Shown piece by piece: positions 1-64,000 of a stretch of DNA of 64,000 nt. Under the pieces are notes generated by a model. The model was not told the origin of the DNA. It was given only the letters and a program-made list of their open reading frames with translations, and ran no database searches. The DNA comes from an uncultured Methylococcaceae bacterium (lineage in GTDB: Bacteria; Pseudomonadota; Gammaproteobacteria; Methylococcales; Methylomonadaceae), in assembly GCA_903938485.1 (NCBI GenBank), contig CAJADF010000134.1, positions 1 through 64,000 of the forward strand, written 5' to 3'. The translations under genes were made by a program, and so were the position numbers. Position 1 is the first letter of the stretch; each line of letters opens with the position of its first letter.

Positions 1-876
1 AACTTAGCAAATTCATATATGCATGGAAAACATCGCTACTCATTTTGGTCGGAGATTTATGAGGCCGTATTAGCATGGTACATAGCAATACCAACAACAA
101 TTGCATTATTTAAACCTAAGTTAGGAAGTTTTAATGTTACTTCTAAAGGTGGACTTATAAATGATGAGTTTTTTGATTTGACGGTTTCAAAACCATATAT
201 CGTTCTAATAATATTAAATATAATCGGTATCAGTTTTGGTATTTACAGAATGATATGGGGGCCAAATGACGAAGTATATACCGTTATACTAAATATATTG
301 TGGGCTCTATATAATTTATTAGTATTGGGTGGTGCAATTAGTGTAGCGCAAGAAACTAAACAAACTAGATTACATCACCGTATTGAAGTAAATACTGATG
401 TCATAATTAGAAAAAAATCAGGGCATTTATTTCAAGCAAAAATGAATAATTATTCTAATTCCGGCTTAGGTATAGAATTTGAACGAAGCAACATAGGTTT
501 TGATAAAAATGAACACATACATGTGATATTATCAAGAGGACAAAGAGAGTTTATTTTTCCAATTCAAATTGCGAATATCAATGGTAAATATATTGGCGGA
601 GTATTTGATCATTTAACATATAAGCAGATATCTGATTTTATTAAATGTAATTATTCTAGATCAGATGCATGGATTACCTGGGAAGATAATTTTTCTATTG
701 ATAAGCCATTAAATAGTTTTGTAGAAATTATTAATGTTGGGCTAAAGGGGTATATAGTTTTAGCTAGATCCCTACCCAAAAAATTTACAAAACATTTTTA
801 TAAAGTAAATAAATGTATTAGAACTATTAAAACATTTTTTCCTAAGAACATTCACGACGATAGCATTTGGCAATGA
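1..876 (+). CDS. bcsA: Cellulose synthase catalytic subunit BcsA, C-terminal part (cut by window edge)
   Basis: The frame is open from base 1, so the visible 290 or so residues are the tail of a larger gene. BcsA is the inner-membrane glycosyltransferase that polymerises UDP-glucose into cellulose and extrudes it. What is seen is a transmembrane segment with the BcsA-like stretch YRYSFWSEIYE-type, two further membrane helices, then a PilZ domain. The PilZ domain carries the c-di-GMP signature: an RxxxR motif (RLHHR) followed about 28 residues later by NYSNSG, matching [D/N]xSxxG. Activity is therefore expected to be c-di-GMP controlled. The stop codon overlaps the bcsB start (ATGA), indicating translational coupling. 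The glycosyltransferase core lies outside the window. Confidence 0.96.
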   Translation, partial: NLANSYMHGKHRYSFWSEIYEAVLAWYIAIPTTIALFKPKLGSFNVTSKGGLINDEFFDLTVSKPYIVLIILNIIGISFGIYRMIWGPNDEVYTVILNILWALYNLLVLGGAISVAQETKQTRLHHRIEVNTDVIIRKKSGHLFQAKMNNYSNSGLGIEFERSNIGFDKNEHIHVILSRGQREFIFPIQIANINGKYIGGVFDHLTYKQISDFIKCNYSRSDAWITWEDNFSIDKPLNSFVEIINVGLKGYIVLARSLPKKFTKHFYKVNKCIRTIKTFFPKNIHDDSIWQ

Positions 877-3173
877 TTAGACAAAAATTAAAATACAATT
901 TTAATAAATTAACGGTAAATGTTCTATTAGGTATTTTTCTAATACTATACATTCCTTATGTTAACAGTGCACAACGTAACTACTTTAAAGACAATACACC
1001 TTATATTTTAAATAACTCGCCTATTGCCGATGATTCATATACATTTGAACAGATGGGGGCTCGTTTTCCTATTAAACTTGAGGGTAATTTAGCTAAAGCA
1101 TCAATTGATTTTGGTTCAAGACTTGATGAAATTATTACCAGTGCGAAACTAGAACTAAGCTATATCTATTCACCTGCATTATCGCCAGATGTATCTCATG
1201 TAAAAGTTCTATTAAACAATCAAATAGCTGGATTTATACCCATTGAACCTAATAAAGGAGGTATTAGACAAAACAAAATATTTGAATTAGACAGTCGATA
1301 TTTAACTAAATATAATGAAATTTCATTTGAGTTTGTTGCTTATAGAAATATAAACTGCGCGAGTCCTGCATTAGCAAGTATGTGGTTTGAAATTGATAAT
1401 CAAAGTAAATTAAATATTACCGCACAAGCAATACCCATTCAAAATGACTTCAGTCATTTCCCCAAACCGTTTTTTGATATAAGTGATTTTAGTTCTTTAG
1501 AAATACCCTTTATTTTTCCAGAAAATGGACGTGATGAAAGTATCGAAGCCGCTGGAATAATTGCGTCTTATTTTGGATCACTTGCTAAATGGCAAGGTCT
1601 TTCATTCCCAGTACTTATCAATGAATTATCAAACAAACATGCAATTGTATTTGCCACCAACTCAAATAGACCAGATTTTATAAAAGATTACCCTGTTGTT
1701 GATAAACCAACGGTTCAGTTGATTACGCATCCAAACAATCCATATATCAAATTATTATTGATTTTAGGAAGAGATAAAAGTGACTTACGTACCGCTATAG
1801 AAGGATTGACAACTGGATCAACAATTCTTGCAGGTTCTTATGCAGAAATTAATAATGTCAATGAAATCACACCAAGAGTGCCTTACGACGCACCTTATTG
1901 GCTTCAAACTGATAGAGAAATCCATCTACAAGAATTAATACAAAACCCAAAAGACTTACAGGTAAACGGTAGAACTCCACCGGAAATAGCTATTAATTTC
2001 AATATAGCACCAGATTTATTTACATGGAGAAGCAGAGGTATTCCGCTTAATATTCGATATAGATATTCGCCAATTAAGAAGGGTGATGATTCACAACTAT
2101 CAATTAAAGTTAATGATCTTTTTATTCAAGGCTACCCTCTTACAGAAAAAGGGGTGGGTGATGGATCTGAATATGACAAACTAAGAATTCCTTTTGTTGA
2201 TGACTTAGTATTTGGCGTTAAAAATGAAATATTGATACCTGGATTTAGACTAGGTGCAAAAAATAAAATCCAATTTGAATTTAAATATACCAAACCTGAA
2301 GACAGTAATTGCACAGTAATGACATCCAATTACATGTATGGTGAGATTGATGCGGATTCTACATTAGATTTACGTGGATTCCCTCATTATATGGCGATGC
2401 CTGATTTAAAATCATTTGCAAATTTAGGCTTTCCATTTACCCGCTTAGCAGATTTATCAGATACAGCAATCTATTTACCAAAAAATCCAACTATTAATGA
2501 AACACAGGCCTATTTAGAAATTTTAGGTGCAATGGGCTCGTCTACCGGTGTAACAGCAACAAAATTTACATTATTTAACTCAGCTCCTTTTGATGGTATC
2601 GAAAAGAAAGATCTTTTAATCATAGGCCTACTTCCAGCAGATTTAATGCCTAAAGCCGATGAAAAAGAATGGCCTAATACGATAGTTACTGAAATCAAAA
2701 AATCAATCACACTACCAATGCGTGTAGATAGTGATAATACCAGTACATTAGTTCAACCTAATTCGCTCATCAATAATCGTGAAGCTTTCAAACAAGTCGA
2801 ATTCGACAATAAAAGTCATTTGGGTGCATTGATTGGATTTGAATCACCATGGCATAAAAATAAAAGTGCTATTGCTGTTATTGCAACCGAATCTTCACAA
2901 TTAAAAAATATTACATCAATTCTTATTAACAAACAAAGGAAAATATCTGGTACAGCTACCTTTTTCAAGGGCGAAGATATAATTAGTGTGCAGGAAGGTA
3001 AAACTTATTTTATTGGTGAGTTACCACTCCATAAATTAATTTGGTTTCACTTCGCAGATAGCCCCATATTACTCGCCTTTTTAACACTATTAATGACGGG
3101 ATTAATAATACTCGTAATATGGCGATTATTAAAATATGCAGCCTATGTTCGCTTACACCGTTTTGACGACTAA
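873..3173 (+). CDS. bcsB: Cellulose synthase regulatory/periplasmic subunit BcsB
   Basis: A 766-residue protein of the usual BcsB length (E. coli about 780). It has an N-terminal signal sequence ending near the NSA-Q site, a long beta-rich periplasmic region, and one C-terminal membrane helix followed by a basic tail. In the BcsAB complex this subunit guides the nascent glucan through the periplasm and its C-terminal helix is needed for BcsA activity. I start at the ATG at 873, which overlaps the bcsA stop, rather than the in-frame TTG six bases upstream. It is followed directly by bcsZ. Confidence 0.96.
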   Translation: MIRQKLKYNFNKLTVNVLLGIFLILYIPYVNSAQRNYFKDNTPYILNNSPIADDSYTFEQMGARFPIKLEGNLAKASIDFGSRLDEIITSAKLELSYIYSPALSPDVSHVKVLLNNQIAGFIPIEPNKGGIRQNKIFELDSRYLTKYNEISFEFVAYRNINCASPALASMWFEIDNQSKLNITAQAIPIQNDFSHFPKPFFDISDFSSLEIPFIFPENGRDESIEAAGIIASYFGSLAKWQGLSFPVLINELSNKHAIVFATNSNRPDFIKDYPVVDKPTVQLITHPNNPYIKLLLILGRDKSDLRTAIEGLTTGSTILAGSYAEINNVNEITPRVPYDAPYWLQTDREIHLQELIQNPKDLQVNGRTPPEIAINFNIAPDLFTWRSRGIPLNIRYRYSPIKKGDDSQLSIKVNDLFIQGYPLTEKGVGDGSEYDKLRIPFVDDLVFGVKNEILIPGFRLGAKNKIQFEFKYTKPEDSNCTVMTSNYMYGEIDADSTLDLRGFPHYMAMPDLKSFANLGFPFTRLADLSDTAIYLPKNPTINETQAYLEILGAMGSSTGVTATKFTLFNSAPFDGIEKKDLLIIGLLPADLMPKADEKEWPNTIVTEIKKSITLPMRVDSDNTSTLVQPNSLINNREAFKQVEFDNKSHLGALIGFESPWHKNKSAIAVIATESSQLKNITSILINKQRKISGTATFFKGEDIISVQEGKTYFIGELPLHKLIWFHFADSPILLAFLTLLMTGLIILVIWRLLKYAAYVRLHRFDD

Positions 3174-3179
3174 TTGATT

Positions 3180-4283
3180 ATGAAAACATTTTTAATAACA
3201 TTATTGTATATTTTTTCATCTGCTATTCATGCCTCTAATTCATGGCCTGAATGGGAACATTTCAAATCTATTTATATAAGTCCAGATGGAAGAGTGATTG
3301 ATGGAAGTACTGACCAAATGATCACTACTTCTGAAGGCCAAGCCTACGGTCTTTTTTTTGCACTCGTTGCAAATGACAAGCAAACATTTTCTAATATTTT
3401 GGAATGGACAGAAAATAATCTTTCTAATCACGATTTAGCAAAAAACTTGCCCGTTTGGTCAACTGGCATTGATAAGAACTCAAAAAAATTAATGGTCTTG
3501 GATTCAAATTCTGCTGCGGATGCTGACTTATGGATTGCTTATGTACTTGGTGAAGCTGGTCGATTATGGGGTAATTTCGAATATAAATCCTTAGCGTATT
3601 TACTTTCTAAACAAATATTACAAAATGAATCGATTTACATTACAAATTTTGGCTGGATGTTACTACCAGGTGCTCAAGGTTTTAATGTTGATGAAAAGAC
3701 ATGGAAACTTAATCCTAGTTACCTACCCATCCAAATATTAAGAAGATTTTCTGTGCTTTATCCACACTCTCCATGGCAAGAGATAACTAATAATTGTATT
3801 AAACTTTTATACTCCTCATCACCACTTGGGTATGCAGTAGATTGGGTTTTGTTTAATGAAGTTAATCAAATATTACTTAATAATAAAGATAGAAATGTCG
3901 GTGGCTACAATGCTATTCGAGTTTATTTATGGCTAGGAATGTTAAACAATGATGATCAAGATAAACAAGCATTAATTGCACATTATTCTCCATTTCTTGA
4001 AACAATAATAAAAGACAAAAATGTATACGAATATTATGATATTAAATTAAAAAAACAAGTGGGTAGCATACCTAACGGATTTAATTCTGCTGTTTTGCCT
4101 ATTTTAACCAGTGCGAATAATTTAAACCTTGCTAAAGAATTTGTATCTACTAAATCATTTATTGTTGATAGTTCATCTCCAGACCATTATTACGATTTCG
4201 TACTGACTTTATTCGGTAAAGGTTGGTTAGATAATCGTTTTAGTTTTGATAAAAATGGTCAACTAACTATTAAATCAGAGTAA
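3180..4283 (+). CDS. bcsZ: Periplasmic endo-beta-1,4-glucanase BcsZ (GH8)
   Basis: 367 residues with a signal peptide (cleavage near IHA-SN) and clear GH8/BcsZ similarity along the whole length, including the TTSEGQAYG block holding the general acid Glu52, the LDSNSAADADLW block and the C-terminal YDFVLTLFGKGW block. BcsZ trims cellulose in the periplasm during secretion. The ATG at 3180 is chosen over a TTG at 3174; it lies six bases past the bcsB stop. Odd feature: at the conserved YDAIRVYxW motif that supplies the catalytic base in E. coli BcsZ, this protein reads YNAIRVYLW (Asn244). No bcsC follows; the next gene is convergent, so the outer-membrane exporter must be upstream of the window or elsewhere. 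Confidence 0.94.
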   Translation: MKTFLITLLYIFSSAIHASNSWPEWEHFKSIYISPDGRVIDGSTDQMITTSEGQAYGLFFALVANDKQTFSNILEWTENNLSNHDLAKNLPVWSTGIDKNSKKLMVLDSNSAADADLWIAYVLGEAGRLWGNFEYKSLAYLLSKQILQNESIYITNFGWMLLPGAQGFNVDEKTWKLNPSYLPIQILRRFSVLYPHSPWQEITNNCIKLLYSSSPLGYAVDWVLFNEVNQILLNNKDRNVGGYNAIRVYLWLGMLNNDDQDKQALIAHYSPFLETIIKDKNVYEYYDIKLKKQVGSIPNGFNSAVLPILTSANNLNLAKEFVSTKSFIVDSSSPDHYYDFVLTLFGKGWLDNRFSFDKNGQLTIKSE

Positions 4284-4320
4284 ATATTTCTTTAGAGTTA
4301 ATTAGAATAGTTTTTATAAT

Positions 4321-4353
4321 AAAAAAAGTCCAATATTACATGGACTTATTTTA
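4321..4353. terminator. Bidirectional intrinsic terminator between bcsZ and ssb
   Basis: A perfect 7-bp stem, AAGTCCA at 4326-4332 pairing with TGGACTT at 4341-4347, has an 8-base loop, an A-run on the left and a T-rich tail on the right. It sits between two convergent genes and can serve both strands. Confidence 0.7.
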
Positions 4354-4383
4354 AAGCTTTAGTCTGTGATGATAGTTAAAAAT

Positions 4384-4806
4384 CTAGAAAGGGATATCAT
4401 CGTCATACGGCGCATCATAAGTATCAACATTTGATGGTTGACTTGAAGACCTCTGCTGTTCACGAATAGTTGCCCCACCCTGACTCGATTCATTTCTCTT
4501 GCCAATTAAATCGATAACATTAGCGGTGAGTTCTAAACTGGTTCTAGTTGTACCATCATTTCCAGTGTATTCACTTTGTGATAGTTCTCCCGATACAAAA
4601 ACTTGCTGACCTTTTTTTAAATAATTTTGTAACTGACCTTCTGCCCTTTTTCCAAAAAGCACAACACGTACCCATAATGTTTGTTGTTTGTCACCAAAAC
4701 CAATATTGTTTGCGACCGTAACATTTAAAACGGCCATACCTGATGGGGCATATCTTACTTCAGCATCTTTACCTACAGTTCCAGTAAAGCTAAACACGTT
4801 ACTCAT
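4384..4806 (-). CDS. ssb: Single-stranded DNA-binding protein SSB
   Basis: 140 residues with an N-terminal OB fold of about 105 residues (starts with the typical NVFSFTGTVGKDAEVRY; contains GKRAEGQLQNYLKKGQ), a short Gln/Ser-rich linker, and the acidic tip DDDIPF that recruits repair and replication partners. It binds single-stranded DNA in replication, recombination and repair. It is shorter than E. coli SSB (178 residues) because the linker is short. It stands alone, convergent with bcsZ and not next to uvrA as in E. coli, so a second ssb elsewhere in the genome is possible. Confidence 0.95.
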   Translation of the reverse strand: MSNVFSFTGTVGKDAEVRYAPSGMAVLNVTVANNIGFGDKQQTLWVRVVLFGKRAEGQLQNYLKKGQQVFVSGELSQSEYTGNDGTTRTSLELTANVIDLIGKRNESSQGGATIREQQRSSSQPSNVDTYDAPYDDDIPF

Positions 4807-4879
4807 AGATTTCTCTTTATAATAGTTAATGGTAGATAAGATATTTACTATTTATCTTGTGACGGGTTTTAATGATTTT

Positions 4880-4914
4880 AAGGTAGGAGGGTAATTAATC
4901 CCCCCTACCCTAAT
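4880..4914. terminator. Imperfect GC-rich inverted repeat, probable terminator
   Basis: A purine-rich arm GGTAGGAGGG pairs with the pyrimidine arm CCCCCTACC around a short AT loop (about 4882-4911), with a T-run on the plus-strand side. It lies between the end of the minus-strand peroxidase gene and ssb. It probably ends peroxidase transcription, but the T-tract is better placed for plus-strand transcripts, so the call is tentative. Confidence 0.45.
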
Positions 4915-4920
4915 TTTTGA

Positions 4921-5925
4921 TTAGTTAAAAGTAGAACCAGGAGTTGCAGGTAACACAGGCATAGATTGTTTAGGGAATTGACCTGTCAAACCATTTAAAA
5001 AAGCAACAATATCAGCAACTTCATCTTTAGATAGTTCTTTATCTAATTGTGTTTTAGCCATTACAGTGACAGCTTCGTCCAAAGTTTTTACCGCGCCATT
5101 ATGAAAATAAGGTGCAGTTAATGCAATATTACGTAAAGTTGGCACTTTAAACAAATGTTCATCACTTTCTTTCTTAGTCACAGCGGCTAAACCTTTATCA
5201 TCTTTAAAATGATATTTTGCTGCATAAACAGGGTTGCTGTGGATAGGAAATGGTTGGAACATACCTGGACCGTTAAATGCTGGACCACTGTGACAAGAGG
5301 TACAACCTAAAGATTGTACTTTTTCCATACCACGAATTTGTTGTGCAGTTAATGCTGCTTTATCACCCGTTACATAACGATCATAAGGACTGTAAGGTGT
5401 AATTAAAATTCTTTCATAAGCAGCAATTGCTTTTGTAGCATTCTCTTTAGTTATTTCATTTTTACCAAATGCTGCTTCAAAAGCAACTTGATAGCCCTCA
5501 ATAGTTTTTAAACGAGCGACCACTTCATCCCAACTTTTCATGCCCATTTCAATTGGGTTTGTAACAGGGCCTGCAGCTTGAGCTTCAAGACTTGCAGCGC
5601 GACCATCCCAAAACTGAACCGCATTAAATGCGGCATTCCAAACTGTTGGTGCACTTCGGCCACCGGTTTGACCATTTACACCCATTGAATTAGGTCTATT
5701 GTCTTCACCGCCTAACATTGTATTATGACAAGATGCACAGGAAACAGTGCCCGTAGATGATAATCGAGGGTCATGGTAAAGCATTTTACCCAGCTCTACT
5801 TTTTCATCAGTAGTTGGGTTGTCAGCCGGTGCAGGTGCCGAAGTTGGTAAAGCTTCCCAAGCGTTTGCAACTGATAGTGAACTTATTAAAGCAATTACAG
5901 AAACTAACAAACGAATTTTAAACAT
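4921..5925 (-). CDS. Di-haem cytochrome c peroxidase (CcpA/MauG family)
   Basis: 334 residues with a signal peptide cleaved near ANA-WE and two c-type haem motifs: CASCH at residues 63-67 and CTSCH near residue 210. The arrangement, with LGKMLYHDPRLS before the first haem and the APYFHNGAVKTLDEAV block near the C-terminus, is that of bacterial di-haem cytochrome c peroxidases, which reduce periplasmic hydrogen peroxide with electrons from cytochrome c or a cupredoxin. Length fits Ccp (about 320-350) better than MauG. It stands alone. No regulator binding site could be identified in the roughly 170-bp upstream region. Confidence 0.93.
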   Translation of the reverse strand: MFKIRLLVSVIALISSLSVANAWEALPTSAPAPADNPTTDEKVELGKMLYHDPRLSSTGTVSCASCHNTMLGGEDNRPNSMGVNGQTGGRSAPTVWNAAFNAVQFWDGRAASLEAQAAGPVTNPIEMGMKSWDEVVARLKTIEGYQVAFEAAFGKNEITKENATKAIAAYERILITPYSPYDRYVTGDKAALTAQQIRGMEKVQSLGCTSCHSGPAFNGPGMFQPFPIHSNPVYAAKYHFKDDKGLAAVTKKESDEHLFKVPTLRNIALTAPYFHNGAVKTLDEAVTVMAKTQLDKELSKDEVADIVAFLNGLTGQFPKQSMPVLPATPGSTFN

Positions 5926-6096
5926 AAATTCCTCTCCAAATATTATTATAGGTATAAATACAGATTCTCTTAATAGTTAAATCAAAGAAAGCTTGGCATA
6001 TGCAGCCATAACTAATAGGATTTTATAGAGTTATTCACTAAGATACAATCTTAAAAGCACATATAATTGTTTAGAAAATAATAGTCATCTGCTCAC

Positions 6097-6324
6097 CTAT
6101 TGCCAACCTGTTAACCATGTTTCTTGATCTTGCAAGCACTGCCAATTTATAACTATTTCTCGTTTGTTTATTAAAGCTTCAAGAATACAAGTGGAAATAA
6201 GGTCTTGTTCATCCAAATTAACTTTAACGACAATAAAATGCTTTTCTTTATTCAAAGGTTTTACTGCGGTCCATTTACTGAGTAATAATTTATTCGGATT
6301 AATTTGATTTTTTAATTTATTCAT
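6097..6324 (-). CDS. Small Trp-rich protein, TIGR02450 family
   Basis: 75 residues matching the TIGR02450 pattern: a NxxNPxKLLxSKWTAVxPxxKEKHFxVxKV-like N-terminal half and a C-terminal WxxLxDxxxWxxGW-like end, with four tryptophans. The function of the family is unknown. The start overlaps the end of the upstream epimerase gene by 8 bases, so the two are co-transcribed and probably translationally coupled. Confidence 0.85.
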   Translation of the reverse strand: MNKLKNQINPNKLLLSKWTAVKPLNKEKHFIVVKVNLDEQDLISTCILEALINKREIVINWQCLQDQETWLTGWQ

Positions 6325-7225
6325 GAGAATTATGCACTACGTCTTTTAGTGCTAGTGATAAATCAGAATACTCAAATTTAAACTTTAGCATTTCTAATTT
6401 ATTAGGTAATACGCGTTGGCTAGATAATAACAACAAAGACATCTCACCCAGTAATAACTTTAAAAAAATACTCGGTAAAGGTAATAATGCGGGTCTATTT
6501 AAGCAACTCGCAAATACTTTAGTAAATTCTTTATTTGTAACAGGATTGGGAGCTGTTGCGTTATAGGCTCCCTGCATATCATCGTCTAAAATCATTCGAT
6601 TGACGATGGCTATCCAGTCTTTGATATGTATCCAAGACATCCACTGATTTCCAGTACCTAATGTGCCACCTAAGCCCATTTTAAAAGGGAGCAACATACG
6701 CTGTAAAAAACCACCTTGAGGTCCAAGAACTAACCCAGTTCTAATTAAACAGACTCTTACACCTATTTTTATAGCTTTATTCGCATTATTTTCCCAATCA
6801 GCGCACAATTCTTGCGAGAAATCATGAGTGGCTGAGGTGTCCTCAGTCACTATATTAGAACCTTGCTCCCCATAAAAGCCAATAGCAGAACCACTGATTA
6901 ATAATTTAGGTTTGATTTTTAACTCGGCCATTTTATCAACCAAATTAGCCGTTAAATTAATACGGCTATCTCGGATTATTGCCTTTCGCTTATCCGTCCA
7001 TAGTGCTCCAAAAATGGGGGCTCCTGCTAAGTTTATAATAATATCAAAGTAATCATCCGCATTAATGTCATTTAAATGCTCTACAACATTAACCTTCTCT
7101 GCGAATTGTTTATGAAATTTTTCTAAATTATGACTCACTAGTGTGATTTCATAATCTTTAGACAGAAATGACTTTACTAATGCAGTCCCAAGAAAGCCAG
7201 TACCACCGGTTAACAATATTTTCAA
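6317..7225 (-). CDS. TIGR01777-family NAD(P)-dependent epimerase/dehydratase (YfcH-like)
   Basis: 302 residues beginning with the Rossmann fingerprint TGGTGFLG (residues 6-13). It contains the family hallmarks ISGSAIGFYG, the RTGLVLGPQGG stretch and the MSWIHIKDW block, plus a C-terminal DUF1731-like segment ending in a leucine-rich FKFEYSDLSLAL. It is an extended short-chain dehydrogenase/reductase; E. coli YfcH is the namesake and no substrate is established. Paired with the overlapping Trp-rich small protein downstream. The intergenic region upstream carries the promoter-like and terminator elements of the opposite strand. Confidence 0.92.
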   Translation of the reverse strand: MKILLTGGTGFLGTALVKSFLSKDYEITLVSHNLEKFHKQFAEKVNVVEHLNDINADDYFDIIINLAGAPIFGALWTDKRKAIIRDSRINLTANLVDKMAELKIKPKLLISGSAIGFYGEQGSNIVTEDTSATHDFSQELCADWENNANKAIKIGVRVCLIRTGLVLGPQGGFLQRMLLPFKMGLGGTLGTGNQWMSWIHIKDWIAIVNRMILDDDMQGAYNATAPNPVTNKEFTKVFASCLNRPALLPLPSIFLKLLLGEMSLLLLSSQRVLPNKLEMLKFKFEYSDLSLALKDVVHNSHE

Positions 7226-7295
7226 AAGGAAACCCTCGTATATAAAATTAATTACTTGTCATTTAATTATTGTACATATTTTGTTCAAGTATTGT

Positions 7296-7323
7296 TTGAC
7301 AAAAATAATACTAGAGGTAAATT
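7296..7323 (+). promoter_or_regulatory. Sigma-70-like promoter
   Basis: A perfect -35 hexamer TTGACA at 7296-7301 is followed after 16 bases by TAAATT at 7318-7323 as a weaker -10. It points rightward toward the hairpin at 7423 and the membrane protein gene at 7466. Assigned by eye only. Confidence 0.45.
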
Positions 7324-7422
7324 TATTACAAGGTTTTCATGGTTACAAATACTATTATGAGAACAACAGAATTGAATATGTAATGTCTGTAAATGACAAT
7401 TATACCCTGTCCTCCTCTGTAA

Positions 7423-7456
7423 ACCCTCCTTAACGTTTTCAAGGAGGGTCTTTTTT
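7423..7456 (+). terminator. Strong intrinsic terminator just before the 7466 gene
   Basis: A perfect 9-bp stem, ACCCTCCTT (7423-7431) with AAGGAGGGT (7441-7449), a 9-base loop and six T residues at 7451-7456. It is oriented to stop plus-strand transcription ten bases before the next start codon, with no recognised plus-strand gene upstream. It therefore ends either a small RNA or an attenuated leader. Confidence 0.85.
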
Positions 7457-7465
7457 AGTTTAAAC

Positions 7466-7915
7466 ATGTGTATGGTCAAAATGAGTTTTAATAAATATAC
7501 CTTATTAAAAATACTAGTTGAGCTGAATTTTTATTGTGCAGTTGTATTATTAGTCAGCTTGAGCTTTTTATGTTTTTCAGATGAATATTCATTATTTGTA
7601 TTTAATGAAGATTTATATGGTGCATTAGATAATAATTTAAGAATGATTATGATTTATCTGGCTTTAACCGAATGCGTCATCTTGTTTTATTGCATGATTA
7701 CCAAAAGTTTTAGATTAATGATGCCAGTTGGATTTTTTTTAATATTAATGATTGGATCAATGGAGTTTTACGGCGAGATCAATACAGTGGCAATTGATAA
7801 TCAGTTTACAATGTTTTTTATGTACACGGGGATATCACATTTATTATATGGTGTCTTAGCTGATATAGATAAAAGAATGGCGAGTAATAAAGAAGACAAC
7901 ATGGGTATAAGCTAA
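7466..7915 (+). CDS. Hypothetical four-helix inner-membrane protein
   Basis: 149 residues with about four hydrophobic segments (near residues 17-37, 58-79, 84-101 and 113-132) and short polar loops; a charged C-terminal tail ends the protein. I do not recognise a family. Alternative starts at Met4 and Met6 exist and none has a good ribosome binding site; the only purine-rich GGAGG nearby is buried in the terminator stem, 18 bases from the first ATG. The gene converges on tusC, with stop codons only 3 bases apart. Function unknown. Confidence 0.6.
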   Translation: MCMVKMSFNKYTLLKILVELNFYCAVVLLVSLSFLCFSDEYSLFVFNEDLYGALDNNLRMIMIYLALTECVILFYCMITKSFRLMMPVGFFLILMIGSMEFYGEINTVAIDNQFTMFFMYTGISHLLYGVLADIDKRMASNKEDNMGIS

Positions 7916-7918
7916 GTA

Positions 7919-8275
7919 TTAACCGCTATAAATTACATCATATTTATCGAGTAGTTTATTGATATCTTGTCTATTTATGAGCTGATAATTGAAACTTTTA
8001 TCTAATTTCTCAACACCATATTTTTGTATGGATTCCACTTCAACGTATATTTCAGTCACATCATATATCTCAAGTACAGAAAATATATCTATAGTTTGTT
8101 TCATACCATAACGTAATGCTTGCTGATCATTTTTAATAGTAAACACCCCATCATCCAACAATAATATTGCTACATTTTGATCAAATGCAGCAACCGTTAA
8201 AATAACATCCAATGTTTCTTGTAGATAACAACCACTATGTGCCGCTTTACCCAGAACAAACAAATATTTCTTCAT
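7919..8275 (-). CDS. tusC: Sulfurtransferase complex subunit TusC (DsrF-like)
   Basis: 118 residues of the DsrE/DsrF fold. The start is placed at the ATG encoding MKKYLFVLGKAAHSG because this matches the beginning and length of TusC (119 in E. coli); the longer reading frame adds 16 residues that overlap tusD. In the TusBCD complex TusC is a structural partner in relaying sulfur from TusA to TusE and MnmA for 2-thiouridine at the tRNA wobble position. The gene lies 4 bases after tusD. The expected tusB (DsrH) is not next; the downstream neighbour is a convergent membrane protein gene. Confidence 0.85.
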   Translation of the reverse strand: MKKYLFVLGKAAHSGCYLQETLDVILTVAAFDQNVAILLLDDGVFTIKNDQQALRYGMKQTIDIFSVLEIYDVTEIYVEVESIQKYGVEKLDKSFNYQLINRQDINKLLDKYDVIYSG

Positions 8276-8279
8276 TATC

Positions 8280-8669
8280 TTAACCAAATACAATAAATCT
8301 ATCTGCAAGCAATGATGCCTCAACCCATTGCCCTAAACCAGAAATTCTAAAACCATCCGCAACATCATTACCTTGTTTAGATTGTCTATTAGATTCATCA
8401 CTCGATAATAAGGCTCTTCGTTGAGCCGCTGAGATACAAATAACCAGATCAACCTCATATTGAATAGCTATTTGCCCCCACAGTTTAGTGAGGTTTAACT
8501 CATCGTCTAAAGGTGTAGCATATCTAAAAGCATTAAATACGCCTTCATGAAAAAAAAATACTCTAATGACTTCATGCCCTAATTCTAATGCTTGCTTTAC
8601 AAACTTAAAAGCTAGGAGACTTGATTGATTATGATATGGACTGCCATTAACTTGAATACTAAATTTCAT
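8280..8669 (-). CDS. tusD: Sulfurtransferase complex subunit TusD (DsrE-like)
   Basis: 129 residues, essentially the E. coli TusD length (128). It carries the active-site cysteine at residue 78 in the block LVICISAAQRR, which accepts persulfide sulfur, and ends in the typical GLGQWVEASLLADRFIVFG-like tail. It acts in the cytoplasm in tRNA 2-thiolation; the close homologue DsrE serves sulfur oxidation, but no dsr genes are in view, so the tRNA role is preferred. First gene of a two-gene tusD-tusC unit. Confidence 0.9.
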   Translation of the reverse strand: MKFSIQVNGSPYHNQSSLLAFKFVKQALELGHEVIRVFFFHEGVFNAFRYATPLDDELNLTKLWGQIAIQYEVDLVICISAAQRRALLSSDESNRQSKQGNDVADGFRISGLGQWVEASLLADRFIVFG

Positions 8670-8788
8670 TAGGATAAATGAGTACGTATAATTTAGGAGG
8701 TGATTTATTATAAAATTATCTTATTCTATAATAAAAAGCTGATAATACAGCTTATAAAAAAACGTTCTTAATATAGCTCCGAGATTAA

Positions 8789-10249
8789 ATGTTTAAACGC
8801 ACAAAAATATCCATTGTAATTTGCCTTTTGCTATTACCAGCAATACAACATGCTGAAGAAATATCAAAAATTGAATTACCCGATATGGGTGACTCATCGG
8901 GGACATTAATTTCACCCGCGGAAGAAAAGGAATTTGGTGAAGAGTTTTTCAGAAGCTTGCATTCACAAATTATGATCAGCCAAGACCCTGAGATACAAGA
9001 TTATATTCAAATTATTGGCCAAAAATTAACTGCAAATTCTGACGCCCCTAGTCATCCTTTTCATTTTTTTGTTGTTATGGAAAATGATATCAACGCATTC
9101 GCTGGTCCAGGTGGATATATAGGGGTTAATTCAGGCTTAATATTGATGACCGAAGCCGAAAGTGAACTTGCCTCAGTTATGGCACATGAGATATCTCACG
9201 TCACACAACGACATTTATTCCGTGCTGCAGAAGCCGCTGGTAGGTTATCAATACCCAGCGCAGCGGGCATGTTAGCTGCTATTTTATTGGGCACACAATC
9301 ACCGCAAATGGGTCAAGCAGCAATCATGGCTATTATGGGCGGTAATATCCAGTTTCAGATTAATTTCACCCGCGAAAATGAAGAAGAAGCCGATCGTGTA
9401 GGTATGCAAACTTTATCGGCTTCTCATTTTGATCCACGTAGTATGCCAACATTTTTTGAACGCCTACAACAAGCAACACGTTATTATGGTCAAGCCGTAC
9501 CAGAATTTTTAAGAACTCACCCCGTAACGGTGTCGCGTATTTCTGATTCTAGAGGTCGAGCAGAAACTTATCCTTATAAACAATATCCCGATTCCTTAAG
9601 CTATCAACTTATTAAAGCTAAAATAAAGGTCATATCAGATACTGATCTTAATACCGTCGTTGCCAAAGATTATTTTAATTCCAGATTAACATTAGGCACT
9701 GTCGAACAACGCACGGTTGCTAAATATGGTTTAGGTTTAATTGCCTTAAAACTAGAAAAATATTCGGAAGCAGAAACAATATTCCAAAGCTTAACCCACG
9801 ACTACCCAGAGCAATCCCATTATGCAAGCGCTTTAGCAAGAACAGCTTTCGATTCGCATAACTATGCGTTGGCAGTCAATCGATATCAAAAATTAGTCAA
9901 TCAATTCCCTGATAATGATGCAATAAAATTAGAATATATTGCATCTTTATTAAAGGTAAAAAACCCAGATCTAGCCAGAACCTTATTATTATCTATAAGT
10001 TATCAAATTCAACGTATTCCAGTTTATTGGGAGTTACTCGGGCAAGCTTATAGTGATTTACATCAACCCGCAGAATCGCATCGTTATATTGCCGAATATT
10101 ACTTTGCCATGGGCCAAACTCAAGATGCCATACTGCAACTAAAATTAGCGCAATCCTCACCTGGACTAAATTTCCAACTTTCATCAATACTAAATGAAAG
10201 ACTTAACTTTTTTTATAATCTACAAGCAGAAACTAAAAGAAGTCGATAA
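8789..10249 (+). CDS. bepA: Periplasmic M48 metalloprotease, BepA-like, with TPR domain
   Basis: 486 residues, matching BepA (487 in E. coli). A signal peptide ends near HA-EE. The zinc site is HEISH in VMAHEISHVTQRH (about residue 133), with the third ligand in ENEEEADRVG. The C-terminal 170 residues are helical TPR-like repeats. BepA promotes folding or degradation of outer-membrane proteins, notably LptD, together with the BAM machinery. Monocistronic as far as the sequence shows; the next 548 bases are non-coding. Confidence 0.93.
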   Translation: MFKRTKISIVICLLLLPAIQHAEEISKIELPDMGDSSGTLISPAEEKEFGEEFFRSLHSQIMISQDPEIQDYIQIIGQKLTANSDAPSHPFHFFVVMENDINAFAGPGGYIGVNSGLILMTEAESELASVMAHEISHVTQRHLFRAAEAAGRLSIPSAAGMLAAILLGTQSPQMGQAAIMAIMGGNIQFQINFTRENEEEADRVGMQTLSASHFDPRSMPTFFERLQQATRYYGQAVPEFLRTHPVTVSRISDSRGRAETYPYKQYPDSLSYQLIKAKIKVISDTDLNTVVAKDYFNSRLTLGTVEQRTVAKYGLGLIALKLEKYSEAETIFQSLTHDYPEQSHYASALARTAFDSHNYALAVNRYQKLVNQFPDNDAIKLEYIASLLKVKNPDLARTLLLSISYQIQRIPVYWELLGQAYSDLHQPAESHRYIAEYYFAMGQTQDAILQLKLAQSSPGLNFQLSSILNERLNFFYNLQAETKRSR

Positions 10250-10797
10250 AGATCACTTCGATAAACAACATTCATACTATAAATAAGTCTCTTATTTACA
10301 ATAATAGCCACACTATTCAGTACATGAATTAATAAAATTCCGATTACAGTTGCTATAGCTAAAAAAATACAAACATTTTTTGCCGCAAATGTGCAGCACA
10401 GTTATTGATACAAGCTAATGACTATTCATAATTCCATATTAAAAAATTTGTTCACTATAATGAAATTTACATAAAAAAATTTTAATAAAGTAATGTAACG
10501 CTGAGCATAATAAAACATATTGTAATTTTTTTTAAAAAAAGCTCTTAAAATCATAAAAATATAAAAAAACAACCTAAATTTTTATCAAAAATAGAATGTT
10601 ACATTTCATTTATAAAAATCATTAACGAAATTTAACATTAGATAAATTTGATAACTTTTCAAGTATTTATATGAAAAATTACTTTGTATTGTAATATTTA
10701 TCGGGTATATTCACAGTAAATGATATTTTGTTAAAATATATAAAATCATACTCGAATTACTCGCTAAAAAATTTTTACTTTACTAGGAAAGTACATT
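10250..10797. other. AT-rich intergenic region upstream of the large multicopper oxidase
   Basis: This 548-base stretch has no convincing gene in any frame. It is rich in A and T runs, and several TTGATA/TATAAT-like boxes can be drawn without one standing out. It presumably holds the promoter and a long leader of the oxidase gene, whose AGGA ribosome binding site lies 9 bases before the ATG at 10798. No clear metal-regulator operator was seen. Confidence 0.4.
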
Positions 10798-13700
10798 ATG
10801 AATACTAAAAAACGTAACAATAATAACAATACCTTAGAGCTTAAGTCCTTATCTTTAGCGGTTATGATGAGTTTAGGATTATTTGGAACACACACCGTTG
10901 ATGCAGGTCCCGGTTTAGTTTGCGCCGGTGGTGTTTTACCTACGGGCAATACCTGTCCGAACGCAGGCAGATTAATTCCTACCTATTATGCAAACAGCCC
11001 AACATTAAGAAAATTTGTTGATACACTTCCAGGATTTACCCCTGCAGGTGCAAATAAATTTGCTGATGGAAAAACTGCGGGGGCCTATATTCCTGTAGCT
11101 GTGAGTGATACGGCTTCTTATCCAGGCTCAAGCTATTATGAATTAGCGATAGTTGAATACAGTCAAAAAATGCACAGTGATTTACCTAAAGCCACAACTC
11201 TGCGTGGTTATGTGCAAATTGATAGAAAGACCACTAATAATCAAATGCCTAATAGTACCTCTAAGTCTTCCCTAGCCTTAAAATACCCTGATGGTACTCA
11301 AATATTTATCCCTAGAGAAAAAGGGCTAGTTAATGGCGTTTGGGATCACAGTTTAGATTTAGATAACTTTGGAAATCCTGTCATGGTACCCGCCATAGGC
11401 TTGGAAAAACCGCTTTATTTTGGACCTTTAATTGTGGCCACTAAAGGAGTTGCAACTCGAGTAAAGTTCAGCAATTTATTACCTAAAGGCCGTGCAACCA
11501 TTGAAAATGGTCAAGTAAATAGACATGGTGATTTATTCTTACCTGTGGATGAATCTTTACCTGGCGCGGGTAATTCAACGATACCTTTAGCAACCTATCC
11601 ACAAAACCGATCTTCTATTCATTTACATGGGGGAGACTCACCTTGGATCAGTGACGGTACTCCACATCAATGGTTTACACCTGAAACCAGTAATTTAATA
11701 GATCCAAGTTTAAAACACGGTAGTCGCTTTAACAACGTTCCTGATATGCCCTATCCTGGCGATATCGCTCAAACCGTATATTGGCCAAATGATCAAAGTG
11801 AACGCTTTATGTGGTACCACGATCATACTTTTGGTTTAACACGCCAAAATGCATATATTGGCGAAGCAGCACCCTATTTTATCATTGACCCAACAGAGGA
11901 AGCTTTATTAGCAACTGCATTGCCAACAGATGTATTACCTATTGTTGTACAAGATAAAACTTTTGTGGCCAGTGATATTCAAACACAAGACAGTAAATGG
12001 GATCAAGCACACTGGGGAACGCCTGGCGATCTATGGTATCCACATGTTTATGAACCTAACTTAATTGACACTGATTTACTAACCAAAACACCCATTAATC
12101 CACCAGAAATAAATGATGCCGGTCGCTGGGATTATGGTCCAACTGCTTCCACGACACCTTTTACCAGTGTTTTACCGTTACCTAGTGGTGAATACGGTCA
12201 TGTATCAGTCGGCCCAGAAGCTTACATGGATACACCATTAGTGAATGGGGTTGCTTATCCAACGGTTACCCTGCAACCCAAAGCCTATAGAGCTCGCTTC
12301 TTAAACGGTTCAAATGATCGATATTTTAACTTATCCTTGTGGCAAGCAGATCCAACGGTCACCAGTAGTGACGGTAGAACTAATACTGAAATTAAATTAG
12401 TACCTGAGTTAATACCCAGTACCATCACTATTGTTAACGGCGGTAAAAAATACAAAGCCCCACAGGTCGTCATAACTGACCTGAATGGTTATGGCAGCGG
12501 CGCAACAGCGACTGCACAAATCAGTCCAACTGGTGTTATTACGGGTATCACTATAACTAACCCAGGTTCTAGTTATTCAAATCCGCAAGTTAAAATAACG
12601 GATGCCACTGGCTCAGGCGCTGCTGTTACTTTGCAAACAATTCCTGGCAGAGATGGGGGGATTCCAGATCCAGCAACAGCCGGTCCATCTGTTATACGTT
12701 TTAGTACAGAAGGCGGGTTATTACCCGCACCGGTTATTTTTAAACCCCAAACAATGAGCTACGCCGGTACCACTGAAACTGCTGGGGACTGGTATATTGC
12801 ACCAGCAGAACGGGGTGAGGCTGTTATCGACTTTTCAAAATATGCCGGTAAAACACTGATTTTATATAATGATTCTAGTGCGCCCGTACCTGATGGTGAT
12901 AGTCGTTATGACTATTACACAGGCAACGCTGATTTGCGCGGTGTGGGTGGGTCTAATACCACACTCGCTGGTTTTGGGCCTAACACACGCACAGTCATGC
13001 AAATTAAGATTGCTAACACAACACCTGCAGCAACTTATGACCCTAAAGGCACCGGTGGCGCTTTAGCAACTGTGCTGCCGAAAGTGTATGCTGCGAAAGC
13101 AGATCCTCATATTGAAAACAATATTGTGGCTGATGGCAAAATGACTACGCAAACCCTAACTCAATGGTTAGCTGCGCATAAAAACCTTAATGTTAAAACT
13201 AAAACTATTGAGGGTGGCTTTGATGTCAATTTTGGTCGTTTAATTGCTAATTTTGGATTAGAACTACCCTTATTAAATGGCGCTACACCAATGGCTTATA
13301 TTGATAAACCGACTGATATAGTTGAAGACGGTAAAGTACAGTATTGGTTAATTAAAAATAATGATGCTGATAATCATCCAATACATATCCATTTATTTAG
13401 CGTACAAGTTATTGCACGTGTGGATCATTTAACAGGACAAATTATCAATCCTCTTCCTTATGAAGCCGGCTGGAAAGAGAATGTGCAAAACTGGCCTTTC
13501 CAAGACACCATTGTGGCATTGAAACCTAAAACGCCTGTATTGCCATTCGGTTTACCAGACAGTGTACGTTTAATGGATCCAACAATGAATCCCGGAGATG
13601 CAACCAACACTTCATTAAACCCAAATTATGTTGCAAATAATGTACCACCTAACGCTGTGCCTTTAGCATTTCAGCAATATGATTTAACTACAGGTGCTTT

Positions 13701-14259
13701 AATACCACCCGTATCAGGTACTGTGCCAGGCGTAGTCAATGATATTCAAAACTTCGGTTGGGAATATGTTTATCACTGTCACATTTTAGGTCATGAAGAA
13801 AATGACTTAATGCGACCTATGATATTTTTACCCAAAAAAGTTACATTACCGGCAGCACCGACTAATGTGACATTAAACGCCACAACGGGTAAATTAACTT
13901 GGACTGATGCAACCCCTATCAATGGTAGTGATAAAAATGGGGTATTAACTAATGGTAACCCCGCTAATGAAATAGGTTTTAGAGTAGAGTACGCTGTTAA
14001 AACTAATAATGTAGTTGGCAGTTATAAAGATGCGTCTAACAAGGTAGGTCAAAGCAACTTTATTGTAATTCCAGACAATATATTATTGAATAATCTAAAT
14101 CCGAATCCAAAACCTAAAATTAATAGCTTAGCAAACTCAGGTGCATTTACGGTAAATCTAACAGCATTACCAGCCAAAACACAATATGTGTTTAGAGTGG
14201 TAGCCGTTAACCAAGCAGGTGAAAGTAATTCAAGTACTGTTGCTTATACTAAGCCTTAA
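10798..14259 (+). CDS. Very large periplasmic multicopper oxidase with inserted beta repeat and C-terminal Fn3-like domain
   Basis: 1153 residues with a signal sequence ending near VDA-GP. All four copper motifs of a three-domain oxidase are present: HLHGG (about residue 274), WYHDH (about 339), HPIHIH (about 861) and HCHILGHEENDLM (about 993). These bind the type-1 copper and the trinuclear cluster that reduces oxygen to water. The residue at the axial type-1 position (Cys+10) is Leu, with Met one further on. Residues about 541-618 are an insert of two glycine-rich SGATATA-type beta repeats. After about 1015 there is a fibronectin III-like domain. Laccase-like family members are normally about 500-650 residues. 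Two bases separate its stop from the next gene. The substrate cannot be told; phenolics, Mn(II) or Cu(I) are options. Confidence 0.9.
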   Translation: MNTKKRNNNNNTLELKSLSLAVMMSLGLFGTHTVDAGPGLVCAGGVLPTGNTCPNAGRLIPTYYANSPTLRKFVDTLPGFTPAGANKFADGKTAGAYIPVAVSDTASYPGSSYYELAIVEYSQKMHSDLPKATTLRGYVQIDRKTTNNQMPNSTSKSSLALKYPDGTQIFIPREKGLVNGVWDHSLDLDNFGNPVMVPAIGLEKPLYFGPLIVATKGVATRVKFSNLLPKGRATIENGQVNRHGDLFLPVDESLPGAGNSTIPLATYPQNRSSIHLHGGDSPWISDGTPHQWFTPETSNLIDPSLKHGSRFNNVPDMPYPGDIAQTVYWPNDQSERFMWYHDHTFGLTRQNAYIGEAAPYFIIDPTEEALLATALPTDVLPIVVQDKTFVASDIQTQDSKWDQAHWGTPGDLWYPHVYEPNLIDTDLLTKTPINPPEINDAGRWDYGPTASTTPFTSVLPLPSGEYGHVSVGPEAYMDTPLVNGVAYPTVTLQPKAYRARFLNGSNDRYFNLSLWQADPTVTSSDGRTNTEIKLVPELIPSTITIVNGGKKYKAPQVVITDLNGYGSGATATAQISPTGVITGITITNPGSSYSNPQVKITDATGSGAAVTLQTIPGRDGGIPDPATAGPSVIRFSTEGGLLPAPVIFKPQTMSYAGTTETAGDWYIAPAERGEAVIDFSKYAGKTLILYNDSSAPVPDGDSRYDYYTGNADLRGVGGSNTTLAGFGPNTRTVMQIKIANTTPAATYDPKGTGGALATVLPKVYAAKADPHIENNIVADGKMTTQTLTQWLAAHKNLNVKTKTIEGGFDVNFGRLIANFGLELPLLNGATPMAYIDKPTDIVEDGKVQYWLIKNNDADNHPIHIHLFSVQVIARVDHLTGQIINPLPYEAGWKENVQNWPFQDTIVALKPKTPVLPFGLPDSVRLMDPTMNPGDATNTSLNPNYVANNVPPNAVPLAFQQYDLTTGALIPPVSGTVPGVVNDIQNFGWEYVYHCHILGHEENDLMRPMIFLPKKVTLPAAPTNVTLNATTGKLTWTDATPINGSDKNGVLTNGNPANEIGFRVEYAVKTNNVVGSYKDASNKVGQSNFIVIPDNILLNNLNPNPKPKINSLANSGAFTVNLTALPAKTQYVFRVVAVNQAGESNSSTVAYTKP

Positions 14260-14260
14260 G

Positions 14261-16066
14261 ATGCATTTAAATAGGTTACTATTATTAATTTGTATCAATT
14301 TATTCCCCATTATTTGCTTAGCAACACCAAGCAATAATGAGGAATATAACAGTAATTTAGTTAAGTTAGGTCAGTCGATATATAATTCTGGACGACTAAT
14401 GAATGGTGAATCCATAACTGCAATTGGCGCTGGAAATACTAAATTATCTGGTAATCAAGCTAGTTGTATTAATTGTCATAAAAATACTGGTTTAGGTGGT
14501 GTAGAAGGTAATGAAGCAATACCACCTATTACTGGCCACGCTTTATTTGGGACGGGTAGAGCAGTTGTGGTGCAATATGACAAACGCTTTAACAAACAAT
14601 TCTCAACTCAACTTAAACCTTACGACAATCAAACATTTTCAGAAGCATTACGTTTAGGTAAACATAATACGGGGCGAGTTTTAAGCACATTAATGCCCAA
14701 ATATAATCTCAATAAAGAGCAACTATTAGCGGTTAGTGCTTACTTGAAAACTTTATCTACGGAATTATCTCCAGGTGTTTCCGATACCGACTTACATTTA
14801 GCCACTGTATTAACTCCAAATGTAAGTGCACAAAGAAAAAAAATATTTTTAGATACCTTAACAAATCTATTAAACACCCATAATGCCAATGTTTCATCTG
14901 GGCACAGGCAAAGAATCCCTATTATTGAGCGCAAACTTAATAACAGAAAATTATGGAAACTACAGGTTTGGGAACTAAAAGGTCCGAGTTCAACGTGGAA
15001 ATCTCAACTCGATAAATGGCAACAAGAGACACCGGTTTTTAGTTTATTATCTGGGCTTTCTGATGATGAGTGGTTACCCATTCAAGATTTCTGTGAAACC
15101 AATAAAGTTGTTTGTTGGCTGCCTAGTATCGAGACTGTTCCATCACAAAATCAAAATCTGAAATATAGTTTATTCTTTACGAAAGGGATAGCGTTAGATG
15201 CTGAAGTATTAGTCAATGAAATTCTACACAAAAAAAACAAACCGCATAAAATTTTGCAATTAGTAAATAATACTTTTAATTCACTTAAAGCGTCAGAAAG
15301 TACACATCTTCTTATTGATAATAAAGCTAATAATATTGAAATTATTGATTTAGTAGGCGCTGAGCAATTAAATAACACACAACTATTAAACGATAAATTG
15401 TCACAATTACAAGCTGATGATATTGTCATCGCTTGGCTTACAAAAGATGAAATAGAGCAACTTTTTAAGCGATCACCGAAACTTACAGCGGCCGTCTATT
15501 TATCAACTAGTTTCACAGGTGAAGTTGCACCTAAATTGCCAGATAATTGGAATAACGATATTTATTTAATTCAAAAACAAGAATTATCAAAATTACGTGC
15601 ATTAAATCTTCTAAGATTCAACGGTTGGTTAAAACATAGAGCATTACCACTGGTAGACGAAAAATTGCAATCCGAAGTTTATTTTGCCTTTAATTCATAC
15701 TCATGGATGATTACCTCTATGCTAAATAATTTCTATACGGATTATTTAATAGAACGAGCACAGGCTAGTTTATCCATGCGTGATTCAATGCAGGTTCAAG
15801 AAGAAGTGCAAACATTAATGATGGGTGGAGGTGGAAGGCGACCTAAAGCAATCCAGACTCCGGATGATAAAACTAAACTAAATCCTATTAATATTCAAAA
15901 TGGAATGGATGTTAATTTATTAGCAAAACGTGAAAGTATTAGTTCATATCCACGTATTAGTCTTGGTAACGATCAAGTGTTTGCTTCGAAAGGTGCGTAC
16001 ATTATCAAATATAACGTTGATACACATGCATATGATGAAAATAATGCTAAATGGGTAGTGCCTTAG
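14261..16066 (+). CDS. Cytochrome c fused to a periplasmic-binding-protein-like domain
   Basis: The chosen ATG, one base after the oxidase stop, gives 601 residues with a proper signal peptide; the longer frame starts inside the oxidase. Residues about 30-165 form a mono-haem c-type domain with CINCH at 69-73 and a possible axial Met in TLMPKYN. The rest resembles a branched-chain-amino-acid-type periplasmic binding protein, ending with a SYPRISLGxxQxFASKGAYI-type motif I associate with such fusions. It is exported and probably takes electrons from, or hands them to, the adjacent multicopper oxidase. Tight spacing implies one operon and translational coupling. The ligand is unknown. Confidence 0.75.
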   Translation: MHLNRLLLLICINLFPIICLATPSNNEEYNSNLVKLGQSIYNSGRLMNGESITAIGAGNTKLSGNQASCINCHKNTGLGGVEGNEAIPPITGHALFGTGRAVVVQYDKRFNKQFSTQLKPYDNQTFSEALRLGKHNTGRVLSTLMPKYNLNKEQLLAVSAYLKTLSTELSPGVSDTDLHLATVLTPNVSAQRKKIFLDTLTNLLNTHNANVSSGHRQRIPIIERKLNNRKLWKLQVWELKGPSSTWKSQLDKWQQETPVFSLLSGLSDDEWLPIQDFCETNKVVCWLPSIETVPSQNQNLKYSLFFTKGIALDAEVLVNEILHKKNKPHKILQLVNNTFNSLKASESTHLLIDNKANNIEIIDLVGAEQLNNTQLLNDKLSQLQADDIVIAWLTKDEIEQLFKRSPKLTAAVYLSTSFTGEVAPKLPDNWNNDIYLIQKQELSKLRALNLLRFNGWLKHRALPLVDEKLQSEVYFAFNSYSWMITSMLNNFYTDYLIERAQASLSMRDSMQVQEEVQTLMMGGGGRRPKAIQTPDDKTKLNPINIQNGMDVNLLAKRESISSYPRISLGNDQVFASKGAYIIKYNVDTHAYDENNAKWVVP

Positions 16067-16131
16067 TTAGGCACCAAACATAAACATACACTTAAAAATT
16101 TATTAAATAGTTAATTCACTTGGAGAATAAA

Positions 16132-16356
16132 ATGAAAGCTATACTTTTTGCCCTCGCTATTGGTTTAATAAGCTACAACACTTTTGCGACACCAGCCACA
16201 CCGACTCCAGTTGTAAGAACTGATGTTGAAGTAACTGAAGAAGTAACTCACCAAGCAAAAGACCAAGAATTCAGAAATTGTAAACATCAAGCAGATGTAA
16301 AGAAATTAAAAGGGAGTAAACGCAGCGCCTTTATTGCGGCTTGTGTAAAAAAATAA
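16132..16356 (+). CDS. Small secreted PsiF-like protein
   Basis: 74 residues with a signal peptide (cleavage near FA-TP), a Thr/Glu-rich linker and a C-terminal PsiF-repeat-like segment with two cysteines (NCKHQADVKKLKGSKRSAF then ACVKK). The start is the ATG at 16132, which has a GGAG ribosome binding site 6 bases upstream; the TTG at 16120 would include that site in the coding sequence. It follows the oxidase and cytochrome genes on the same strand after 65 bases and may belong to the same operon. PsiF proteins have no known biochemical activity. Confidence 0.65.
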   Translation: MKAILFALAIGLISYNTFATPATPTPVVRTDVEVTEEVTHQAKDQEFRNCKHQADVKKLKGSKRSAFIAACVKK

Positions 16357-16437
16357 GCAGGATATTGTAAAAGTGTCTTCAGGGTTTAGATCAATAATTT
16401 AAACCTTGAAGAGATATAGACAGTTTGACTCAAAAAT

Positions 16438-16551
16438 AATTACGCTTATATCATCTAGATACAAAGTTATTAAGAACAGATAGACGTGATATTTATATTA
16501 AATATCAATATATAAAATAAATATTGATATAGAAATTGTCTAAGCGTAATT
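16438..16551. repeat. 114-bp element bounded by 11-bp inverted repeats with a nested palindrome
   Basis: AATTACGCTTA at 16438-16448 is the exact reverse complement of TAAGCGTAATT at 16541-16551. Inside lies a second perfect 10-bp inverted repeat, ATATCAATAT (16502-16511) with ATATTGATAT (16521-16530). It sits between the convergent PsiF-like and permease genes. It could be a structured terminator region or a small non-autonomous (MITE-like) element; no target duplication is obvious. Confidence 0.5.
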
Positions 16552-16566
16552 GATAAAATCTAACTA

Positions 16567-17622
16567 TTATAATTTAGCATTATCTAAATCATTTAGCCAG
16601 TCACGCCAAATCGACATGAGGATAGCCATTAAGGCAGGTCCTAAAAATAATCCCAACATGCCACAAGCTTCCATACCACCAAAAATACCTAATAAAGTCC
16701 ATAAAAATGGTAATTTAACGGCTCCACCAATTAACGCAGGTCGCACATAATTATCTGCAATCATGGTTAATATCATGCCATAAGTAAATAAACCCGCAGC
16801 TTCAAGGGGATAACCTTGTGCAACAAGTACTAGAGCACAAGCAGAAAAAATCAATTTAGCGGCAAAAGGTATCAAAGCAAATATACCCGTTAATGCACCT
16901 AAAATAGCGGGGTTATCTAAACCCACAAAAGCATACCCTGCCCCCATTAATAACCCTTTACCTACACCAACCACTAACATTCCATTAACGGTTGATCGTA
17001 CTGCAGAGTTAGCATGTAAAGTATATTTATAGCCTTTGTCACCAAACACTTTACGACTGCTGGCTATAATTTGTTGACCCAATTTTTCACCATGTTGGTA
17101 AAGAAATAATAAGGTCAAAAGAATAATTAAAAAACCAAAGAAACGATGAATTAATTGATTGGCAAAATCTTTAGTAAAGTTAAAAATGCTGCCACTGTCG
17201 ATCCAATGCAATGAAGCTCTAGCGGCTTCGGCATTGCCTAATTGTTTTAACCAATAGACCTTTGCAGTTGCGCCCACCCAAGGTAAATTTTCTACCCATG
17301 CAGGGCAAGGAATACCTGTACTTTGAGCATTATTAAAAATTTGACCTAATAAATGGGCTTCATCCACTAAACGACTTAAACCATAACCCACCGGCACAAA
17401 AATTAAAGCCGCCATAGATAGCGTTAAACCTAATGCAATCCAAGTAACTTTACCTTCTAAGATGCTACTAACAAGTAAGCGTTGATAAATAGGCCACGTA
17501 GAAATGGCTAACACCACAGCCCAAGCTAAAAGATCTAGGTAACTATGCAGTACCCAAGCGCCAAGTAAAAGTAAAATAAACCCACCGACAAATCGGGCAC
17601 GGCTTTGCATCGTATCAATCAT
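16567..17622 (-). CDS. AI-2E-family (UPF0118) membrane permease, YdiK-like
   Basis: 351 residues with about seven to eight hydrophobic helices. Typical family features are seen: the paired N-terminal helices, the RSTVNGMLVVGVGKGLLMG block, the internal GLDNPAILGALTGIFALIPF block, and the C-terminal FLWTLLGIFGGMEACGMLGLFLGPALMA block. Members include TqsA, YdiK and PerM; substrates differ or are unknown, so no ligand is assigned. It is the last gene of a minus-strand run (ABC exporter, PHP protein, flippase, permease), 52 bases after the flippase. Confidence 0.88.
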   Translation of the reverse strand: MIDTMQSRARFVGGFILLLLGAWVLHSYLDLLAWAVVLAISTWPIYQRLLVSSILEGKVTWIALGLTLSMAALIFVPVGYGLSRLVDEAHLLGQIFNNAQSTGIPCPAWVENLPWVGATAKVYWLKQLGNAEAARASLHWIDSGSIFNFTKDFANQLIHRFFGFLIILLTLLFLYQHGEKLGQQIIASSRKVFGDKGYKYTLHANSAVRSTVNGMLVVGVGKGLLMGAGYAFVGLDNPAILGALTGIFALIPFAAKLIFSACALVLVAQGYPLEAAGLFTYGMILTMIADNYVRPALIGGAVKLPFLWTLLGIFGGMEACGMLGLFLGPALMAILMSIWRDWLNDLDNAKL

Positions 17623-17674
17623 AAGAATTAAACTGCAATTAAAAATAAGTTATTTTAATCGGTGTTCGCGTCAA

Positions 17675-19165
17675 TTATATGACACGCCTTTGAATTGAAT
17701 TTTTTGGTAAGACTATTTCAAATAAAACAACCAATAATACATAGACAGTTAATAGCGAACTAGATAATAACAAGGGATTTTGCCAGCCGGTACTTAAAGG
17801 TAAAATACTGCGTAAAAAATAAAGCGCAATACCTAAAATAACATAACCTAAAATACGTTTAAGGTCATACGCAACGGGATAATAGAATCTCCCTAGGGTA
17901 TAAGATACAACCACCATAAAGCAATAACAGACCAGTGTTGCCCATGCAGAGCCTTCGTATCCTAACTCAGGTATCCACCAAACATTAAGCCCCACTGTTA
18001 TCAACGCACCTGTAATGGATACAAAAGCACCCATTAAGGTTTTATCTGTTAATTTGTACCAAATTGACAAATTGACGTAAATCCCTAAAAATAAATTAGC
18101 CATCAATAGAATAGGCACAATATTAAGCCCTGCCCTAAACTCTGAGCCTAAGAAATATTTAAAGAAATCTAAAAATAGACTGACTAATAAAAAAATAAAT
18201 ACACAGAAAATAACAAAATATTTAAGCACCTTTGCATAAATTTCTTTGGCATCATTCTTATCAGAATATGCAAAGAAAAAGGGTTCTGCAGCAAATCTAA
18301 ATGCTTGAATAAACAAAGTCATTAAAATTGATAATTTATAACACGCACTATAAATACCCAACATTTGCATATTGGTTTGTAAGTCATAAGGTAATAGATA
18401 TTTTAATAAAGCTCTGTCTAACATCTCGTTAATAATGCCAGCAAAACCTATCACAACCATGGGCAGTGAATAGCGCCACATTTTGTTAAACAAAACCACA
18501 TTAAAGCCCCACCGCAAACCCAACAATTGCGGCATTAAAACAATAAACTTAAAAGCACTGGCAATTAAATTAGCTAAAAAGATATAAGCAATACCTAACT
18601 CGGGGTTATAAACCTTTTTAACCCAAGATTGAGAATCAAGCATTAAAGCTTTCGGGCAGTAGACAATAAAAAACAAACTAAGAAACACCGTAATCAGGAT
18701 CTCTACAATCTTGATACTCGCAAACTTTAACGCCTTATTTTCTGCTCTAAGGCGAGCAAAGGGAATAGCTGCGATTGCATCTAAAATTAATATGCTACTA
18801 AAGCATAAAACATATTCTGGGTGATGACTGTAATTTAAAGCTGAAGATAATTGCTGATTAATTAATACTATGACAGCTAAAAATAATAAATTAATCAACA
18901 ATATGAATAGTAATGCTGTTGAATAAGCCTCATCTCGATGCGAATTTTCTTTATCTCGAAATCGAAAATAACCTGTTTCAAAGCCAAATAAGAGTAAAAC
19001 CGAAAAAAAACCTGCGTAGGCATAAAATTCAGACACAATACCGTAGTCAGCAGCAGAAAAATAATAGGTATACAGTGGAACCAATAAATAATTTAAAAAC
19101 CGCCCAAAAATACTGCTCAAACCATAAATAGCAGTCTGAGAGACTAATTTTTTAATAATACCCAT
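17675..19165 (-). CDS. Polysaccharide flippase of the MOP superfamily (Wzx/RfbX-like)
   Basis: 496 residues with about 12-14 transmembrane helices and the N-terminal signature SSIFGRFLNYLLVPLYTYY found in oligosaccharide flippases. Such proteins move undecaprenyl-linked sugar repeats across the inner membrane for O-antigen, capsule or exopolysaccharide. No glycosyltransferase genes lie nearby, so the polymer is unknown. Fifteen bases separate it from the upstream PHP gene, indicating co-transcription with unrelated functions. Confidence 0.88.
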   Translation of the reverse strand: MGIIKKLVSQTAIYGLSSIFGRFLNYLLVPLYTYYFSAADYGIVSEFYAYAGFFSVLLLFGFETGYFRFRDKENSHRDEAYSTALLFILLINLLFLAVIVLINQQLSSALNYSHHPEYVLCFSSILILDAIAAIPFARLRAENKALKFASIKIVEILITVFLSLFFIVYCPKALMLDSQSWVKKVYNPELGIAYIFLANLIASAFKFIVLMPQLLGLRWGFNVVLFNKMWRYSLPMVVIGFAGIINEMLDRALLKYLLPYDLQTNMQMLGIYSACYKLSILMTLFIQAFRFAAEPFFFAYSDKNDAKEIYAKVLKYFVIFCVFIFLLVSLFLDFFKYFLGSEFRAGLNIVPILLMANLFLGIYVNLSIWYKLTDKTLMGAFVSITGALITVGLNVWWIPELGYEGSAWATLVCYCFMVVVSYTLGRFYYPVAYDLKRILGYVILGIALYFLRSILPLSTGWQNPLLLSSSLLTVYVLLVVLFEIVLPKNSIQRRVI

Positions 19166-19180
19166 AAAATATACTTAAAT

Positions 19181-20020
19181 TTAACTCACTGACAATAAAG
19201 ACCAAACGGGTGTTATTCCAGCCGGCAATTGTGCAATTCGCCCTAGTTCAACATAAGGATTACTGTCATTATGAAAATCCGAACCTACTGACCCCACTAA
19301 CTCATACTTCTTTGCATAATTACTGATTAAGCGTATTTCATCTTGATTTATTCGGCTCGTGATTATTTCTAAGCCTTGTCCACCTGAATTTGTAAAATCA
19401 ACTAACAAACGATTCATCCAGTTTGCAGATAATTTATAGCGTAATGGATGAGCAATCACAGCCACCCCACCCGATCCTGTAATCCAATTTATCACATCAA
19501 GGAGTTCTGGCCAAATAGTAGCAACATAAGCTGATTTACCTTGCGCTAAATACCGATCAAACGCTTCTTGTTGGGTATCTACATGGTTTTGGGATACTAA
19601 AAAATCGGCAAAATGCGTACGCGTGATCATACCATCGCCCGCAGCCAACTTTACTGCTTCTAAAACCCCAACTATTTTTTTCTTTTCTAATTTAGCCGCC
19701 ATTCTTTCGGCACGTTCATACCGTAAGTTTTGTAAATATTCAGTTATAGCGACCAGAGGTTGATAAGTTGGATCAATACCCAGACCTACAATATGCAAAC
19801 AATGTTTTTGCCAATTTGCTGACAATTCAATGCCATTAATAAAGTTAATACCTAATGCGTTAGCTTGATTTTTTGCCGCAATTAAACCGCTTACCGTATC
19901 ATGATCCGTTAAAGCAACAGTAGTAACGCCTTTTTCGTGAGCTCTAATAACTAAATCTTCAGGTGATAATGCGCCATCTGATGCGGTTGAATGGCAATGA
20001 AGATCATATACGTCCGTCAT
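19181..20020 (-). CDS. rnm: PHP-domain phosphoesterase (RNase AM / YciV family)
   Basis: 279 residues with the PHP metal-binding motifs in order: DLHCHSTASDG (residues 6-16), LTDHDT (about 37-42), the IELS Glu, the conserved VIAHP (about 193) and a late GSDFHN (about 254). It matches the YciV/TrpH family, whose E. coli member is a 5' to 3' exonuclease acting on pAp and on 5' ends of RNA (RNase AM). Cytoplasmic. Sits 14 bases downstream of the ABC exporter gene. Confidence 0.88.
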   Translation of the reverse strand: MTDVYDLHCHSTASDGALSPEDLVIRAHEKGVTTVALTDHDTVSGLIAAKNQANALGINFINGIELSANWQKHCLHIVGLGIDPTYQPLVAITEYLQNLRYERAERMAAKLEKKKIVGVLEAVKLAAGDGMITRTHFADFLVSQNHVDTQQEAFDRYLAQGKSAYVATIWPELLDVINWITGSGGVAVIAHPLRYKLSANWMNRLLVDFTNSGGQGLEIITSRINQDEIRLISNYAKKYELVGSVGSDFHNDSNPYVELGRIAQLPAGITPVWSLLSVS

Positions 20021-20034
20021 ATTAAAAACCTAAT

Positions 20035-21825
20035 TTATTGATATTCGCCATACAATTTGGCGTAAAGACCTTTTTGATTGATCAAGGTTTCATGATGACC
20101 TTGTTCACAAATAATTCCTTCTTCAAACACATAAACATGATCTGCTTGTCTTACCGCACTTAACCTATGTGCAATAATTAAAGTCGTGCGGTCTTTTAAA
20201 AACCCTGTCATCGCTTGATGTAATTTATGCTCAGTTTCGGTATCTAATGCAGATGTCGCTTCATCAAGAATAACCACTTTAGGGTCTGCAACCACCATTC
20301 TAGCAATGGCCATTCGTTGTCTTTGGCCTCCAGATAAACGCATGCCTAAACGCCCAACGATTGTATCTAAACCTTGCGCTAAGTCTTTTACTGTGTCGTA
20401 TAATTGCGCAATTTCTAGGGCATTCCAGAGTTCCGAATCTGTAACAGATTTACCTAAGGTTAAATTAGCTCTAATACTGTCGTTAAATAAAACAGGGTGT
20501 TGTAATACCGTTACCACATTCTCTCTTACGATATCTAAGCCTATTTCTTCTATAGGCACGCCATTAAATTTAATGTGTCCAGAACGGGGTAAATAAACAC
20601 CTATCAGCGTTTGAATTAAAGTTGATTTACCACCGCCACTTGCACCCACTAAAGCGATTTTCTCACCGGCTTTAATAGTTAGATTGATCCCATTTAGAAT
20701 TTTTTCTTGGCCATAACTAAAGTGCAAATCTTCAATACTTATTGCAACAGATTTAGACATTAAGAAGGGATTATATAAATGCGGATAATGCGGTTCTTGC
20801 TGTAAGGCCGTTAAGTGATTAATTCTGGTTAATGCGGCTTTTGCAGCAAAAAAAGCATACTGAATACCTAAAATTTCTTGTACGGGCGCCATCATGAACC
20901 ATAAATAACCAAATACTGCGAGCATTTCTCCAATACTTAAATCAGAATAAAACACCATTAACATGGCAACCGCTCTGAATATATCAAAACCGAACAAAAA
21001 TACCAAAAAACTCATCCGAGAAGCGGCATCACTTTTCCAAGCATAAGCCGCTGAAGATTCTTTAACGGATCGTGCGGATTCAATAAGTTGTTGGCAATAA
21101 TGTTGTTCTCTATTGCTGGCTCTAATTTGATGAATAGCTTCCAACGTTTCGGTGAGTGATTGTTGAAATACCTCGTAAGCGGAGTTTTCTTTAGACTTTA
21201 AATCTTTAACGCGAGAACCCACAATTCGAGTCAAATAAATAACGACTGGATTTAACAACAAAATAAATAAGCCGAGTTGCCAGTGCATCCACAATAAAAT
21301 AATGGCAGTACCAATAATGGTTAATAAAGCGACCAATAAGCGACTCACGGTAGTGCCAATAAAGCTATCAATCGTATCTAAATCCTTAACCAAATGACTT
21401 ACAACACTACCAGAACCCAAGCTTTCATACTCGGACATAGAAATAGTCTGTAGATGGTTGATTAAGTTTTTTCTAATACGAAAGATAATATCTTTAGATA
21501 TTAAAGAGAATTGTCGCGCCTGAATAATATTAAAGGCACTGGAAATCAATCTTAATAAAAGACTCACAACCAATATAACTGAGATATACAAAATGGGTTT
21601 GTGCCATTCTAAAGGCGACCAGAAATCAATGAAATCAATGACAATACCCGGTTTATTAAGTAAAACTTCATCAACCAATAAAGGCATTAATAACGGCACC
21701 GGCACACTAGCAATGGTAGCTAATATAGCGATGATGTGAGAATAAATGAGGGTTTTCTTGTGCTCTAAGGCAATTTTATAAATGCCTTTCCAAGTATAAA
21801 TCGATGGCTTTGCTTTTAATTGCAC
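20035..21825 (-). CDS. Type IV ABC exporter, fused permease-ATPase half-transporter (MsbA-like)
   Basis: 596 residues: an N-terminal six-helix exporter domain (about residues 20-320) and a C-terminal ATPase with Walker A GASGGGKST, signature LSGGQRQRM, Walker B VVILDEATSALD and the switch histidine in IAHR. It works as a homodimer or heterodimer in the inner membrane. Substrate classes include lipids, peptides and drugs and cannot be told here; a true msbA would often neighbour lpxK, which is absent. First gene of the four-gene minus-strand run. Confidence 0.9.
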   Translation of the reverse strand: MQLKAKPSIYTWKGIYKIALEHKKTLIYSHIIAILATIASVPVPLLMPLLVDEVLLNKPGIVIDFIDFWSPLEWHKPILYISVILVVSLLLRLISSAFNIIQARQFSLISKDIIFRIRKNLINHLQTISMSEYESLGSGSVVSHLVKDLDTIDSFIGTTVSRLLVALLTIIGTAIILLWMHWQLGLFILLLNPVVIYLTRIVGSRVKDLKSKENSAYEVFQQSLTETLEAIHQIRASNREQHYCQQLIESARSVKESSAAYAWKSDAASRMSFLVFLFGFDIFRAVAMLMVFYSDLSIGEMLAVFGYLWFMMAPVQEILGIQYAFFAAKAALTRINHLTALQQEPHYPHLYNPFLMSKSVAISIEDLHFSYGQEKILNGINLTIKAGEKIALVGASGGGKSTLIQTLIGVYLPRSGHIKFNGVPIEEIGLDIVRENVVTVLQHPVLFNDSIRANLTLGKSVTDSELWNALEIAQLYDTVKDLAQGLDTIVGRLGMRLSGGQRQRMAIARMVVADPKVVILDEATSALDTETEHKLHQAMTGFLKDRTTLIIAHRLSAVRQADHVYVFEEGIICEQGHHETLINQKGLYAKLYGEYQ

Positions 21826-21904
21826 AAAAAATTAAGATTTTAAGATGTTATTTTTAGCAATTATAACACTATAAAGTTTGGCTTTTTAGCAACATATTAG
21901 AAAG

Positions 21905-21944
21905 AGCAGTACGCTATAAAATCCTATATAAATAGCGTACTGCT
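21905..21944 (-). terminator. Strong stem-loop terminator after isocitrate dehydrogenase
   Basis: A perfect 13-bp stem, AGCAGTACGCTAT (21905-21917) with ATAGCGTACTGCT (21932-21944), and a 14-base AT-rich loop. On the minus strand it is followed by CTTT. It lies 20 bases after the dehydrogenase stop codon and before the ABC exporter gene, so it separates two minus-strand units. Confidence 0.8.
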
Positions 21945-21966
21945 TTATAGGCCTTAAAATTATGAT

Positions 21967-22986
21967 TTATGCTGAAGCTAATAATTCAGCAACAATCGCA
22001 TCACCCATCTCTACCGTACCGCAAGTAGAATCAGGATTAATATCTTTAGTCACAAATTTGCCTTCAATAACTACTTTTTCAACGGCCGCTTTAATTCTAT
22101 CCGCCGCTTTATTTTCACCTAGATAGTTTAGCATCATCACACCCGCCATAATAACAGCGATAGGATTAGCTAAGTTTTTACCCGCGATATCTGGCGCACT
22201 ACCATGTACCGCTTCAAATAAGGCCGCATCAGCACCAATATTCGCACCCGGAATTAAACCTAGACCACCCACTAAACCAGCCGTAAGATCTGACAAAATA
22301 TCACCAAACATATTAGTGGTTACGACTACGTCAAATTGCTGTGGATTCATGACCATGTGCATACAAGCGGCATCGATAATCTTCTCATCAAATTGAATAT
22401 CAGGATATTTAGGCGCAATTTCTCTAGCCACGTCTAAAAATAAACCTTGGCTGTATTTTAAAATATTAGCTTTATGACAAACAGTTACTTTTTTACGATG
22501 ATTATCACGTGCATATTTAAAGGCGTAATCAATAATACGCTCTGAAGCAACACGGGTAACTACCGCTAAACTTTCAGCGATATCTTTTTTAGGCGTTAAA
22601 TAGTGCTCAAGACCCGCATAGAGACCTTCTGTATTTTCACGCACGATAACAATATCAACATCATCATATCGCGTTACGATGCCAGGCCAGTTTTTGGCTG
22701 GACGTACATTAGCGTATAAATCATATTGTTGACGCAATGCTACATTGATACTTCTGAAGCCCGAACCCACCACTGTCGTTAATGGACCTTTAAACGCAAC
22801 ACGCGTTTTGTCAAAAGAAGTTAAGGTTTCATCAGGTAATGGATTACCAAATTTTTCGAAGGCAGATAAACCTGCATAAGCTTCTTCCCAGTTAATTTTT
22901 ACACCTGACGCATCAATAACTTTTACCGCTTCATCCATGATAGACGGACCAATACCATCACCTTTTATTAACGTGACATTATGCAT
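21967..22986 (-). CDS. NAD-type isocitrate dehydrogenase
   Basis: 339 residues of the isocitrate/isopropylmalate dehydrogenase family with the IDH3-like NAD-dependent layout: IKGDGIGP at the start, RENTEGLYAG for substrate, the catalytic Lys in VCHKANILK, metal-binding GDILSDL and FEAVHGSAPDIAGK near the cofactor site. It converts isocitrate to 2-oxoglutarate in the cytoplasm. The frame opens with a GTG 12 bases earlier, but the ATG at 22986 has a GGAG ribosome binding site overlapping that GTG, so the ATG is chosen. NAD rather than NADP use is inferred from the family resemblance. Confidence 0.9.
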   Translation of the reverse strand: MHNVTLIKGDGIGPSIMDEAVKVIDASGVKINWEEAYAGLSAFEKFGNPLPDETLTSFDKTRVAFKGPLTTVVGSGFRSINVALRQQYDLYANVRPAKNWPGIVTRYDDVDIVIVRENTEGLYAGLEHYLTPKKDIAESLAVVTRVASERIIDYAFKYARDNHRKKVTVCHKANILKYSQGLFLDVAREIAPKYPDIQFDEKIIDAACMHMVMNPQQFDVVVTTNMFGDILSDLTAGLVGGLGLIPGANIGADAALFEAVHGSAPDIAGKNLANPIAVIMAGVMMLNYLGENKAADRIKAAVEKVVIEGKFVTKDINPDSTCGTVEMGDAIVAELLASA

Positions 22987-23102
22987 AATTAACTCCACAG
23001 ATTATTTAGAACTTTCGCCTAACAGCAATTGAATTTTGAGGGGCAATCAATTTTGATCGGCCGTAGTGATAATAACAAGTCTTAAGGTCTATAGTCCAAT
23101 GT

Positions 23103-23468
23103 TTAGGCTAAATTTTCGTAAATATCCACCGTAAATCGCGGGCTGCAGATAGCAAGGAAGACTAAATCCTCAGAGCCGATGTTAGTTATGCTTTGTGGAG
23201 ACAGTGGCGGGATTATAACCACATCACCCATTGCTAAATTTTGTGTGGGTTCACCAGGAACATTAAATACACCCATACCAGAAATAATCACATAGCGCTC
23301 AACCACACCCGTTAAGCGATGTAACTTAGTCGTAACACCTGGTTTTACTCTTGCTCTGGCGATTGAAACATCAGGATCAGCCGTTGTATTAGATAATTCT
23401 AAGATATAACAGCCTTCATCAAAATAATACTCTTCAGCTTCATTTGCTTTTAATACCTGTGCTGTCAT
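23103..23468 (-). CDS. Small single-domain cupin
   Basis: 121 residues with one cupin barrel: the first motif region contains a KLHRLTGVVERYVIISG-type stretch (one His rather than the usual HxH) and the second contains GDVVIIPPLSPQSITNIG. Reduced histidines suggest weak or altered metal binding. Similar proteins are annotated as cupin or mannose-6-phosphate-isomerase-like; no reaction is assigned. It begins 4 bases after the mfd stop, so it is co-transcribed with mfd. Confidence 0.8.
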   Translation of the reverse strand: MTAQVLKANEAEEYYFDEGCYILELSNTTADPDVSIARARVKPGVTTKLHRLTGVVERYVIISGMGVFNVPGEPTQNLAMGDVVIIPPLSPQSITNIGSEDLVFLAICSPRFTVDIYENLA

Positions 23469-23472
23469 AGCT

Positions 23473-26400
23473 TTACTCAGTAGGGGTTAGTAACACTAAC
23501 AAATGGGTAACAAATTCAATTTTTTCAGCCGTCGTTTCAAAGGTTTTGATATATTTTAATTTATCAGCACCATCAAACTTAAACACACTGGCACGTGTTT
23601 GAATGAGATTAATCAATTGCTCTGCATTTATCTTAGGTTCTGCAGTAAAAATAATACGGCCACCGCCACTATTGGCTTCAATCTTTTTAATTCCTAACTT
23701 CTCAGCCTGTTGTTTTAACTCCGTGACACTAAACAAGGTTTTAACTTGCTCCGGTAATAAACCAAAACGATCTATCATTTCGATTTGCAACTCACGTAAA
23801 TCTGTTGGTGTTTCTGTGCTTGATATGCGTTTATACAACACGAGTCTTGAATGAATATCAGGCAAATAATCTTCTGGAATTAAAGCCGCGGCTTGTAAAT
23901 CAACTTCTGCACCATGATCCATGGGCGTATCTAATTCAGGTTGCTTACCCGATTTTAAGGCATTAACCGCTCTATCTAATAATTCTGTGTAAAGTGTAAA
24001 GCCAATCTCTTGTATTTGACCACTTTGACCATCACCTAGTAACTCACCCGCCCCTCTAATCTCAAGATCATGAGATGACAACATAAATCCAGCCCCTAAA
24101 TCACCGGAAGCTTCTACCGCTTCTAAACGCTTTTGAGCATCTTTAGTTAATAAAGACTTAGGTGGCACAATAAAGTAAGCATAAGCCCGATGATGGGAGC
24201 GCCCTACTCGTCCTCTTAATTGGTGTAATTGCGCTAAACCTAATTTATCAGCACGATTAATGATTATCGTATTAGCCGTGGGGATATCAATACCGCTTTC
24301 AATAATGGTTGAACAAATTAATAGATTAAAACGTTGATGGTAAAAATCTAACATAATGCGCTCAAGATCACGCTCAGGCATTTGGCCATGGGCAATCTCA
24401 ATACGCGCTTCAGGAATTAACTCAGATAACTCGCGTGCCATCTTCTCCATGGTTTTAACTTCATTGTGCAAGAAAAAAACCTGTCCACCACGTTTAATCT
24501 CACGTAGACAGGCTTCTTTAACTTGCGCATCGACCCATTCGGTAATAAACGTTTTAATCGCATGCCGATTAGGGGGCGGGCTGGCAATAATGGATATATC
24601 GCGCAAACCAGACATTGCCATGTTTAACGTTCTGGGAATAGGCGTAGCCGTTAGCGTTAAGAAATCAATCTCGCTACGTAACTTTTTAAAATGTTCTTTT
24701 TGACGCACACCAAAGCGGTGCTCTTCATCAATAATCACTAAACCCAGCTCGTTAAATTTAAGCTCTTTAGATAATAAGGTATGCGTACCAATGACAATAT
24801 CCACTTTACCGTCGGCTAAATCAGCGGTGATTTGCTTAATTTCTTTAGGCGTTACAAATCGAGACATCACCTCAACTCTAAAAGGCCAATCCGCAAAACG
24901 ATCTCTAAAGTTTTGGTAATGTTGTTGGGCTAACAAAGTTGTGGGCACCAATACGGCAACTTGCTTGCCACTTTGCGCCGCAATAAAAGCCGCTCGCATA
25001 GACACTTCTGTTTTACCAAACCCTACATCTCCACAGATCACACGATCCATAGGTTGACCGCTGGCCATATCATCAAGAATAGCTTCTATTGCGGTTTGTT
25101 GATCTGGCGTTTCTTCGAAAGCGAAAGCATCTGCAAATGTTTGATAGTCTGTTTGATCAATGACAAAAGCATGTCCCGATTTAACCGCTCTTTTGGCATG
25201 TATTTCTAGTAATTCTGCAGCGACATCTCTTATTTTTTCAATCGCTTTTTGTTTAAGCTTAGACCATTGCTCGCCACCTAATTTATGTAATGGCGCCTCA
25301 TCAGGATTCATACCTGTATAACGACCAATCACATACAAGGTAGATACGGGTACGTATAATTTATCGTTATTGGCATACTCTAAAGTTAAAAACTCAGAGG
25401 TAATACCACCAATTTGTAATGTTTGTAAGCCTAAATACCGCCCTACCCCATGATCTCTATGCACAACGGCTGAACCCATAGTGAGTTCATTAAGATTATT
25501 AATAATGTTTTCTAACTCTTTGGTTGCAGATTGTTTTCTTCTGCGTCTTTGTAAAACTTTTTCACCGGATAATTGGCTTTCAGTAATAATAGCAAGGGCC
25601 GGATTTTTTAAACAAATCCCGTTTTCCATCGGGGCGACAATAATACAAGGTGACACTTCTGAATTAAGAAAGGCTTGCCAATTCTCAACGACTTTTACAG
25701 AAATTTTGTTAATACGCAGCCTATCAATTAGTGCTTCTCTGCGACCTGCTGATTCAGAAACAAATAATATTTTGCCAGCAAAGGAGTCAATAAAACTTTG
25801 TAAGTTAGCGGCTGGCGTGTTGGATTTAATATCCAACATAACCTGAGGTAACGGTAAACAGGGTGAGGCATTGTCCGTCCCTATGGTATGTTCAGACAGG
25901 GTAATTCGAGCAAATTTAGACAGGTTTTCTGTCAATTTATTAGCTGATAAAAATAACTGCTCTGGCTTTAATAAGGGCCGATCAAGATCATATTTGCGTT
26001 GTTCATAACGTTCTTCTGCTTCGGCATAAAACTCAGTAGCGGTGGCATTGATATTTTCTGCTACGACTAATACTGCAGTTTTAGGTAAATACTCAAATAA
26101 AGTAGCCGTTTGCTCAACAAATAACGGTAAATAATACTCTATGCCGTTAGGTGTAATACCTTTACTGATATCAAGATATAAGGTGTTTTTGGGTGATGAC
26201 TCTGGAAATTGCGTTCTAAAGGCTTGTCTAAATAATTTAATAGACTCATCAGTAAAAGGAAATTCACGCGCTGGAAATAATTGTATTTGATCAATCTTTT
26301 CTAGTGAGCGTTGTGATTCAGGATCAAAAGTACGAATAGATTCAACTTCATCATCAAATAACTCAATACGAAAAGGAACTTTGCTTCCCATAGGGAATAA

Positions 26401-26922
26401 ATCAACAATAGCGCCTCTAACCGCAAATTCTGCATGTTGATAGACCTGCGATACACACTGATAGCCTACGCTTTCTAGTTTTATACGATTGAGCTCTAAG
26501 TTAAAAACATCACCGACTTTAATAGAAAAACTATTCGCTAAAACATGCTCTCTTGGCGCAAGTCTATGCATTAACGTAGTTGCCGATAAAATCAAAGCAC
26601 CCCGTTTAACTTCTGGGAGTAAGGCGAGTGTTTTTAAACGTTCTGAGATAATTTCAGATAAAGGACTAAAAACATCATAAGGCAAAGTTTCCCAATCAGG
26701 GAAATGTAATAAAGGAATATTAGTTGCCAAAAAAAATGCTAATTCATGCTCTAACCTTAAAGCAGTTTGACTATCGGGTGTAATAATTACAAAGAGTTGC
26801 GGGGTATTATTAATGGCAGAGGCTAAGGTTAATGCATCAGCACAACCCGTTAAGCCGGACCAAACAACAACTTCGTCTTTAACTTTAGGGATACTAGGAG
26901 AAAAAATAGGAGAATTAGACAT
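23473..26922 (-). CDS. mfd: Transcription-repair coupling factor Mfd
   Basis: 1149 residues, essentially the E. coli length (1148). In order: a degenerate UvrB-like region (1-340), the RNA polymerase-interacting domain starting near VVHRDHGVGRYLGLQ (about 475), helicase motifs GDVGFGKTEVSMRAA (about 625) and DEEHRFGV (about 725), the QLRGRVGRSHHRAYAYF motif VI, and a C-terminal TRCF domain. Mfd removes RNA polymerase stalled at lesions and recruits UvrA. It follows queA by about 30 bases, and the cupin gene follows it. Confidence 0.98.
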   Translation of the reverse strand: MSNSPIFSPSIPKVKDEVVVWSGLTGCADALTLASAINNTPQLFVIITPDSQTALRLEHELAFFLATNIPLLHFPDWETLPYDVFSPLSEIISERLKTLALLPEVKRGALILSATTLMHRLAPREHVLANSFSIKVGDVFNLELNRIKLESVGYQCVSQVYQHAEFAVRGAIVDLFPMGSKVPFRIELFDDEVESIRTFDPESQRSLEKIDQIQLFPAREFPFTDESIKLFRQAFRTQFPESSPKNTLYLDISKGITPNGIEYYLPLFVEQTATLFEYLPKTAVLVVAENINATATEFYAEAEERYEQRKYDLDRPLLKPEQLFLSANKLTENLSKFARITLSEHTIGTDNASPCLPLPQVMLDIKSNTPAANLQSFIDSFAGKILFVSESAGRREALIDRLRINKISVKVVENWQAFLNSEVSPCIIVAPMENGICLKNPALAIITESQLSGEKVLQRRRRKQSATKELENIINNLNELTMGSAVVHRDHGVGRYLGLQTLQIGGITSEFLTLEYANNDKLYVPVSTLYVIGRYTGMNPDEAPLHKLGGEQWSKLKQKAIEKIRDVAAELLEIHAKRAVKSGHAFVIDQTDYQTFADAFAFEETPDQQTAIEAILDDMASGQPMDRVICGDVGFGKTEVSMRAAFIAAQSGKQVAVLVPTTLLAQQHYQNFRDRFADWPFRVEVMSRFVTPKEIKQITADLADGKVDIVIGTHTLLSKELKFNELGLVIIDEEHRFGVRQKEHFKKLRSEIDFLTLTATPIPRTLNMAMSGLRDISIIASPPPNRHAIKTFITEWVDAQVKEACLREIKRGGQVFFLHNEVKTMEKMARELSELIPEARIEIAHGQMPERDLERIMLDFYHQRFNLLICSTIIESGIDIPTANTIIINRADKLGLAQLHQLRGRVGRSHHRAYAYFIVPPKSLLTKDAQKRLEAVEASGDLGAGFMLSSHDLEIRGAGELLGDGQSGQIQEIGFTLYTELLDRAVNALKSGKQPELDTPMDHGAEVDLQAAALIPEDYLPDIHSRLVLYKRISSTETPTDLRELQIEMIDRFGLLPEQVKTLFSVTELKQQAEKLGIKKIEANSGGGRIIFTAEPKINAEQLINLIQTRASVFKFDGADKLKYIKTFETTAEKIEFVTHLLVLLTPTE

Positions 26923-26952
26923 CGGATAGTGCTTGTAAATAATTAATCGTAT

Positions 26953-27969
26953 TTAACTTAAAAACATAGCATCACCATAACTGAAGAATCGATACGATTC
27001 ATCAATAGCATGTTGATATGCATTCATAATAGGTTGATAGCCGGCAAAAGCAGAAACTAACATTAATAAAGTTGATTCTGGTAAATGAAAATTGGTTAAC
27101 ATCGCATCAACTGATTTAAATTGATAGCCTGGCGTAATAAATAAATCGGTATCACCATAGCCTGCCATTAATAAACCCATTTTTGAGGCTGATTCTAATG
27201 CCCTAACCGCTGTGGTGCCTATCGCTACAACGCGCCCCCCTTTGGCTCTGGTATCATTAACTGCATCAACAGTCTGCTGAGATACTTCATAATATTCTTT
27301 ATGCATTAAATGCTCAGCTAGATTTTCTACGCGAACCGGTTGAAATGTGCCACTACCCACATGTAAAGTCACAAAAGCAGTTGCAATATTTTTAGCCGCT
27401 ATTTTATCCATCATCGCTACATCAAAATGTAATCCTGCCGTAGGTGCTGCAACAGCGCCCAATTCTTTAGCGAATACAGTTTGATAACGGGTTAAATCAG
27501 AAGCGTCATCCGCTCTGGTAATATAAGGTGGTAATGGAATATGTCCAATGTTATCCAGAAGATCTAAGATATCCTGTGTGCCAAAGTCTACTTGAAATAA
27601 ATCATCTACCCGACCTAATACGGTGCAAGCATTGCCAGCATCCAATTCAATAACAGTACCGGGTTTAGGTGCTTTACTGGCTTTAATATGGGCAATGGCT
27701 TGATGAGTATTTTGAACCCGCTCAATCAGTATCTCTATCTTACCGCCACTTTGTTTCTTGCCATATAAACGTGCAGGAATCACTTTTGTATTATTGAAGA
27801 CTAAAAGATCTTGGTTAGTCATCTGATTGATAAAATCAGTAAAATACCGATCATTTATTTCACCCGTATTACGGTCCATACATAACATTCGACTGGCGTC
27901 GCGATCTGCTAATGGAATTTGAGCGATTAATGATTCTGGGAGATGGTAATTGAAGTCACTTTTTTTCAT
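26953..27969 (-). CDS. queA: S-adenosylmethionine:tRNA ribosyltransferase-isomerase QueA
   Basis: 338 residues of usual QueA length. It begins with DFNYHLPESLIAQIPLADRDASRML and contains PPYI, the AVAAPTAGLHFD block and the C-terminal TNFHLPESTLLMLVSAFAG, all hallmarks. It transfers the ribosyl part of SAM to preQ1 in tRNA to make epoxyqueuosine. Upstream (divergent) is tRNA-Leu(CAA); tgt, a frequent partner, is not downstream here, where mfd follows. Confidence 0.98.
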   Translation of the reverse strand: MKKSDFNYHLPESLIAQIPLADRDASRMLCMDRNTGEINDRYFTDFINQMTNQDLLVFNNTKVIPARLYGKKQSGGKIEILIERVQNTHQAIAHIKASKAPKPGTVIELDAGNACTVLGRVDDLFQVDFGTQDILDLLDNIGHIPLPPYITRADDASDLTRYQTVFAKELGAVAAPTAGLHFDVAMMDKIAAKNIATAFVTLHVGSGTFQPVRVENLAEHLMHKEYYEVSQQTVDAVNDTRAKGGRVVAIGTTAVRALESASKMGLLMAGYGDTDLFITPGYQFKSVDAMLTNFHLPESTLLMLVSAFAGYQPIMNAYQHAIDESYRFFSYGDAMFLS

Positions 27970-28056
27970 AACCGATGATATTATCAGTTTATAAGGCTTT
28001 AGACATAAAAATTTACTAGCTTTTAAAGATAACAGTTCTTATAATATTCGAACTGT

Positions 28057-28143
28057 GCCGGGATGGCGGAACTGGTAGACGCGCCGGATTCAAAATCCGG
28101 TTGGGGTGACTCAGTGCCGGTTCGATTCCGGCTCTCGGTACCA
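28057..28143 (+). tRNA. tRNA-Leu(CAA)
   Basis: 87 bases including an encoded CCA (28141-28143). The acceptor stem pairs GCCGGGA with TCTCGGT (two G-U pairs), A is the discriminator, the anticodon stem is CCGGA/TCCGG with loop TTCAAAA and anticodon CAA at 28091-28093, and a long variable arm marks it as type II. The T loop is TTCGATT. Its 3' end and downstream terminator are repeated at 30372-30460. Confidence 0.97.
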
Positions 28144-28216
28144 TAGATAAGTACAGAGAAGTGCACAGTTGTTTATAAACCCGCAAGCTTTAAGGCTTCG
28201 CGGGTTTTTTATTGTC
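28128..28216 (+). repeat. Direct repeat copy 1: tRNA-Leu 3' end plus terminator
   Basis: These 89 bases (starting CCGGCTCTCG inside the T stem and ending ATTGTC) recur with roughly 80 percent identity by eye and the same length at 30372-30460, in the same orientation. The arrangement resembles the attachment-site duplication left by an element integrated at a tRNA 3' end, although the repeat extends unusually far past the tRNA. Confidence 0.75.
28178..28213 (+). terminator. Intrinsic terminator of tRNA-Leu
   Basis: The outer stem AAACCCG/CGGGTTT encloses a second helix AAGC/GCTT, followed by a T-run ending at about 28210. It lies 35 bases after the tRNA and forms part of the 89-base segment duplicated at 30372. 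Confidence 0.85.
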
Positions 28217-28627
28217 TAACGAAATCCTACATTTACCCATAAAAGCTTGCATATTCTGTAGTAACTATTACAGTAACTTCAAATTACTGCAAGATATCAC
28301 CCTGTCAATCATTGGTTACTACTATTGCACTTCCTGCTTGAAACCAAGGGTACTTATTAACGATTTAAACACAAAATATGTTTGTTAATAGGTTCTACTT
28401 CCATATTAAATTTAGTTAGGGCGCATAGCTTCTTTAAACTTCTAATTAGGCATTGAGTCGTTATCAGTGCACAAACGCCACACCCATTAATATTAATACT
28501 TGATTTATTATCTTTAGAAGGTAGATTAAGCATTGATAGAGGATCTTTTGTTAATAAAAAAAAGCCTTGTTAACCTTTAGCAGCATTTTTGGCTAATATT
28601 TTAATAACATATATTGGATTTTCTTAT
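28217..28627. other. Non-coding region with a possible decayed reading frame
   Basis: About 410 bases without a recognised gene. A small imperfect palindrome (CTGTAGTAACTATTACAG) lies near 28256-28273. On the minus strand, 28357-28533 is an open frame of 58 codons with four cysteines and no ribosome binding site; it matches no family I know and may be chance or a remnant. The plus-strand TTG at 28589 is an upstream extension of the lectin frame and not its start. Confidence 0.35.
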
Positions 28628-29416
28628 ATGAAATGTATCTTTAGAAATAGTTTATTCATTAGTTTAATTTCCGCATCTAGTTTGGCATCGGCTATCGAGT
28701 TTGATGATTTTTCCTCAAAAGTAGCTAATTTACAGCTCAACGGTAATTCAGTTAAGTATGGTGAGAGTTTACGAATTACCCCCGCTTTTTGGTGGCAAGC
28801 AGGTAGTGCATTTGCCACTAAAAAATTAAAGGTATCTAAGTTTAGTACATATTTCAAATTTCAGATTACTGGTCCATTTAGTCCATACGGTGCTGCGGAT
28901 GGTTTTACATTTGCAATACAAGCTAATTCAATAAATGCATTAGGTGCGACAGGACCAGGAGAAGGTTATGGAGGTGATGTAGAAAGCGGTCAGGTTGTTG
29001 GTGGTATAAATAATAGTATTGCAGTTGAATTTGATACTTATCAAAACATAGAATTTAATGATCCTGCTTTACCACACATTGCCATTGTTATTAACGGAGA
29101 TACTAGACATTTTGATTCCTCTTTACCTGTCGAAGAAATATTACCTAGCTTTAATAACGGTAAAGTGTGGTCTGCTTGGATTGATTATGATGGTGAGACA
29201 TTGCAAGTGCGTATAAGTCCAAAAGATAAAAGACCAGAGAATCCGCAGTTAGAAAAAACAATAGATATTGCAGAACTATTGGGTGTTAATAATACAGAAA
29301 ATTATAAAGCCTTCGTGGGTTTTACGGCCGCTACCAAAGGCGGGTATGAAAATCATGACATCCTATTTTGGCAATATCGTGAAGATTATTTCCCAATTGG
29401 TGAGTTAAAAAAATAG
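28628..29416 (+). CDS. Secreted L-type (legume-like) lectin-domain protein
   Basis: 262 residues from the ATG at 28628, which gives a clean signal peptide (cleavage near ASA-IE). The rest is one legume-lectin-like beta sandwich: the early GAADGFTFAIQ strand (DGFxFxIQ type), the GYGG loop, and the metal-site block VEFDTYQN followed by NDPALPHIAI, whose Glu, Asp, Asn, Asp and His match the Ca/Mn ligands of L-type lectins. It should bind carbohydrate outside the cell or in the periplasm. It lies alone between the two tRNA-Leu repeat copies, suggesting acquisition as accessory cargo. No anchor or C-terminal sorting motif is seen. Confidence 0.8.
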   Translation: MKCIFRNSLFISLISASSLASAIEFDDFSSKVANLQLNGNSVKYGESLRITPAFWWQAGSAFATKKLKVSKFSTYFKFQITGPFSPYGAADGFTFAIQANSINALGATGPGEGYGGDVESGQVVGGINNSIAVEFDTYQNIEFNDPALPHIAIVINGDTRHFDSSLPVEEILPSFNNGKVWSAWIDYDGETLQVRISPKDKRPENPQLEKTIDIAELLGVNNTENYKAFVGFTAATKGGYENHDILFWQYREDYFPIGELKK

Positions 29417-29672
29417 CCGATAATTAAGTTGCACTGAAGATAGTTTTTTTATAAGTAACCCTTACATTGATATACGCACTGTCGCTACATTTGAAGAATG
29501 ACTTACACGCTGATGTGGTATTTTTTTGCTAGATTATAATTGTTGCTAAGACTAACTTAATATTTGCCATACATCATCTTTGAGCCTAGTAAATAATGAT
29601 TTAAGAGGTTTTATGGAAAGAAATAGTAGTTGCTCGTATGTTTAGAACAACTACTTTATCTTAAAATAGTAC

Positions 29673-29927
29673 TTATCTCTTTTCCACTTCTTTGTCTACT
29701 TCTTGTTCTTTTGGTTCACCGCTAGGTTTTGAGTTAGCAGATGCTTCAGCGGCTTTTCTTTCAGCGATGGCTTTTGCTTTTCTTGCTAACGCTGCTTTTT
29801 GATCCGCTGCTTTACTTGCGGCAATTGATCCAGTTTCTTCGACTGCTTGAGAGAGTGAAGGAGATAACATGGCTGTTGCTGATAAAGTGCCAATAAATAT
29901 TGGCAATAGTAATTTTTTGAAATTCAT
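29673..29927 (-). CDS. Small secreted Ala/Lys/Glu-rich protein
   Basis: 84 residues: a signal peptide (cleavage near SQA-VE) followed by a low-complexity, highly charged helical segment with repeated AxxKAAxxKA patterns and a Glu/Lys tail. The frame has a GGTGAG-type ribosome binding site just upstream. No family recognised; it could be a periplasmic helical protein. Flanked by non-coding sequence inside the tRNA-Leu bounded segment. Confidence 0.5.
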   Translation of the reverse strand: MNFKKLLLPIFIGTLSATAMLSPSLSQAVEETGSIAASKAADQKAALARKAKAIAERKAAEASANSKPSGEPKEQEVDKEVEKR

Positions 29928-30146
29928 AGATACACACTCACCTTATTATATTAAGTAGAGACAAACTAGTTAAAATGATTATCACTTTTAAACCTATATT
30001 AAGCTTTGAAAGTTTGATAAAAATTTGTTACTAAACCATCAGCAAAGATACCAGATAAAGATTTTAAATCAAATTCTATTGAATAATGAGTGTTATTAAG
30101 CTACGTTAAAATGGTCGTAAAATCCCTGTTGTTTAGGAAGAACTGC

Positions 30147-30344
30147 CTAGCTAAAACTTACATACTGGCCAATTTGTTTGGGACACCATTCCTCGTATAA
30201 TTTAACACTCACTAGTTGCCAAGTTTCAACAGGAATTTTATAAGCATTAATCGCATTTCTTGTGACTGCTTTTAGTTGAGCTTGTTTAGGACGATATCCT
30301 TTCAACCAACTGTTACTAATATTGCAATTCAAGTTTGAAACCAA
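30147..30344 (-). pseudogene. IS30-family transposase remnant
   Basis: The 65-codon frame lacks an ATG (TTG only) and contains GYRPKQAQLKAVTRNAI followed by ETWQLVSVKLYEEWCPKQI. This reads like the N-terminal to middle part of IS30-family transposases (GYRPxQAxxKAxxR ... Lx-EEWSPEQI). The DDE catalytic domain that should follow is missing: the frame closes soon after and neither other frame continues it. It is therefore a broken fragment. It abuts the second copy of the tRNA-Leu repeat. Confidence 0.6.
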
Positions 30345-30371
30345 GTCATAATTTTAAAACAAAATGAGGGA

Positions 30372-30460
30372 CCGGCTCTCGTTACTATGGATTAGTACAA
30401 AGAAGTGCACAGTTGCTTATAAACCCGCATGTCGAAACGCTTAGCGGATTTTTTATTGTC
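30372..30460 (+). repeat. Direct repeat copy 2: degenerate tRNA-Leu 3' end plus terminator
   Basis: It matches 28128-28216 across 89 bases, including CCGGCTCTCG, GAAGTGCACAGTTG, TTATAAACCCGCA and TTTTTTATTGTC. The terminator stem is damaged in the middle and the tRNA body is absent, so this is a non-functional copy. It marks the right side of the 2.2-kb accessory segment. Confidence 0.75.
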
Positions 30461-30475
30461 CAGAGAAAACCATAG

Positions 30476-30925
30476 TTATCGATTTTGATATGTATCAATG
30501 ATTTCCATTGCCTTGTTTCTAAAGCGGAGTGGGCTATCAACATCACGTATCGGATTATAGCCTCCACCGGTGCCATGGATAATAATAGTGCCGTAATCAA
30601 AAATTCTACCTAGAATACTTTGCTCGACATAATAACTTTCAACTTTAGAATGATTTAATTCAATAGTTTTTCGACTAATTAACCCAGTTTTATGTATAAC
30701 ACGTTTAGACGTAACTACCAGTTCTGTTGTCCACCGAGTAATAAATGCCCCCATAAAACTAAAGATACCCAAAACCACCACCACATATCCAAATACGCCA
30801 AACAATTTTACAAGCACCACGCCCACGATAATTGAAAAAACGCTCGGCAAATAATTCATCCAGGTAATTTTAGCTTCGTAAATAACTGCTTCACCCGCCA
30901 TTAGATTATTATCAACATATCCCAT
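30476..30925 (-). CDS. bPH2 (DUF304/YdbS-like) PH-domain membrane protein
   Basis: 149 residues with two closely spaced transmembrane helices (about residues 27-65) followed by a bacterial PH domain: TTELVVTSKRVIHKTGLISRKTIELNHSKVESYYVEQSILGRIFDYG is the characteristic block. Such proteins are inner-membrane components of unknown biochemical role. It is likely complete despite its short length. It stands alone, just outside the repeat-bounded segment. Confidence 0.88.
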   Translation of the reverse strand: MGYVDNNLMAGEAVIYEAKITWMNYLPSVFSIIVGVVLVKLFGVFGYVVVVLGIFSFMGAFITRWTTELVVTSKRVIHKTGLISRKTIELNHSKVESYYVEQSILGRIFDYGTIIIHGTGGGYNPIRDVDSPLRFRNKAMEIIDTYQNR

Positions 30926-31061
30926 TAGTATTAATGTGCTCCTAATTAATTATTCGATTTTTAAATAAAACAACATACAATCCATTTTAACTTACTGATG
31001 AATTCTTGATGGTATTTTTAAACTAAACGTTTATTTAAATCATGGACAAACTAACCATAGA

Positions 31062-31202
31062 CACTTTCAACTTGAGGCGGAACAAGTTACCCAGTTACAT
31101 TCTGGTTTAATCCCAACAAGGCTTTACGCACTTATTACAGAGTACTTTACAAAAAATAATCCAACGGTTGATGTAGGGTGCGGAATTGGGCTACCCCGCT
31201 AA
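31062..31202 (+). pseudogene. Fragment of a class I SAM-dependent methyltransferase gene
   Basis: A 46-codon stretch open to the TAA at 31200 encodes HSGLIPTRLYALITEYFTK and then PTVDVGCGIGLP, which is the N-terminal lead-in and motif I (DxGCGxG) of a Rossmann methyltransferase. No plausible start codon is available in frame and the remaining 150 or more residues of such an enzyme are absent. It is therefore a truncated relic. Confidence 0.6.
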
Positions 31203-31333
31203 TAAACAGGTTACTGCTTCCTAAAATTACCCCCCCCTCCGGGTGCTTAGAACTGACGGAAAACCGCAGAACTTTCATCATTTTGTTCATATAAACTTTT
31301 ATACACCACAATTTTAGGTTTATTAACGCAGAA

Positions 31334-31453
31334 AAATAGTATTGTCAAAATCCCTAGATTTATCACAGCGGCTAAATAGTAATGTCAAAATCCCTAGATT
31401 TATCACAGCGGCTAAATAGTAATGTCAAAATCCCTAGATTTATCACAGGGACT
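31334..31453. repeat. Three tandem copies of a 40-bp repeat
   Basis: Units start at 31334, 31374 and 31414, each exactly 40 bases. Copies 1 and 2 are nearly identical, and copy 3 diverges in the last bases. The unit opens with AAATAGT and includes TGTCAAAATCCCTAGATTT. It is too few and too uniform to be a CRISPR (no unique spacers). Confidence 0.85.
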
Positions 31454-31456
31454 TTA

Positions 31457-31538
31457 TTTTAAATAGTAGAACCGACATTTTAATACGTGGGACAGTAGTT
31501 TTAATAGTAGATCTTTAGTTTTAATACGGGATCAATAG
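31457..31538. repeat. Four degenerate 20-21-bp repeats following the 40-bp array
   Basis: Units begin with TTTTAA at 31457, 31478, 31499 and 31519 and run 20-21 bases. Most contain AATAGTAG or AATACG, echoing the AAATAGTA start of the 40-bp unit next door. Seen by eye; divergence between copies is high. Confidence 0.5.
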
Positions 31539-31619
31539 TACAAACAGTTAACCATTTATATTTTTTGTAGTGTTAAAGCTTTAAGCGTTGCACTTAAAGC
31601 TTTAGGACAAACTTTTTTA

Positions 31620-32234
31620 TTAATTAACTACTTTTATTACGGGGACACAAAAATCGCTGGTTCCATCTGGCGATACGGTAGCAACTCTAACCGCTATGAT
31701 AGATCCTATTACTAAACCTTTCATCGTATAAGTTGCTGCTGTGCTCATATCCACAGTCACCCACTCTGATTCTAACGCGGGTATTCCACCCATATGTATC
31801 TGCCAAATATAGACACCCACGTGATAACCGGCTTTTGATATAAATTTAACTTCACCAGAATGCGTTCCGTCAACCACCGATAAAGCCGCTTTTGGCAGAG
31901 GCGGGACATCTTTACTAATATTAAAACCACTGCTTAACAACTTGGTTTCATCACCCTTAGCTTCTTGGTTAACATACAGTGCGTATACCCTAATAATATC
32001 ATCCGCAATAATTTCTTTATCATGCATGATAGATATAGCCGTTTGGCTACCATCATCTGCAGCAATAATTGCCGCTTCTAATGCATCAACAGATGCTAAG
32101 GCATCCGCAATTGAAATATAAGGACTTCCAAAATGGGGGTTACCCTCCATCTTTATATACACATTCTTGTAAGCAACAACTTTTTCCCTCACTGGATATT
32201 TAATAATATCTATTAATGCTCTTAATATTCGCAT
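31620..32234 (-). CDS. Hypothetical protein with C-terminal fibronectin III-like domain
   Basis: 204 residues without a signal peptide. The N-terminal 100 residues are helical (SIADALASVDALEAAIIAADDGSQTAISIMHDKEIIADDIIRV). The C-terminal 90 residues read as an Fn3-like beta sandwich, with a late TYTMKGLVIGSIIAVRVATVS block of the kind G-x-x-x-x-x-R-V-x-x-V found before the last strand. I know this architecture only from unannotated proteins. The gene is monocistronic beside the repeat arrays. Confidence 0.55.
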   Translation of the reverse strand: MRILRALIDIIKYPVREKVVAYKNVYIKMEGNPHFGSPYISIADALASVDALEAAIIAADDGSQTAISIMHDKEIIADDIIRVYALYVNQEAKGDETKLLSSGFNISKDVPPLPKAALSVVDGTHSGEVKFISKAGYHVGVYIWQIHMGGIPALESEWVTVDMSTAATYTMKGLVIGSIIAVRVATVSPDGTSDFCVPVIKVVN

Positions 32235-32492
32235 ATTTATTCCTTGGTTAAGTAGGCAACTGAGTTTGTTGCAAGTACTAGGTTAGTAGAAAATTTTAAA
32301 TTTTCAAATTTATTTTCAATATTCCTTTAAAAATTATCGACTATTTTCAATAATTTGTTAAAAATAGCTTAATTTTGTTGTGTAATATTTTTTATTAAAA
32401 AATTTATTATTTTCTAGTAAATATAATCATTGCATTTTGTGCAATTAAGAAGTACCGTGTACATTAATTAATTACAAAACAGGAAATATACA

Positions 32493-33425
32493 ATGATAAA
32501 GACTTCAACTTTCAATCTACTTTTAAGCTCAGTTTTATTATTCCTCTCTTTATCAACCCAAGCAGAAATCAAAAATATTAGTGCTGCAAATACGCAAATA
32601 GGCCTGCAGTTTGTGACGACTAACTTAAATTACACAGAAAAATCAATAGAACATATAAAAGCCGATACAGAGCAAGGTTTTGTCCCAGGATTTGGTACAA
32701 ATTTATCAGTTATGAAGGATTTGGTATTCGGTAATGATTATTTAGCCTTTCAGTTTAGTAAGTTAAATGGCACAACAGATTACATAGGTGCTACCAATAC
32801 ACAATACACTCCGCCGCAAGGTCCGGGCATTTTATCTTATACCCCGGCTTCAAATTATGGGGCTGTGCATCAAACTGACAGCGCAGAAATGTTAGACTTT
32901 AGTGGCAAAATCGGTAAAGGTTTTGAGGTCAGCAATAGTATTTTGGTGACACCCTATTTAGAGGTAGGTCATCATGAGTGGAATAGACATCTTAATAACA
33001 ATCTCTCTAATATCTCAGCTTATCGATATAACATATCTTCTAATGAAGATTACAATAATTACTACGCAGGTTTCGGCACGATGGGACAAATCACCCCCAT
33101 TAATAATTTGGTCATCACTGCAAATGCCATGGTGGGTGGTACATTCTCACCTATTATGACAGCGACTGGTTCGCCGAGTGTACTCAGTGCAATTGGTCCA
33201 GCGCCAAGCACTAAAAACTATGTACTCGGGGCATCGGTTGTTTATAAAGTGGGTTTATCATTTGATTATTCAATTTATAAAAACTTTCATGCGAATGCAG
33301 GTGCAGAGTTTTCTGCATTTGACTACGGTAAATCAGATTCAACTAGCACCATACCCAGCTCATACGAACCCGCTAGCCAATCAAATTACACAACAGTTAA
33401 AACGGGCATTGGTTATTCATTTTAA
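32493..33425 (+). CDS. Outer-membrane beta-barrel protein
   Basis: 310 residues with a signal peptide (cleavage near TQA-EI), alternating hydrophobic strands throughout and a C-terminal strand GIGYSF ending in Phe, the BAM recognition pattern. It fits an autotransporter-like or OmpA-type porin fold, but no specific channel family is recognised. The upstream 258 bases are very AT-rich, with an ATTGCA/TGCAAT inverted repeat near 32431-32447. Its stop codon overlaps the stop of the convergent HAF-repeat gene within the shared TTAA. Confidence 0.7.
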   Translation: MIKTSTFNLLLSSVLLFLSLSTQAEIKNISAANTQIGLQFVTTNLNYTEKSIEHIKADTEQGFVPGFGTNLSVMKDLVFGNDYLAFQFSKLNGTTDYIGATNTQYTPPQGPGILSYTPASNYGAVHQTDSAEMLDFSGKIGKGFEVSNSILVTPYLEVGHHEWNRHLNNNLSNISAYRYNISSNEDYNNYYAGFGTMGQITPINNLVITANAMVGGTFSPIMTATGSPSVLSAIGPAPSTKNYVLGASVVYKVGLSFDYSIYKNFHANAGAEFSAFDYGKSDSTSTIPSSYEPASQSNYTTVKTGIGYSF

Positions 33426-34516
33426 GAACGTTTAATACCAGACCGTTTATAAAATAGTAAACCAAGACCACTTAAAAATATAAAAAAGGCATTAGGAAGC
33501 GGTACGATAGTAGCAGGCGTTAATAAAAACTGATGTGTTAACCCATTAATTTTGCCATTAGCTACTATCTGACCCGAATTATTAATGCCATTCGCGTCAT
33601 TTAAAACTAAACCCGTTATGGTTGTGGCCATTAACGAATTTAAATCATTCATGACCCCGTTGCTATAGATAAAAGCCCGATCATTTCCATCTACATCAGT
33701 AGAATATCCAACGAGTTGACCCGCATCATTAAAGCCATTAGCAAAACTAAACAGCCCACCTAAGGTCCCTAAATCTGTCATTACCCCGTTGTAATAGATA
33801 AATGCATCTTGATTGCCATTGCTTAATTCATAGTAACCCGCAATTTGACCGGCTGAGTTTATATAAGAAGCATGACTATTAACACCACCCAACACACCTA
33901 AATCTGTTAGGGTGTTATTAACATAACTAAACGCATGGGTTTGACCATTGCCAAAATCTAAATAGCCCACCACATGCCCTGACGCATTTATTGAGCTTGC
34001 ATAACTCTTAGCAGAAGATAATGTTCCTAAATCTGTTAGGGTGTTATTAACATAACTAAAGGCGTGTGTTTGGCCATTGGCTAAATCAGCAGACCCCACT
34101 ACTTGTCCTGCCGCATTTATGAAACTAGCAGAACTATTGTTACCCCCCAATGTACCAATATCTACTATATTTCCATTACTGTAGATAAAAGCATGATTTT
34201 GACCATTCGCTAAATTAGCATCTCCGACCACTTGGCCAGCATCATTAATAAAACTGGCATGACTATAATGTCCGCCTAAGGTACCTATATCAGTCACATT
34301 AGGATCTGAATAGATAAAGGCATGGGTGTCTGTAGCACCAAAAGAAGAATCCCCCACTATCTGGCCATAATTATTAATACTAATGGCCGAGGTAATCGTG
34401 GAGTATGAGTCCGTTAAGTCGGTTATGTTGTAAAGTAAGCTCGCTTTAACCGAAGTGCTTAACAGTAAACCCATTATAAAAAACCCTAATTCAGCTGAGT
34501 TAATTTTAATCTTCAT
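33422..34516 (-). CDS. HAF-repeat protein with PEP-CTERM-like (VPLP) sorting signal
   Basis: 364 residues: a signal peptide (near VKA-SL), then about seven HAF repeats of roughly 45 residues, each with a NxxGQVVG-type turn, HAFxY and DLGTLGG. These probably form a beta-propeller-like structure. The C-terminus VPLPNAFFIFLSGLGLLFYKRSG is a short motif, hydrophobic helix and basic cluster, the layout of exosortase substrates with VPLP replacing VPEP. It should be exported, cleaved by an exosortase and delivered to the surface. No exosortase gene lies in the window. Confidence 0.85.
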   Translation of the reverse strand: MKIKINSAELGFFIMGLLLSTSVKASLLYNITDLTDSYSTITSAISINNYGQIVGDSSFGATDTHAFIYSDPNVTDIGTLGGHYSHASFINDAGQVVGDANLANGQNHAFIYSNGNIVDIGTLGGNNSSASFINAAGQVVGSADLANGQTHAFSYVNNTLTDLGTLSSAKSYASSINASGHVVGYLDFGNGQTHAFSYVNNTLTDLGVLGGVNSHASYINSAGQIAGYYELSNGNQDAFIYYNGVMTDLGTLGGLFSFANGFNDAGQLVGYSTDVDGNDRAFIYSNGVMNDLNSLMATTITGLVLNDANGINNSGQIVANGKINGLTHQFLLTPATIVPLPNAFFIFLSGLGLLFYKRSGIKRS

Positions 34517-34566
34517 TCCAGAGTCCTATGTCTTATATAAAGTGGGGCAATAATTAATATAACAAA

Positions 34567-35619
34567 TTATAAACGTGCTTGGCTAACTTTTGAATTAAGC
34601 TGTCCACAGGCGGCTAAAACATCATCTCCTTTTGCAGTTCTTATCAGTGTCGGAATTTTAAACGTATCTAATACGGTTTTAAACTGGTCAATAGTCGCTA
34701 AATCAGGTTGTTGGTATACAGACCCCGGAAAGGCATTAAAGGGAATTAAATTGATGTAAGCACTTTTACCCACCAACAATGCACCCAATTGCTTGGCATC
34801 GTCTATTGAATCATTAAAATCTTTAATTAAAATGTATTCATACGTCACAAATTGTTTTTTTTGTAGGGGTATCTGATCAATAAATGCTAATACAGCGTCC
34901 AAGGGATACTTTTTATTAATGGGTATTAATTCGTTACGTTTTTTTTCTACAGGTGAATGTAACGATAACGCTAAATTGACACCCGGAATGTCTTGGCTCC
35001 ATCTTTCCAACCCCGGAATGTAACCCGCTGTAGAAATGGTAATTTTTTGAGTACCTATTGAAGTGCCATGTTGTGATAAGAATATTTCACAGGCTTTTTT
35101 TACGGCATCAAAATTATGTAGAGGCTCGCCCTGCCCCATAAAAACGATATTTAAAATGCGTTCGTCACCCGGTCTATGCTCAGCAAGCCAGCGCCACGCT
35201 TGTATAAACTGCCCGACGATTTCACTGCTGGATAAGTTTCTAGTAAATCCTTGAGTACCGGTAAAACAAAATGCGCAATTCATCGCGCAACCGACTTGCG
35301 ACGATAAGCAAATTGAGTATTTATTATGAAAAGGTATTAAAACGGTTTCTACTTTATGATCATCTGCAAGCTTAAACAGAAATTTTACGGTTTGATCATG
35401 ACTAGATTCATGTACCGTATCTATGTAAGGCACAGAGAAATCAAAGTGTGCTTCAAAAAACGCTAACGCTGATTTAGAAATATTATCAACACATTGAGTC
35501 AATTCCTTTTTCTTATAATGCCAATTAAATAGCGCTGAGGCAGCCGATTTATTTAAATTATTCTGCATGAGCAACTGCTCTAAATCCGTGTAATTTAAAT
35601 CATAAAAAGACTGCTTCAA
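34567..35619 (-). CDS. rlmN: 23S rRNA/tRNA adenine-C2 methyltransferase RlmN
   Basis: 350 residues of radical-SAM type with the CxxxCxxC cluster motif CAMNCAFC (about residues 111-118), the GxGEP-type block GQGEPLHN, and late Cys in LIRTAKGDDVLAACGQL, equivalent to the RlmN catalytic Cys. It methylates A2503 of 23S rRNA and A37 of some tRNAs. It stands alone; the usual ndk, pilW/pilF and ispG neighbours are not present. Confidence 0.95.
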   Translation of the reverse strand: MKQSFYDLNYTDLEQLLMQNNLNKSAASALFNWHYKKKELTQCVDNISKSALAFFEAHFDFSVPYIDTVHESSHDQTVKFLFKLADDHKVETVLIPFHNKYSICLSSQVGCAMNCAFCFTGTQGFTRNLSSSEIVGQFIQAWRWLAEHRPGDERILNIVFMGQGEPLHNFDAVKKACEIFLSQHGTSIGTQKITISTAGYIPGLERWSQDIPGVNLALSLHSPVEKKRNELIPINKKYPLDAVLAFIDQIPLQKKQFVTYEYILIKDFNDSIDDAKQLGALLVGKSAYINLIPFNAFPGSVYQQPDLATIDQFKTVLDTFKIPTLIRTAKGDDVLAACGQLNSKVSQARL

Positions 35620-35775
35620 ATTAAGCCTACTTAATTAAAGTATTGTAAAAATAATAGATTTTTGGTTTCAAGTTTGAAGCCCAACGCCCTTCATTTCATA
35701 AAAAAAAGCTGGGGCTGATAATTCAAATTAGATATAAAATAACCACCCGACAGACGATACATTAGACTAATTAAA

Positions 35776-36000
35776 ATGCAAAAAATATTAAACCTACCCA
35801 GATTCATTGCGATACCCCTACTCATTATTATTGTGGTGGTATTTGCCTTATTATTTTCTGTTCTATTTGCCATCCTGTTAATCCCGATGGCAATTGTAGG
35901 GTACAGATTTTGGCGCACTATGAATCTTAGTAAGCAAGCTAACGATACTGATGTTATTGAAGCTGAATATACGGTGCTAGATAAAAATACCGATAAATAA
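35776..36000 (+). CDS. Small inner-membrane protein with one or two helices
   Basis: 74 residues: a hydrophobic segment of about 35 residues (likely a hairpin or a long helix, with Pro at 15 and 38) followed by an amphipathic cytoplasmic tail with VIEAEYTVLDK. No known family. It is divergent from rlmN. Retained because the charged end after the membrane segment looks protein-like and no better reading frame competes. Confidence 0.5.
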   Translation: MQKILNLPRFIAIPLLIIIVVVFALLFSVLFAILLIPMAIVGYRFWRTMNLSKQANDTDVIEAEYTVLDKNTDK

Positions 36001-36024
36001 TACTATCGTTACACAAACTAAGCT

Positions 36025-39000
36025 TTATACATGTGTAATTGATGGTGATACGTTATCAACCGTCAATCCTGTAGGAATAACACCCACTAACTGAATTAAC
36101 TCAATTGAATTATTAAACACATCATCAATTAATACCATCGTATTAGTGCCTTCTTGCCATTCAATAACTGTCACCTCAGTCACAGAGCTTAATGCCATTT
36201 CTATAGCATCAACATGAGCCGATAAAGTAGGCTGTATGTCAGAATCTAACGGAAATGTTGCTACACCGTTTTTAATAGTAATATCACCGATATCGGCACT
36301 CTCATGATCAGCCGCTACGGTAAGTCTTACAGAGGCATCGCCAGATGGTGATAGATAATCAATTTTATCTAGATTTGCACGATAACTGACAATTGATTCA
36401 CCCATAAATGGTTCAGTTGTTGATGCTGGGCTATCGCCGGCATTAACTATAAAGTCACGTATATAATTACCATTAATTTTACTAAAAAGTAAGGCATCAC
36501 CATAGGTAACTTGCAAAGCAGTAATGGGTATAACAATGGGTACATCTTTATTATTATCTATAAAACTGATGGTGCTAATTAAATCTTTTAAATTAGTTAA
36601 ATCATCCAAGTGATTAATGATATTTGCACTATCATCAACTATCGTAATGGTATATTTATCAGTTATATAATCTTGTACAAAAAAGAGACTATTTAAAAAC
36701 TGATCCGAACTAAGTGTTAGTTGACTGCCACTTGTAATATCAATGGAGGTTAATTGGCCATTATCAGCTAATAATTGAATATCCTCTAAATGATCTGAAA
36801 TATGATTTGCGGTATCACTTATGCCAACTTGAGTAACCGTTGGATCTTGGCTAGCTATAATTGCAGCACTCGCTTTAATGCCACCAGAAATTATTAAAGA
36901 ATAACTATCCGTTATTTTACTTAAAACAGCACTATCATCGGTATATTGCACACCCGTTATAGTTAAAGTAGGGGCTGAATCTGTAAAACTTATACTTAAA
37001 ATACTATCAACGTTTTTATTTAAGTCATTTATTTTATCAGTAACATGTGAAACGCTATCAACAATAGTTGCCCCGGTAATAGCTGTGCCTGTTGCCTTCG
37101 CGGTGGCCACTGCGGCTAAAAATGTTGTTACATTGCCTTGAACATAAATAGATTTTTCACCTGATTCAAAAATACTGGGGCCTGTTATGACGGTAAATAA
37201 ATTTGAATCATCTCCATTTATATCAAACAAGGCATTATAACTGGCTTCATTAAAATTTAAACCATTGCTAGGTGTGATATTTTTTACCGTTGAACCCATG
37301 TTGTCTGACTCGGTAATGCTCGTAAAACTGCCTGTATAGGTAGATACTTGATTTGAATCTCTACTTAATGCTGCATCACCCGTTAAATCTAATGTTGCAA
37401 TGGTACCGTTACTAAAAGCTTGCGTGACTTTAATCTCATTAAATAGGTATTTAATGGTGCCAGTATCATCAGCATTAAGTGGAAATGAGCCATTAAAAGT
37501 TTCGGTTGTTTTACCATCTGTCCAAGATATTTGCGTAACAATACCTGATAAGAGATTTGCACTGCCTGGAACAAGGTTAAGATCTCCAGAAAATGTATAG
37601 GTGCTTGCAACAGCCCCTAAGTCATTATCATTCGGTAAAACTATTGATAATGAAGTTATTGCATAATTGTCAAACTTGGAAAAATCGCCAGTTAAAGTAA
37701 TAACTGATCCATCACCTAAAGTCTCTTCCCAGACTGTATCTGTTGAAGATGGAACACCCACATCGATAAGGTAGGTATTGATTATTTGTGAGGGGATGCT
37801 GACAAAATCTTGCTGAGAACCTATTACGTTAGCAATTAAACTAAAATCAATCGGTGTAACTAAATGATATTTATAATTACTATTATTGATTAGAGTTAAT
37901 ATATCCCCGTAATTTGCTAATTGAGATTCTGTGATAGTTAAAATCGGGTTTGTCCCTGTTAATATCAGCCCAGCTAACTGACCATTAGTTGATAATGTTT
38001 CAATTGCATCTAAATTGCTAGACACGTTAGTAGCGTTATCACTTACAGTGACTTGGCTAACATTTTGATTCATAGAAGCGGCTATAGCTGCATTAGCGGT
38101 AATGGTTCCGTCAATAGTTAATGTATAACTATCTGTAATTTTACTTAAAACAGAATGATCACTACTAAACTGTGCACCCGTAATAGTTATCGTCGGTATT
38201 GCATCCGTTAAATTGATATGTTCTAAAGCATTACCCATTGCTTGTAATGCATCCATTTTTTCAAGAACATGTGCCACACTATCAATAATAGTTGCACCCG
38301 TTAAACTTTTGCTTGCCAATACAGTGGCTACCGTACCATTGGCATAAAGAGTTTTATTCCCCGTTGTTAAAACGTTAAGATTGGGAAGTACTGTAAATAA
38401 ATTAGAATCATTTGCATCAGTATTAAATAAAGCCGTAAATACCGCTGATTCAAATTTCAATCCCGATTTAGGCGCAATATTAATACTGTCGCCAATACTG
38501 TCAGACAATAATATGCTATTAAAACTACCTGTATAAGACGTCGAATTATCTGGATGGGTTACCCACTGTACGTTTCCAATCATATCTAGCGTATAAGTTA
38601 TGTTATCAATAACTTGAATTACTTTTATTTCAGTTATCGCATATCTTAAATCACCCTGAGCATCAGCAACCAATGGAAAAGTACCGTTTACTGCTAAATG
38701 TGTTGCATTATCAGTGCTAATCCAATTCAATTGCGTAATAGTCCCTGATGGATCATTTGCGCCCGTTGTGTCAACAATTACATTTCCGGTTAAGGTATAG
38801 GTACCCTCAGTCATTCCAGCGCTATTATCAACGCCTAGACTTAAGCTTGCAGACGTTATTTTATAAGACTCGGCATTTATGTTGGTTACAGATAAGGCTA
38901 AAGTAGTTGCACCCTCATCAAACGTTTCTGTCCAGCTAGCATTCGAAACTAAAGGTGGATTAATAGATGAGGCTAGATATTGCGTGATAGCCGGTACCAA

Positions 39001-40539
39001 GGAATCATATAAATCTTGGTGAATATCACCTATAACATTTGCAATACCTGAAAAGTCTGCTTGATGCGTTAAATGATATTTATAATTTCCCGCATTGATA
39101 AGTGCTAAAACTTCTGCATCATTAGTTAACTGCTCAGCACTCAGTGACAATATTGGGGTCTTATCACTGAGTGTTAAAGTATCAAGTTGTCCGCCCGCTA
39201 AGTAACTTTGCAAGGCATCTATATTTTTAGAAACTTTTGTTGCGGTATCCAGAACTGAAAACCTTGAGATATTTGAATCTTGACTAGCTACTAGTGCTGC
39301 ATCTATATTGATTGGACTATTGATCGTAAAACTGAAAGTCGAATTGATCTTAGCAAATACAGCATAACTTTTATTATATTGAGATCCACTGACAGTTATC
39401 GCAGGTACGTCGTCTGTTAAATTAATACTTTTTAACTTACTACCCAATGCAGATAAAGCATCAAGTTTACTCAGTACATGTGCTGCAGTATCTTCAATAA
39501 TAGCCGCTGTAATTAGCTTATTCCCTAAAGCATTAGCGATTGTATCGTGAACATAGAGTGACTTTGTGCCGGTAGGTAAATATTGACTGTTATTTTCTGT
39601 GGGCAGATTTGCAAAAATATCCGCATCATAACTATCATTAAAAGCTAAGCCTTTTTTGGGTGCGACATTCATGCTATCACCCATATTGTTACTTAAAATG
39701 ATTTTGGAAATAGCACCGGTATATTTAACAGTCCCTGCTTCATCATTAGTCACCAATTTTGCGTTACCCGTAATATCCAGGGTATTGATTATGGTATCAG
39801 TTTGTTGTGTAACTTTAATTTCGTTGGTTAATAAAGCTAAATTACCATTTTTATCCGGTAAAAGTGCATAACTCCCTTTTTGGAATAAAGTAGTTACAAC
39901 ATTGGCCTCAGTATTAGGGTCAGTACTCGTCCAAATTGCGCTTACTTGATTAATAGTTCCTTTAGTTTCATTGACGCCACTAGGATCTATAGAAATATTA
40001 CCTGTAAATTGATAGGTCCCTGCGGCAAATCCACTTGAATTATTTTCTGGTAAAACTATATTAGCGCCACTAATGGTATAGAGCGCTTTTGTAAATGTTC
40101 CAGTTAAGGTAACAGAAGTACCATCAGAATAATTGCCTTGCCAAGTTTTACTATTTATAACTGGCGTTATTGTTTCAGTTGTCAAGTAGCTATCAATAAT
40201 ATTGCCAGGAACGAGATAAAAACTTGAGTTATCAACTATGACACCCGCTAATGGCTCAAAATCAGTTTGGGTTATTAGATGATAACTGTATAAACCACCA
40301 TTAATAAGTTCCAACACATGACTGTTACTGTCTATTTGATCTGGCGTTAATTTTAAAATAGGTTTTTTATCAGATAAGGTAATACTGGTTAATAATCCAG
40401 CATCCACCAATTCCTGTAAATGATCTAAATTATCAGAAACCTTAAGTGCAGTATCTTTAATCAACAGGGATATCACATCTGGATTATTTTTAAAATTATC
40501 CCAAGCCGATGTAACGGTATAATAACGAATTGTTGACAT
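36025..40539 (-). CDS. Giant repeat-containing surface protein (possible type I secretion substrate)
   Basis: 1504 residues with no N-terminal signal peptide. It consists of about three full repeats of roughly 405 residues and a shorter fourth, starting near residues 20, 426, 830 and 1240. Each unit opens with a SDTAxxVSxNLDALQ-type block followed by GQLTSLTLSDKTPILxLSxxQL, then a beta-rich core with SGxxxxxSW and DSxGDSxNIAPKxGL. The C-terminus contains an acidic, hydrophobic patch (TMVLIDDVFNNSIELIQLVGV) of the sort seen at type I secretion ends. An adhesin-like or matrix role is inferred. No RTX nonapeptides are present. Confidence 0.7.
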   Translation of the reverse strand: MSTIRYYTVTSAWDNFKNNPDVISLLIKDTALKVSDNLDHLQELVDAGLLTSITLSDKKPILKLTPDQIDSNSHVLELINGGLYSYHLITQTDFEPLAGVIVDNSSFYLVPGNIIDSYLTTETITPVINSKTWQGNYSDGTSVTLTGTFTKALYTISGANIVLPENNSSGFAAGTYQFTGNISIDPSGVNETKGTINQVSAIWTSTDPNTEANVVTTLFQKGSYALLPDKNGNLALLTNEIKVTQQTDTIINTLDITGNAKLVTNDEAGTVKYTGAISKIILSNNMGDSMNVAPKKGLAFNDSYDADIFANLPTENNSQYLPTGTKSLYVHDTIANALGNKLITAAIIEDTAAHVLSKLDALSALGSKLKSINLTDDVPAITVSGSQYNKSYAVFAKINSTFSFTINSPINIDAALVASQDSNISRFSVLDTATKVSKNIDALQSYLAGGQLDTLTLSDKTPILSLSAEQLTNDAEVLALINAGNYKYHLTHQADFSGIANVIGDIHQDLYDSLVPAITQYLASSINPPLVSNASWTETFDEGATTLALSVTNINAESYKITSASLSLGVDNSAGMTEGTYTLTGNVIVDTTGANDPSGTITQLNWISTDNATHLAVNGTFPLVADAQGDLRYAITEIKVIQVIDNITYTLDMIGNVQWVTHPDNSTSYTGSFNSILLSDSIGDSINIAPKSGLKFESAVFTALFNTDANDSNLFTVLPNLNVLTTGNKTLYANGTVATVLASKSLTGATIIDSVAHVLEKMDALQAMGNALEHINLTDAIPTITITGAQFSSDHSVLSKITDSYTLTIDGTITANAAIAASMNQNVSQVTVSDNATNVSSNLDAIETLSTNGQLAGLILTGTNPILTITESQLANYGDILTLINNSNYKYHLVTPIDFSLIANVIGSQQDFVSIPSQIINTYLIDVGVPSSTDTVWEETLGDGSVITLTGDFSKFDNYAITSLSIVLPNDNDLGAVASTYTFSGDLNLVPGSANLLSGIVTQISWTDGKTTETFNGSFPLNADDTGTIKYLFNEIKVTQAFSNGTIATLDLTGDAALSRDSNQVSTYTGSFTSITESDNMGSTVKNITPSNGLNFNEASYNALFDINGDDSNLFTVITGPSIFESGEKSIYVQGNVTTFLAAVATAKATGTAITGATIVDSVSHVTDKINDLNKNVDSILSISFTDSAPTLTITGVQYTDDSAVLSKITDSYSLIISGGIKASAAIIASQDPTVTQVGISDTANHISDHLEDIQLLADNGQLTSIDITSGSQLTLSSDQFLNSLFFVQDYITDKYTITIVDDSANIINHLDDLTNLKDLISTISFIDNNKDVPIVIPITALQVTYGDALLFSKINGNYIRDFIVNAGDSPASTTEPFMGESIVSYRANLDKIDYLSPSGDASVRLTVAADHESADIGDITIKNGVATFPLDSDIQPTLSAHVDAIEMALSSVTEVTVIEWQEGTNTMVLIDDVFNNSIELIQLVGVIPTGLTVDNVSPSITHV

Positions 40540-40746
40540 AATAGATTTTGTAAATTAGAAAGTAAGGTGTTATAGCGGTTTCTGCTTTATTAAGCAAAGC
40601 ACAATTATGGCATATTATAGACATAAATTACGCTCTTATTAAGGGAGATTAATCATTAATAAAGTAACTATGATAACGTTTAACGATAATCCTAAAATTA
40701 AAATAACATAGATATTTTTCAGCCGTATTACTAATTCAATCTGTTT

Positions 40747-41454
40747 TTATACTTTATTTTTTAGCATTCTTTCAGCTTCTGTTTGCGCCACTTTGTTACG
40801 CAAATAGACAGGCATCGCTAATTCAACTGGTACAGCAAGGCCCTTTTGATAATCACGAATACCTAATCGCACTATTGCAGAGGCTCTTGGATTATAACCA
40901 ACAGCATAACTATCCACATAACCCGCTAAACGCGTTGATAGTTCATTAGCGTAAACACCCCAACCAGAACCAACGCCAGTCCCTTTAAGCTCAGGAAATT
41001 TAATTTCTGAGGCTAAGGTAACTGCTTCTTCACCGATTAATTGCGACAAGCCTGATTCGTCTTTTTGATAAACCCCCCAAAATATTTCACCTATACGCGC
41101 ATCCATAGCGGTAAAAGCAATATTGTGTGTACTATCGCTAAGGTCAAAATAATTTTGCGCAACGGCTGCTAATGTAGAAACGGGTAGTACCGGTAAATCA
41201 GCACCCAAGGCAATCCCCTGAATCACGCCAGTAGAAATTCTTACGCCGGTAAATGATCCGGGGCCACAACTAAAAGCTAAGGCATCTAATTGCTGTGGCC
41301 GCAAACCCGCCTCGGCCATTAATGAATCAATCATAGGTAAAATGAGCTTAGTATGTTCTTTGGGCGTTAATTCAAAACGCTCTGTAATCATGCCATTTAT
41401 ACTTAAAGCAGCTGAACACGCATCCGTTGAAGTTTCAACGGCTAATATTTTCAT
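40747..41454 (-). CDS. tsaB: tRNA threonylcarbamoyladenosine biosynthesis protein TsaB
   Basis: 235 residues of the ASKHA fold: the start MKILAVETSTDACSAAL and the block LDALAFSCGPGSFTGVRIS are typical. TsaB is the partner that activates TsaD in making t6A37 of ANN-decoding tRNAs. It overlaps the upstream helicase gene by 4 bases, an arrangement (yoaA-tsaB/yeaZ) also known in enterobacteria. Confidence 0.95.
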   Translation of the reverse strand: MKILAVETSTDACSAALSINGMITERFELTPKEHTKLILPMIDSLMAEAGLRPQQLDALAFSCGPGSFTGVRISTGVIQGIALGADLPVLPVSTLAAVAQNYFDLSDSTHNIAFTAMDARIGEIFWGVYQKDESGLSQLIGEEAVTLASEIKFPELKGTGVGSGWGVYANELSTRLAGYVDSYAVGYNPRASAIVRLGIRDYQKGLAVPVELAMPVYLRNKVAQTEAERMLKNKV

Positions 41455-43370
41455 TCTGATAAATCCTGTTTAAAAAAAGCTTCAACATCTGCAATATCGC
41501 GTGTACGAGTCATTGCGGGCACACTGTCTAAAAATAGTTGACCATAGGATCGCTTTAACAAACGTGGGTCACATACCATTAATACACCTCTATCGGTAAC
41601 ATCTCTTATTAAGCGCCCAACCCCTTGTCGCAAGGCAATGACAGCACTGGGTAATTGATATTCAAAAAAAGGATTTCTACCTTGTTTCTTCATCGCCTCC
41701 ATACGCGCTTTTAACACGGGATCACCGGGAGACGTAAAGGGTAATTTGTCGATAATAACGCAAGATAAAGCCTCACCTCTCACATCAACCCCTTCCCAAA
41801 AACTAGAGGTCCCTAACAACACGGCGTTACCCAACTCTTTAAATTGATCGAGTAACTGACCTTTTGGCTGGGTACCTTGTACAAGTAAAGGGTATTTTAA
41901 TTTTTTAGATAGAATATCCGCCGCTTCATTCAGTGCACGATGACTTGTAAATAAGAAGAATGCCCTACCTTTACTGGCTTTTAATACAGGTATAGCAAAG
42001 TCCATTAGTTGAGGGATGCAATCAGGATCGTTTGGTTGCGGCAATCCTTTAGGGTGATAAAACAATGATTGCTTTTCATAATCAAAAGGGCTCCCCCAAC
42101 TGATGCTTTCCGCTTTACCTAGCCCTAAATTATTGGCAAAATGATCAAAGCGATTTGCAATACTTAATGTTGCAGAAGTAAATATCCATGCAGCTTGGTG
42201 CTGATGCATAAACTTACGGAATTCTGCTGCTATATCCATCGGTGTAAGACTTAAGGTTACCGTTTTACGATGCGTCTCATACCATCGTATCCATTTACCT
42301 TCTTTATCATCTAAAATTGTATTTAAGCTTTCGACTAAATCTTCAGAGCGTTTATAGCAAGATTCTAAGGGTTTAGTTTTTATAGAGGCCAATAATAGCT
42401 GTTCAGATAGGCGTCTCATCTGTTCTTTTACAGCCACTAAACCTGCACTGATTTTGGGATTAGTGACAATATCTTGCCAATCACCTCTTTTAAGCTCAAC
42501 ACCAAAAGCTAATCTTAAATCTTTTAATTCATGCTCTAGATCTTCACAGGCTGTGCGTAAAGCAGGGATATCCGTAGCATCTTTAAAATATTCCATTAAA
42601 GAGTCTTGCGCTAAATCACTCAGTTGCTTAGAACTAATAGTGGTGCCTAAAAAATTGGAAGCGGTTTCTGCTAATTGATGCGCTTCATCAATAATAACAA
42701 CTTCTGCACTCGGTAATAACTCGCCAAAACCATTATCTCTAATTGACCAATCAGCACACAATAAATGATGATTAACCACTATAACATCAGCCTCTTGCGC
42801 TTTTAATCTAGCTTTAACTAAGTAACAATCAGCATAATCTGGGCAATCTTGCCCTAAACAATTATCTTGTGTGGATGTCGCTTGATACCAAACAGGATCA
42901 CCCTCTAAAACGCCTGACATTTCAGAGATATCACCCATGCGAGTGTCTTTTGCCCACGCATTAATTTTAGCTAAAGAGACCGCTTCTTCTTTGGTAAATC
43001 CAATCGTAGAAGTCAGCGCATTTCTTAATCGATAGATACACAAATAATTAGCTCGACCTTTCAATAAAGCCGCCTTAAAAGGGAGTGTTATCGCCTTACG
43101 AATGACCGGTAGATCCTTATTAAATAATTGATCCTGGAGATTTTTAGTACCAGTAGATATGATGGCTTTTTTACCTGAAAAAATGGCAGGAACTAAATAA
43201 GCAAAGGTTTTACCCGTGCCTGTGCCAGCTTCAGCAATTAAATGTGCTTTATCGTCTATCGCTTTACTAACCGCTTCGGCCATTTCTACTTGAGCTGCTC
43301 TTGATTGATAGCCCGATATAACAGTGGATAATGCACCGTCATTACTAAAAAACTGCTTGGTTTCTGTCAT
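41451..43370 (-). CDS. yoaA: DinG/YoaA-family XPD-like DNA helicase
   Basis: 639 residues. Walker A is in AEAGTGTGKTFAYLVPA (about residues 46-62) and the DEAH box in VVIIDEAHQLAE (about 225). Four cysteines (in KGRANYLCIYRL and DNCLGQDCPDYADCY) match the iron-sulfur cluster of XPD-like helicases, and motif VI is RQGVGRLIRD. Length and the tsaB neighbour fit YoaA rather than DinG (about 715). It unwinds 5' to 3' and is linked to replication repair. Confidence 0.92.
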   Translation of the reverse strand: MTETKQFFSNDGALSTVISGYQSRAAQVEMAEAVSKAIDDKAHLIAEAGTGTGKTFAYLVPAIFSGKKAIISTGTKNLQDQLFNKDLPVIRKAITLPFKAALLKGRANYLCIYRLRNALTSTIGFTKEEAVSLAKINAWAKDTRMGDISEMSGVLEGDPVWYQATSTQDNCLGQDCPDYADCYLVKARLKAQEADVIVVNHHLLCADWSIRDNGFGELLPSAEVVIIDEAHQLAETASNFLGTTISSKQLSDLAQDSLMEYFKDATDIPALRTACEDLEHELKDLRLAFGVELKRGDWQDIVTNPKISAGLVAVKEQMRRLSEQLLLASIKTKPLESCYKRSEDLVESLNTILDDKEGKWIRWYETHRKTVTLSLTPMDIAAEFRKFMHQHQAAWIFTSATLSIANRFDHFANNLGLGKAESISWGSPFDYEKQSLFYHPKGLPQPNDPDCIPQLMDFAIPVLKASKGRAFFLFTSHRALNEAADILSKKLKYPLLVQGTQPKGQLLDQFKELGNAVLLGTSSFWEGVDVRGEALSCVIIDKLPFTSPGDPVLKARMEAMKKQGRNPFFEYQLPSAVIALRQGVGRLIRDVTDRGVLMVCDPRLLKRSYGQLFLDSVPAMTRTRDIADVEAFFKQDLSE

Positions 43371-43465
43371 TTAGTAATACCGGGTAAAGAGGATTATGAT
43401 GAGGTACTTAAATTAAATGGATTATTAAATAAGTTAAATCTAATAACCCAGAGATAAAGTGTAGT

Positions 43466-45091
43466 TTAATAAATAATCTGTTGTGCTAATAAGGCGGTGT
43501 AAATATCTTCTAAGCTTTGTAAATCAGTATCAAAAACAACATCGGCAATATCAACAGAACTATTAACTATTATGGCAATTAAACCCGCGCCTTTAATTGC
43601 CGCGATTAATGTTAACTCAGGCATTTCTAATACGGTAACAACATGACCATTATCAAATAATTTTCTTTCTAATTGATAGGCAATCGTTTGACTTGCTACA
43701 CCCGTTAAAGAAACTGCTGCCGGTATTTGTCCGAAACGTGCAGCACGCTCTTCAACACTAACAAATTGTTGATTGATATCATGACTCGCGCCCGTAATCA
43801 TGCCGGCACCCACAGTACCGTTAGTTAAACGGTCTATAATAATAAATGCACCACTGCCTTTATTTTGTTTATAGGCATCAAACACTACCGGAGCATTTAC
43901 AGCCACAGTACAAGAACCAATTTCGTTTAACTGTAATACAGTTGCATCATGATGCTCTAGGGTGTTTACATCAATCCTGTGATGAATGATTGATACAGAA
44001 CCCGACACACTGCGTGTACCTAACTTTATTATGTATTGACGACCTGGCGCTAATGATTGTTCTATCATCCAAACGATGTTTGCGGTAAATTTATCTGCAA
44101 CTATGGGGGGGTGTACTTGAATACCCACCAACATATCACCTCGACTGACGTCGATTTCATCATCTAGTGTTAAGGTAACTGCCATTGGCGGATAGGCTTC
44201 TGCTAAGTCTCCATCATAAGTTACAATGGCTTTAATCTTACTACTTTTACCAGAAGGTAAAGCAGTGACTAAATCCCCTTTTTTAAAGACACCTGAAGCT
44301 ACTGTGCCACAGAATCCACGGAAATCTAAATTAGGACGGTTAACATATTGCACCGGAAAACGCGCATCGGTTAAGTTATGATCATTTGAAATTTCTACGG
44401 TATTTAACGCTTCCATTAAGGGTTGGTCCGTATACCAAGGCATATTTTCACTCGCATTAACGACGTTATCACCCTCTAAAGCAGACATTGGAATAAACAT
44501 AATGTCGTTTAAATCGAGCGTATCAATGAAGCTTAAATAATCTTGTTTAATCTTATTAAAGGTATCCTCGCTATAACTTACTAAATCCATTTTATTAATA
44601 GCTACGATAATATGATGGATACCTAACAAAGAGGCAATAAAGCTATGACGTTTAGTTTGAGTTTGTACACCATAACGCGCGTCAATCAATATAATCGCTA
44701 AATCACAAGTTGATGCACCGGTTGCCATATTACGCGTGTATTGTTCATGGCCTGGAGTGTCAGCAATAATAAATTTACGCGTGGAAGTTGAAAAATATCT
44801 ATAGGCCACATCGATAGTAATGCCCTGCTCACGTTCTGCTTGTAAACCATCCACTAATAACGCTAAATCAATTTTGCCTGCACCGGTCGTACCCGACTTA
44901 ACACTGTCTGCTTGGACAGCCGCTAATTGATCTTCATAAATCATTTTAGAGTCATGCAACAAGCGTCCAATTAAGGTACTTTTGCCGTCATCTACGTTAC
45001 CGCAAGTTAAGAAACGTAATAGCTCTTTGTTTTCGTGCTGTGCTAAATAAGCATTAATATCGGTACTAATTAAATCTGATTGGTGTGACAT
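43466..45091 (-). CDS. cysN: ATP sulfurylase GTPase subunit CysN with degenerate C-terminal CysC-like domain
   Basis: 541 residues. The first 450 or so are standard CysN: G1 [15 protein letters not shown] (about residue 32), G3 [11 protein letters not shown] and G4 NKMDLV. It drives sulfate adenylation by CysD with GTP hydrolysis. Beyond the usual end (E. coli CysN has 475) about 88 residues follow the connector [16 protein letters not shown] that normally leads into fused APS kinase. They keep fragments of that kinase (TG..., [32 protein letters not shown]) but lack the P-loop GxxGxGKS and about half of the domain. The kinase is therefore very likely inactive. CysD lies directly upstream. 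Confidence 0.9.
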
Positions 45092-45133
45092 TGAGTTCTC
45101 TGAATTCCAGTAGTGATGACAGTGATCGGGTTA

Positions 45134-46042
45134 TTAAAAATAACCTTCGCGCTTTTTCTGTTCCATTGAGCCTGATTGATCATGATCAATCAAACGCCCT
45201 TGGCGTTCAGAGGTTGTGGTTAATAACATTTCTTGAATAATTTCAGGTAATGTTGTCGCTTCAGATTCAACGGCACCGGTTAAAGGGTAACAACCTAACG
45301 TTCGGAATCGTACTTTCTTCAGCTCTACTTTTTCATCTGGAGCGATAGGCATACGGTCATCATCCACCATAATTAACATGCCATCACGATTAACGACTGG
45401 ACGCTCTTTGGCAAAATACAGCGGAACGATTGGAATATTTTCTAAATGAATGTATTGCCAAATATCAAGTTCGGTCCAATTAGATAAGGGAAATACGCGA
45501 ATACTTTCACCTTTATCAATTTTACCGTTATAAATATTCCAGAGTTCTGGACGTTGATTTTTGGGATCCCAACGATGATTTTTGTCACGGAAAGAATAAA
45601 CCCGTTCCTTAGCGCGAGATTTTTCTTCATCGCGACGAGCTCCACCAAAGGCTGCGTCAAATTGATATTTATCTAAGGCTTGTTTAAGTCCATCTGTTTT
45701 CATAACATCGGTATGTTTTTTACTGCCATGAGTAAAAGGCCCGATACCTTGATCAACGCCCTCTTGGTTGATATGTACTAATAATTCTAAACCCAGTTTT
45801 TCAACCATTTGATCTCGAAACTCAATCATTTCCTTAAACTTCCATGTCGTATCCACATGCATCATAGGAAAAGGTGGTTTACCCGGATAAAAAGCTTTCA
45901 TCGTTAAATGCAACATAACGGCAGAATCTTTACCGACAGAATATAGCATAACCGGACGCTCAAATTCAGCGGCTACTTCTCGGATAATATGGATACTTTC
46001 TGCTTCTAGCTCTTTAAGGTGGGTCAGTTTATGATCAGTCAT
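45134..46042 (-). CDS. cysD: Sulfate adenylyltransferase subunit 2 CysD
   Basis: 302 residues as in E. coli. The PP-loop-like [12 protein letters not shown] (about residues 36-47), [16 protein letters not shown] and the C-terminal [20 protein letters not shown] block are hallmarks. It forms adenosine phosphosulfate from ATP and sulfate together with CysN, the first step of assimilatory sulfate activation. cysD and cysN form a two-gene operon; cysH, cysG and cysC are not nearby. Confidence 0.97.
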
Positions 46043-46198
46043 TAATGGTCCGTCAGGGGGTTAAGCTCGATAATGTAATTGATTATATCAATATTAATTA
46101 GGTATTTTAATTTGAACAGCTAGTTAATACCAGTCATCAACTCACTAAATGTGGGATATTTTTATTATGAATTTATTTTATTTAACTAAAAGGCAATT

Positions 46199-48436
46199 TT
46201 AATCAATTTTCAACCACCTTAAGCGATTAGCGTTACTTACTACGGTCAATGATGACATTGCCATAGCGGCACCGGCAATCATAGGGTTTAATAAAACACC
46301 AAAGATTGGATATAACAAGCCAGCGGCAACCGGAATACTTAGCGTGTTATATAAGAAAGCACCTAACAAGTTTTGTTTTATGTTGGACACGGTAACTTTT
46401 GACAACTGAATGGCTTCTGCTATTTTTATTAACGAACCTTGTAATATTACAATATCAGCACTTTCGATTGCCACATCAGTACCCGTACCGATGGCAAAAC
46501 CTACATCGGCTTGAGCTAATGCGGGGGCGTCATTAATCCCATCACCAACCATACCGACAATTTCACCTTGATCTTGCAACATTTTGACTATATCCGCTTT
46601 GTCTTGAGGTAAAACCTGGGCTTTTACTTCTGTTACACCGGCTTGATGAGCGATAGCATTAGCGGTAATTAAATTATCACCTGTTACCATAATTACACGA
46701 ATACCTAAGTTTATAAATCGCTGCACGGCTAGTGCAGAATCCGTTTTTATAGGATCAGCGATTGAAAGGATACCCACCAATACAGTATCGACCGCTAGTA
46801 AAATTGGTGTTTGCCCTTGTAAGGCGAGTTTGTCAAGAATAGGTGTTACATGATCCAAATTTATGTGTTCAGCATCCAGTAGCGCTTTATTACCTAATGC
46901 AATACGCTGATTATTAAGCATAGCACTGACCCCGAAACCAGATAGCGCTTCAAATTGATCTACTTTATGTAAATTAAGTTGTTTATTTTCTGCCGCTGTT
47001 AATAGTGCTTTTGCTAAAGGATGCTCAGAGCCAACTTCAATACTAGCCGCTAATTGTAATATTTGATCAGCCGTATAATTTTTATCAAGCACTTCAATGC
47101 TAGAAAGATTGGGTTTTCCTTGTGTAACAGTTCCCGTTTTATCCAAAATCAAACAAGTCGTATTCCCCGCTGTTTGTAAAGCATCACCCTTACGAATTAA
47201 TATACCTAATTGCGCAGCTCTTCCTACTGCAACCATCACTGAAATGGGTGTGGCTAAACCTAAAGCACAAGGACAAGCAATAACTAAAACGGTCATTGAG
47301 GTTACAAAGGCGTAAGAAATCGCTGGATCTGGGCCAATTAACCACCAGACTATAAATGTGAAAATAGAAATAGCGACCACAACAGGTACAAAAATCCCTG
47401 ATATTTTATCCGCTAAACGTGCAATTTCTGGTTTACTATTTTGTGCATGTTTAACACTTTTAATGATTTGAGCTAGAGCGGTATCTCTTCCTATACGGGT
47501 AGCTTTAAAAATAAAGCTTCCACTTAAGTTTACAGTACCTGCAACAACCTCTGACCCTATCACCTTCTCTAACGGAATTGATTCTCCCGTTAACATCGAT
47601 TCATCTACTACAGAACTACCTTCTATTAATATGCCGTCAACAGGTATTTTTTCTCCAGGTCTAATGCGGATGGATTCACCTAATCCAACTTGATCTATAT
47701 AAATATCTAATGTTTCACCCTCACGAATAACACGTGCGGTTCTTGGTTGTAAGCCAATCAATTGCCTTATTGCTAAAGAAGTCTTACCTCTCGCTAAGGT
47801 TTCTAAAGCTGCTCCTAAATTAATAAACGCCAAAATAACAACTGCAGCTTCGAAATAAGCATGCTTTGCCAAACTAGGTAGATAAGCAGAATAATCAATG
47901 ACCACACAAGAATAAAGCCAAGCCGAACCCGTGCCTAATGCAATTAATGTATCCATATTGGCTTGTCTTAGTTGTAAAGATTTGATGGCACCACTATAAA
48001 AATGCCATCCCGAATACACTAAAACTGATAACGTTAGCAAAGCTATTTCGGACCAAAACCAATGACCCGACGTTGTTGTCATGTCGGGCAACCCATCTAA
48101 CATGTCAGTTAGCATAAGGAACGCACCAAAAATACCCGCCACTGTCGCTTTTTTTATGAGTTGATGATATCGAATTAATTCGAGTTGCTCTTGCGCTTCA
48201 GGATCTTCAAATTCTTCCATCACTGCGGCATCAAAACCTGCCTCTTTAACAGATTTGATCAATAAATCCACCTCTGCATTACCCCTAATCAGAGCATTAT
48301 GATCAGCAAAATTTACACTGACAGAACTGACTCCAGCAATATTTAATAAGGCGCCTTCTATGGCACTCACACAACCAGCACAACGCATACCTAAGATAGA
48401 TAGCTGAACTTCATCTTGATGAGTATTCATATTCAT
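46199..48436 (-). CDS. copA: Cu(I)-exporting P1B-type ATPase CopA
   Basis: 745 residues. One N-terminal HMA domain has the metal site GMRCAGC (about residues 17-23). There are eight membrane helices with CPC in [13 protein letters not shown] (about residue 390), phosphorylation motif DKTGTVTQG (about 430), the HP motif in GSEHPLAK, and the hinge [10 protein letters not shown]. Cu(I) specificity is supported by YN in helix 7 (FLYNTLSIP) and MxxSS in helix 8 ([11 protein letters not shown]). It pumps Cu(I) out of the cytoplasm to the periplasm. It follows the CopZ-like gene by about 30 bases; together they form the minus-strand arm of a copper-related neighbourhood. Confidence 0.95.
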
Positions 48437-48468
48437 GAGTTGTCTTGAAAGGCGTTTAAATAAACGTA

Positions 48469-48678
48469 TTAATTAACAATAAAGCCCGCGTCAGTGATGA
48501 CTTTTGAAACGGTATCTAAATCAATTTGTGCATCATCAAATTCTACAGCAACTGTACTCGTTTTATGATTAGCGACAACTGAAGACACGCCCGATAGTGC
48601 GCTTAGTTTACTAGTAACATTTGCTTCACAGCCACCACATTTCATGCCGGTAACACTTATTAATATATTTTCTAACAT
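48469..48678 (-). CDS. copZ: CopZ-like heavy-metal-associated copper chaperone
   Basis: 69 residues forming a single HMA ferredoxin-like fold with the metal-binding GMKCGGC (residues 11-17). It delivers Cu(I) to CopA in the cytoplasm. The small size, neighbouring copA and common orientation support the assignment. The upstream region carries a hairpin-like inverted repeat at 48699-48716. Confidence 0.92.
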
Positions 48679-48698
48679 ACCTATTCTCTCTAAGATCA

Positions 48699-48716
48699 GT
48701 GTTATCTTTATAACAC
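48699..48716. promoter_or_regulatory. Inverted repeat upstream of copZ-copA, operator or hairpin
   Basis: GTGTTAT at 48699-48705 and ATAACAC at 48710-48716 are exact 7-bp inverted repeats around CTTT, 21 bases before the copZ start codon. It could be an operator or a leader hairpin. It does not resemble a canonical CueR box. Confidence 0.4.
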
Positions 48717-48835
48717 ATTCGACTAACTACGCGTAAATATGATACAACTTGTACAGTAACAATAGTCTGGTATATTTTATTAAACAAAATTCATAACCCA
48801 TTCACGAAACGTACGCTTAAATTTATAAAAAAAAT

Positions 48836-49459
48836 ATGCAATTAAATACGATTACTAATCAAACCATTGCTCTCGCTGGAATTGCTCAGGCTGCTGCATT
48901 AGTACAACAGTTGGCTGTGAAAGGATCCTGCGATTCAGTAGCTTTTGAATCAAGTATTAAAAGTATTTTAAAAATCGATTCTGATAGTGTCATTGATGTA
49001 TACGGTTCATTACCTGCATTAAAATTAGGTATCACCCAACTCAATACACAAATGTCTAGTTTTAAAGTAGTTAATCCAGAACAAGCGCGATATTCTGCAG
49101 CATTAGTTTTTTTAGAAAATCAAGTTTCGAATCGTAAAGATTTACTAAATACGATCAATATTGGTGTTGTAAGAGCGCAATCGCAAAGTGAACACTTTGG
49201 TGAGTTACATGAAAATGTCTTAGCAAACCTAAGTGAAGTCTATCAAAAAACCATAAGTACCTTACAACCAAGAATTATGGTGAACGGTAACCCTGATTAT
49301 TTATCTAAACCAGAAATTGCAAATAAAATCAGAGCCTGTTTATTAGCGGGTATTCGTTCTGCAATACTTTGGCGTCAATGTGGCGGTACTCGCTGGAAGT
49401 TTTTATTTTATCGCAAAAAAATACAAGCTGAATTACAAGAACTATTAAAACAAATTTAA
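48836..49459 (+). CDS. hflD: HflD-family protein
   Basis: 207 residues, matching HflD (about 213). The all-helical protein begins NTITNQTIALAGIAQAAALVQQLA, with the typical YGSLPALKLGITQLNTQM and the C-terminal LLAGIRSAILWRQCGGTRWKFLFYRK. E. coli HflD is a peripheral membrane protein that modulates lambda CII stability; its housekeeping role is unclear. The usual mnmA-hflD-purB context is missing; here it lies 9 bases upstream of an ABC ATPase gene. Confidence 0.9.
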   Translation: MQLNTITNQTIALAGIAQAAALVQQLAVKGSCDSVAFESSIKSILKIDSDSVIDVYGSLPALKLGITQLNTQMSSFKVVNPEQARYSAALVFLENQVSNRKDLLNTINIGVVRAQSQSEHFGELHENVLANLSEVYQKTISTLQPRIMVNGNPDYLSKPEIANKIRACLLAGIRSAILWRQCGGTRWKFLFYRKKIQAELQELLKQI

Positions 49460-49468
49460 TTAGTACTC

Positions 49469-50395
49469 ATGTCTACGCTGATAGAAGTCGACCATCTAAG
49501 TCGATATTTTGGAAAAGTTTGCGCCGTTAATGATATAAGTTTTACTCTTGAGCGGGGGCAAGTCTTAGGCTTTTTGGGTATCAATGGCGCTGGCAAAACC
49601 ACTACTTTACAAATGCTGAGCGGTAACTTAGCCCCTTCTAACGGCAACATTAAAATTAAAGACTTTACTATTATTAATAATCCTATTCAAGCTAAACAAT
49701 GCATAGGTTATTTACCAGATACGCCACCCCTGTATAAAGACTTAACCGTTACAGAATTTTTAATTTATTGCGCAAAAATACATGGCGTATCAAAACATGA
49801 AATTAAAAAAACATTAGAAAATGTCTTACAACGCTGTGCCTTAATATCAGTTAAAAATCGATTAATCTCCAATTTATCTAAAGGTTACCAACAAAGAATT
49901 GGAATAGCACAAGCACTCATACATAACCCTGACATCATCATTCTTGATGAACCCACCGTGGGTTTAGATCCATTACAAATCAAAGAAATACGTCAATTAA
50001 TTAAAAAACTAAGCGAAGATCATGGCATTATTATTTCTACGCATAATCTAAGTGAAGCTGAGGAAGTTTGCTCACAAGTACAAATAATTCACAAAGGTTG
50101 TTTAATCGTTAAAGAACGTATTACAGAATTAATGCAGTCGATTAAACAATGCAGTTTACTAATAACCACTAAAAAACCAATTGACTGTGTAGTTTTAAAT
50201 GCAATTGATGGCGTTAATGCAATTGAAAAAATATCAGATTATCAAGTTAAGATTAACTATCTTGACTCTTTAGATCCTACCCAATCTATTATTCAATGCA
50301 GTCTGTTAAATAATTGGGCATTAATTGAAGTAACTCCTATTAAAAAAAGTCTTGAAGAAATCTTTATTTCTTATATAGATAAAGAACAATCATAA
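49469..50395 (+). CDS. ABC transporter ATPase, GldA/CcmA type
   Basis: 308 residues with Walker A GINGAGKTTTLQM (about residues 38-50), signature LSKGYQQRIGIAQAL, Walker B IIILDEPTVGLDP and switch His in ISTHNL, then a C-terminal extension of about 90 residues as in GldA/NatA ATPases. It drives the downstream ABC-2 permease. The spacing is 9 bases after hflD and 2 bases before the permease, so it is one operon. Resemblance to NosF-type and gliding-type ATPases leaves the substrate open. Confidence 0.9.
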   Translation: MSTLIEVDHLSRYFGKVCAVNDISFTLERGQVLGFLGINGAGKTTTLQMLSGNLAPSNGNIKIKDFTIINNPIQAKQCIGYLPDTPPLYKDLTVTEFLIYCAKIHGVSKHEIKKTLENVLQRCALISVKNRLISNLSKGYQQRIGIAQALIHNPDIIILDEPTVGLDPLQIKEIRQLIKKLSEDHGIIISTHNLSEAEEVCSQVQIIHKGCLIVKERITELMQSIKQCSLLITTKKPIDCVVLNAIDGVNAIEKISDYQVKINYLDSLDPTQSIIQCSLLNNWALIEVTPIKKSLEEIFISYIDKEQS

Positions 50396-50397
50396 CA

Positions 50398-51150
50398 ATG
50401 ATATTAACTATTGCTGCACAAGAATTTAAAAGCCATTTTATTTCTCCTCTCGCTTGGATTCTTATGGCTGTTTTACAAATCATACTAGGTTATTTATTTT
50501 TAACTCAAGTTGAAACATTCACTTTAATGCAAGATAAATTATTAAATATCACGGGAGCACCCGGTTTAACAGATGTTATCATCACCCCTTTATTCAGTAA
50601 TGCAGGCGTCATATTTTTATTAGTAACGCCATTACTGACTATGCGAGTAATTTGTGATGAACGACGTAACAAAACATTATGCCTCCTGTTTAGTGCTCCA
50701 GTAACTAACTCTGATATTATTCTGGGTAAATATCTAGGCACATTAGGTTTGATGTGGGTGATAGTAATTTTGGTTGGTTTAATGCCATTTACATTATTAC
50801 TCGGTGGAGATATAGATACTGGAAAATTCTTTGCAAATGGCATGGCATTAATCTTATTGGTTGCAGCCTTTGCATCTACAGGTATTTTAATGTCAACATT
50901 AGCTGAACATCCTACCGTTGCCGCCATCAGTACATTTGGGATATTAATAGTGCTGTGGTTATTAAATATCAATCAAACTATGAGTGATAAACCAAACGAG
51001 TTAATCCAAGGATTATCATTGTTATATCACTATCAAAACATCCAAACAGGCTTGATTGACAGCCGTGATATTATTTACTTTCTGCTGTATATCTGTACAT
51101 TTATTGTGTTATCAATCTATTGTCTTGCAAATCAACGCTTACAAAAATAA
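50398..51150 (+). CDS. ABC-2 permease, GldF type
   Basis: 250 residues and six transmembrane helices; the block MRVICDERRNKTLCLLFSAPVTNSDIILGKYLG is the cytoplasmic coupling segment of GldF/NosY-like permeases. It pairs with the upstream ATPase, and its last base overlaps the start of the next gene (TAATG). The transported substrate is unknown. Confidence 0.88.
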   Translation: MILTIAAQEFKSHFISPLAWILMAVLQIILGYLFLTQVETFTLMQDKLLNITGAPGLTDVIITPLFSNAGVIFLLVTPLLTMRVICDERRNKTLCLLFSAPVTNSDIILGKYLGTLGLMWVIVILVGLMPFTLLLGGDIDTGKFFANGMALILLVAAFASTGILMSTLAEHPTVAAISTFGILIVLWLLNINQTMSDKPNELIQGLSLLYHYQNIQTGLIDSRDIIYFLLYICTFIVLSIYCLANQRLQK

Positions 51151-51755
51151 TGATCATCCATAGCATTCATCAACGTATTAGCTTTAAAAATAGCTTAGCC
51201 ACTATTTTAATCTTATTACTAATTGCGCTCACTTCTTGGATAAGCAATAAATATATTTATCAAGTCGATATAAGCAACAGTTCAACCAATTCTTTAACTT
51301 TAGAAAGTCAAAAAGTTATTAAATACTTGCCAGAGTCAATTGATATCACTGCCTTTATCGAAAAAGGCCAGTCTTTAAGAATTCAAATTATTAAACTCAT
51401 TAATCTTTATAAAATCCACAAAAAAAACATCTCTCTTAATTTTATTGACCCAGAAGAATATTCAGATCAAGTTGATGCTGATAATAAAAGTACTAAAATA
51501 GTCTTTTTTGTTAATTACCAAAATCATACAAAAAAGCTTAACTATTTAGATGAACACTCTTTAACTCAGGCTCTAATTGAATTTACTAATGCCAACGACA
51601 AAATTAAAGAAGTCACTATTAATGAGAGTGAGGATAGAGTCTTGAATTTTTCTGAAAAACAAATTTTTGCGCTTAATCTTTTTTACCTTTTGTTATTACC
51701 TAGTGTTTTTATTATCCTTGGCTTAATTATTAGGCAGCACCGTAAATCAAAATAA
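51150..51755 (+). CDS. Miniature GldG-like membrane protein
   Basis: 201 residues from the ATG overlapping the permease stop; a longer frame starts inside the permease. Architecture: an N-terminal helix (about 20-38), a periplasmic domain of about 130 residues opening with SSTNSLTLESQKVIKYLPESIDITAFIEKG, which is the GldG/ABC_transp_aux beginning, and a C-terminal helix ending in RQHRKSK. Standard GldG-like partners exceed 450 residues; the central part is missing here while both ends are kept. It appears intact as a gene, so this is a compact variant and not an obvious frameshift. Confidence 0.7.
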   Translation: MIIHSIHQRISFKNSLATILILLLIALTSWISNKYIYQVDISNSSTNSLTLESQKVIKYLPESIDITAFIEKGQSLRIQIIKLINLYKIHKKNISLNFIDPEEYSDQVDADNKSTKIVFFVNYQNHTKKLNYLDEHSLTQALIEFTNANDKIKEVTINESEDRVLNFSEKQIFALNLFYLLLLPSVFIILGLIIRQHRKSK

Positions 51756-51812
51756 ACAAAGCGATTTGTTATACTAACTATTCATTACATAACTTAAAGT
51801 ACTTTCTAACGC

Positions 51813-53483
51813 ATGACATTAAAAAAAACATTAGTCATTCTTACGGTAATAATAACGTTAGTTGGTGCTGGCTACAGTATAGTTATTTTCTATCCTCAAG
51901 CACTTAATCCTTCAGGAATTAATGCTCCGGGTACCGTTTATAATCAAACTAGAGACAATAATAGTATTGTTAAACCCTGTTCAAATGAACACCCTGAATG
52001 GCGCTCTGAACAAATTATTGAGGGTGTATCAATAAAAGCCGCTCCAGATTGTGAACCAGATAATCCTTATGAAGTGGCAACTTCTGTTAAAGGGACTAAC
52101 CAAGTATCAATGAGCACGTTGATGCAAACCAACTTTGCGCAAGATGCTTTAACTATGGGAGAGGACCTCGATGATGATGGTGATCCAGATATAATTCATA
52201 TCAAATTAGAAGTCATAGAGCTGAACGGATCGAGTCCAGATGGAAATTTCCTAATAAATACTTATGACATTGCACCGGGTATACAACCAGGATTATGGGT
52301 ATATGCGCCAAAATCCCGCGGTATGGCAGTTAAAAACTTCAATTCTTTGGTTGCGAGTCCTATTTTAAGAGCGCCCTCACCTGTTATACGAGTAGAACAG
52401 GGGGACAAGGTCTATATCACACTAGAAAACACGCATTATTTACCTCATACGATACACTTACATGGAGTCGATCATCCTTGGGTTAATTCTAAAGGCGAAG
52501 ATAATGATGGCATGGAAGAACATGCTGTTTTTCCCGGCAAAAGCCATACTTATGAAATTCAACCCAGACATGTTGGCACCATGCTTTATCACTGTCATGT
52601 ACAAACTGCTCAACATTTTATGATGGGATTGGGCGGAATGTTTATCGTTGAAAAAAATCAAGCCAATAATTGGGTACAAACCTTCAATATAGGGGCTGGT
52701 CAGGTTCGCCATCCAGCAAGCTCCGTAAATAAAGTTTATGACCAAGAGTACGATTTACATTATCAATCGATAGATAAAAAATTGGCTCAAATCATTCAAA
52801 ATGCAAATGATCCACGATTAATTGCTGAGCATATGGCACGTGATTACAATATTACAGAATCATTTGAAAACTATTTTTTATTGAACGGACATTCATTTCC
52901 TTACACGCTTCGTGATGCCATGATTATTGCTTCAGGGAATGAAAACATCAAATTACACATCGCAAACTTTCAGCGTAATGCAATTGCTCTGCATATACAT
53001 GGACATAAAGCTACGTTAACAGCCCTAGATGGTGTGGAATTAAATGAATCTCAACAAATAACTAGAGATGTATTTGATATAGCAACCGCACAAAGAAATG
53101 ATATTCATCTTAAAACTCAAAATGATGGATTGCATAGTTACGGCCCTGGTTTATGGATGTTCCATGATCACTCACCCATGGGTACAACAACAGATGGTAT
53201 GGAACCGGGTGGCAATATGGCAATATTAGCTTATAAATCATTGTTAGATGAACAAGGTATGCCAAAAATGCATGAGCATTTATTCGATCAAGTGTTTAAT
53301 AAAGACTATTATGCTAAAAAACAAGCCGTCTGGACGGATGGTCCTTTTCAGGTATTATTGGGTGATGCTGGTCTTGTATCACCAAACTATTTACATATCA
53401 TATTATTTGGCTTAGGCATTGGCTTATTAGTTGGCTTAATGATCATTGTAATTCTGTTGTTAAAACGGTCACTCAAATCATGA
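51813..53483 (+). CDS. Membrane-anchored multicopper oxidase with type-1 site in the N-terminal domain
   Basis: 556 residues with an N-terminal helix (7-29) and a C-terminal helix (about 525-550), so most of it faces the periplasm. Copper motifs: HLHGVDHPW (about 216), YHCHVQTAQH (His260-Cys261-His262), HIHGH (about 394) and FHDHSP (about 449). The only copper-type Cys is in the N-terminal domain, unlike classical three-domain laccases, where it is C-terminal. This resembles two-domain oxidases with the T1 copper in domain 1. An acidic DLDDDGDPD segment may bind calcium. The stop overlaps the next gene (ATGA). Confidence 0.85.
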   Translation: MTLKKTLVILTVIITLVGAGYSIVIFYPQALNPSGINAPGTVYNQTRDNNSIVKPCSNEHPEWRSEQIIEGVSIKAAPDCEPDNPYEVATSVKGTNQVSMSTLMQTNFAQDALTMGEDLDDDGDPDIIHIKLEVIELNGSSPDGNFLINTYDIAPGIQPGLWVYAPKSRGMAVKNFNSLVASPILRAPSPVIRVEQGDKVYITLENTHYLPHTIHLHGVDHPWVNSKGEDNDGMEEHAVFPGKSHTYEIQPRHVGTMLYHCHVQTAQHFMMGLGGMFIVEKNQANNWVQTFNIGAGQVRHPASSVNKVYDQEYDLHYQSIDKKLAQIIQNANDPRLIAEHMARDYNITESFENYFLLNGHSFPYTLRDAMIIASGNENIKLHIANFQRNAIALHIHGHKATLTALDGVELNESQQITRDVFDIATAQRNDIHLKTQNDGLHSYGPGLWMFHDHSPMGTTTDGMEPGGNMAILAYKSLLDEQGMPKMHEHLFDQVFNKDYYAKKQAVWTDGPFQVLLGDAGLVSPNYLHIILFGLGIGLLVGLMIIVILLLKRSLKS

Positions 53484-54172
53484 AACAATTTATAGTTGCA
53501 TTGCTAATATCCTGTACTTCACTGTGTTCTTTAGCTATGAATCATAGAGGTATGTTGATGGATGAATATGGGATGATAATGAATGCAAATAGCGATCAAT
53601 TACCCCGAGACTGTCAAAAAATATCAGAAAATGTCGATATTACAATTCACGCTGGTCAACAATATGCTGAAAAATTCACTGGTAAAATGTTCGCTTTTGA
53701 CAATCAAGAATGGAACGTTAAACCCTGTGCGAAAATAAACATCACTTTTATTAATGATGATCAAATTCGTCACCAAATTATGATTCACGGTTTACCGGGC
53801 TATTTATATCCCGAGGGCATGTTTCATCTTGAACTTAATGGTGCAGGTCAATTGCAAGCATCTCTCATATTACCCAGTCAGAAGAAAACTTATCTTGTTC
53901 ATTGCGAACTTCCGCAACACATGGAAAAAGGTATGAAAGCACAACTTAAAGTTGATGGAGGCGATGGTAATTTACCTAGTATTCCTGGAATAAGTGAGCC
54001 TATTAAAAAGGATTTATACAAAACTGATTGGTCAAAATTTGCCTATGCACTGATTGCAATAAGCGCGCTGTTTGCAATTATTTTTGTCTTAGTGATAGTC
54101 ATTAATTCGCCAAGGATTAGTGCTTTAACCGCAAAAATTAAAGAAAAATTATTACACAAAACAAAACTATAA
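53480..54172 (+). CDS. Membrane-anchored cupredoxin
   Basis: 230 residues with a signal peptide, a Met-rich N-terminal patch (MNHRGMLMDEYGMIMN), a cupredoxin domain and a C-terminal transmembrane helix (about 188-210). The type-1 copper ligands look complete: His in RHQIMIH, then VHCELPQHMEKGM giving Cys142, His at +5 and Met at +10. It should carry electrons in the periplasm and overlaps the oxidase gene, so it is probably its redox partner. The Met-rich patch may also bind copper. Confidence 0.85.
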   Translation: MKQFIVALLISCTSLCSLAMNHRGMLMDEYGMIMNANSDQLPRDCQKISENVDITIHAGQQYAEKFTGKMFAFDNQEWNVKPCAKINITFINDDQIRHQIMIHGLPGYLYPEGMFHLELNGAGQLQASLILPSQKKTYLVHCELPQHMEKGMKAQLKVDGGDGNLPSIPGISEPIKKDLYKTDWSKFAYALIAISALFAIIFVLVIVINSPRISALTAKIKEKLLHKTKL

Positions 54173-54197
54173 TTTATTACACTATCAATAAAATACC

Positions 54198-54656
54198 ATG
54201 ACTAAAATATCTTGTTACAGTGCAGTCTTAATAGCTCTAATAACTTCAACAGCAGTTGCAGATGAAATCGGTTGTATTACCACTACTTGGAAGCTAATTG
54301 GATCTAACAATAAAATATGTGTACAAGCTTTTGATGATCCAAAAGTCTTAGGCGTATCTTGTCACATCAGCCAAGCTAAAGCGGGGGGTATTTCCGGAGC
54401 ACTAGGTGTTGCTGAAGACCCATCACAATTTTCTATAGCTTGTAGACAAATTGGCCCCATTGTTATTAAAGATAAATTACCTGCAGAAGAAACCGCGTTT
54501 ACTGAAAGTACTTCTCTTTTCTTTAAAGAAACTAAAGTATCACGCATGTTTGATGCAAAAAGAAATACCTTAATCTATGTCGCTATTAGCAGAAAAATTA
54601 TAGATGGCGCCCCTGCAAATAGTATATCAACAGTCCCCATAATGCCGTGGAATTAA
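54198..54656 (+). CDS. creA: CreA-family periplasmic protein
   Basis: 152 residues with a signal peptide (cleavage near AVA-DE), then the CreA pattern: EIGCITTTWKLIGSNNKICVQAFDDP, CHISQAKAGGISGALGVAED, and the C-terminal VPIMPW. The function of CreA is unknown; the name comes from the E. coli creABCD locus. It lies 25 bases after the cupredoxin gene, likely in the same operon. Confidence 0.92.
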   Translation: MTKISCYSAVLIALITSTAVADEIGCITTTWKLIGSNNKICVQAFDDPKVLGVSCHISQAKAGGISGALGVAEDPSQFSIACRQIGPIVIKDKLPAEETAFTESTSLFFKETKVSRMFDAKRNTLIYVAISRKIIDGAPANSISTVPIMPWN

Positions 54657-54751
54657 AATTATTAAAGATGATAGATTGACTTTACAAACACTAGAGTTAA
54701 GTTTACGTTGATATATTATATTAATCATTAACAATAAATAGAGGAGGCACT

Positions 54752-55246
54752 ATGCATAGCTTTAAAAACAAACATAATTTAATCATTGGCTCTATACTCA
54801 TATTAGGCTTCAATACACTGAATAACCTGGCACTAGCAGAATTAACTGAGACGCCATCTGGACATGAAAGCCACCACGAGCAAACCAGTACTGAATGGCC
54901 TGGCGTTTATAACGGGTTTGTACCTTGTGAAGATTGTAATGGCATTAAAACTTCACTCGCATTAAATAGCAATAATACCTATTTATTAATTAGACAATAT
55001 GTGGGTAAATCAGAACGAGAAATTGTTGAAAAAGGTAAATTTAGCACAGGCAGCGATAACAATATTTTGGTTTTAACCCCTCGTAATAATATTGAAGCTG
55101 GAGTACATTATTATTCAGTGGGTGAAAACAGTCTCACTCAACTTGATAATAACGGTAACGCTATTACAGGAAAAAAAGCTGAAAAATATAGACTCATGAA
55201 AAATGATATAAAACCACCCAAAGGTGGTGGACACGCCGGGCATTAA
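54752..55246 (+). CDS. NlpE-like copper-homeostasis protein
   Basis: 164 residues with a signal peptide; no Cys follows the cleavage region, so it is a soluble or weakly anchored version, not a lipoprotein. A WPGVYNGFVPCEDCNGIKTSLAL block matches the NlpE N-terminal domain with its CxxC. His-rich flanks (GHESHHEQ near 38 and GGGHAGH at the end) suggest metal binding. It has a strong GAGGAGG ribosome binding site before the ATG. It closes the copper neighbourhood. Confidence 0.82.
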   Translation: MHSFKNKHNLIIGSILILGFNTLNNLALAELTETPSGHESHHEQTSTEWPGVYNGFVPCEDCNGIKTSLALNSNNTYLLIRQYVGKSEREIVEKGKFSTGSDNNILVLTPRNNIEAGVHYYSVGENSLTQLDNNGNAITGKKAEKYRLMKNDIKPPKGGGHAGH

Positions 55247-55255
55247 TTATTCAAT

Positions 55256-55287
55256 AACACCCTACCCTTTTTACTTACGGGTAGGGT
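55256..55287. terminator. Bidirectional terminator between the NlpE-like gene and acsA
   Basis: A perfect 10-bp stem, CACCCTACCC with GGGTAGGGTG, encloses a T-rich loop between two convergent genes. The stem is very stable; T-tracts are weak outside it. Confidence 0.8.
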
Positions 55288-55296
55288 GATGAGTTC

Positions 55297-57234
55297 CTAT
55301 CGATTAAATCTATTCTCAATAATATCTAATACAACCGATGGATCAGCAAGTGTTGATACGTCACCCAAATTGTCTAGTTCATTAGCGGCAATTTTTCTTA
55401 ATATACGTCTCATAATTTTTCCTGATCTAGTTTTGGGTAACCCAAGAGCCCATTGAATTATGTCGGGATGTGCAATAGCTCCAATTTCCTTTCTAACTAA
55501 AGCGATTAGTGTATTTTTGAGTTCATCTGATGGCTCCACCCCTTTGTTTAAAGTAACATACGCATAAATACCTTGGCCTTTAATATCATGCGGATAACCC
55601 ACAACCGCCGCTTCAGATACTAATTCATGTAAAACCAAAGCGCTTTCTATTTCTGCTGTGCCCATTCTATGTCCAGACACATTTAGCACATCATCCACTC
55701 GACCGGTAATCCAAAAATACCCATCAGCATCGCGTCGCGCTCCGTCTCCAGCAAAATAATAACCAGGGTAATGGGTAAAATAAGTCTCTATAAAGCGAGA
55801 ATGATCACCATAAACTGTGCGTGCTTGACCAGGCCAAGAGCCACTAATGACTAATATGCCCTCAGCCGCACCCTGCAACAAAACACCTTGGGCATCCATA
55901 ATCTCTGGTTTAACACCAAAAAAAGGTAAGGTCGCAGAACCCGGTTTTAAATCAGTCACACCCGGTAAAGGCGTTATTAAAATCCCCCCTGTTTCCGTTT
56001 GCCACCACGTATCCATAATAGGACAGTTCGCTTCCCCCACATGGTGATAATACCACTCCCACGCTTCGGGATTAATAGGCTCCCCAACACTGCCTAAAAT
56101 TCTTAAACTATCCCTTTTAGTACGTTTAACATGATCAGTGCCATGCGCCATTAAAGCCCTAATCACCGTCGGTGCAGTATAAAAAATATTGACTTGATGT
56201 TTATCGATAACTTGCCATAAACGATCTACATCTGGATAAGTGGGTACACCCTCAAAAACTAAGGTGGTAGCCCCATTACATAAAGGCCCATAAATCATAT
56301 AAGTATGGCCGGTAATCCAACCAATATCAGCAGTACACCAATAAATATCACCGTCTTGATAATCAAAAATATATTTATGAGTGATGGCTGCATATAACAA
56401 ATATCCGCCTGTTGTATGCAATACACCCTTAGGTTTACCGGTAGATCCTGAGGTATACAGAATAAATAACGGATCTTCGGCAGCCATTATTTCAGCAGGA
56501 CAGTCAGCAGAAGCACTAGCCATCGCTTCGTGATACCAAACATCACGCTCATTAAACCAAGCCACTGGATTACCCGTATTCTTGATAACAATCACTGACT
56601 TTAGATTAGGACACGATAAAGCGGCATCATCTACACTGCTTTTAATTGGTAAAACCTTGCCGCCCCGATAGCCTTCATCGGAACACACTACATACTGACA
56701 ATCGGAATCTAAAATACGATCTTTTAAAGCTTCTGCAGAAAAACCACCAAAAACGATGGAATGCACCGCACCAATCCGCGTACATGCCAACATGACAGTA
56801 GCGGCTTCGGCGAGCATAGGCATATAAATACAAACCCGATCACCCTTCTTGACACCCTGTGCTATCAAAACATTGGCAAATTTACAAACTTCAGTATGTA
56901 ATTCTTGATAAGTGATCGTTTTGTGCTGATCTGGATTATCACCTTCCCAAATAATAGCCACTTGATCAGCCCGACTACTTAAATGTCTATCAACACAATT
57001 GACACTGACATTAAGTTCTCCACCTTCAAACCACCGAATATCACCAGTATGGTAATCACAGACTTGCACGGTATGCCAAGATTTATGCCAATCTAAAAAT
57101 AGCTCAGCTTGTTGCGCCCAAAAAGTATCTGGATCAGATATTGAATGCTGATACATCGCATGATAACTAACAGCATTAATGTGAGCACTTACAGCAAGCG
57201 TTGGCTTAACTTTATAAACTTTACAATCAGACAT
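55297..57234 (-). CDS. acsA: Acetyl-CoA synthetase
   Basis: 645 residues (E. coli Acs 652). Adenylate-forming motif [28 protein letters not shown], the hinge [17 protein letters not shown] and the acetylatable Lys in [12 protein letters not shown] are all present. It activates acetate to acetyl-CoA using ATP. The gene is divergent from ppsA; the shared 161-bp region has repeated palindromes that may co-regulate the two. Confidence 0.97.
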
Positions 57235-57261
57235 ACCTATTCCTAATACATTCCTATACTC

Positions 57262-57318
57262 GTGACACTTTAATAAATTCTAAAATTATTTGCACGATTT
57301 TTACTTAAAAAGTGTCAC
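57262..57318. promoter_or_regulatory. Pair of inverted operator-like sites between acsA and ppsA
   Basis: GTGACACTTT at 57262-57271 and its exact reverse complement AAAGTGTCAC at 57309-57318, centre to centre 47 bases apart. The right copy extends to the near-palindrome AAGTGTCACTT. The location in a divergent promoter region suggests binding sites for one regulator. Confidence 0.5.
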
Positions 57319-57348
57319 TTCATTAACTTAAGGTTACACTACAAGTTA

Positions 57349-57364
57349 CTTTTCGACCGAAAAG
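57349..57364. promoter_or_regulatory. Perfect palindrome in the ppsA promoter/leader
   Basis: CTTTTCG, two bases, then CGAAAAG: a perfect 7-bp inverted repeat 31 bases before the ppsA ATG. It is operator-like in length and symmetry. The ribosome binding site (AAAGGAT) lies downstream of it. Confidence 0.5.
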
Positions 57365-57395
57365 CTATTATTCATCTTTTAAAAGGATAGTCAAA

Positions 57396-59810
57396 ATGTC
57401 CACATCAACAAATTATATCCGCTGGTTTAATGAGTTATCGATAGAAGATGTTCCTTTAGTGGGGGGTAAAAATGCGTCCTTAGGCGAAATGTATCAAGAA
57501 TTATCTTCTCAAGGCATAAAAATACCGAATGGATTTGCCGTTACTGCAGAAGGTTATCACTATCTTTTAGATGAAGCTAAGGCTTGGAAAGAATTACATG
57601 CGGCGTTAGATGATCTTAACCCAGATGATGTAGCAGACTTAGCTAGGCGCGCTCGAACTGCACGCGAAATAATTTATACCGCACCCTTCCCTGCAGATTT
57701 AGAGCAACAAATCAAATCCGCCTACCTACAATTACAAACACAATATGGTGATGAGATAAGTGTAGCCGTGCGTAGCTCTGCTACAGCAGAAGATTTACCC
57801 ACTGCTAGCTTTGCAGGGCAACAAGATACCTTTCTAAATGTGCGTGGAGAAATTCACTTATTAGATGCATGCAAACGCTGTTTTGCCAGTTTATTTACTG
57901 ACCGTGCTATTCATTACCGTATTGATCAAGGCTTTGATCACTTTAAACTGGCGTTATCAATTGGTATCATGAAAATGGTACGTTCTGACCTAAATGCCAG
58001 TGGCGTTATGTTTTCCTTAGATACAGAATCAGGTTTTGAAGATGTGGTTTTTATAACCGGTGCCTATGGACTGGGTGAAAATGTAGTTCAAGGCGCTGTT
58101 GATCCCGATGAGTTTTATGTACACAAACCAACTTTTAACCAAGGTTACCGAGCTATCTTAAAACGTAATTTAGGCTCTAAGAAAATAAAGATGATTTACA
58201 GTGATGGTCGAACACATGAGCCTACCCGTAATGTCGCTACTTCTGAAGACGAAAGAAATCACTTTTGTATTAATGATCAAGATATTTTAACGCTGGCAGA
58301 TTACGCAATAAAAATAGAACAACATTACAGTGCTAAAGAAGGCGTCACCAAACCCATGGATATAGAATGGGCAAAAGATGGTTTGGATGGTTGTTTATAT
58401 ATTGTCCAAGCAAGACCTGAAACTGTTGTCTCTCAACATAATGCTTTAATGCTAGAGCAATACAGACTTAAAAACATTACAACGCCATTAATAACAGGTC
58501 ATGCAGTGGGTAGTAAAATTGCCACCGGTATTGCAAGAATTATTAACAATCTAACTGAATTAAAAAACTTTAAACCAGGTGATGTTTTAGTTGCAGATTT
58601 AACTACCCCTGATTGGGAACCCGTCATGAAAATTGCTTCTGCAATTGTCACTAATCGAGGTGGCAGAACCTGTCATGCAGCTATTATCTCTCGTGAACTG
58701 GGTGTGCCAGCGGTCATTGGCTGTGAAAATGCAACCACGATCATTAAAAATAATGCTGTCGTCACTGTCTCTTGTGCAGAAGGAGATAAAGGCAGTGTAT
58801 ATGCCGGTCAACTTGATTTTGAAATAAATAAAACAGATTTATCAACTTTACATCGCCCCAAAACTAAAATTATGCTTAATTTAGGTAATCCAGAACTCGC
58901 ATTTAAAACTCGATTTTTACCAAACGATGGTGTGGGTTTAGCTAGAATGGAGTTTATTATTACCGAATACATTAAAGCCCACCCGATGGCACTGATTCAT
59001 CCTGAACGAGTAAAAAATGAATCTGAACGTAAACAATTACAAACTTTATCTCATCAATTTATTAGCCCACAAGCCTACTTTATTCAGACATTATCAGAAG
59101 GTGTAGCGACTATTGCTGCCGCCTTTTATCCAAAACCAGTCGTTGTAAGGATGTCTGATTTTAAAACGAATGAATACGCAACACTTTTAGGAGGCAGTTG
59201 GTTTGAATTTGAAGAGGCCAATCCTATGATTGGGTTTAGAGGAGCCTCTCGATACACCCACCCAGCTTATGCCGAAGGTTTTGCTTTAGAATGCGCCGCA
59301 ATGAAACGCGTTCGAGATGATATGGGCTTTACCAATGTGATATTAATGATTCCTTTTTGTCGACGAATTCAAGAAGCTGAAAAAGTATTAAGTTACATGG
59401 CAGAATTAGACTTGAATCGCGGCCAGAACGGTTTAGAAATTTATGTGATGTGTGAAATACCCAATAACGTTATCCAAATTGATGCTTTCTCGAAATATTT
59501 TGATGGTTTTTCCATTGGTTCTAATGACCTAACGCAATTAACGTTAGGAGTCGATCGTGATTCTACTATTATCGCTGAAGATTTTGATGAGCGTGATCCG
59601 GGCGTTAAAGAAATGATTCGTTTAGCTTCTGAAGGAGCCAAGAGAAATCGTAAACATTGTGGTTTATGTGGTCAAGCTCCCTCTGATTACCCAGAAATGG
59701 CCGCGTTTTTAGTTGAAATAGGTATTGACTCTATGAGCTTAAATCCAGACACCGTTTTGAAAACAACGAAAATCGTTTTGGATACAGAAAAACGTTTAGG
59801 TATAATTTAA
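57396..59810 (+). CDS. ppsA: Phosphoenolpyruvate synthase
   Basis: 804 residues (E. coli 792). The N-terminal ATP-grasp domain begins VGGKNASLGEMYQEL, the central phosphohistidine is in GGRTCHAAIISRELGVPAVIG (about residue 424), and the C-terminal PEP/pyruvate barrel ends with the catalytic Cys in GLCGQAPSDYPE (about 754). It makes PEP from pyruvate with ATP to AMP, the entry to gluconeogenesis. The downstream aspartic protease gene is 57 bases away. Confidence 0.97.
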   Translation: MSTSTNYIRWFNELSIEDVPLVGGKNASLGEMYQELSSQGIKIPNGFAVTAEGYHYLLDEAKAWKELHAALDDLNPDDVADLARRARTAREIIYTAPFPADLEQQIKSAYLQLQTQYGDEISVAVRSSATAEDLPTASFAGQQDTFLNVRGEIHLLDACKRCFASLFTDRAIHYRIDQGFDHFKLALSIGIMKMVRSDLNASGVMFSLDTESGFEDVVFITGAYGLGENVVQGAVDPDEFYVHKPTFNQGYRAILKRNLGSKKIKMIYSDGRTHEPTRNVATSEDERNHFCINDQDILTLADYAIKIEQHYSAKEGVTKPMDIEWAKDGLDGCLYIVQARPETVVSQHNALMLEQYRLKNITTPLITGHAVGSKIATGIARIINNLTELKNFKPGDVLVADLTTPDWEPVMKIASAIVTNRGGRTCHAAIISRELGVPAVIGCENATTIIKNNAVVTVSCAEGDKGSVYAGQLDFEINKTDLSTLHRPKTKIMLNLGNPELAFKTRFLPNDGVGLARMEFIITEYIKAHPMALIHPERVKNESERKQLQTLSHQFISPQAYFIQTLSEGVATIAAAFYPKPVVVRMSDFKTNEYATLLGGSWFEFEEANPMIGFRGASRYTHPAYAEGFALECAAMKRVRDDMGFTNVILMIPFCRRIQEAEKVLSYMAELDLNRGQNGLEIYVMCEIPNNVIQIDAFSKYFDGFSIGSNDLTQLTLGVDRDSTIIAEDFDERDPGVKEMIRLASEGAKRNRKHCGLCGQAPSDYPEMAAFLVEIGIDSMSLNPDTVLKTTKIVLDTEKRLGII

Positions 59811-59867
59811 AACTGTCAGTATATTTATAAATATTTACCTCAATTAATTCAATCTACTATTCAAATA

Positions 59868-60587
59868 ATGAAAAACCCACATTCACTAATTAAGATAACT
59901 AAATTATTTATAATCTTAGTTAGTGGCGTTGCTGTGTTTAATAGTAAATCCATAGCCAACACCATTATTGAACCTATTGATCTATACGATCAAATTACAA
60001 ATTTACAAAATCAATCGCATATTAATATAGTTGGTTTAGATAAGATTCAAAATGAAAATAAAATAGACACCCGAGGTAATACAGAACAACAAATCGAACA
60101 ATTATTATCAACTTATAACCATATAATAAGTCGTACAGCTAAAGGAGATATTGAGCGAATCATCATTGTTAATAAAAAACAAAAAACCAATTCACAGCGT
60201 ATTACTTTACCGACTACACATCATGGTAATCATTACAGTGTTTCAGCTACACTATCGGGTGATGGCAATCTATGGGAATCAATCGACATGGTTATTGATA
60301 CGGGTGCAGATATAGTCGTATTACCAGAATCAATGATTTCCAAACTTGGAATGAATAATAATAATTTTAAAAATCAATCTATGCAAACAGCAAATGGTAT
60401 GACAAATGCAAAAATTGGTTCATTACATTCTATAAAAATTGCAGGTGAAACAGTTGAGAATGTACAAGTTGCCTTTATTGCGGATAAATTATTAGGTAAT
60501 AATAGACTATTAGGTATGAGTGCTTTAAATCATTACCAAATTAATATAGATGATCAACAGCAATTAATTACTTTAATTAAAAATTAA
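59868..60587 (+). CDS. Secreted retropepsin-like aspartic protease
   Basis: 239 residues with a signal peptide, an N-terminal domain of about 80 residues resembling STN/secretin-type short folds (NTEQQIEQLLSTYNHII), and a C-terminal retropepsin domain: the catalytic DTGADIVVLPESM (about residue 145), a flap segment with GSLHSIKIAG, and LLGMSALNHYQINID. One Asp per chain implies a homodimer. Periplasmic. It follows ppsA without an evident functional link. Substrate unknown. Confidence 0.82.
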   Translation: MKNPHSLIKITKLFIILVSGVAVFNSKSIANTIIEPIDLYDQITNLQNQSHINIVGLDKIQNENKIDTRGNTEQQIEQLLSTYNHIISRTAKGDIERIIIVNKKQKTNSQRITLPTTHHGNHYSVSATLSGDGNLWESIDMVIDTGADIVVLPESMISKLGMNNNNFKNQSMQTANGMTNAKIGSLHSIKIAGETVENVQVAFIADKLLGNNRLLGMSALNHYQINIDDQQQLITLIKN

Positions 60588-60617
60588 ATTGTTTTTTTAC
60601 TTCTATCAAAAAATAAA

Positions 60618-61322
60618 TTAAGGTCTTTCTATCTGAAAGGTTGTATTTTTGTATATAACAACAAAATTAGTTGCGTTAATTTCTTTAATAAAAAAACCAT
60701 TAGGTGAAGATTGACCCACTTTATACTTAGCCCCATTAATCATTACAAATCGCTCACTTATTTCGTCAGAATAAACAAATACAGTAACGGTTAAATCTGG
60801 TACAGTTTGTTGAAACTCAGAAGGCAAATCACTTAAAAATGGAATTTCTTGTCTAATGGGTGATAATATAAAGTTAATATTCTCATCACTGTGAGATATT
60901 TCATTATTATTAGTAGTAGTATTCACAGATACATTTAAATTAACTTTAGATCTAACTACCGGATTTTGTTTTAAAGTAGAAACATCGACTTTTGAATTTT
61001 GTTTATCAACTAAAGCAGAAATACTTATATTTTGGTCACCATTTACTAACTTATTTTTAAGCGCATGTTCTGTATTAACAGTTGATAAATGCTCAAATGG
61101 TTTATCAGAAGCTTTAGAATTTGTATTTTCTGACTTTTCCTTATTCCAATATAAAAAAAATATTAAAAGTTGTAACACACAAAAAATAACCATTAAGTAA
61201 TAAAATAAATTGAATTTATTAGGGGCATTAACAGTGTCGCTGAATTGAATATTTCTATTTCTTGGTTGTAGTTCCAATCTTTCTTTTTCAGATTTACGTA
61301 ACGCATTCAAAATTAATGACAT
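60618..61322 (-). CDS. gspB: Type II secretion assembly protein GspB
   Basis: 234 residues: a cytoplasmic tail MSLILNALRKSEKERLE typical of GspB/ExeB, one transmembrane helix (about 36-56), a Ser/Asn-rich linker, and a C-terminal T2SSB domain (PDLTVTVFVYSDEISERFVMINGAKYKVGQ). It works with GspA to insert the secretin through peptidoglycan. It begins 2 bases after the gspA stop. Confidence 0.9.
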   Translation of the reverse strand: MSLILNALRKSEKERLELQPRNRNIQFSDTVNAPNKFNLFYYLMVIFCVLQLLIFFLYWNKEKSENTNSKASDKPFEHLSTVNTEHALKNKLVNGDQNISISALVDKQNSKVDVSTLKQNPVVRSKVNLNVSVNTTTNNNEISHSDENINFILSPIRQEIPFLSDLPSEFQQTVPDLTVTVFVYSDEISERFVMINGAKYKVGQSSPNGFFIKEINATNFVVIYKNTTFQIERP

Positions 61323-61324
61323 AA

Positions 61325-62941
61325 CTATTCAACAATATTTAAGTGTGTATATTCAAGTTTCTGAGCGAATTTTTTAAGACTAACTAATGTCTGAGGGCCC
61401 ACTTTACCATCTTCTGTTAAATGACGTTCATGTTGAAATCTTAATACACGCTTTGAAAGTACGTCATCAAAAAATAAAGGTTGTTCAACTAAGCAACTCA
61501 TACCATCATAACTATTAAGCACATAACGTAACCAAAGTACATTTTCTGAACTTTGACCATAACTAATTATCTTGGCAGCATTTAGATTAGGAACTTCAAA
61601 AGTCAAATAATACCCTTCCCAATATTTTAATACTTCTGAAACTGAAAAATTGAAATTACCATTCAACTGCACATTAGTTTGATCATGATTAAAACCAGTT
61701 AATAAAGAGTGATATTTCTTATTATTTAACACAAATTCGAGTATTACTGGTCGTTTTATCTGCAAAACTTCCTTCCAAGTTCCTTTACCCATAAAGCATG
61801 ACAAACCAGTTGATTTAATAGAATCACAATTGATCTTTTGACTTACAACAAAGTTTTTACTCCACTTATGAAGTGCATCAAGTATGACATTATCTAAATA
61901 ATGCATTGGAGTCACCAACCAATCAGTAAACTTTATTTCTTTTGAATTGATAGGGATTTTATTAATTATCGAAGGATTAACTTCATTAATTATATTGTGT
62001 AAATCATCCTCTCTGTTGATAATAGTATTTATTGGACTTATTGAAAAATATGAAGAATTTATAGAGGTGAATGTTAATAATAAAATACAAGTTAATGATG
62101 AAAAAATTTTAATATCAAAATACTTTTTTTTTGATGCAGGTATTATTTCATCACCCGCTTTAGTAACTATAGTTGAATTAACCTTATGCATATTCATAGA
62201 ATAAGCACCCAATAATGATCTATCACACAATAAATTAATTAATCTTGGAGTACCTAAAGATAATTGATAAACTTTTCTAATAGCAGATTCATCAATAAGA
62301 TTAATGTCACCCATAGAAACTAACAATCGATATTTAATATAAGCCTTTGTTTCTAAGTATGATAATGGTAATAGATGATAGCGAGCAGTTATACGCTGAT
62401 TTAATTGACGTAAAGAAGGTGTTTGTAAAACAACTTTTAACTCTGGTTGACCAATAAGAATAATACGTAATAATTTACTTTTAGAGGTTTCTAAATTAGT
62501 TAATAACCGTAATTGCTCAAGTATATCAATACTCAAATTTTGAGCTTCATCGATCAAAATAACTGTTTTTCTGCCTTTTGAATGCGCTAATAATAAATGC
62601 TTATTTAGTTTATCGATTAATTGTTTTAATGATAAATTAGAGTAATCATAATGCACACTAAGCTCATCACAAATAGTTGCTACTAATTCTAATGCAGATA
62701 ACTTAGAATTTAAAACCAATGCGATATCAAGGTTATCAGGCAATTGCTCAAGGAGACAATGACATAAAGTAGTTTTACCTGTACCAACCTCACCGGTTAG
62801 TACAACAAAACCGCCACCAAATTCTATTCCATAGACTAAATGCGCCAATCCATCTTGGTGTCTTTTACTTTTATAAAAAAAGTGAGGATCTGGAGAAATA
62901 GAAAACGGAAACTCAGTTAAATGAAAGTGCTCTAAATACAA
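61325..62941 (-). CDS. gspA: Type II secretion ATPase GspA (ExeA-like) with peptidoglycan-binding domain
   Basis: 538 residues. An N-terminal AAA ATPase begins MYLEHFHLTEFPFSISPDPHFFY with Walker A TGEVGTGKTTLCH (about 49-61) and Walker B TVILIDEAQNL, then one transmembrane helix (about 272-290), a periplasmic segment of 150 residues of C39-peptidase-like character, and a C-terminal PG_binding_1 domain (RFQHERHLTEDGKVGPQTL). It senses or remodels peptidoglycan during secretin assembly. Operon with gspB. The rest of the gsp genes are outside the window. Confidence 0.92.
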   Translation of the reverse strand: MYLEHFHLTEFPFSISPDPHFFYKSKRHQDGLAHLVYGIEFGGGFVVLTGEVGTGKTTLCHCLLEQLPDNLDIALVLNSKLSALELVATICDELSVHYDYSNLSLKQLIDKLNKHLLLAHSKGRKTVILIDEAQNLSIDILEQLRLLTNLETSKSKLLRIILIGQPELKVVLQTPSLRQLNQRITARYHLLPLSYLETKAYIKYRLLVSMGDINLIDESAIRKVYQLSLGTPRLINLLCDRSLLGAYSMNMHKVNSTIVTKAGDEIIPASKKKYFDIKIFSSLTCILLLTFTSINSSYFSISPINTIINREDDLHNIINEVNPSIINKIPINSKEIKFTDWLVTPMHYLDNVILDALHKWSKNFVVSQKINCDSIKSTGLSCFMGKGTWKEVLQIKRPVILEFVLNNKKYHSLLTGFNHDQTNVQLNGNFNFSVSEVLKYWEGYYLTFEVPNLNAAKIISYGQSSENVLWLRYVLNSYDGMSCLVEQPLFFDDVLSKRVLRFQHERHLTEDGKVGPQTLVSLKKFAQKLEYTHLNIVE

Positions 62942-63125
62942 AATATTAACAATATGATTGGCTCAATGTATTAATAATATACCTAAATATCTATTAGTAT
63001 AGAATAATTCTAAGAACATTCTTTAAATTAAAATAGATATTTATATAGTAATTACATGGTTTATAAATAAATACAATATGACAAATACAATGATAAACAA
63101 TTTATCTATCTTGATTATTTTAAAT

Positions 63126-63158
63126 AAAAAAAGGCGAATATAAACTCGCCTTTTTAAA
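63126..63158. terminator. Intrinsic terminator of the RTX gene
   Basis: AAAAAGGCGA pairs with TCGCCTTTTT around a 7-base loop with flanking A and T tracts, effective on either strand. It lies about 20 bases after the stop codon of the minus-strand RTX gene. Confidence 0.8.
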
Positions 63159-63176
63159 TAATGGCTGATGTTATAT

Positions 63177-64000
63177 TTAAACGATATAAATATCACTTGC
63201 TACCAATGAAGGATGAGATAGAGTACCTAAAACTTCAATTGTAACTGGTGCAGATGGGCCATTACCATCACTATCAAATGAGAGAGCGCCTGTTTTTGAA
63301 TTATATATCAAACGATCTGTCGCATCATGAGCAACACCTTTTGAACTAAGCCAAAAACGTTGATCATGCGCGCTAAACTGACCCAAGTCTCCAATAGTTG
63401 ATAACAACGAAGAATTTATTTGAAGTTTATCTACATGTGATAAAAAGTCAGTGATTGTATCTTTATTAGTAGAACCAAGTGCAGAATCAAACAAGAAGAT
63501 GTCGGCACCTTTTCCTCCAGTTAATCTATCATTACCTAATCCGCCAATCAAAGTATCGTTACCCATACCACCATTAATAGTATCGTTACCTAGACCACCA
63601 CACAATAAGTTATCAGAGTTATCACCCAACAAAGAATCGTTAAAATCAGTACCGACCAAATCTTCAATTCCAATTAACTTATCATTACCACTACCATGAG
63701 TATTTTGCGTTGTTTTAATACCTAATGAGACATAAACAGATTTAGGTGTACTGTAATAAGAAACACAATCTTTGATCGTATAACCAGTAATAACATCATC
63801 ACCATTTGTAGCAATATACATTTGAGAAGATACAGACGAAGGAGCCGTGCTTGCCACTGGACTTACAACAGTTTCATTTGTTCCATAACCATCAACATAA
63901 CTAGCTTTAACAGTAATTGATTTACCCACTTGAGATTGAGATAAAGTATAAGATGAACCAGTTGCTCCAGTAATTTCAGATCCATTAGCTAACCATTGAT
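63177..64000 (-). CDS. RTX (calcium-binding nonapeptide) exoprotein, C-terminal part
   Basis: The frame remains open to the right edge, so the visible 270 or so residues are the C-terminus of a longer protein. Seen first is the end of an Ig/cadherin-like domain (ITGATGSSYTLSQSQVGKSI, ASYVDGYGT). Next come RTX nonapeptides (GGLGNDTIN GGMGNDTLI GGLGNDRLT GGKGADIFL), about residues 110-150 of the visible part. Last is a type I secretion C-terminal domain with a DxLxINSS-like block and YDSDGNG. It should be exported by a type I system and fold on calcium outside. The transporter is not in view. Confidence 0.88.
   Translation of the reverse strand, partial: QWLANGSEITGATGSSYTLSQSQVGKSITVKASYVDGYGTNETVVSPVASTAPSSVSSQMYIATNGDDVITGYTIKDCVSYYSTPKSVYVSLGIKTTQNTHGSGNDKLIGIEDLVGTDFNDSLLGDNSDNLLCGGLGNDTINGGMGNDTLIGGLGNDRLTGGKGADIFLFDSALGSTNKDTITDFLSHVDKLQINSSLLSTIGDLGQFSAHDQRFWLSSKGVAHDATDRLIYNSKTGALSFDSDGNGPSAPVTIEVLGTLSHPSLVASDIYIV

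Follow-up and report, generated by a model that had tools for sequence, protein, structure and literature searches.

The window analysed here, a 64,000-nucleotide stretch of DNA from a Methylococcaceae-type methanotroph, carries copper-related genes on both sides of hflD, and it raises the question of whether these genes and the ABC transporter genes among them form one copper system or, if not, which of them work together and in what role. The particulate enzyme pMMO is central to the biological removal of methane, and the way in which copper and electrons reach it in the cell is unsettled. An earlier note had named the genes and read them as a single copper neighbourhood. Its gene identifications were all borne out in position and strand, including CopZ-CopA on the minus strand facing a plus-strand row:

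46199-48436, minus strand: CopA (TIGR01511, 586 bits against a cut-off of 397)
48469-48678, minus strand: CopZ (PF00403)
48836-49459, plus strand: HflD (PF04356; NF001246 above its cut-off)
49469-50395, plus strand: GldA-like ATPase (TIGR03522, 284 bits, below the equivalog cut-off of 402.6)
50398-51150, plus strand: GldF-like permease (TIGR03518, 115 bits, below the cut-off of 288.5)
51150-51755, plus strand: mini-GldG (DUF7088 only in Pfam; alignment with full-length GldG)
51813-53483, plus strand: MCO, predicted two-domain multicopper oxidase (Pfam, ligand conservation, nearest structures, model)
53480-54172, plus strand: cupredoxin, membrane-anchored (Pfam, MCO pairing, alignment, model, fold)
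54198-54656, plus strand: CreA (PF05981)
54752-55246, plus strand: NlpE-like protein (PF04170)

Intergenic gaps along the plus-strand row are, in order, 9, 2, -1, 57, -4, 25 and 95 bp, and the start of the cupredoxin gene overlaps the stop of the MCO gene (ATGA). Because the gaps are small, a single long transcript of the row is possible; a scan of the row for consensus promoters and terminators returned sites no more numerous than in shuffles. The whole row was found again in the closest relatives only (complete in L034, L035 and L037, without CreA in L036, and ending at a contig edge in L033), and the full combination is therefore a local arrangement.

The real functional unit of the row is the MCO-cupredoxin pair, whose genes adjoin in 78 of 80 loci. 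The MCO comprises an N-terminal helix, two cupredoxin domains and a C-terminal membrane anchor. Its T1 ligands are H212, C261 and H268, with L273 in the axial position, and the trinuclear-cluster histidines lie at 215, 217, 260, 262, 394, 396, 451 and 453. The T1, T2 and T3 copper ligands are invariant in an alignment of 117 homologues, where the T1 axial residue is Leu in 113 sequences and Met in 4. The nearest structures, 3g5w and 2zwn, match both domains in sequence, and a monomer model of the MCO aligns with them over 278-283 residues (Z 27-28); identity to 3g5w is 28% over 283 aligned residues, a distant relationship. By modelled fold and T1/T2/T3 ligands, the MCO is predicted to be a two-domain multicopper oxidase of the 3g5w/2zwn type. 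The cupredoxin is membrane-anchored with a Met-rich N-terminus. Its alignment gives a T1 set of H98, C142, H147 and M152, along with the further invariant residues M101, H103, M114, H141, C45 and C83. The structure model of this protein has a pLDDT of 91; its sequence alone found no match in the PDB, and profile searches gave weak matches only.

The distribution of the pair follows that of the copper membrane monooxygenases (CuMMOs). Among 369 gammaproteobacterial genomes, MCO occurs in 11, PmoA in 11 and both in 9 (Fisher test 9.5e-15, a value not fully corrected for phylogeny), and the co-occurrence spans four separate families outside the order. All seven MCO-negative genomes of the order are also without PmoA. 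In genus g35, MCO and PmoA are both present in 12 genomes and both absent from 5, the one exception having a pmoB fragment. The class-level sample has two exceptions each way: MCO without a detected CuMMO in G254 (a complete genome) and G373, and a CuMMO without an MCO of this family in G238 and G422. The pair adjoins pmo genes in three lineages, namely one genus of the window's family and two other families (L242 and L243), although in most genomes of the window's family it does not lie beside them. Gene order is MCO-cupredoxin-pmoCAB in 8 loci, pmo(C)AB-PmoD-MCO-cupredoxin in L242 and L243, and PmoD-MCO-cupredoxin in L247, L249, L250 and L257. PmoD, a small protein encoded next to the pair in these other lineages, was identified through a match to 6cpd (E 2.7e-26), and its C40 and C65 are invariant. 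In the window's clade PmoD does not adjoin the pair, and a search of that genome with one divergent PmoD as the query, which may miss a PmoD, gave no hit. Both in its phyletic co-occurrence and in a linkage to pmo genes that recurs across lineages, the pair behaves as CuMMO-associated accessory genes do.

Related observations have been published. PmoD homologues have been described, some of them near multicopper oxidase genes (PMC6189053), and expression of a Methylococcus capsulatus pmoD homologue beside an MCO is lower without copper (PMC6688271). In the literature surveyed, mainly freely readable papers, proximity of PmoD and MCO is reported, and a description of the MCO-cupredoxin family was not found.

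We consider it probable, at roughly 60%, that the MCO and cupredoxin belong to the PmoD-type accessory set and act in the periplasm as a copper-redox pair, helping to load or protect the copper of pMMO. The accessory set of pMMO and its relatives would include the pair and, in several lineages, PmoD as well. The T1 site of the MCO would take electrons from either Cu(I) or the cupredoxin, O2 being reduced, and its potential is probably high because the axial residue is leucine. The Met/His-rich cupredoxin would carry copper or electrons among the MCO, PmoD and those domains of PmoB that lie in the periplasm, and the copper sites of pMMO could be loaded or protected by this carriage. CopZ-CopA may supply periplasmic Cu(I), its tie to the locus being hflD synteny only, and GldAF-miniGldG is a separate hflD-linked module, placed beside the pair in one clade. 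We offer as a tentative extension that PmoD, MCO and cupredoxin form a dedicated periplasmic copper/electron relay for gammaproteobacterial CuMMOs. Such a relay, if true, would be the kind of missing component that has been invoked to account for the lower activity of pMMO once isolated, compared with whole cells. A pair that tracks CuMMO and clusters with PmoD in some lineages may bear on the copper and electron supply of pMMO, and is amenable to deletion and assay.

The pair might instead serve copper tolerance in general, as a module made up of a cuprous oxidase in the periplasm and a carrier of copper, without acting directly at the monooxygenase. Methane and ammonia oxidizers, being rich in copper and handling much of it, would need such a module. 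This too would produce the observed phyletic pattern, and the two genomes with MCO and no detected CuMMO fit this reading. The multicopper oxidases CueO and CutO detoxify Cu(I), CutO in dependence on CopZ-CopA (PMC8456105). We nevertheless regard a general tolerance role as rather unlikely, since separate lineages have the pair next to pmo genes and PmoD, the MCO is absent from many copper-tolerant gammaproteobacteria of the sample, and the CueO and CopA/PcoA-type oxidase models do not match it (32.9 against a cut-off of 525 and, for copper_res_A, 32.5 against 479 bits).

It is improbable that the pair works in respiration or nitrogen-oxide metabolism (nitrite, NO or a terminal oxidase) in organisms that oxidize methane or ammonia. 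The closest solved structure, 3g5w, is a blue copper oxidase of Nitrosomonas europaea; in L246 the pair has as neighbours a cytochrome c and a gene resembling haem-copper oxidase subunit I, and in L247 it lies beside cytochrome oxidase subunit III. Such context is confined to these two loci, however, and the likeness to 3g5w is distant in identity and departs from it by alignment at the T1 axial residue.

The remaining genes of the row are accounted for by a neighbourhood comparison of about 120 genomes of the family, in which the row resolves into three independent neighbours: CopA-CopZ/hflD, hflD-linked gldAFG, and MCO-cupredoxin. The gene hflD is the common anchor of the copAZ and gldAFG neighbourhoods. 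CopA-CopZ faces it in 18 of 20 loci picked for absence of the ABC genes, which argues against a functional tie between copAZ and gldAFG, and gldA-gldF-gldG comes after it in 51 of 64. Some half of the family has no gldAFG genes, and about half keeps MCO-cupredoxin without a detectable gldF. The gene gldF is near MCO in just 5 of 64 genomes, and in 11 genomes the two share a contig at a distance of at least 80 kb. In L034-L036, the ABC genes and the pair recombine separately. CreA and the NlpE-like protein are recent neighbours, and it is just the closest relatives that have them downstream of the pair; the NlpE-like protein has an NlpE N-terminal domain and a CxxC, and no lipobox Cys was found in its signal region.

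The earlier note had proposed that a NosFY-like transporter, GldAF-miniGldG, may help to mature or protect the oxidase and cupredoxin within one copper system that also holds CopAZ, CreA and NlpE, and this is very improbable: same-strand, adjoining genes with small gaps, a GldF-like permease and copper genes close by favour it, but the separate distribution, linkage and recombination described above speak strongly against a single copper operon including the ABC genes. The copper genes and the truly conserved oxidase-cupredoxin pair survive from that proposal; its inclusion of the ABC transporter is unsupported, and the check suggested with it, co-occurrence in other genomes, went against the ABC part when run. 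CopA-CopZ keeps to hflD regardless of the ABC genes, and the ABC transporter looks like a passenger beside the pair. Joint annotation of the transporter, CopAZ, CreA and NlpE with the oxidase as one copper system is unwarranted.

Within the ABC module, mini-GldG starts at the ATG at 51150, as against TTG 51120 in the ORF list. It keeps the N-terminal DUF7088 domain and the C-terminal helix, and the ABC_transp_aux domain (about 247 residues) is gone in frame. In alignment with full-length GldG, dN/dS is 0.18-0.27 with no stops, which rules out a decaying pseudogene; as read from these sequences, mini-GldG is an internally shortened GldG under purifying selection.

Compared with known systems, the ABC genes share gene order and homologous subunits with gliding-associated GldA-GldF-GldG, but are attached to hflD, have an internally truncated GldG in this clade, and fall below the equivalog cut-offs (for TIGR03521, 26.9 against 389.9 bits). 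The NosDFY copper-site assembly transporter would be recognised by nosD and nosZ in the neighbourhood, and neither NosD nor NosZ turned up among the interval's ORFs and protein families. CueO/CutO resemble the MCO as periplasmic multicopper oxidases, and a cuprous oxidase role is plausible for it, but CueO is a three-domain enzyme and the two-domain MCO scores far under its cut-off. 3g5w and 2zwn, the latter a metagenome two-domain laccase, share with the MCO two cupredoxin domains of the same fold, the T1 cysteine in the first domain and the HxH/HCH and HxH/HDH trinuclear ligands; the MCO differs in about 120 extra N-terminal residues, a C-terminal membrane anchor, an obligatory cupredoxin partner and Leu, not Met, at the aligned T1 axial position. 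PmoD and the copper accessory genes linked to pmoCAB (PMC6189053) are a different protein set from MCO-cupredoxin, but they likewise track CuMMO, and PmoD-MCO-cupredoxin clusters occur here in several families.

The MCO and cupredoxin of this copper-handling row form a conserved pair with intact copper ligands, linked both phyletically and by position to the copper membrane monooxygenases (CuMMO; pMMO and its relatives) and to the accessory protein PmoD. The genome is a 2.5-Mb assembly in 134 contigs, and among named organisms Methylococcaceae (Methylobacter, Crenothrix, Methylovulum) come nearest to it. All genes named in the earlier note were found in their places, with corrections to the GldG start and to the NlpE-like protein, which pairs a CxxC motif with the NlpE N-terminal domain but lacks a lipobox cysteine. 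The features considered here are as follows:

46199-55246: copA-copZ (minus strand) facing hflD, gldA, gldF, mini-gldG, MCO, cupredoxin, creA and the NlpE-like gene (plus strand)
51150-51755, plus strand: mini-GldG, 201 aa, starting at ATG 51150
51813-53483, plus strand: two-domain MCO, its stop overlapping the cupredoxin start (ATGA)
53480-54172, plus strand: cupredoxin

Short gaps separate the other neighbouring genes of the plus-strand row, and among the MCO loci mapped, CreA and NlpE follow the pair in the nearest relatives only. Elsewhere, the window encodes a secreted legume-lectin-domain protein (28589-29416) and a 1504-aa repetitive protein with zero Pfam matches (36025-40539).

The earlier note treated the whole row as one copper-handling neighbourhood whose GldF/NosY-type ABC transporter may help mature or protect the MCO and cupredoxin, but neighbourhood comparison separates it into three conserved pieces: copA-copZ/hflD, gldA-gldF-gldG and MCO-cupredoxin. 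Window genes were mapped onto the best 80 MCO loci, 60 loci around gldF and 20 around hflD, the last picked from genomes in which gldF is absent or elsewhere. CopA-copZ is oriented away from hflD in most family genomes, with or without the ABC genes, and lies beside hflD in 18 of the 20 hflD loci, two of which retain gldA only. gldF was detected in just 68 of 121 family genomes; hflD is followed by gldA-gldF-gldG in 51 of 64 gldF genomes, and in apparently Methylomonas-like genomes gldFG stands apart from hflD and gldA. The transporter genes are split in two genomes, G010 (loci L124 and L196) and G008 (L123 and L197), where gldA is beside hflD and gldF-gldG elsewhere. The MCO-cupredoxin pairing is nearly invariant (78/80 loci), and at the two unpaired loci (L077, L105) the contig or fetched stretch stops at the MCO. 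In 5/64 genomes the MCO has gldF no more than 8 kb away, and in 11 genomes the two share a contig at a distance of at least 80 kb. Among three loci from close relatives (L034, L035, L036), synonymous distances between L034 and L036 are 0.1-0.2 for hflD, gldA and gldF, whereas the MCO and cupredoxin of L034 match those of L035 (~0.1, versus at least 0.85 with L036). These different nearest partners indicate that the two parts were exchanged separately; L034 is of mosaic ancestry, its recombination breakpoint falling between gldG and mco. Some adjacencies are hidden by contig breaks (genome G062 is a probable case), which are too few to alter the three-piece picture.

In both sequence and modelled structure, the MCO, with its two cupredoxin domains, most resembles the two-domain enzymes 3g5w and 2zwn. 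All eight histidines of the trinuclear cluster and the His-Cys-His of the type 1 site are unchanged across 117 homologues and paralogues; alignment puts Leu at the axial position in 113 of them and Met in four. In the model (pLDDT 84), an extra helix is predicted at the N-terminus and a membrane-type one at the C-terminus. Of two further MCO subgroups, one (51-58% identical) has a cupredoxin partner in 13/13 loci and the other (52-54% identical) is without one in 7/7. The window also encodes a second, unrelated large multicopper oxidase (10798-16066; 1153 aa) with PhsA/CueO-like and fibronectin type III domains, followed by a cytochrome c domain-containing protein. The cupredoxin is confidently modelled (pLDDT 91) with predicted C-terminal helices, and its fold is near nitrosocyanin, auracyanin and other cupredoxins as well as CuNIR domains, the top ranks being tied. 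H98, C142, H147 and M152 make up the type 1 set, assigned from the motif. A second copper site is suggested by further invariant residues (M101, H103, M114, H141), an equally invariant Cys pair (C45, C83) and a Met-rich N-terminus.

In one genus, eight loci (L085, L087, L094, L095, L096, L099, L102, L107) carry MCO-cupredoxin directly upstream of pmoC-pmoA-pmoB on the same strand, the Pmo subunits of L085 being confirmed by PF04896, PF02461 and PF04744. After the pmo genes, at least five of the eight have on the opposite strand copC and a gene for a small membrane protein, a PmoD homologue (profile match to 6cpd, E 2.7e-26). A TlpA-like thioredoxin gene lies farther out, past PmoD and copC, in at least five. 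The order pmo(C)AB-PmoD-MCO-cupredoxin occurs in two more families (L242, L243), and PmoD-MCO-cupredoxin stands alone at L247, L249, L250 and L257.

Among 369 gammaproteobacterial genomes, 11 have the MCO (E ≤ 1e-40) and 11 have PmoA/AmoA, nine genomes being common to both sets (Fisher 9.5e-15, with shared ancestry incompletely corrected for, as in all these tests). When genomes outside the order are counted by family, four families have both, two MCO only and one CuMMO only (p between about 2e-6 and 2e-5, according to how many families are assumed). In the order itself, the seven MCO-negative genomes all lack PmoA (p 5e-6). In the apparently Cycloclasticus-like genus g35, 12 genomes have both and five neither, the lone apparent exception having a pmoB fragment. 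This agreement inside a genus, and the occurrence in four distinct families, do not depend on a single ancestral event. MCO occurs without detected CuMMO in G254, a complete genome, and G373, and CuMMO without this MCO in G238 and G422.

In M. capsulatus, the PmoD homologue MCA2130 adjoins an MCO and is expressed at lower levels without copper (PMC6688271). Published work also shows that losing PmoD hampers copper-dependent growth on methane (PMC6189053) and that an MCO can be fed by CopZ-CopA (PMC8456105). We propose that Cu(I) or the cupredoxin would donate electrons to the MCO, that the cupredoxin would relay copper or electrons, and that the pair with PmoD would load or protect pMMO copper. 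The main rival is a purely detoxifying pair. The pair may instead have a respiratory role, as it lies beside haem-copper oxidase genes at two loci. At L246 (G531) these are a subunit I-like gene, with a c-type cytochrome; G531 carries three identical-scoring amoA copies and is probably a marine ammonia oxidizer. At L247 (G254), PmoD-MCO-cupredoxin adjoins a cytochrome oxidase subunit III gene, and PmoA and PmoB were undetectable; to our knowledge, in contrast, reports of PmoD are limited to CuMMO genomes.

Mini-GldG is a second point of interest. Full-length relatives (448 aa; L038, L058, L068) comprise DUF7088 and ABC_transp_aux domains, with a membrane-type helix at the C-terminus. In the window clade (the window, L033-L037, L125, L154), about 247 residues are gone in frame, including all of ABC_transp_aux, with the N-terminal domain, C-terminal helix and reading frame retained. 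The short form is confined to one subclade of a genus, the remainder being full-length. With dN/dS of 0.18-0.27, versus about 0.11 in full-length pairs, it is still under purifying selection and is a natural minimal GldG.

A description of this MCO-cupredoxin family as a pair tracking CuMMO was not found in the available literature. Two-domain oxidases, cupredoxins and PmoD are each already known. It is also on record that some pmoD genes have MCO genes nearby (PMC6189053, PMC6688271).
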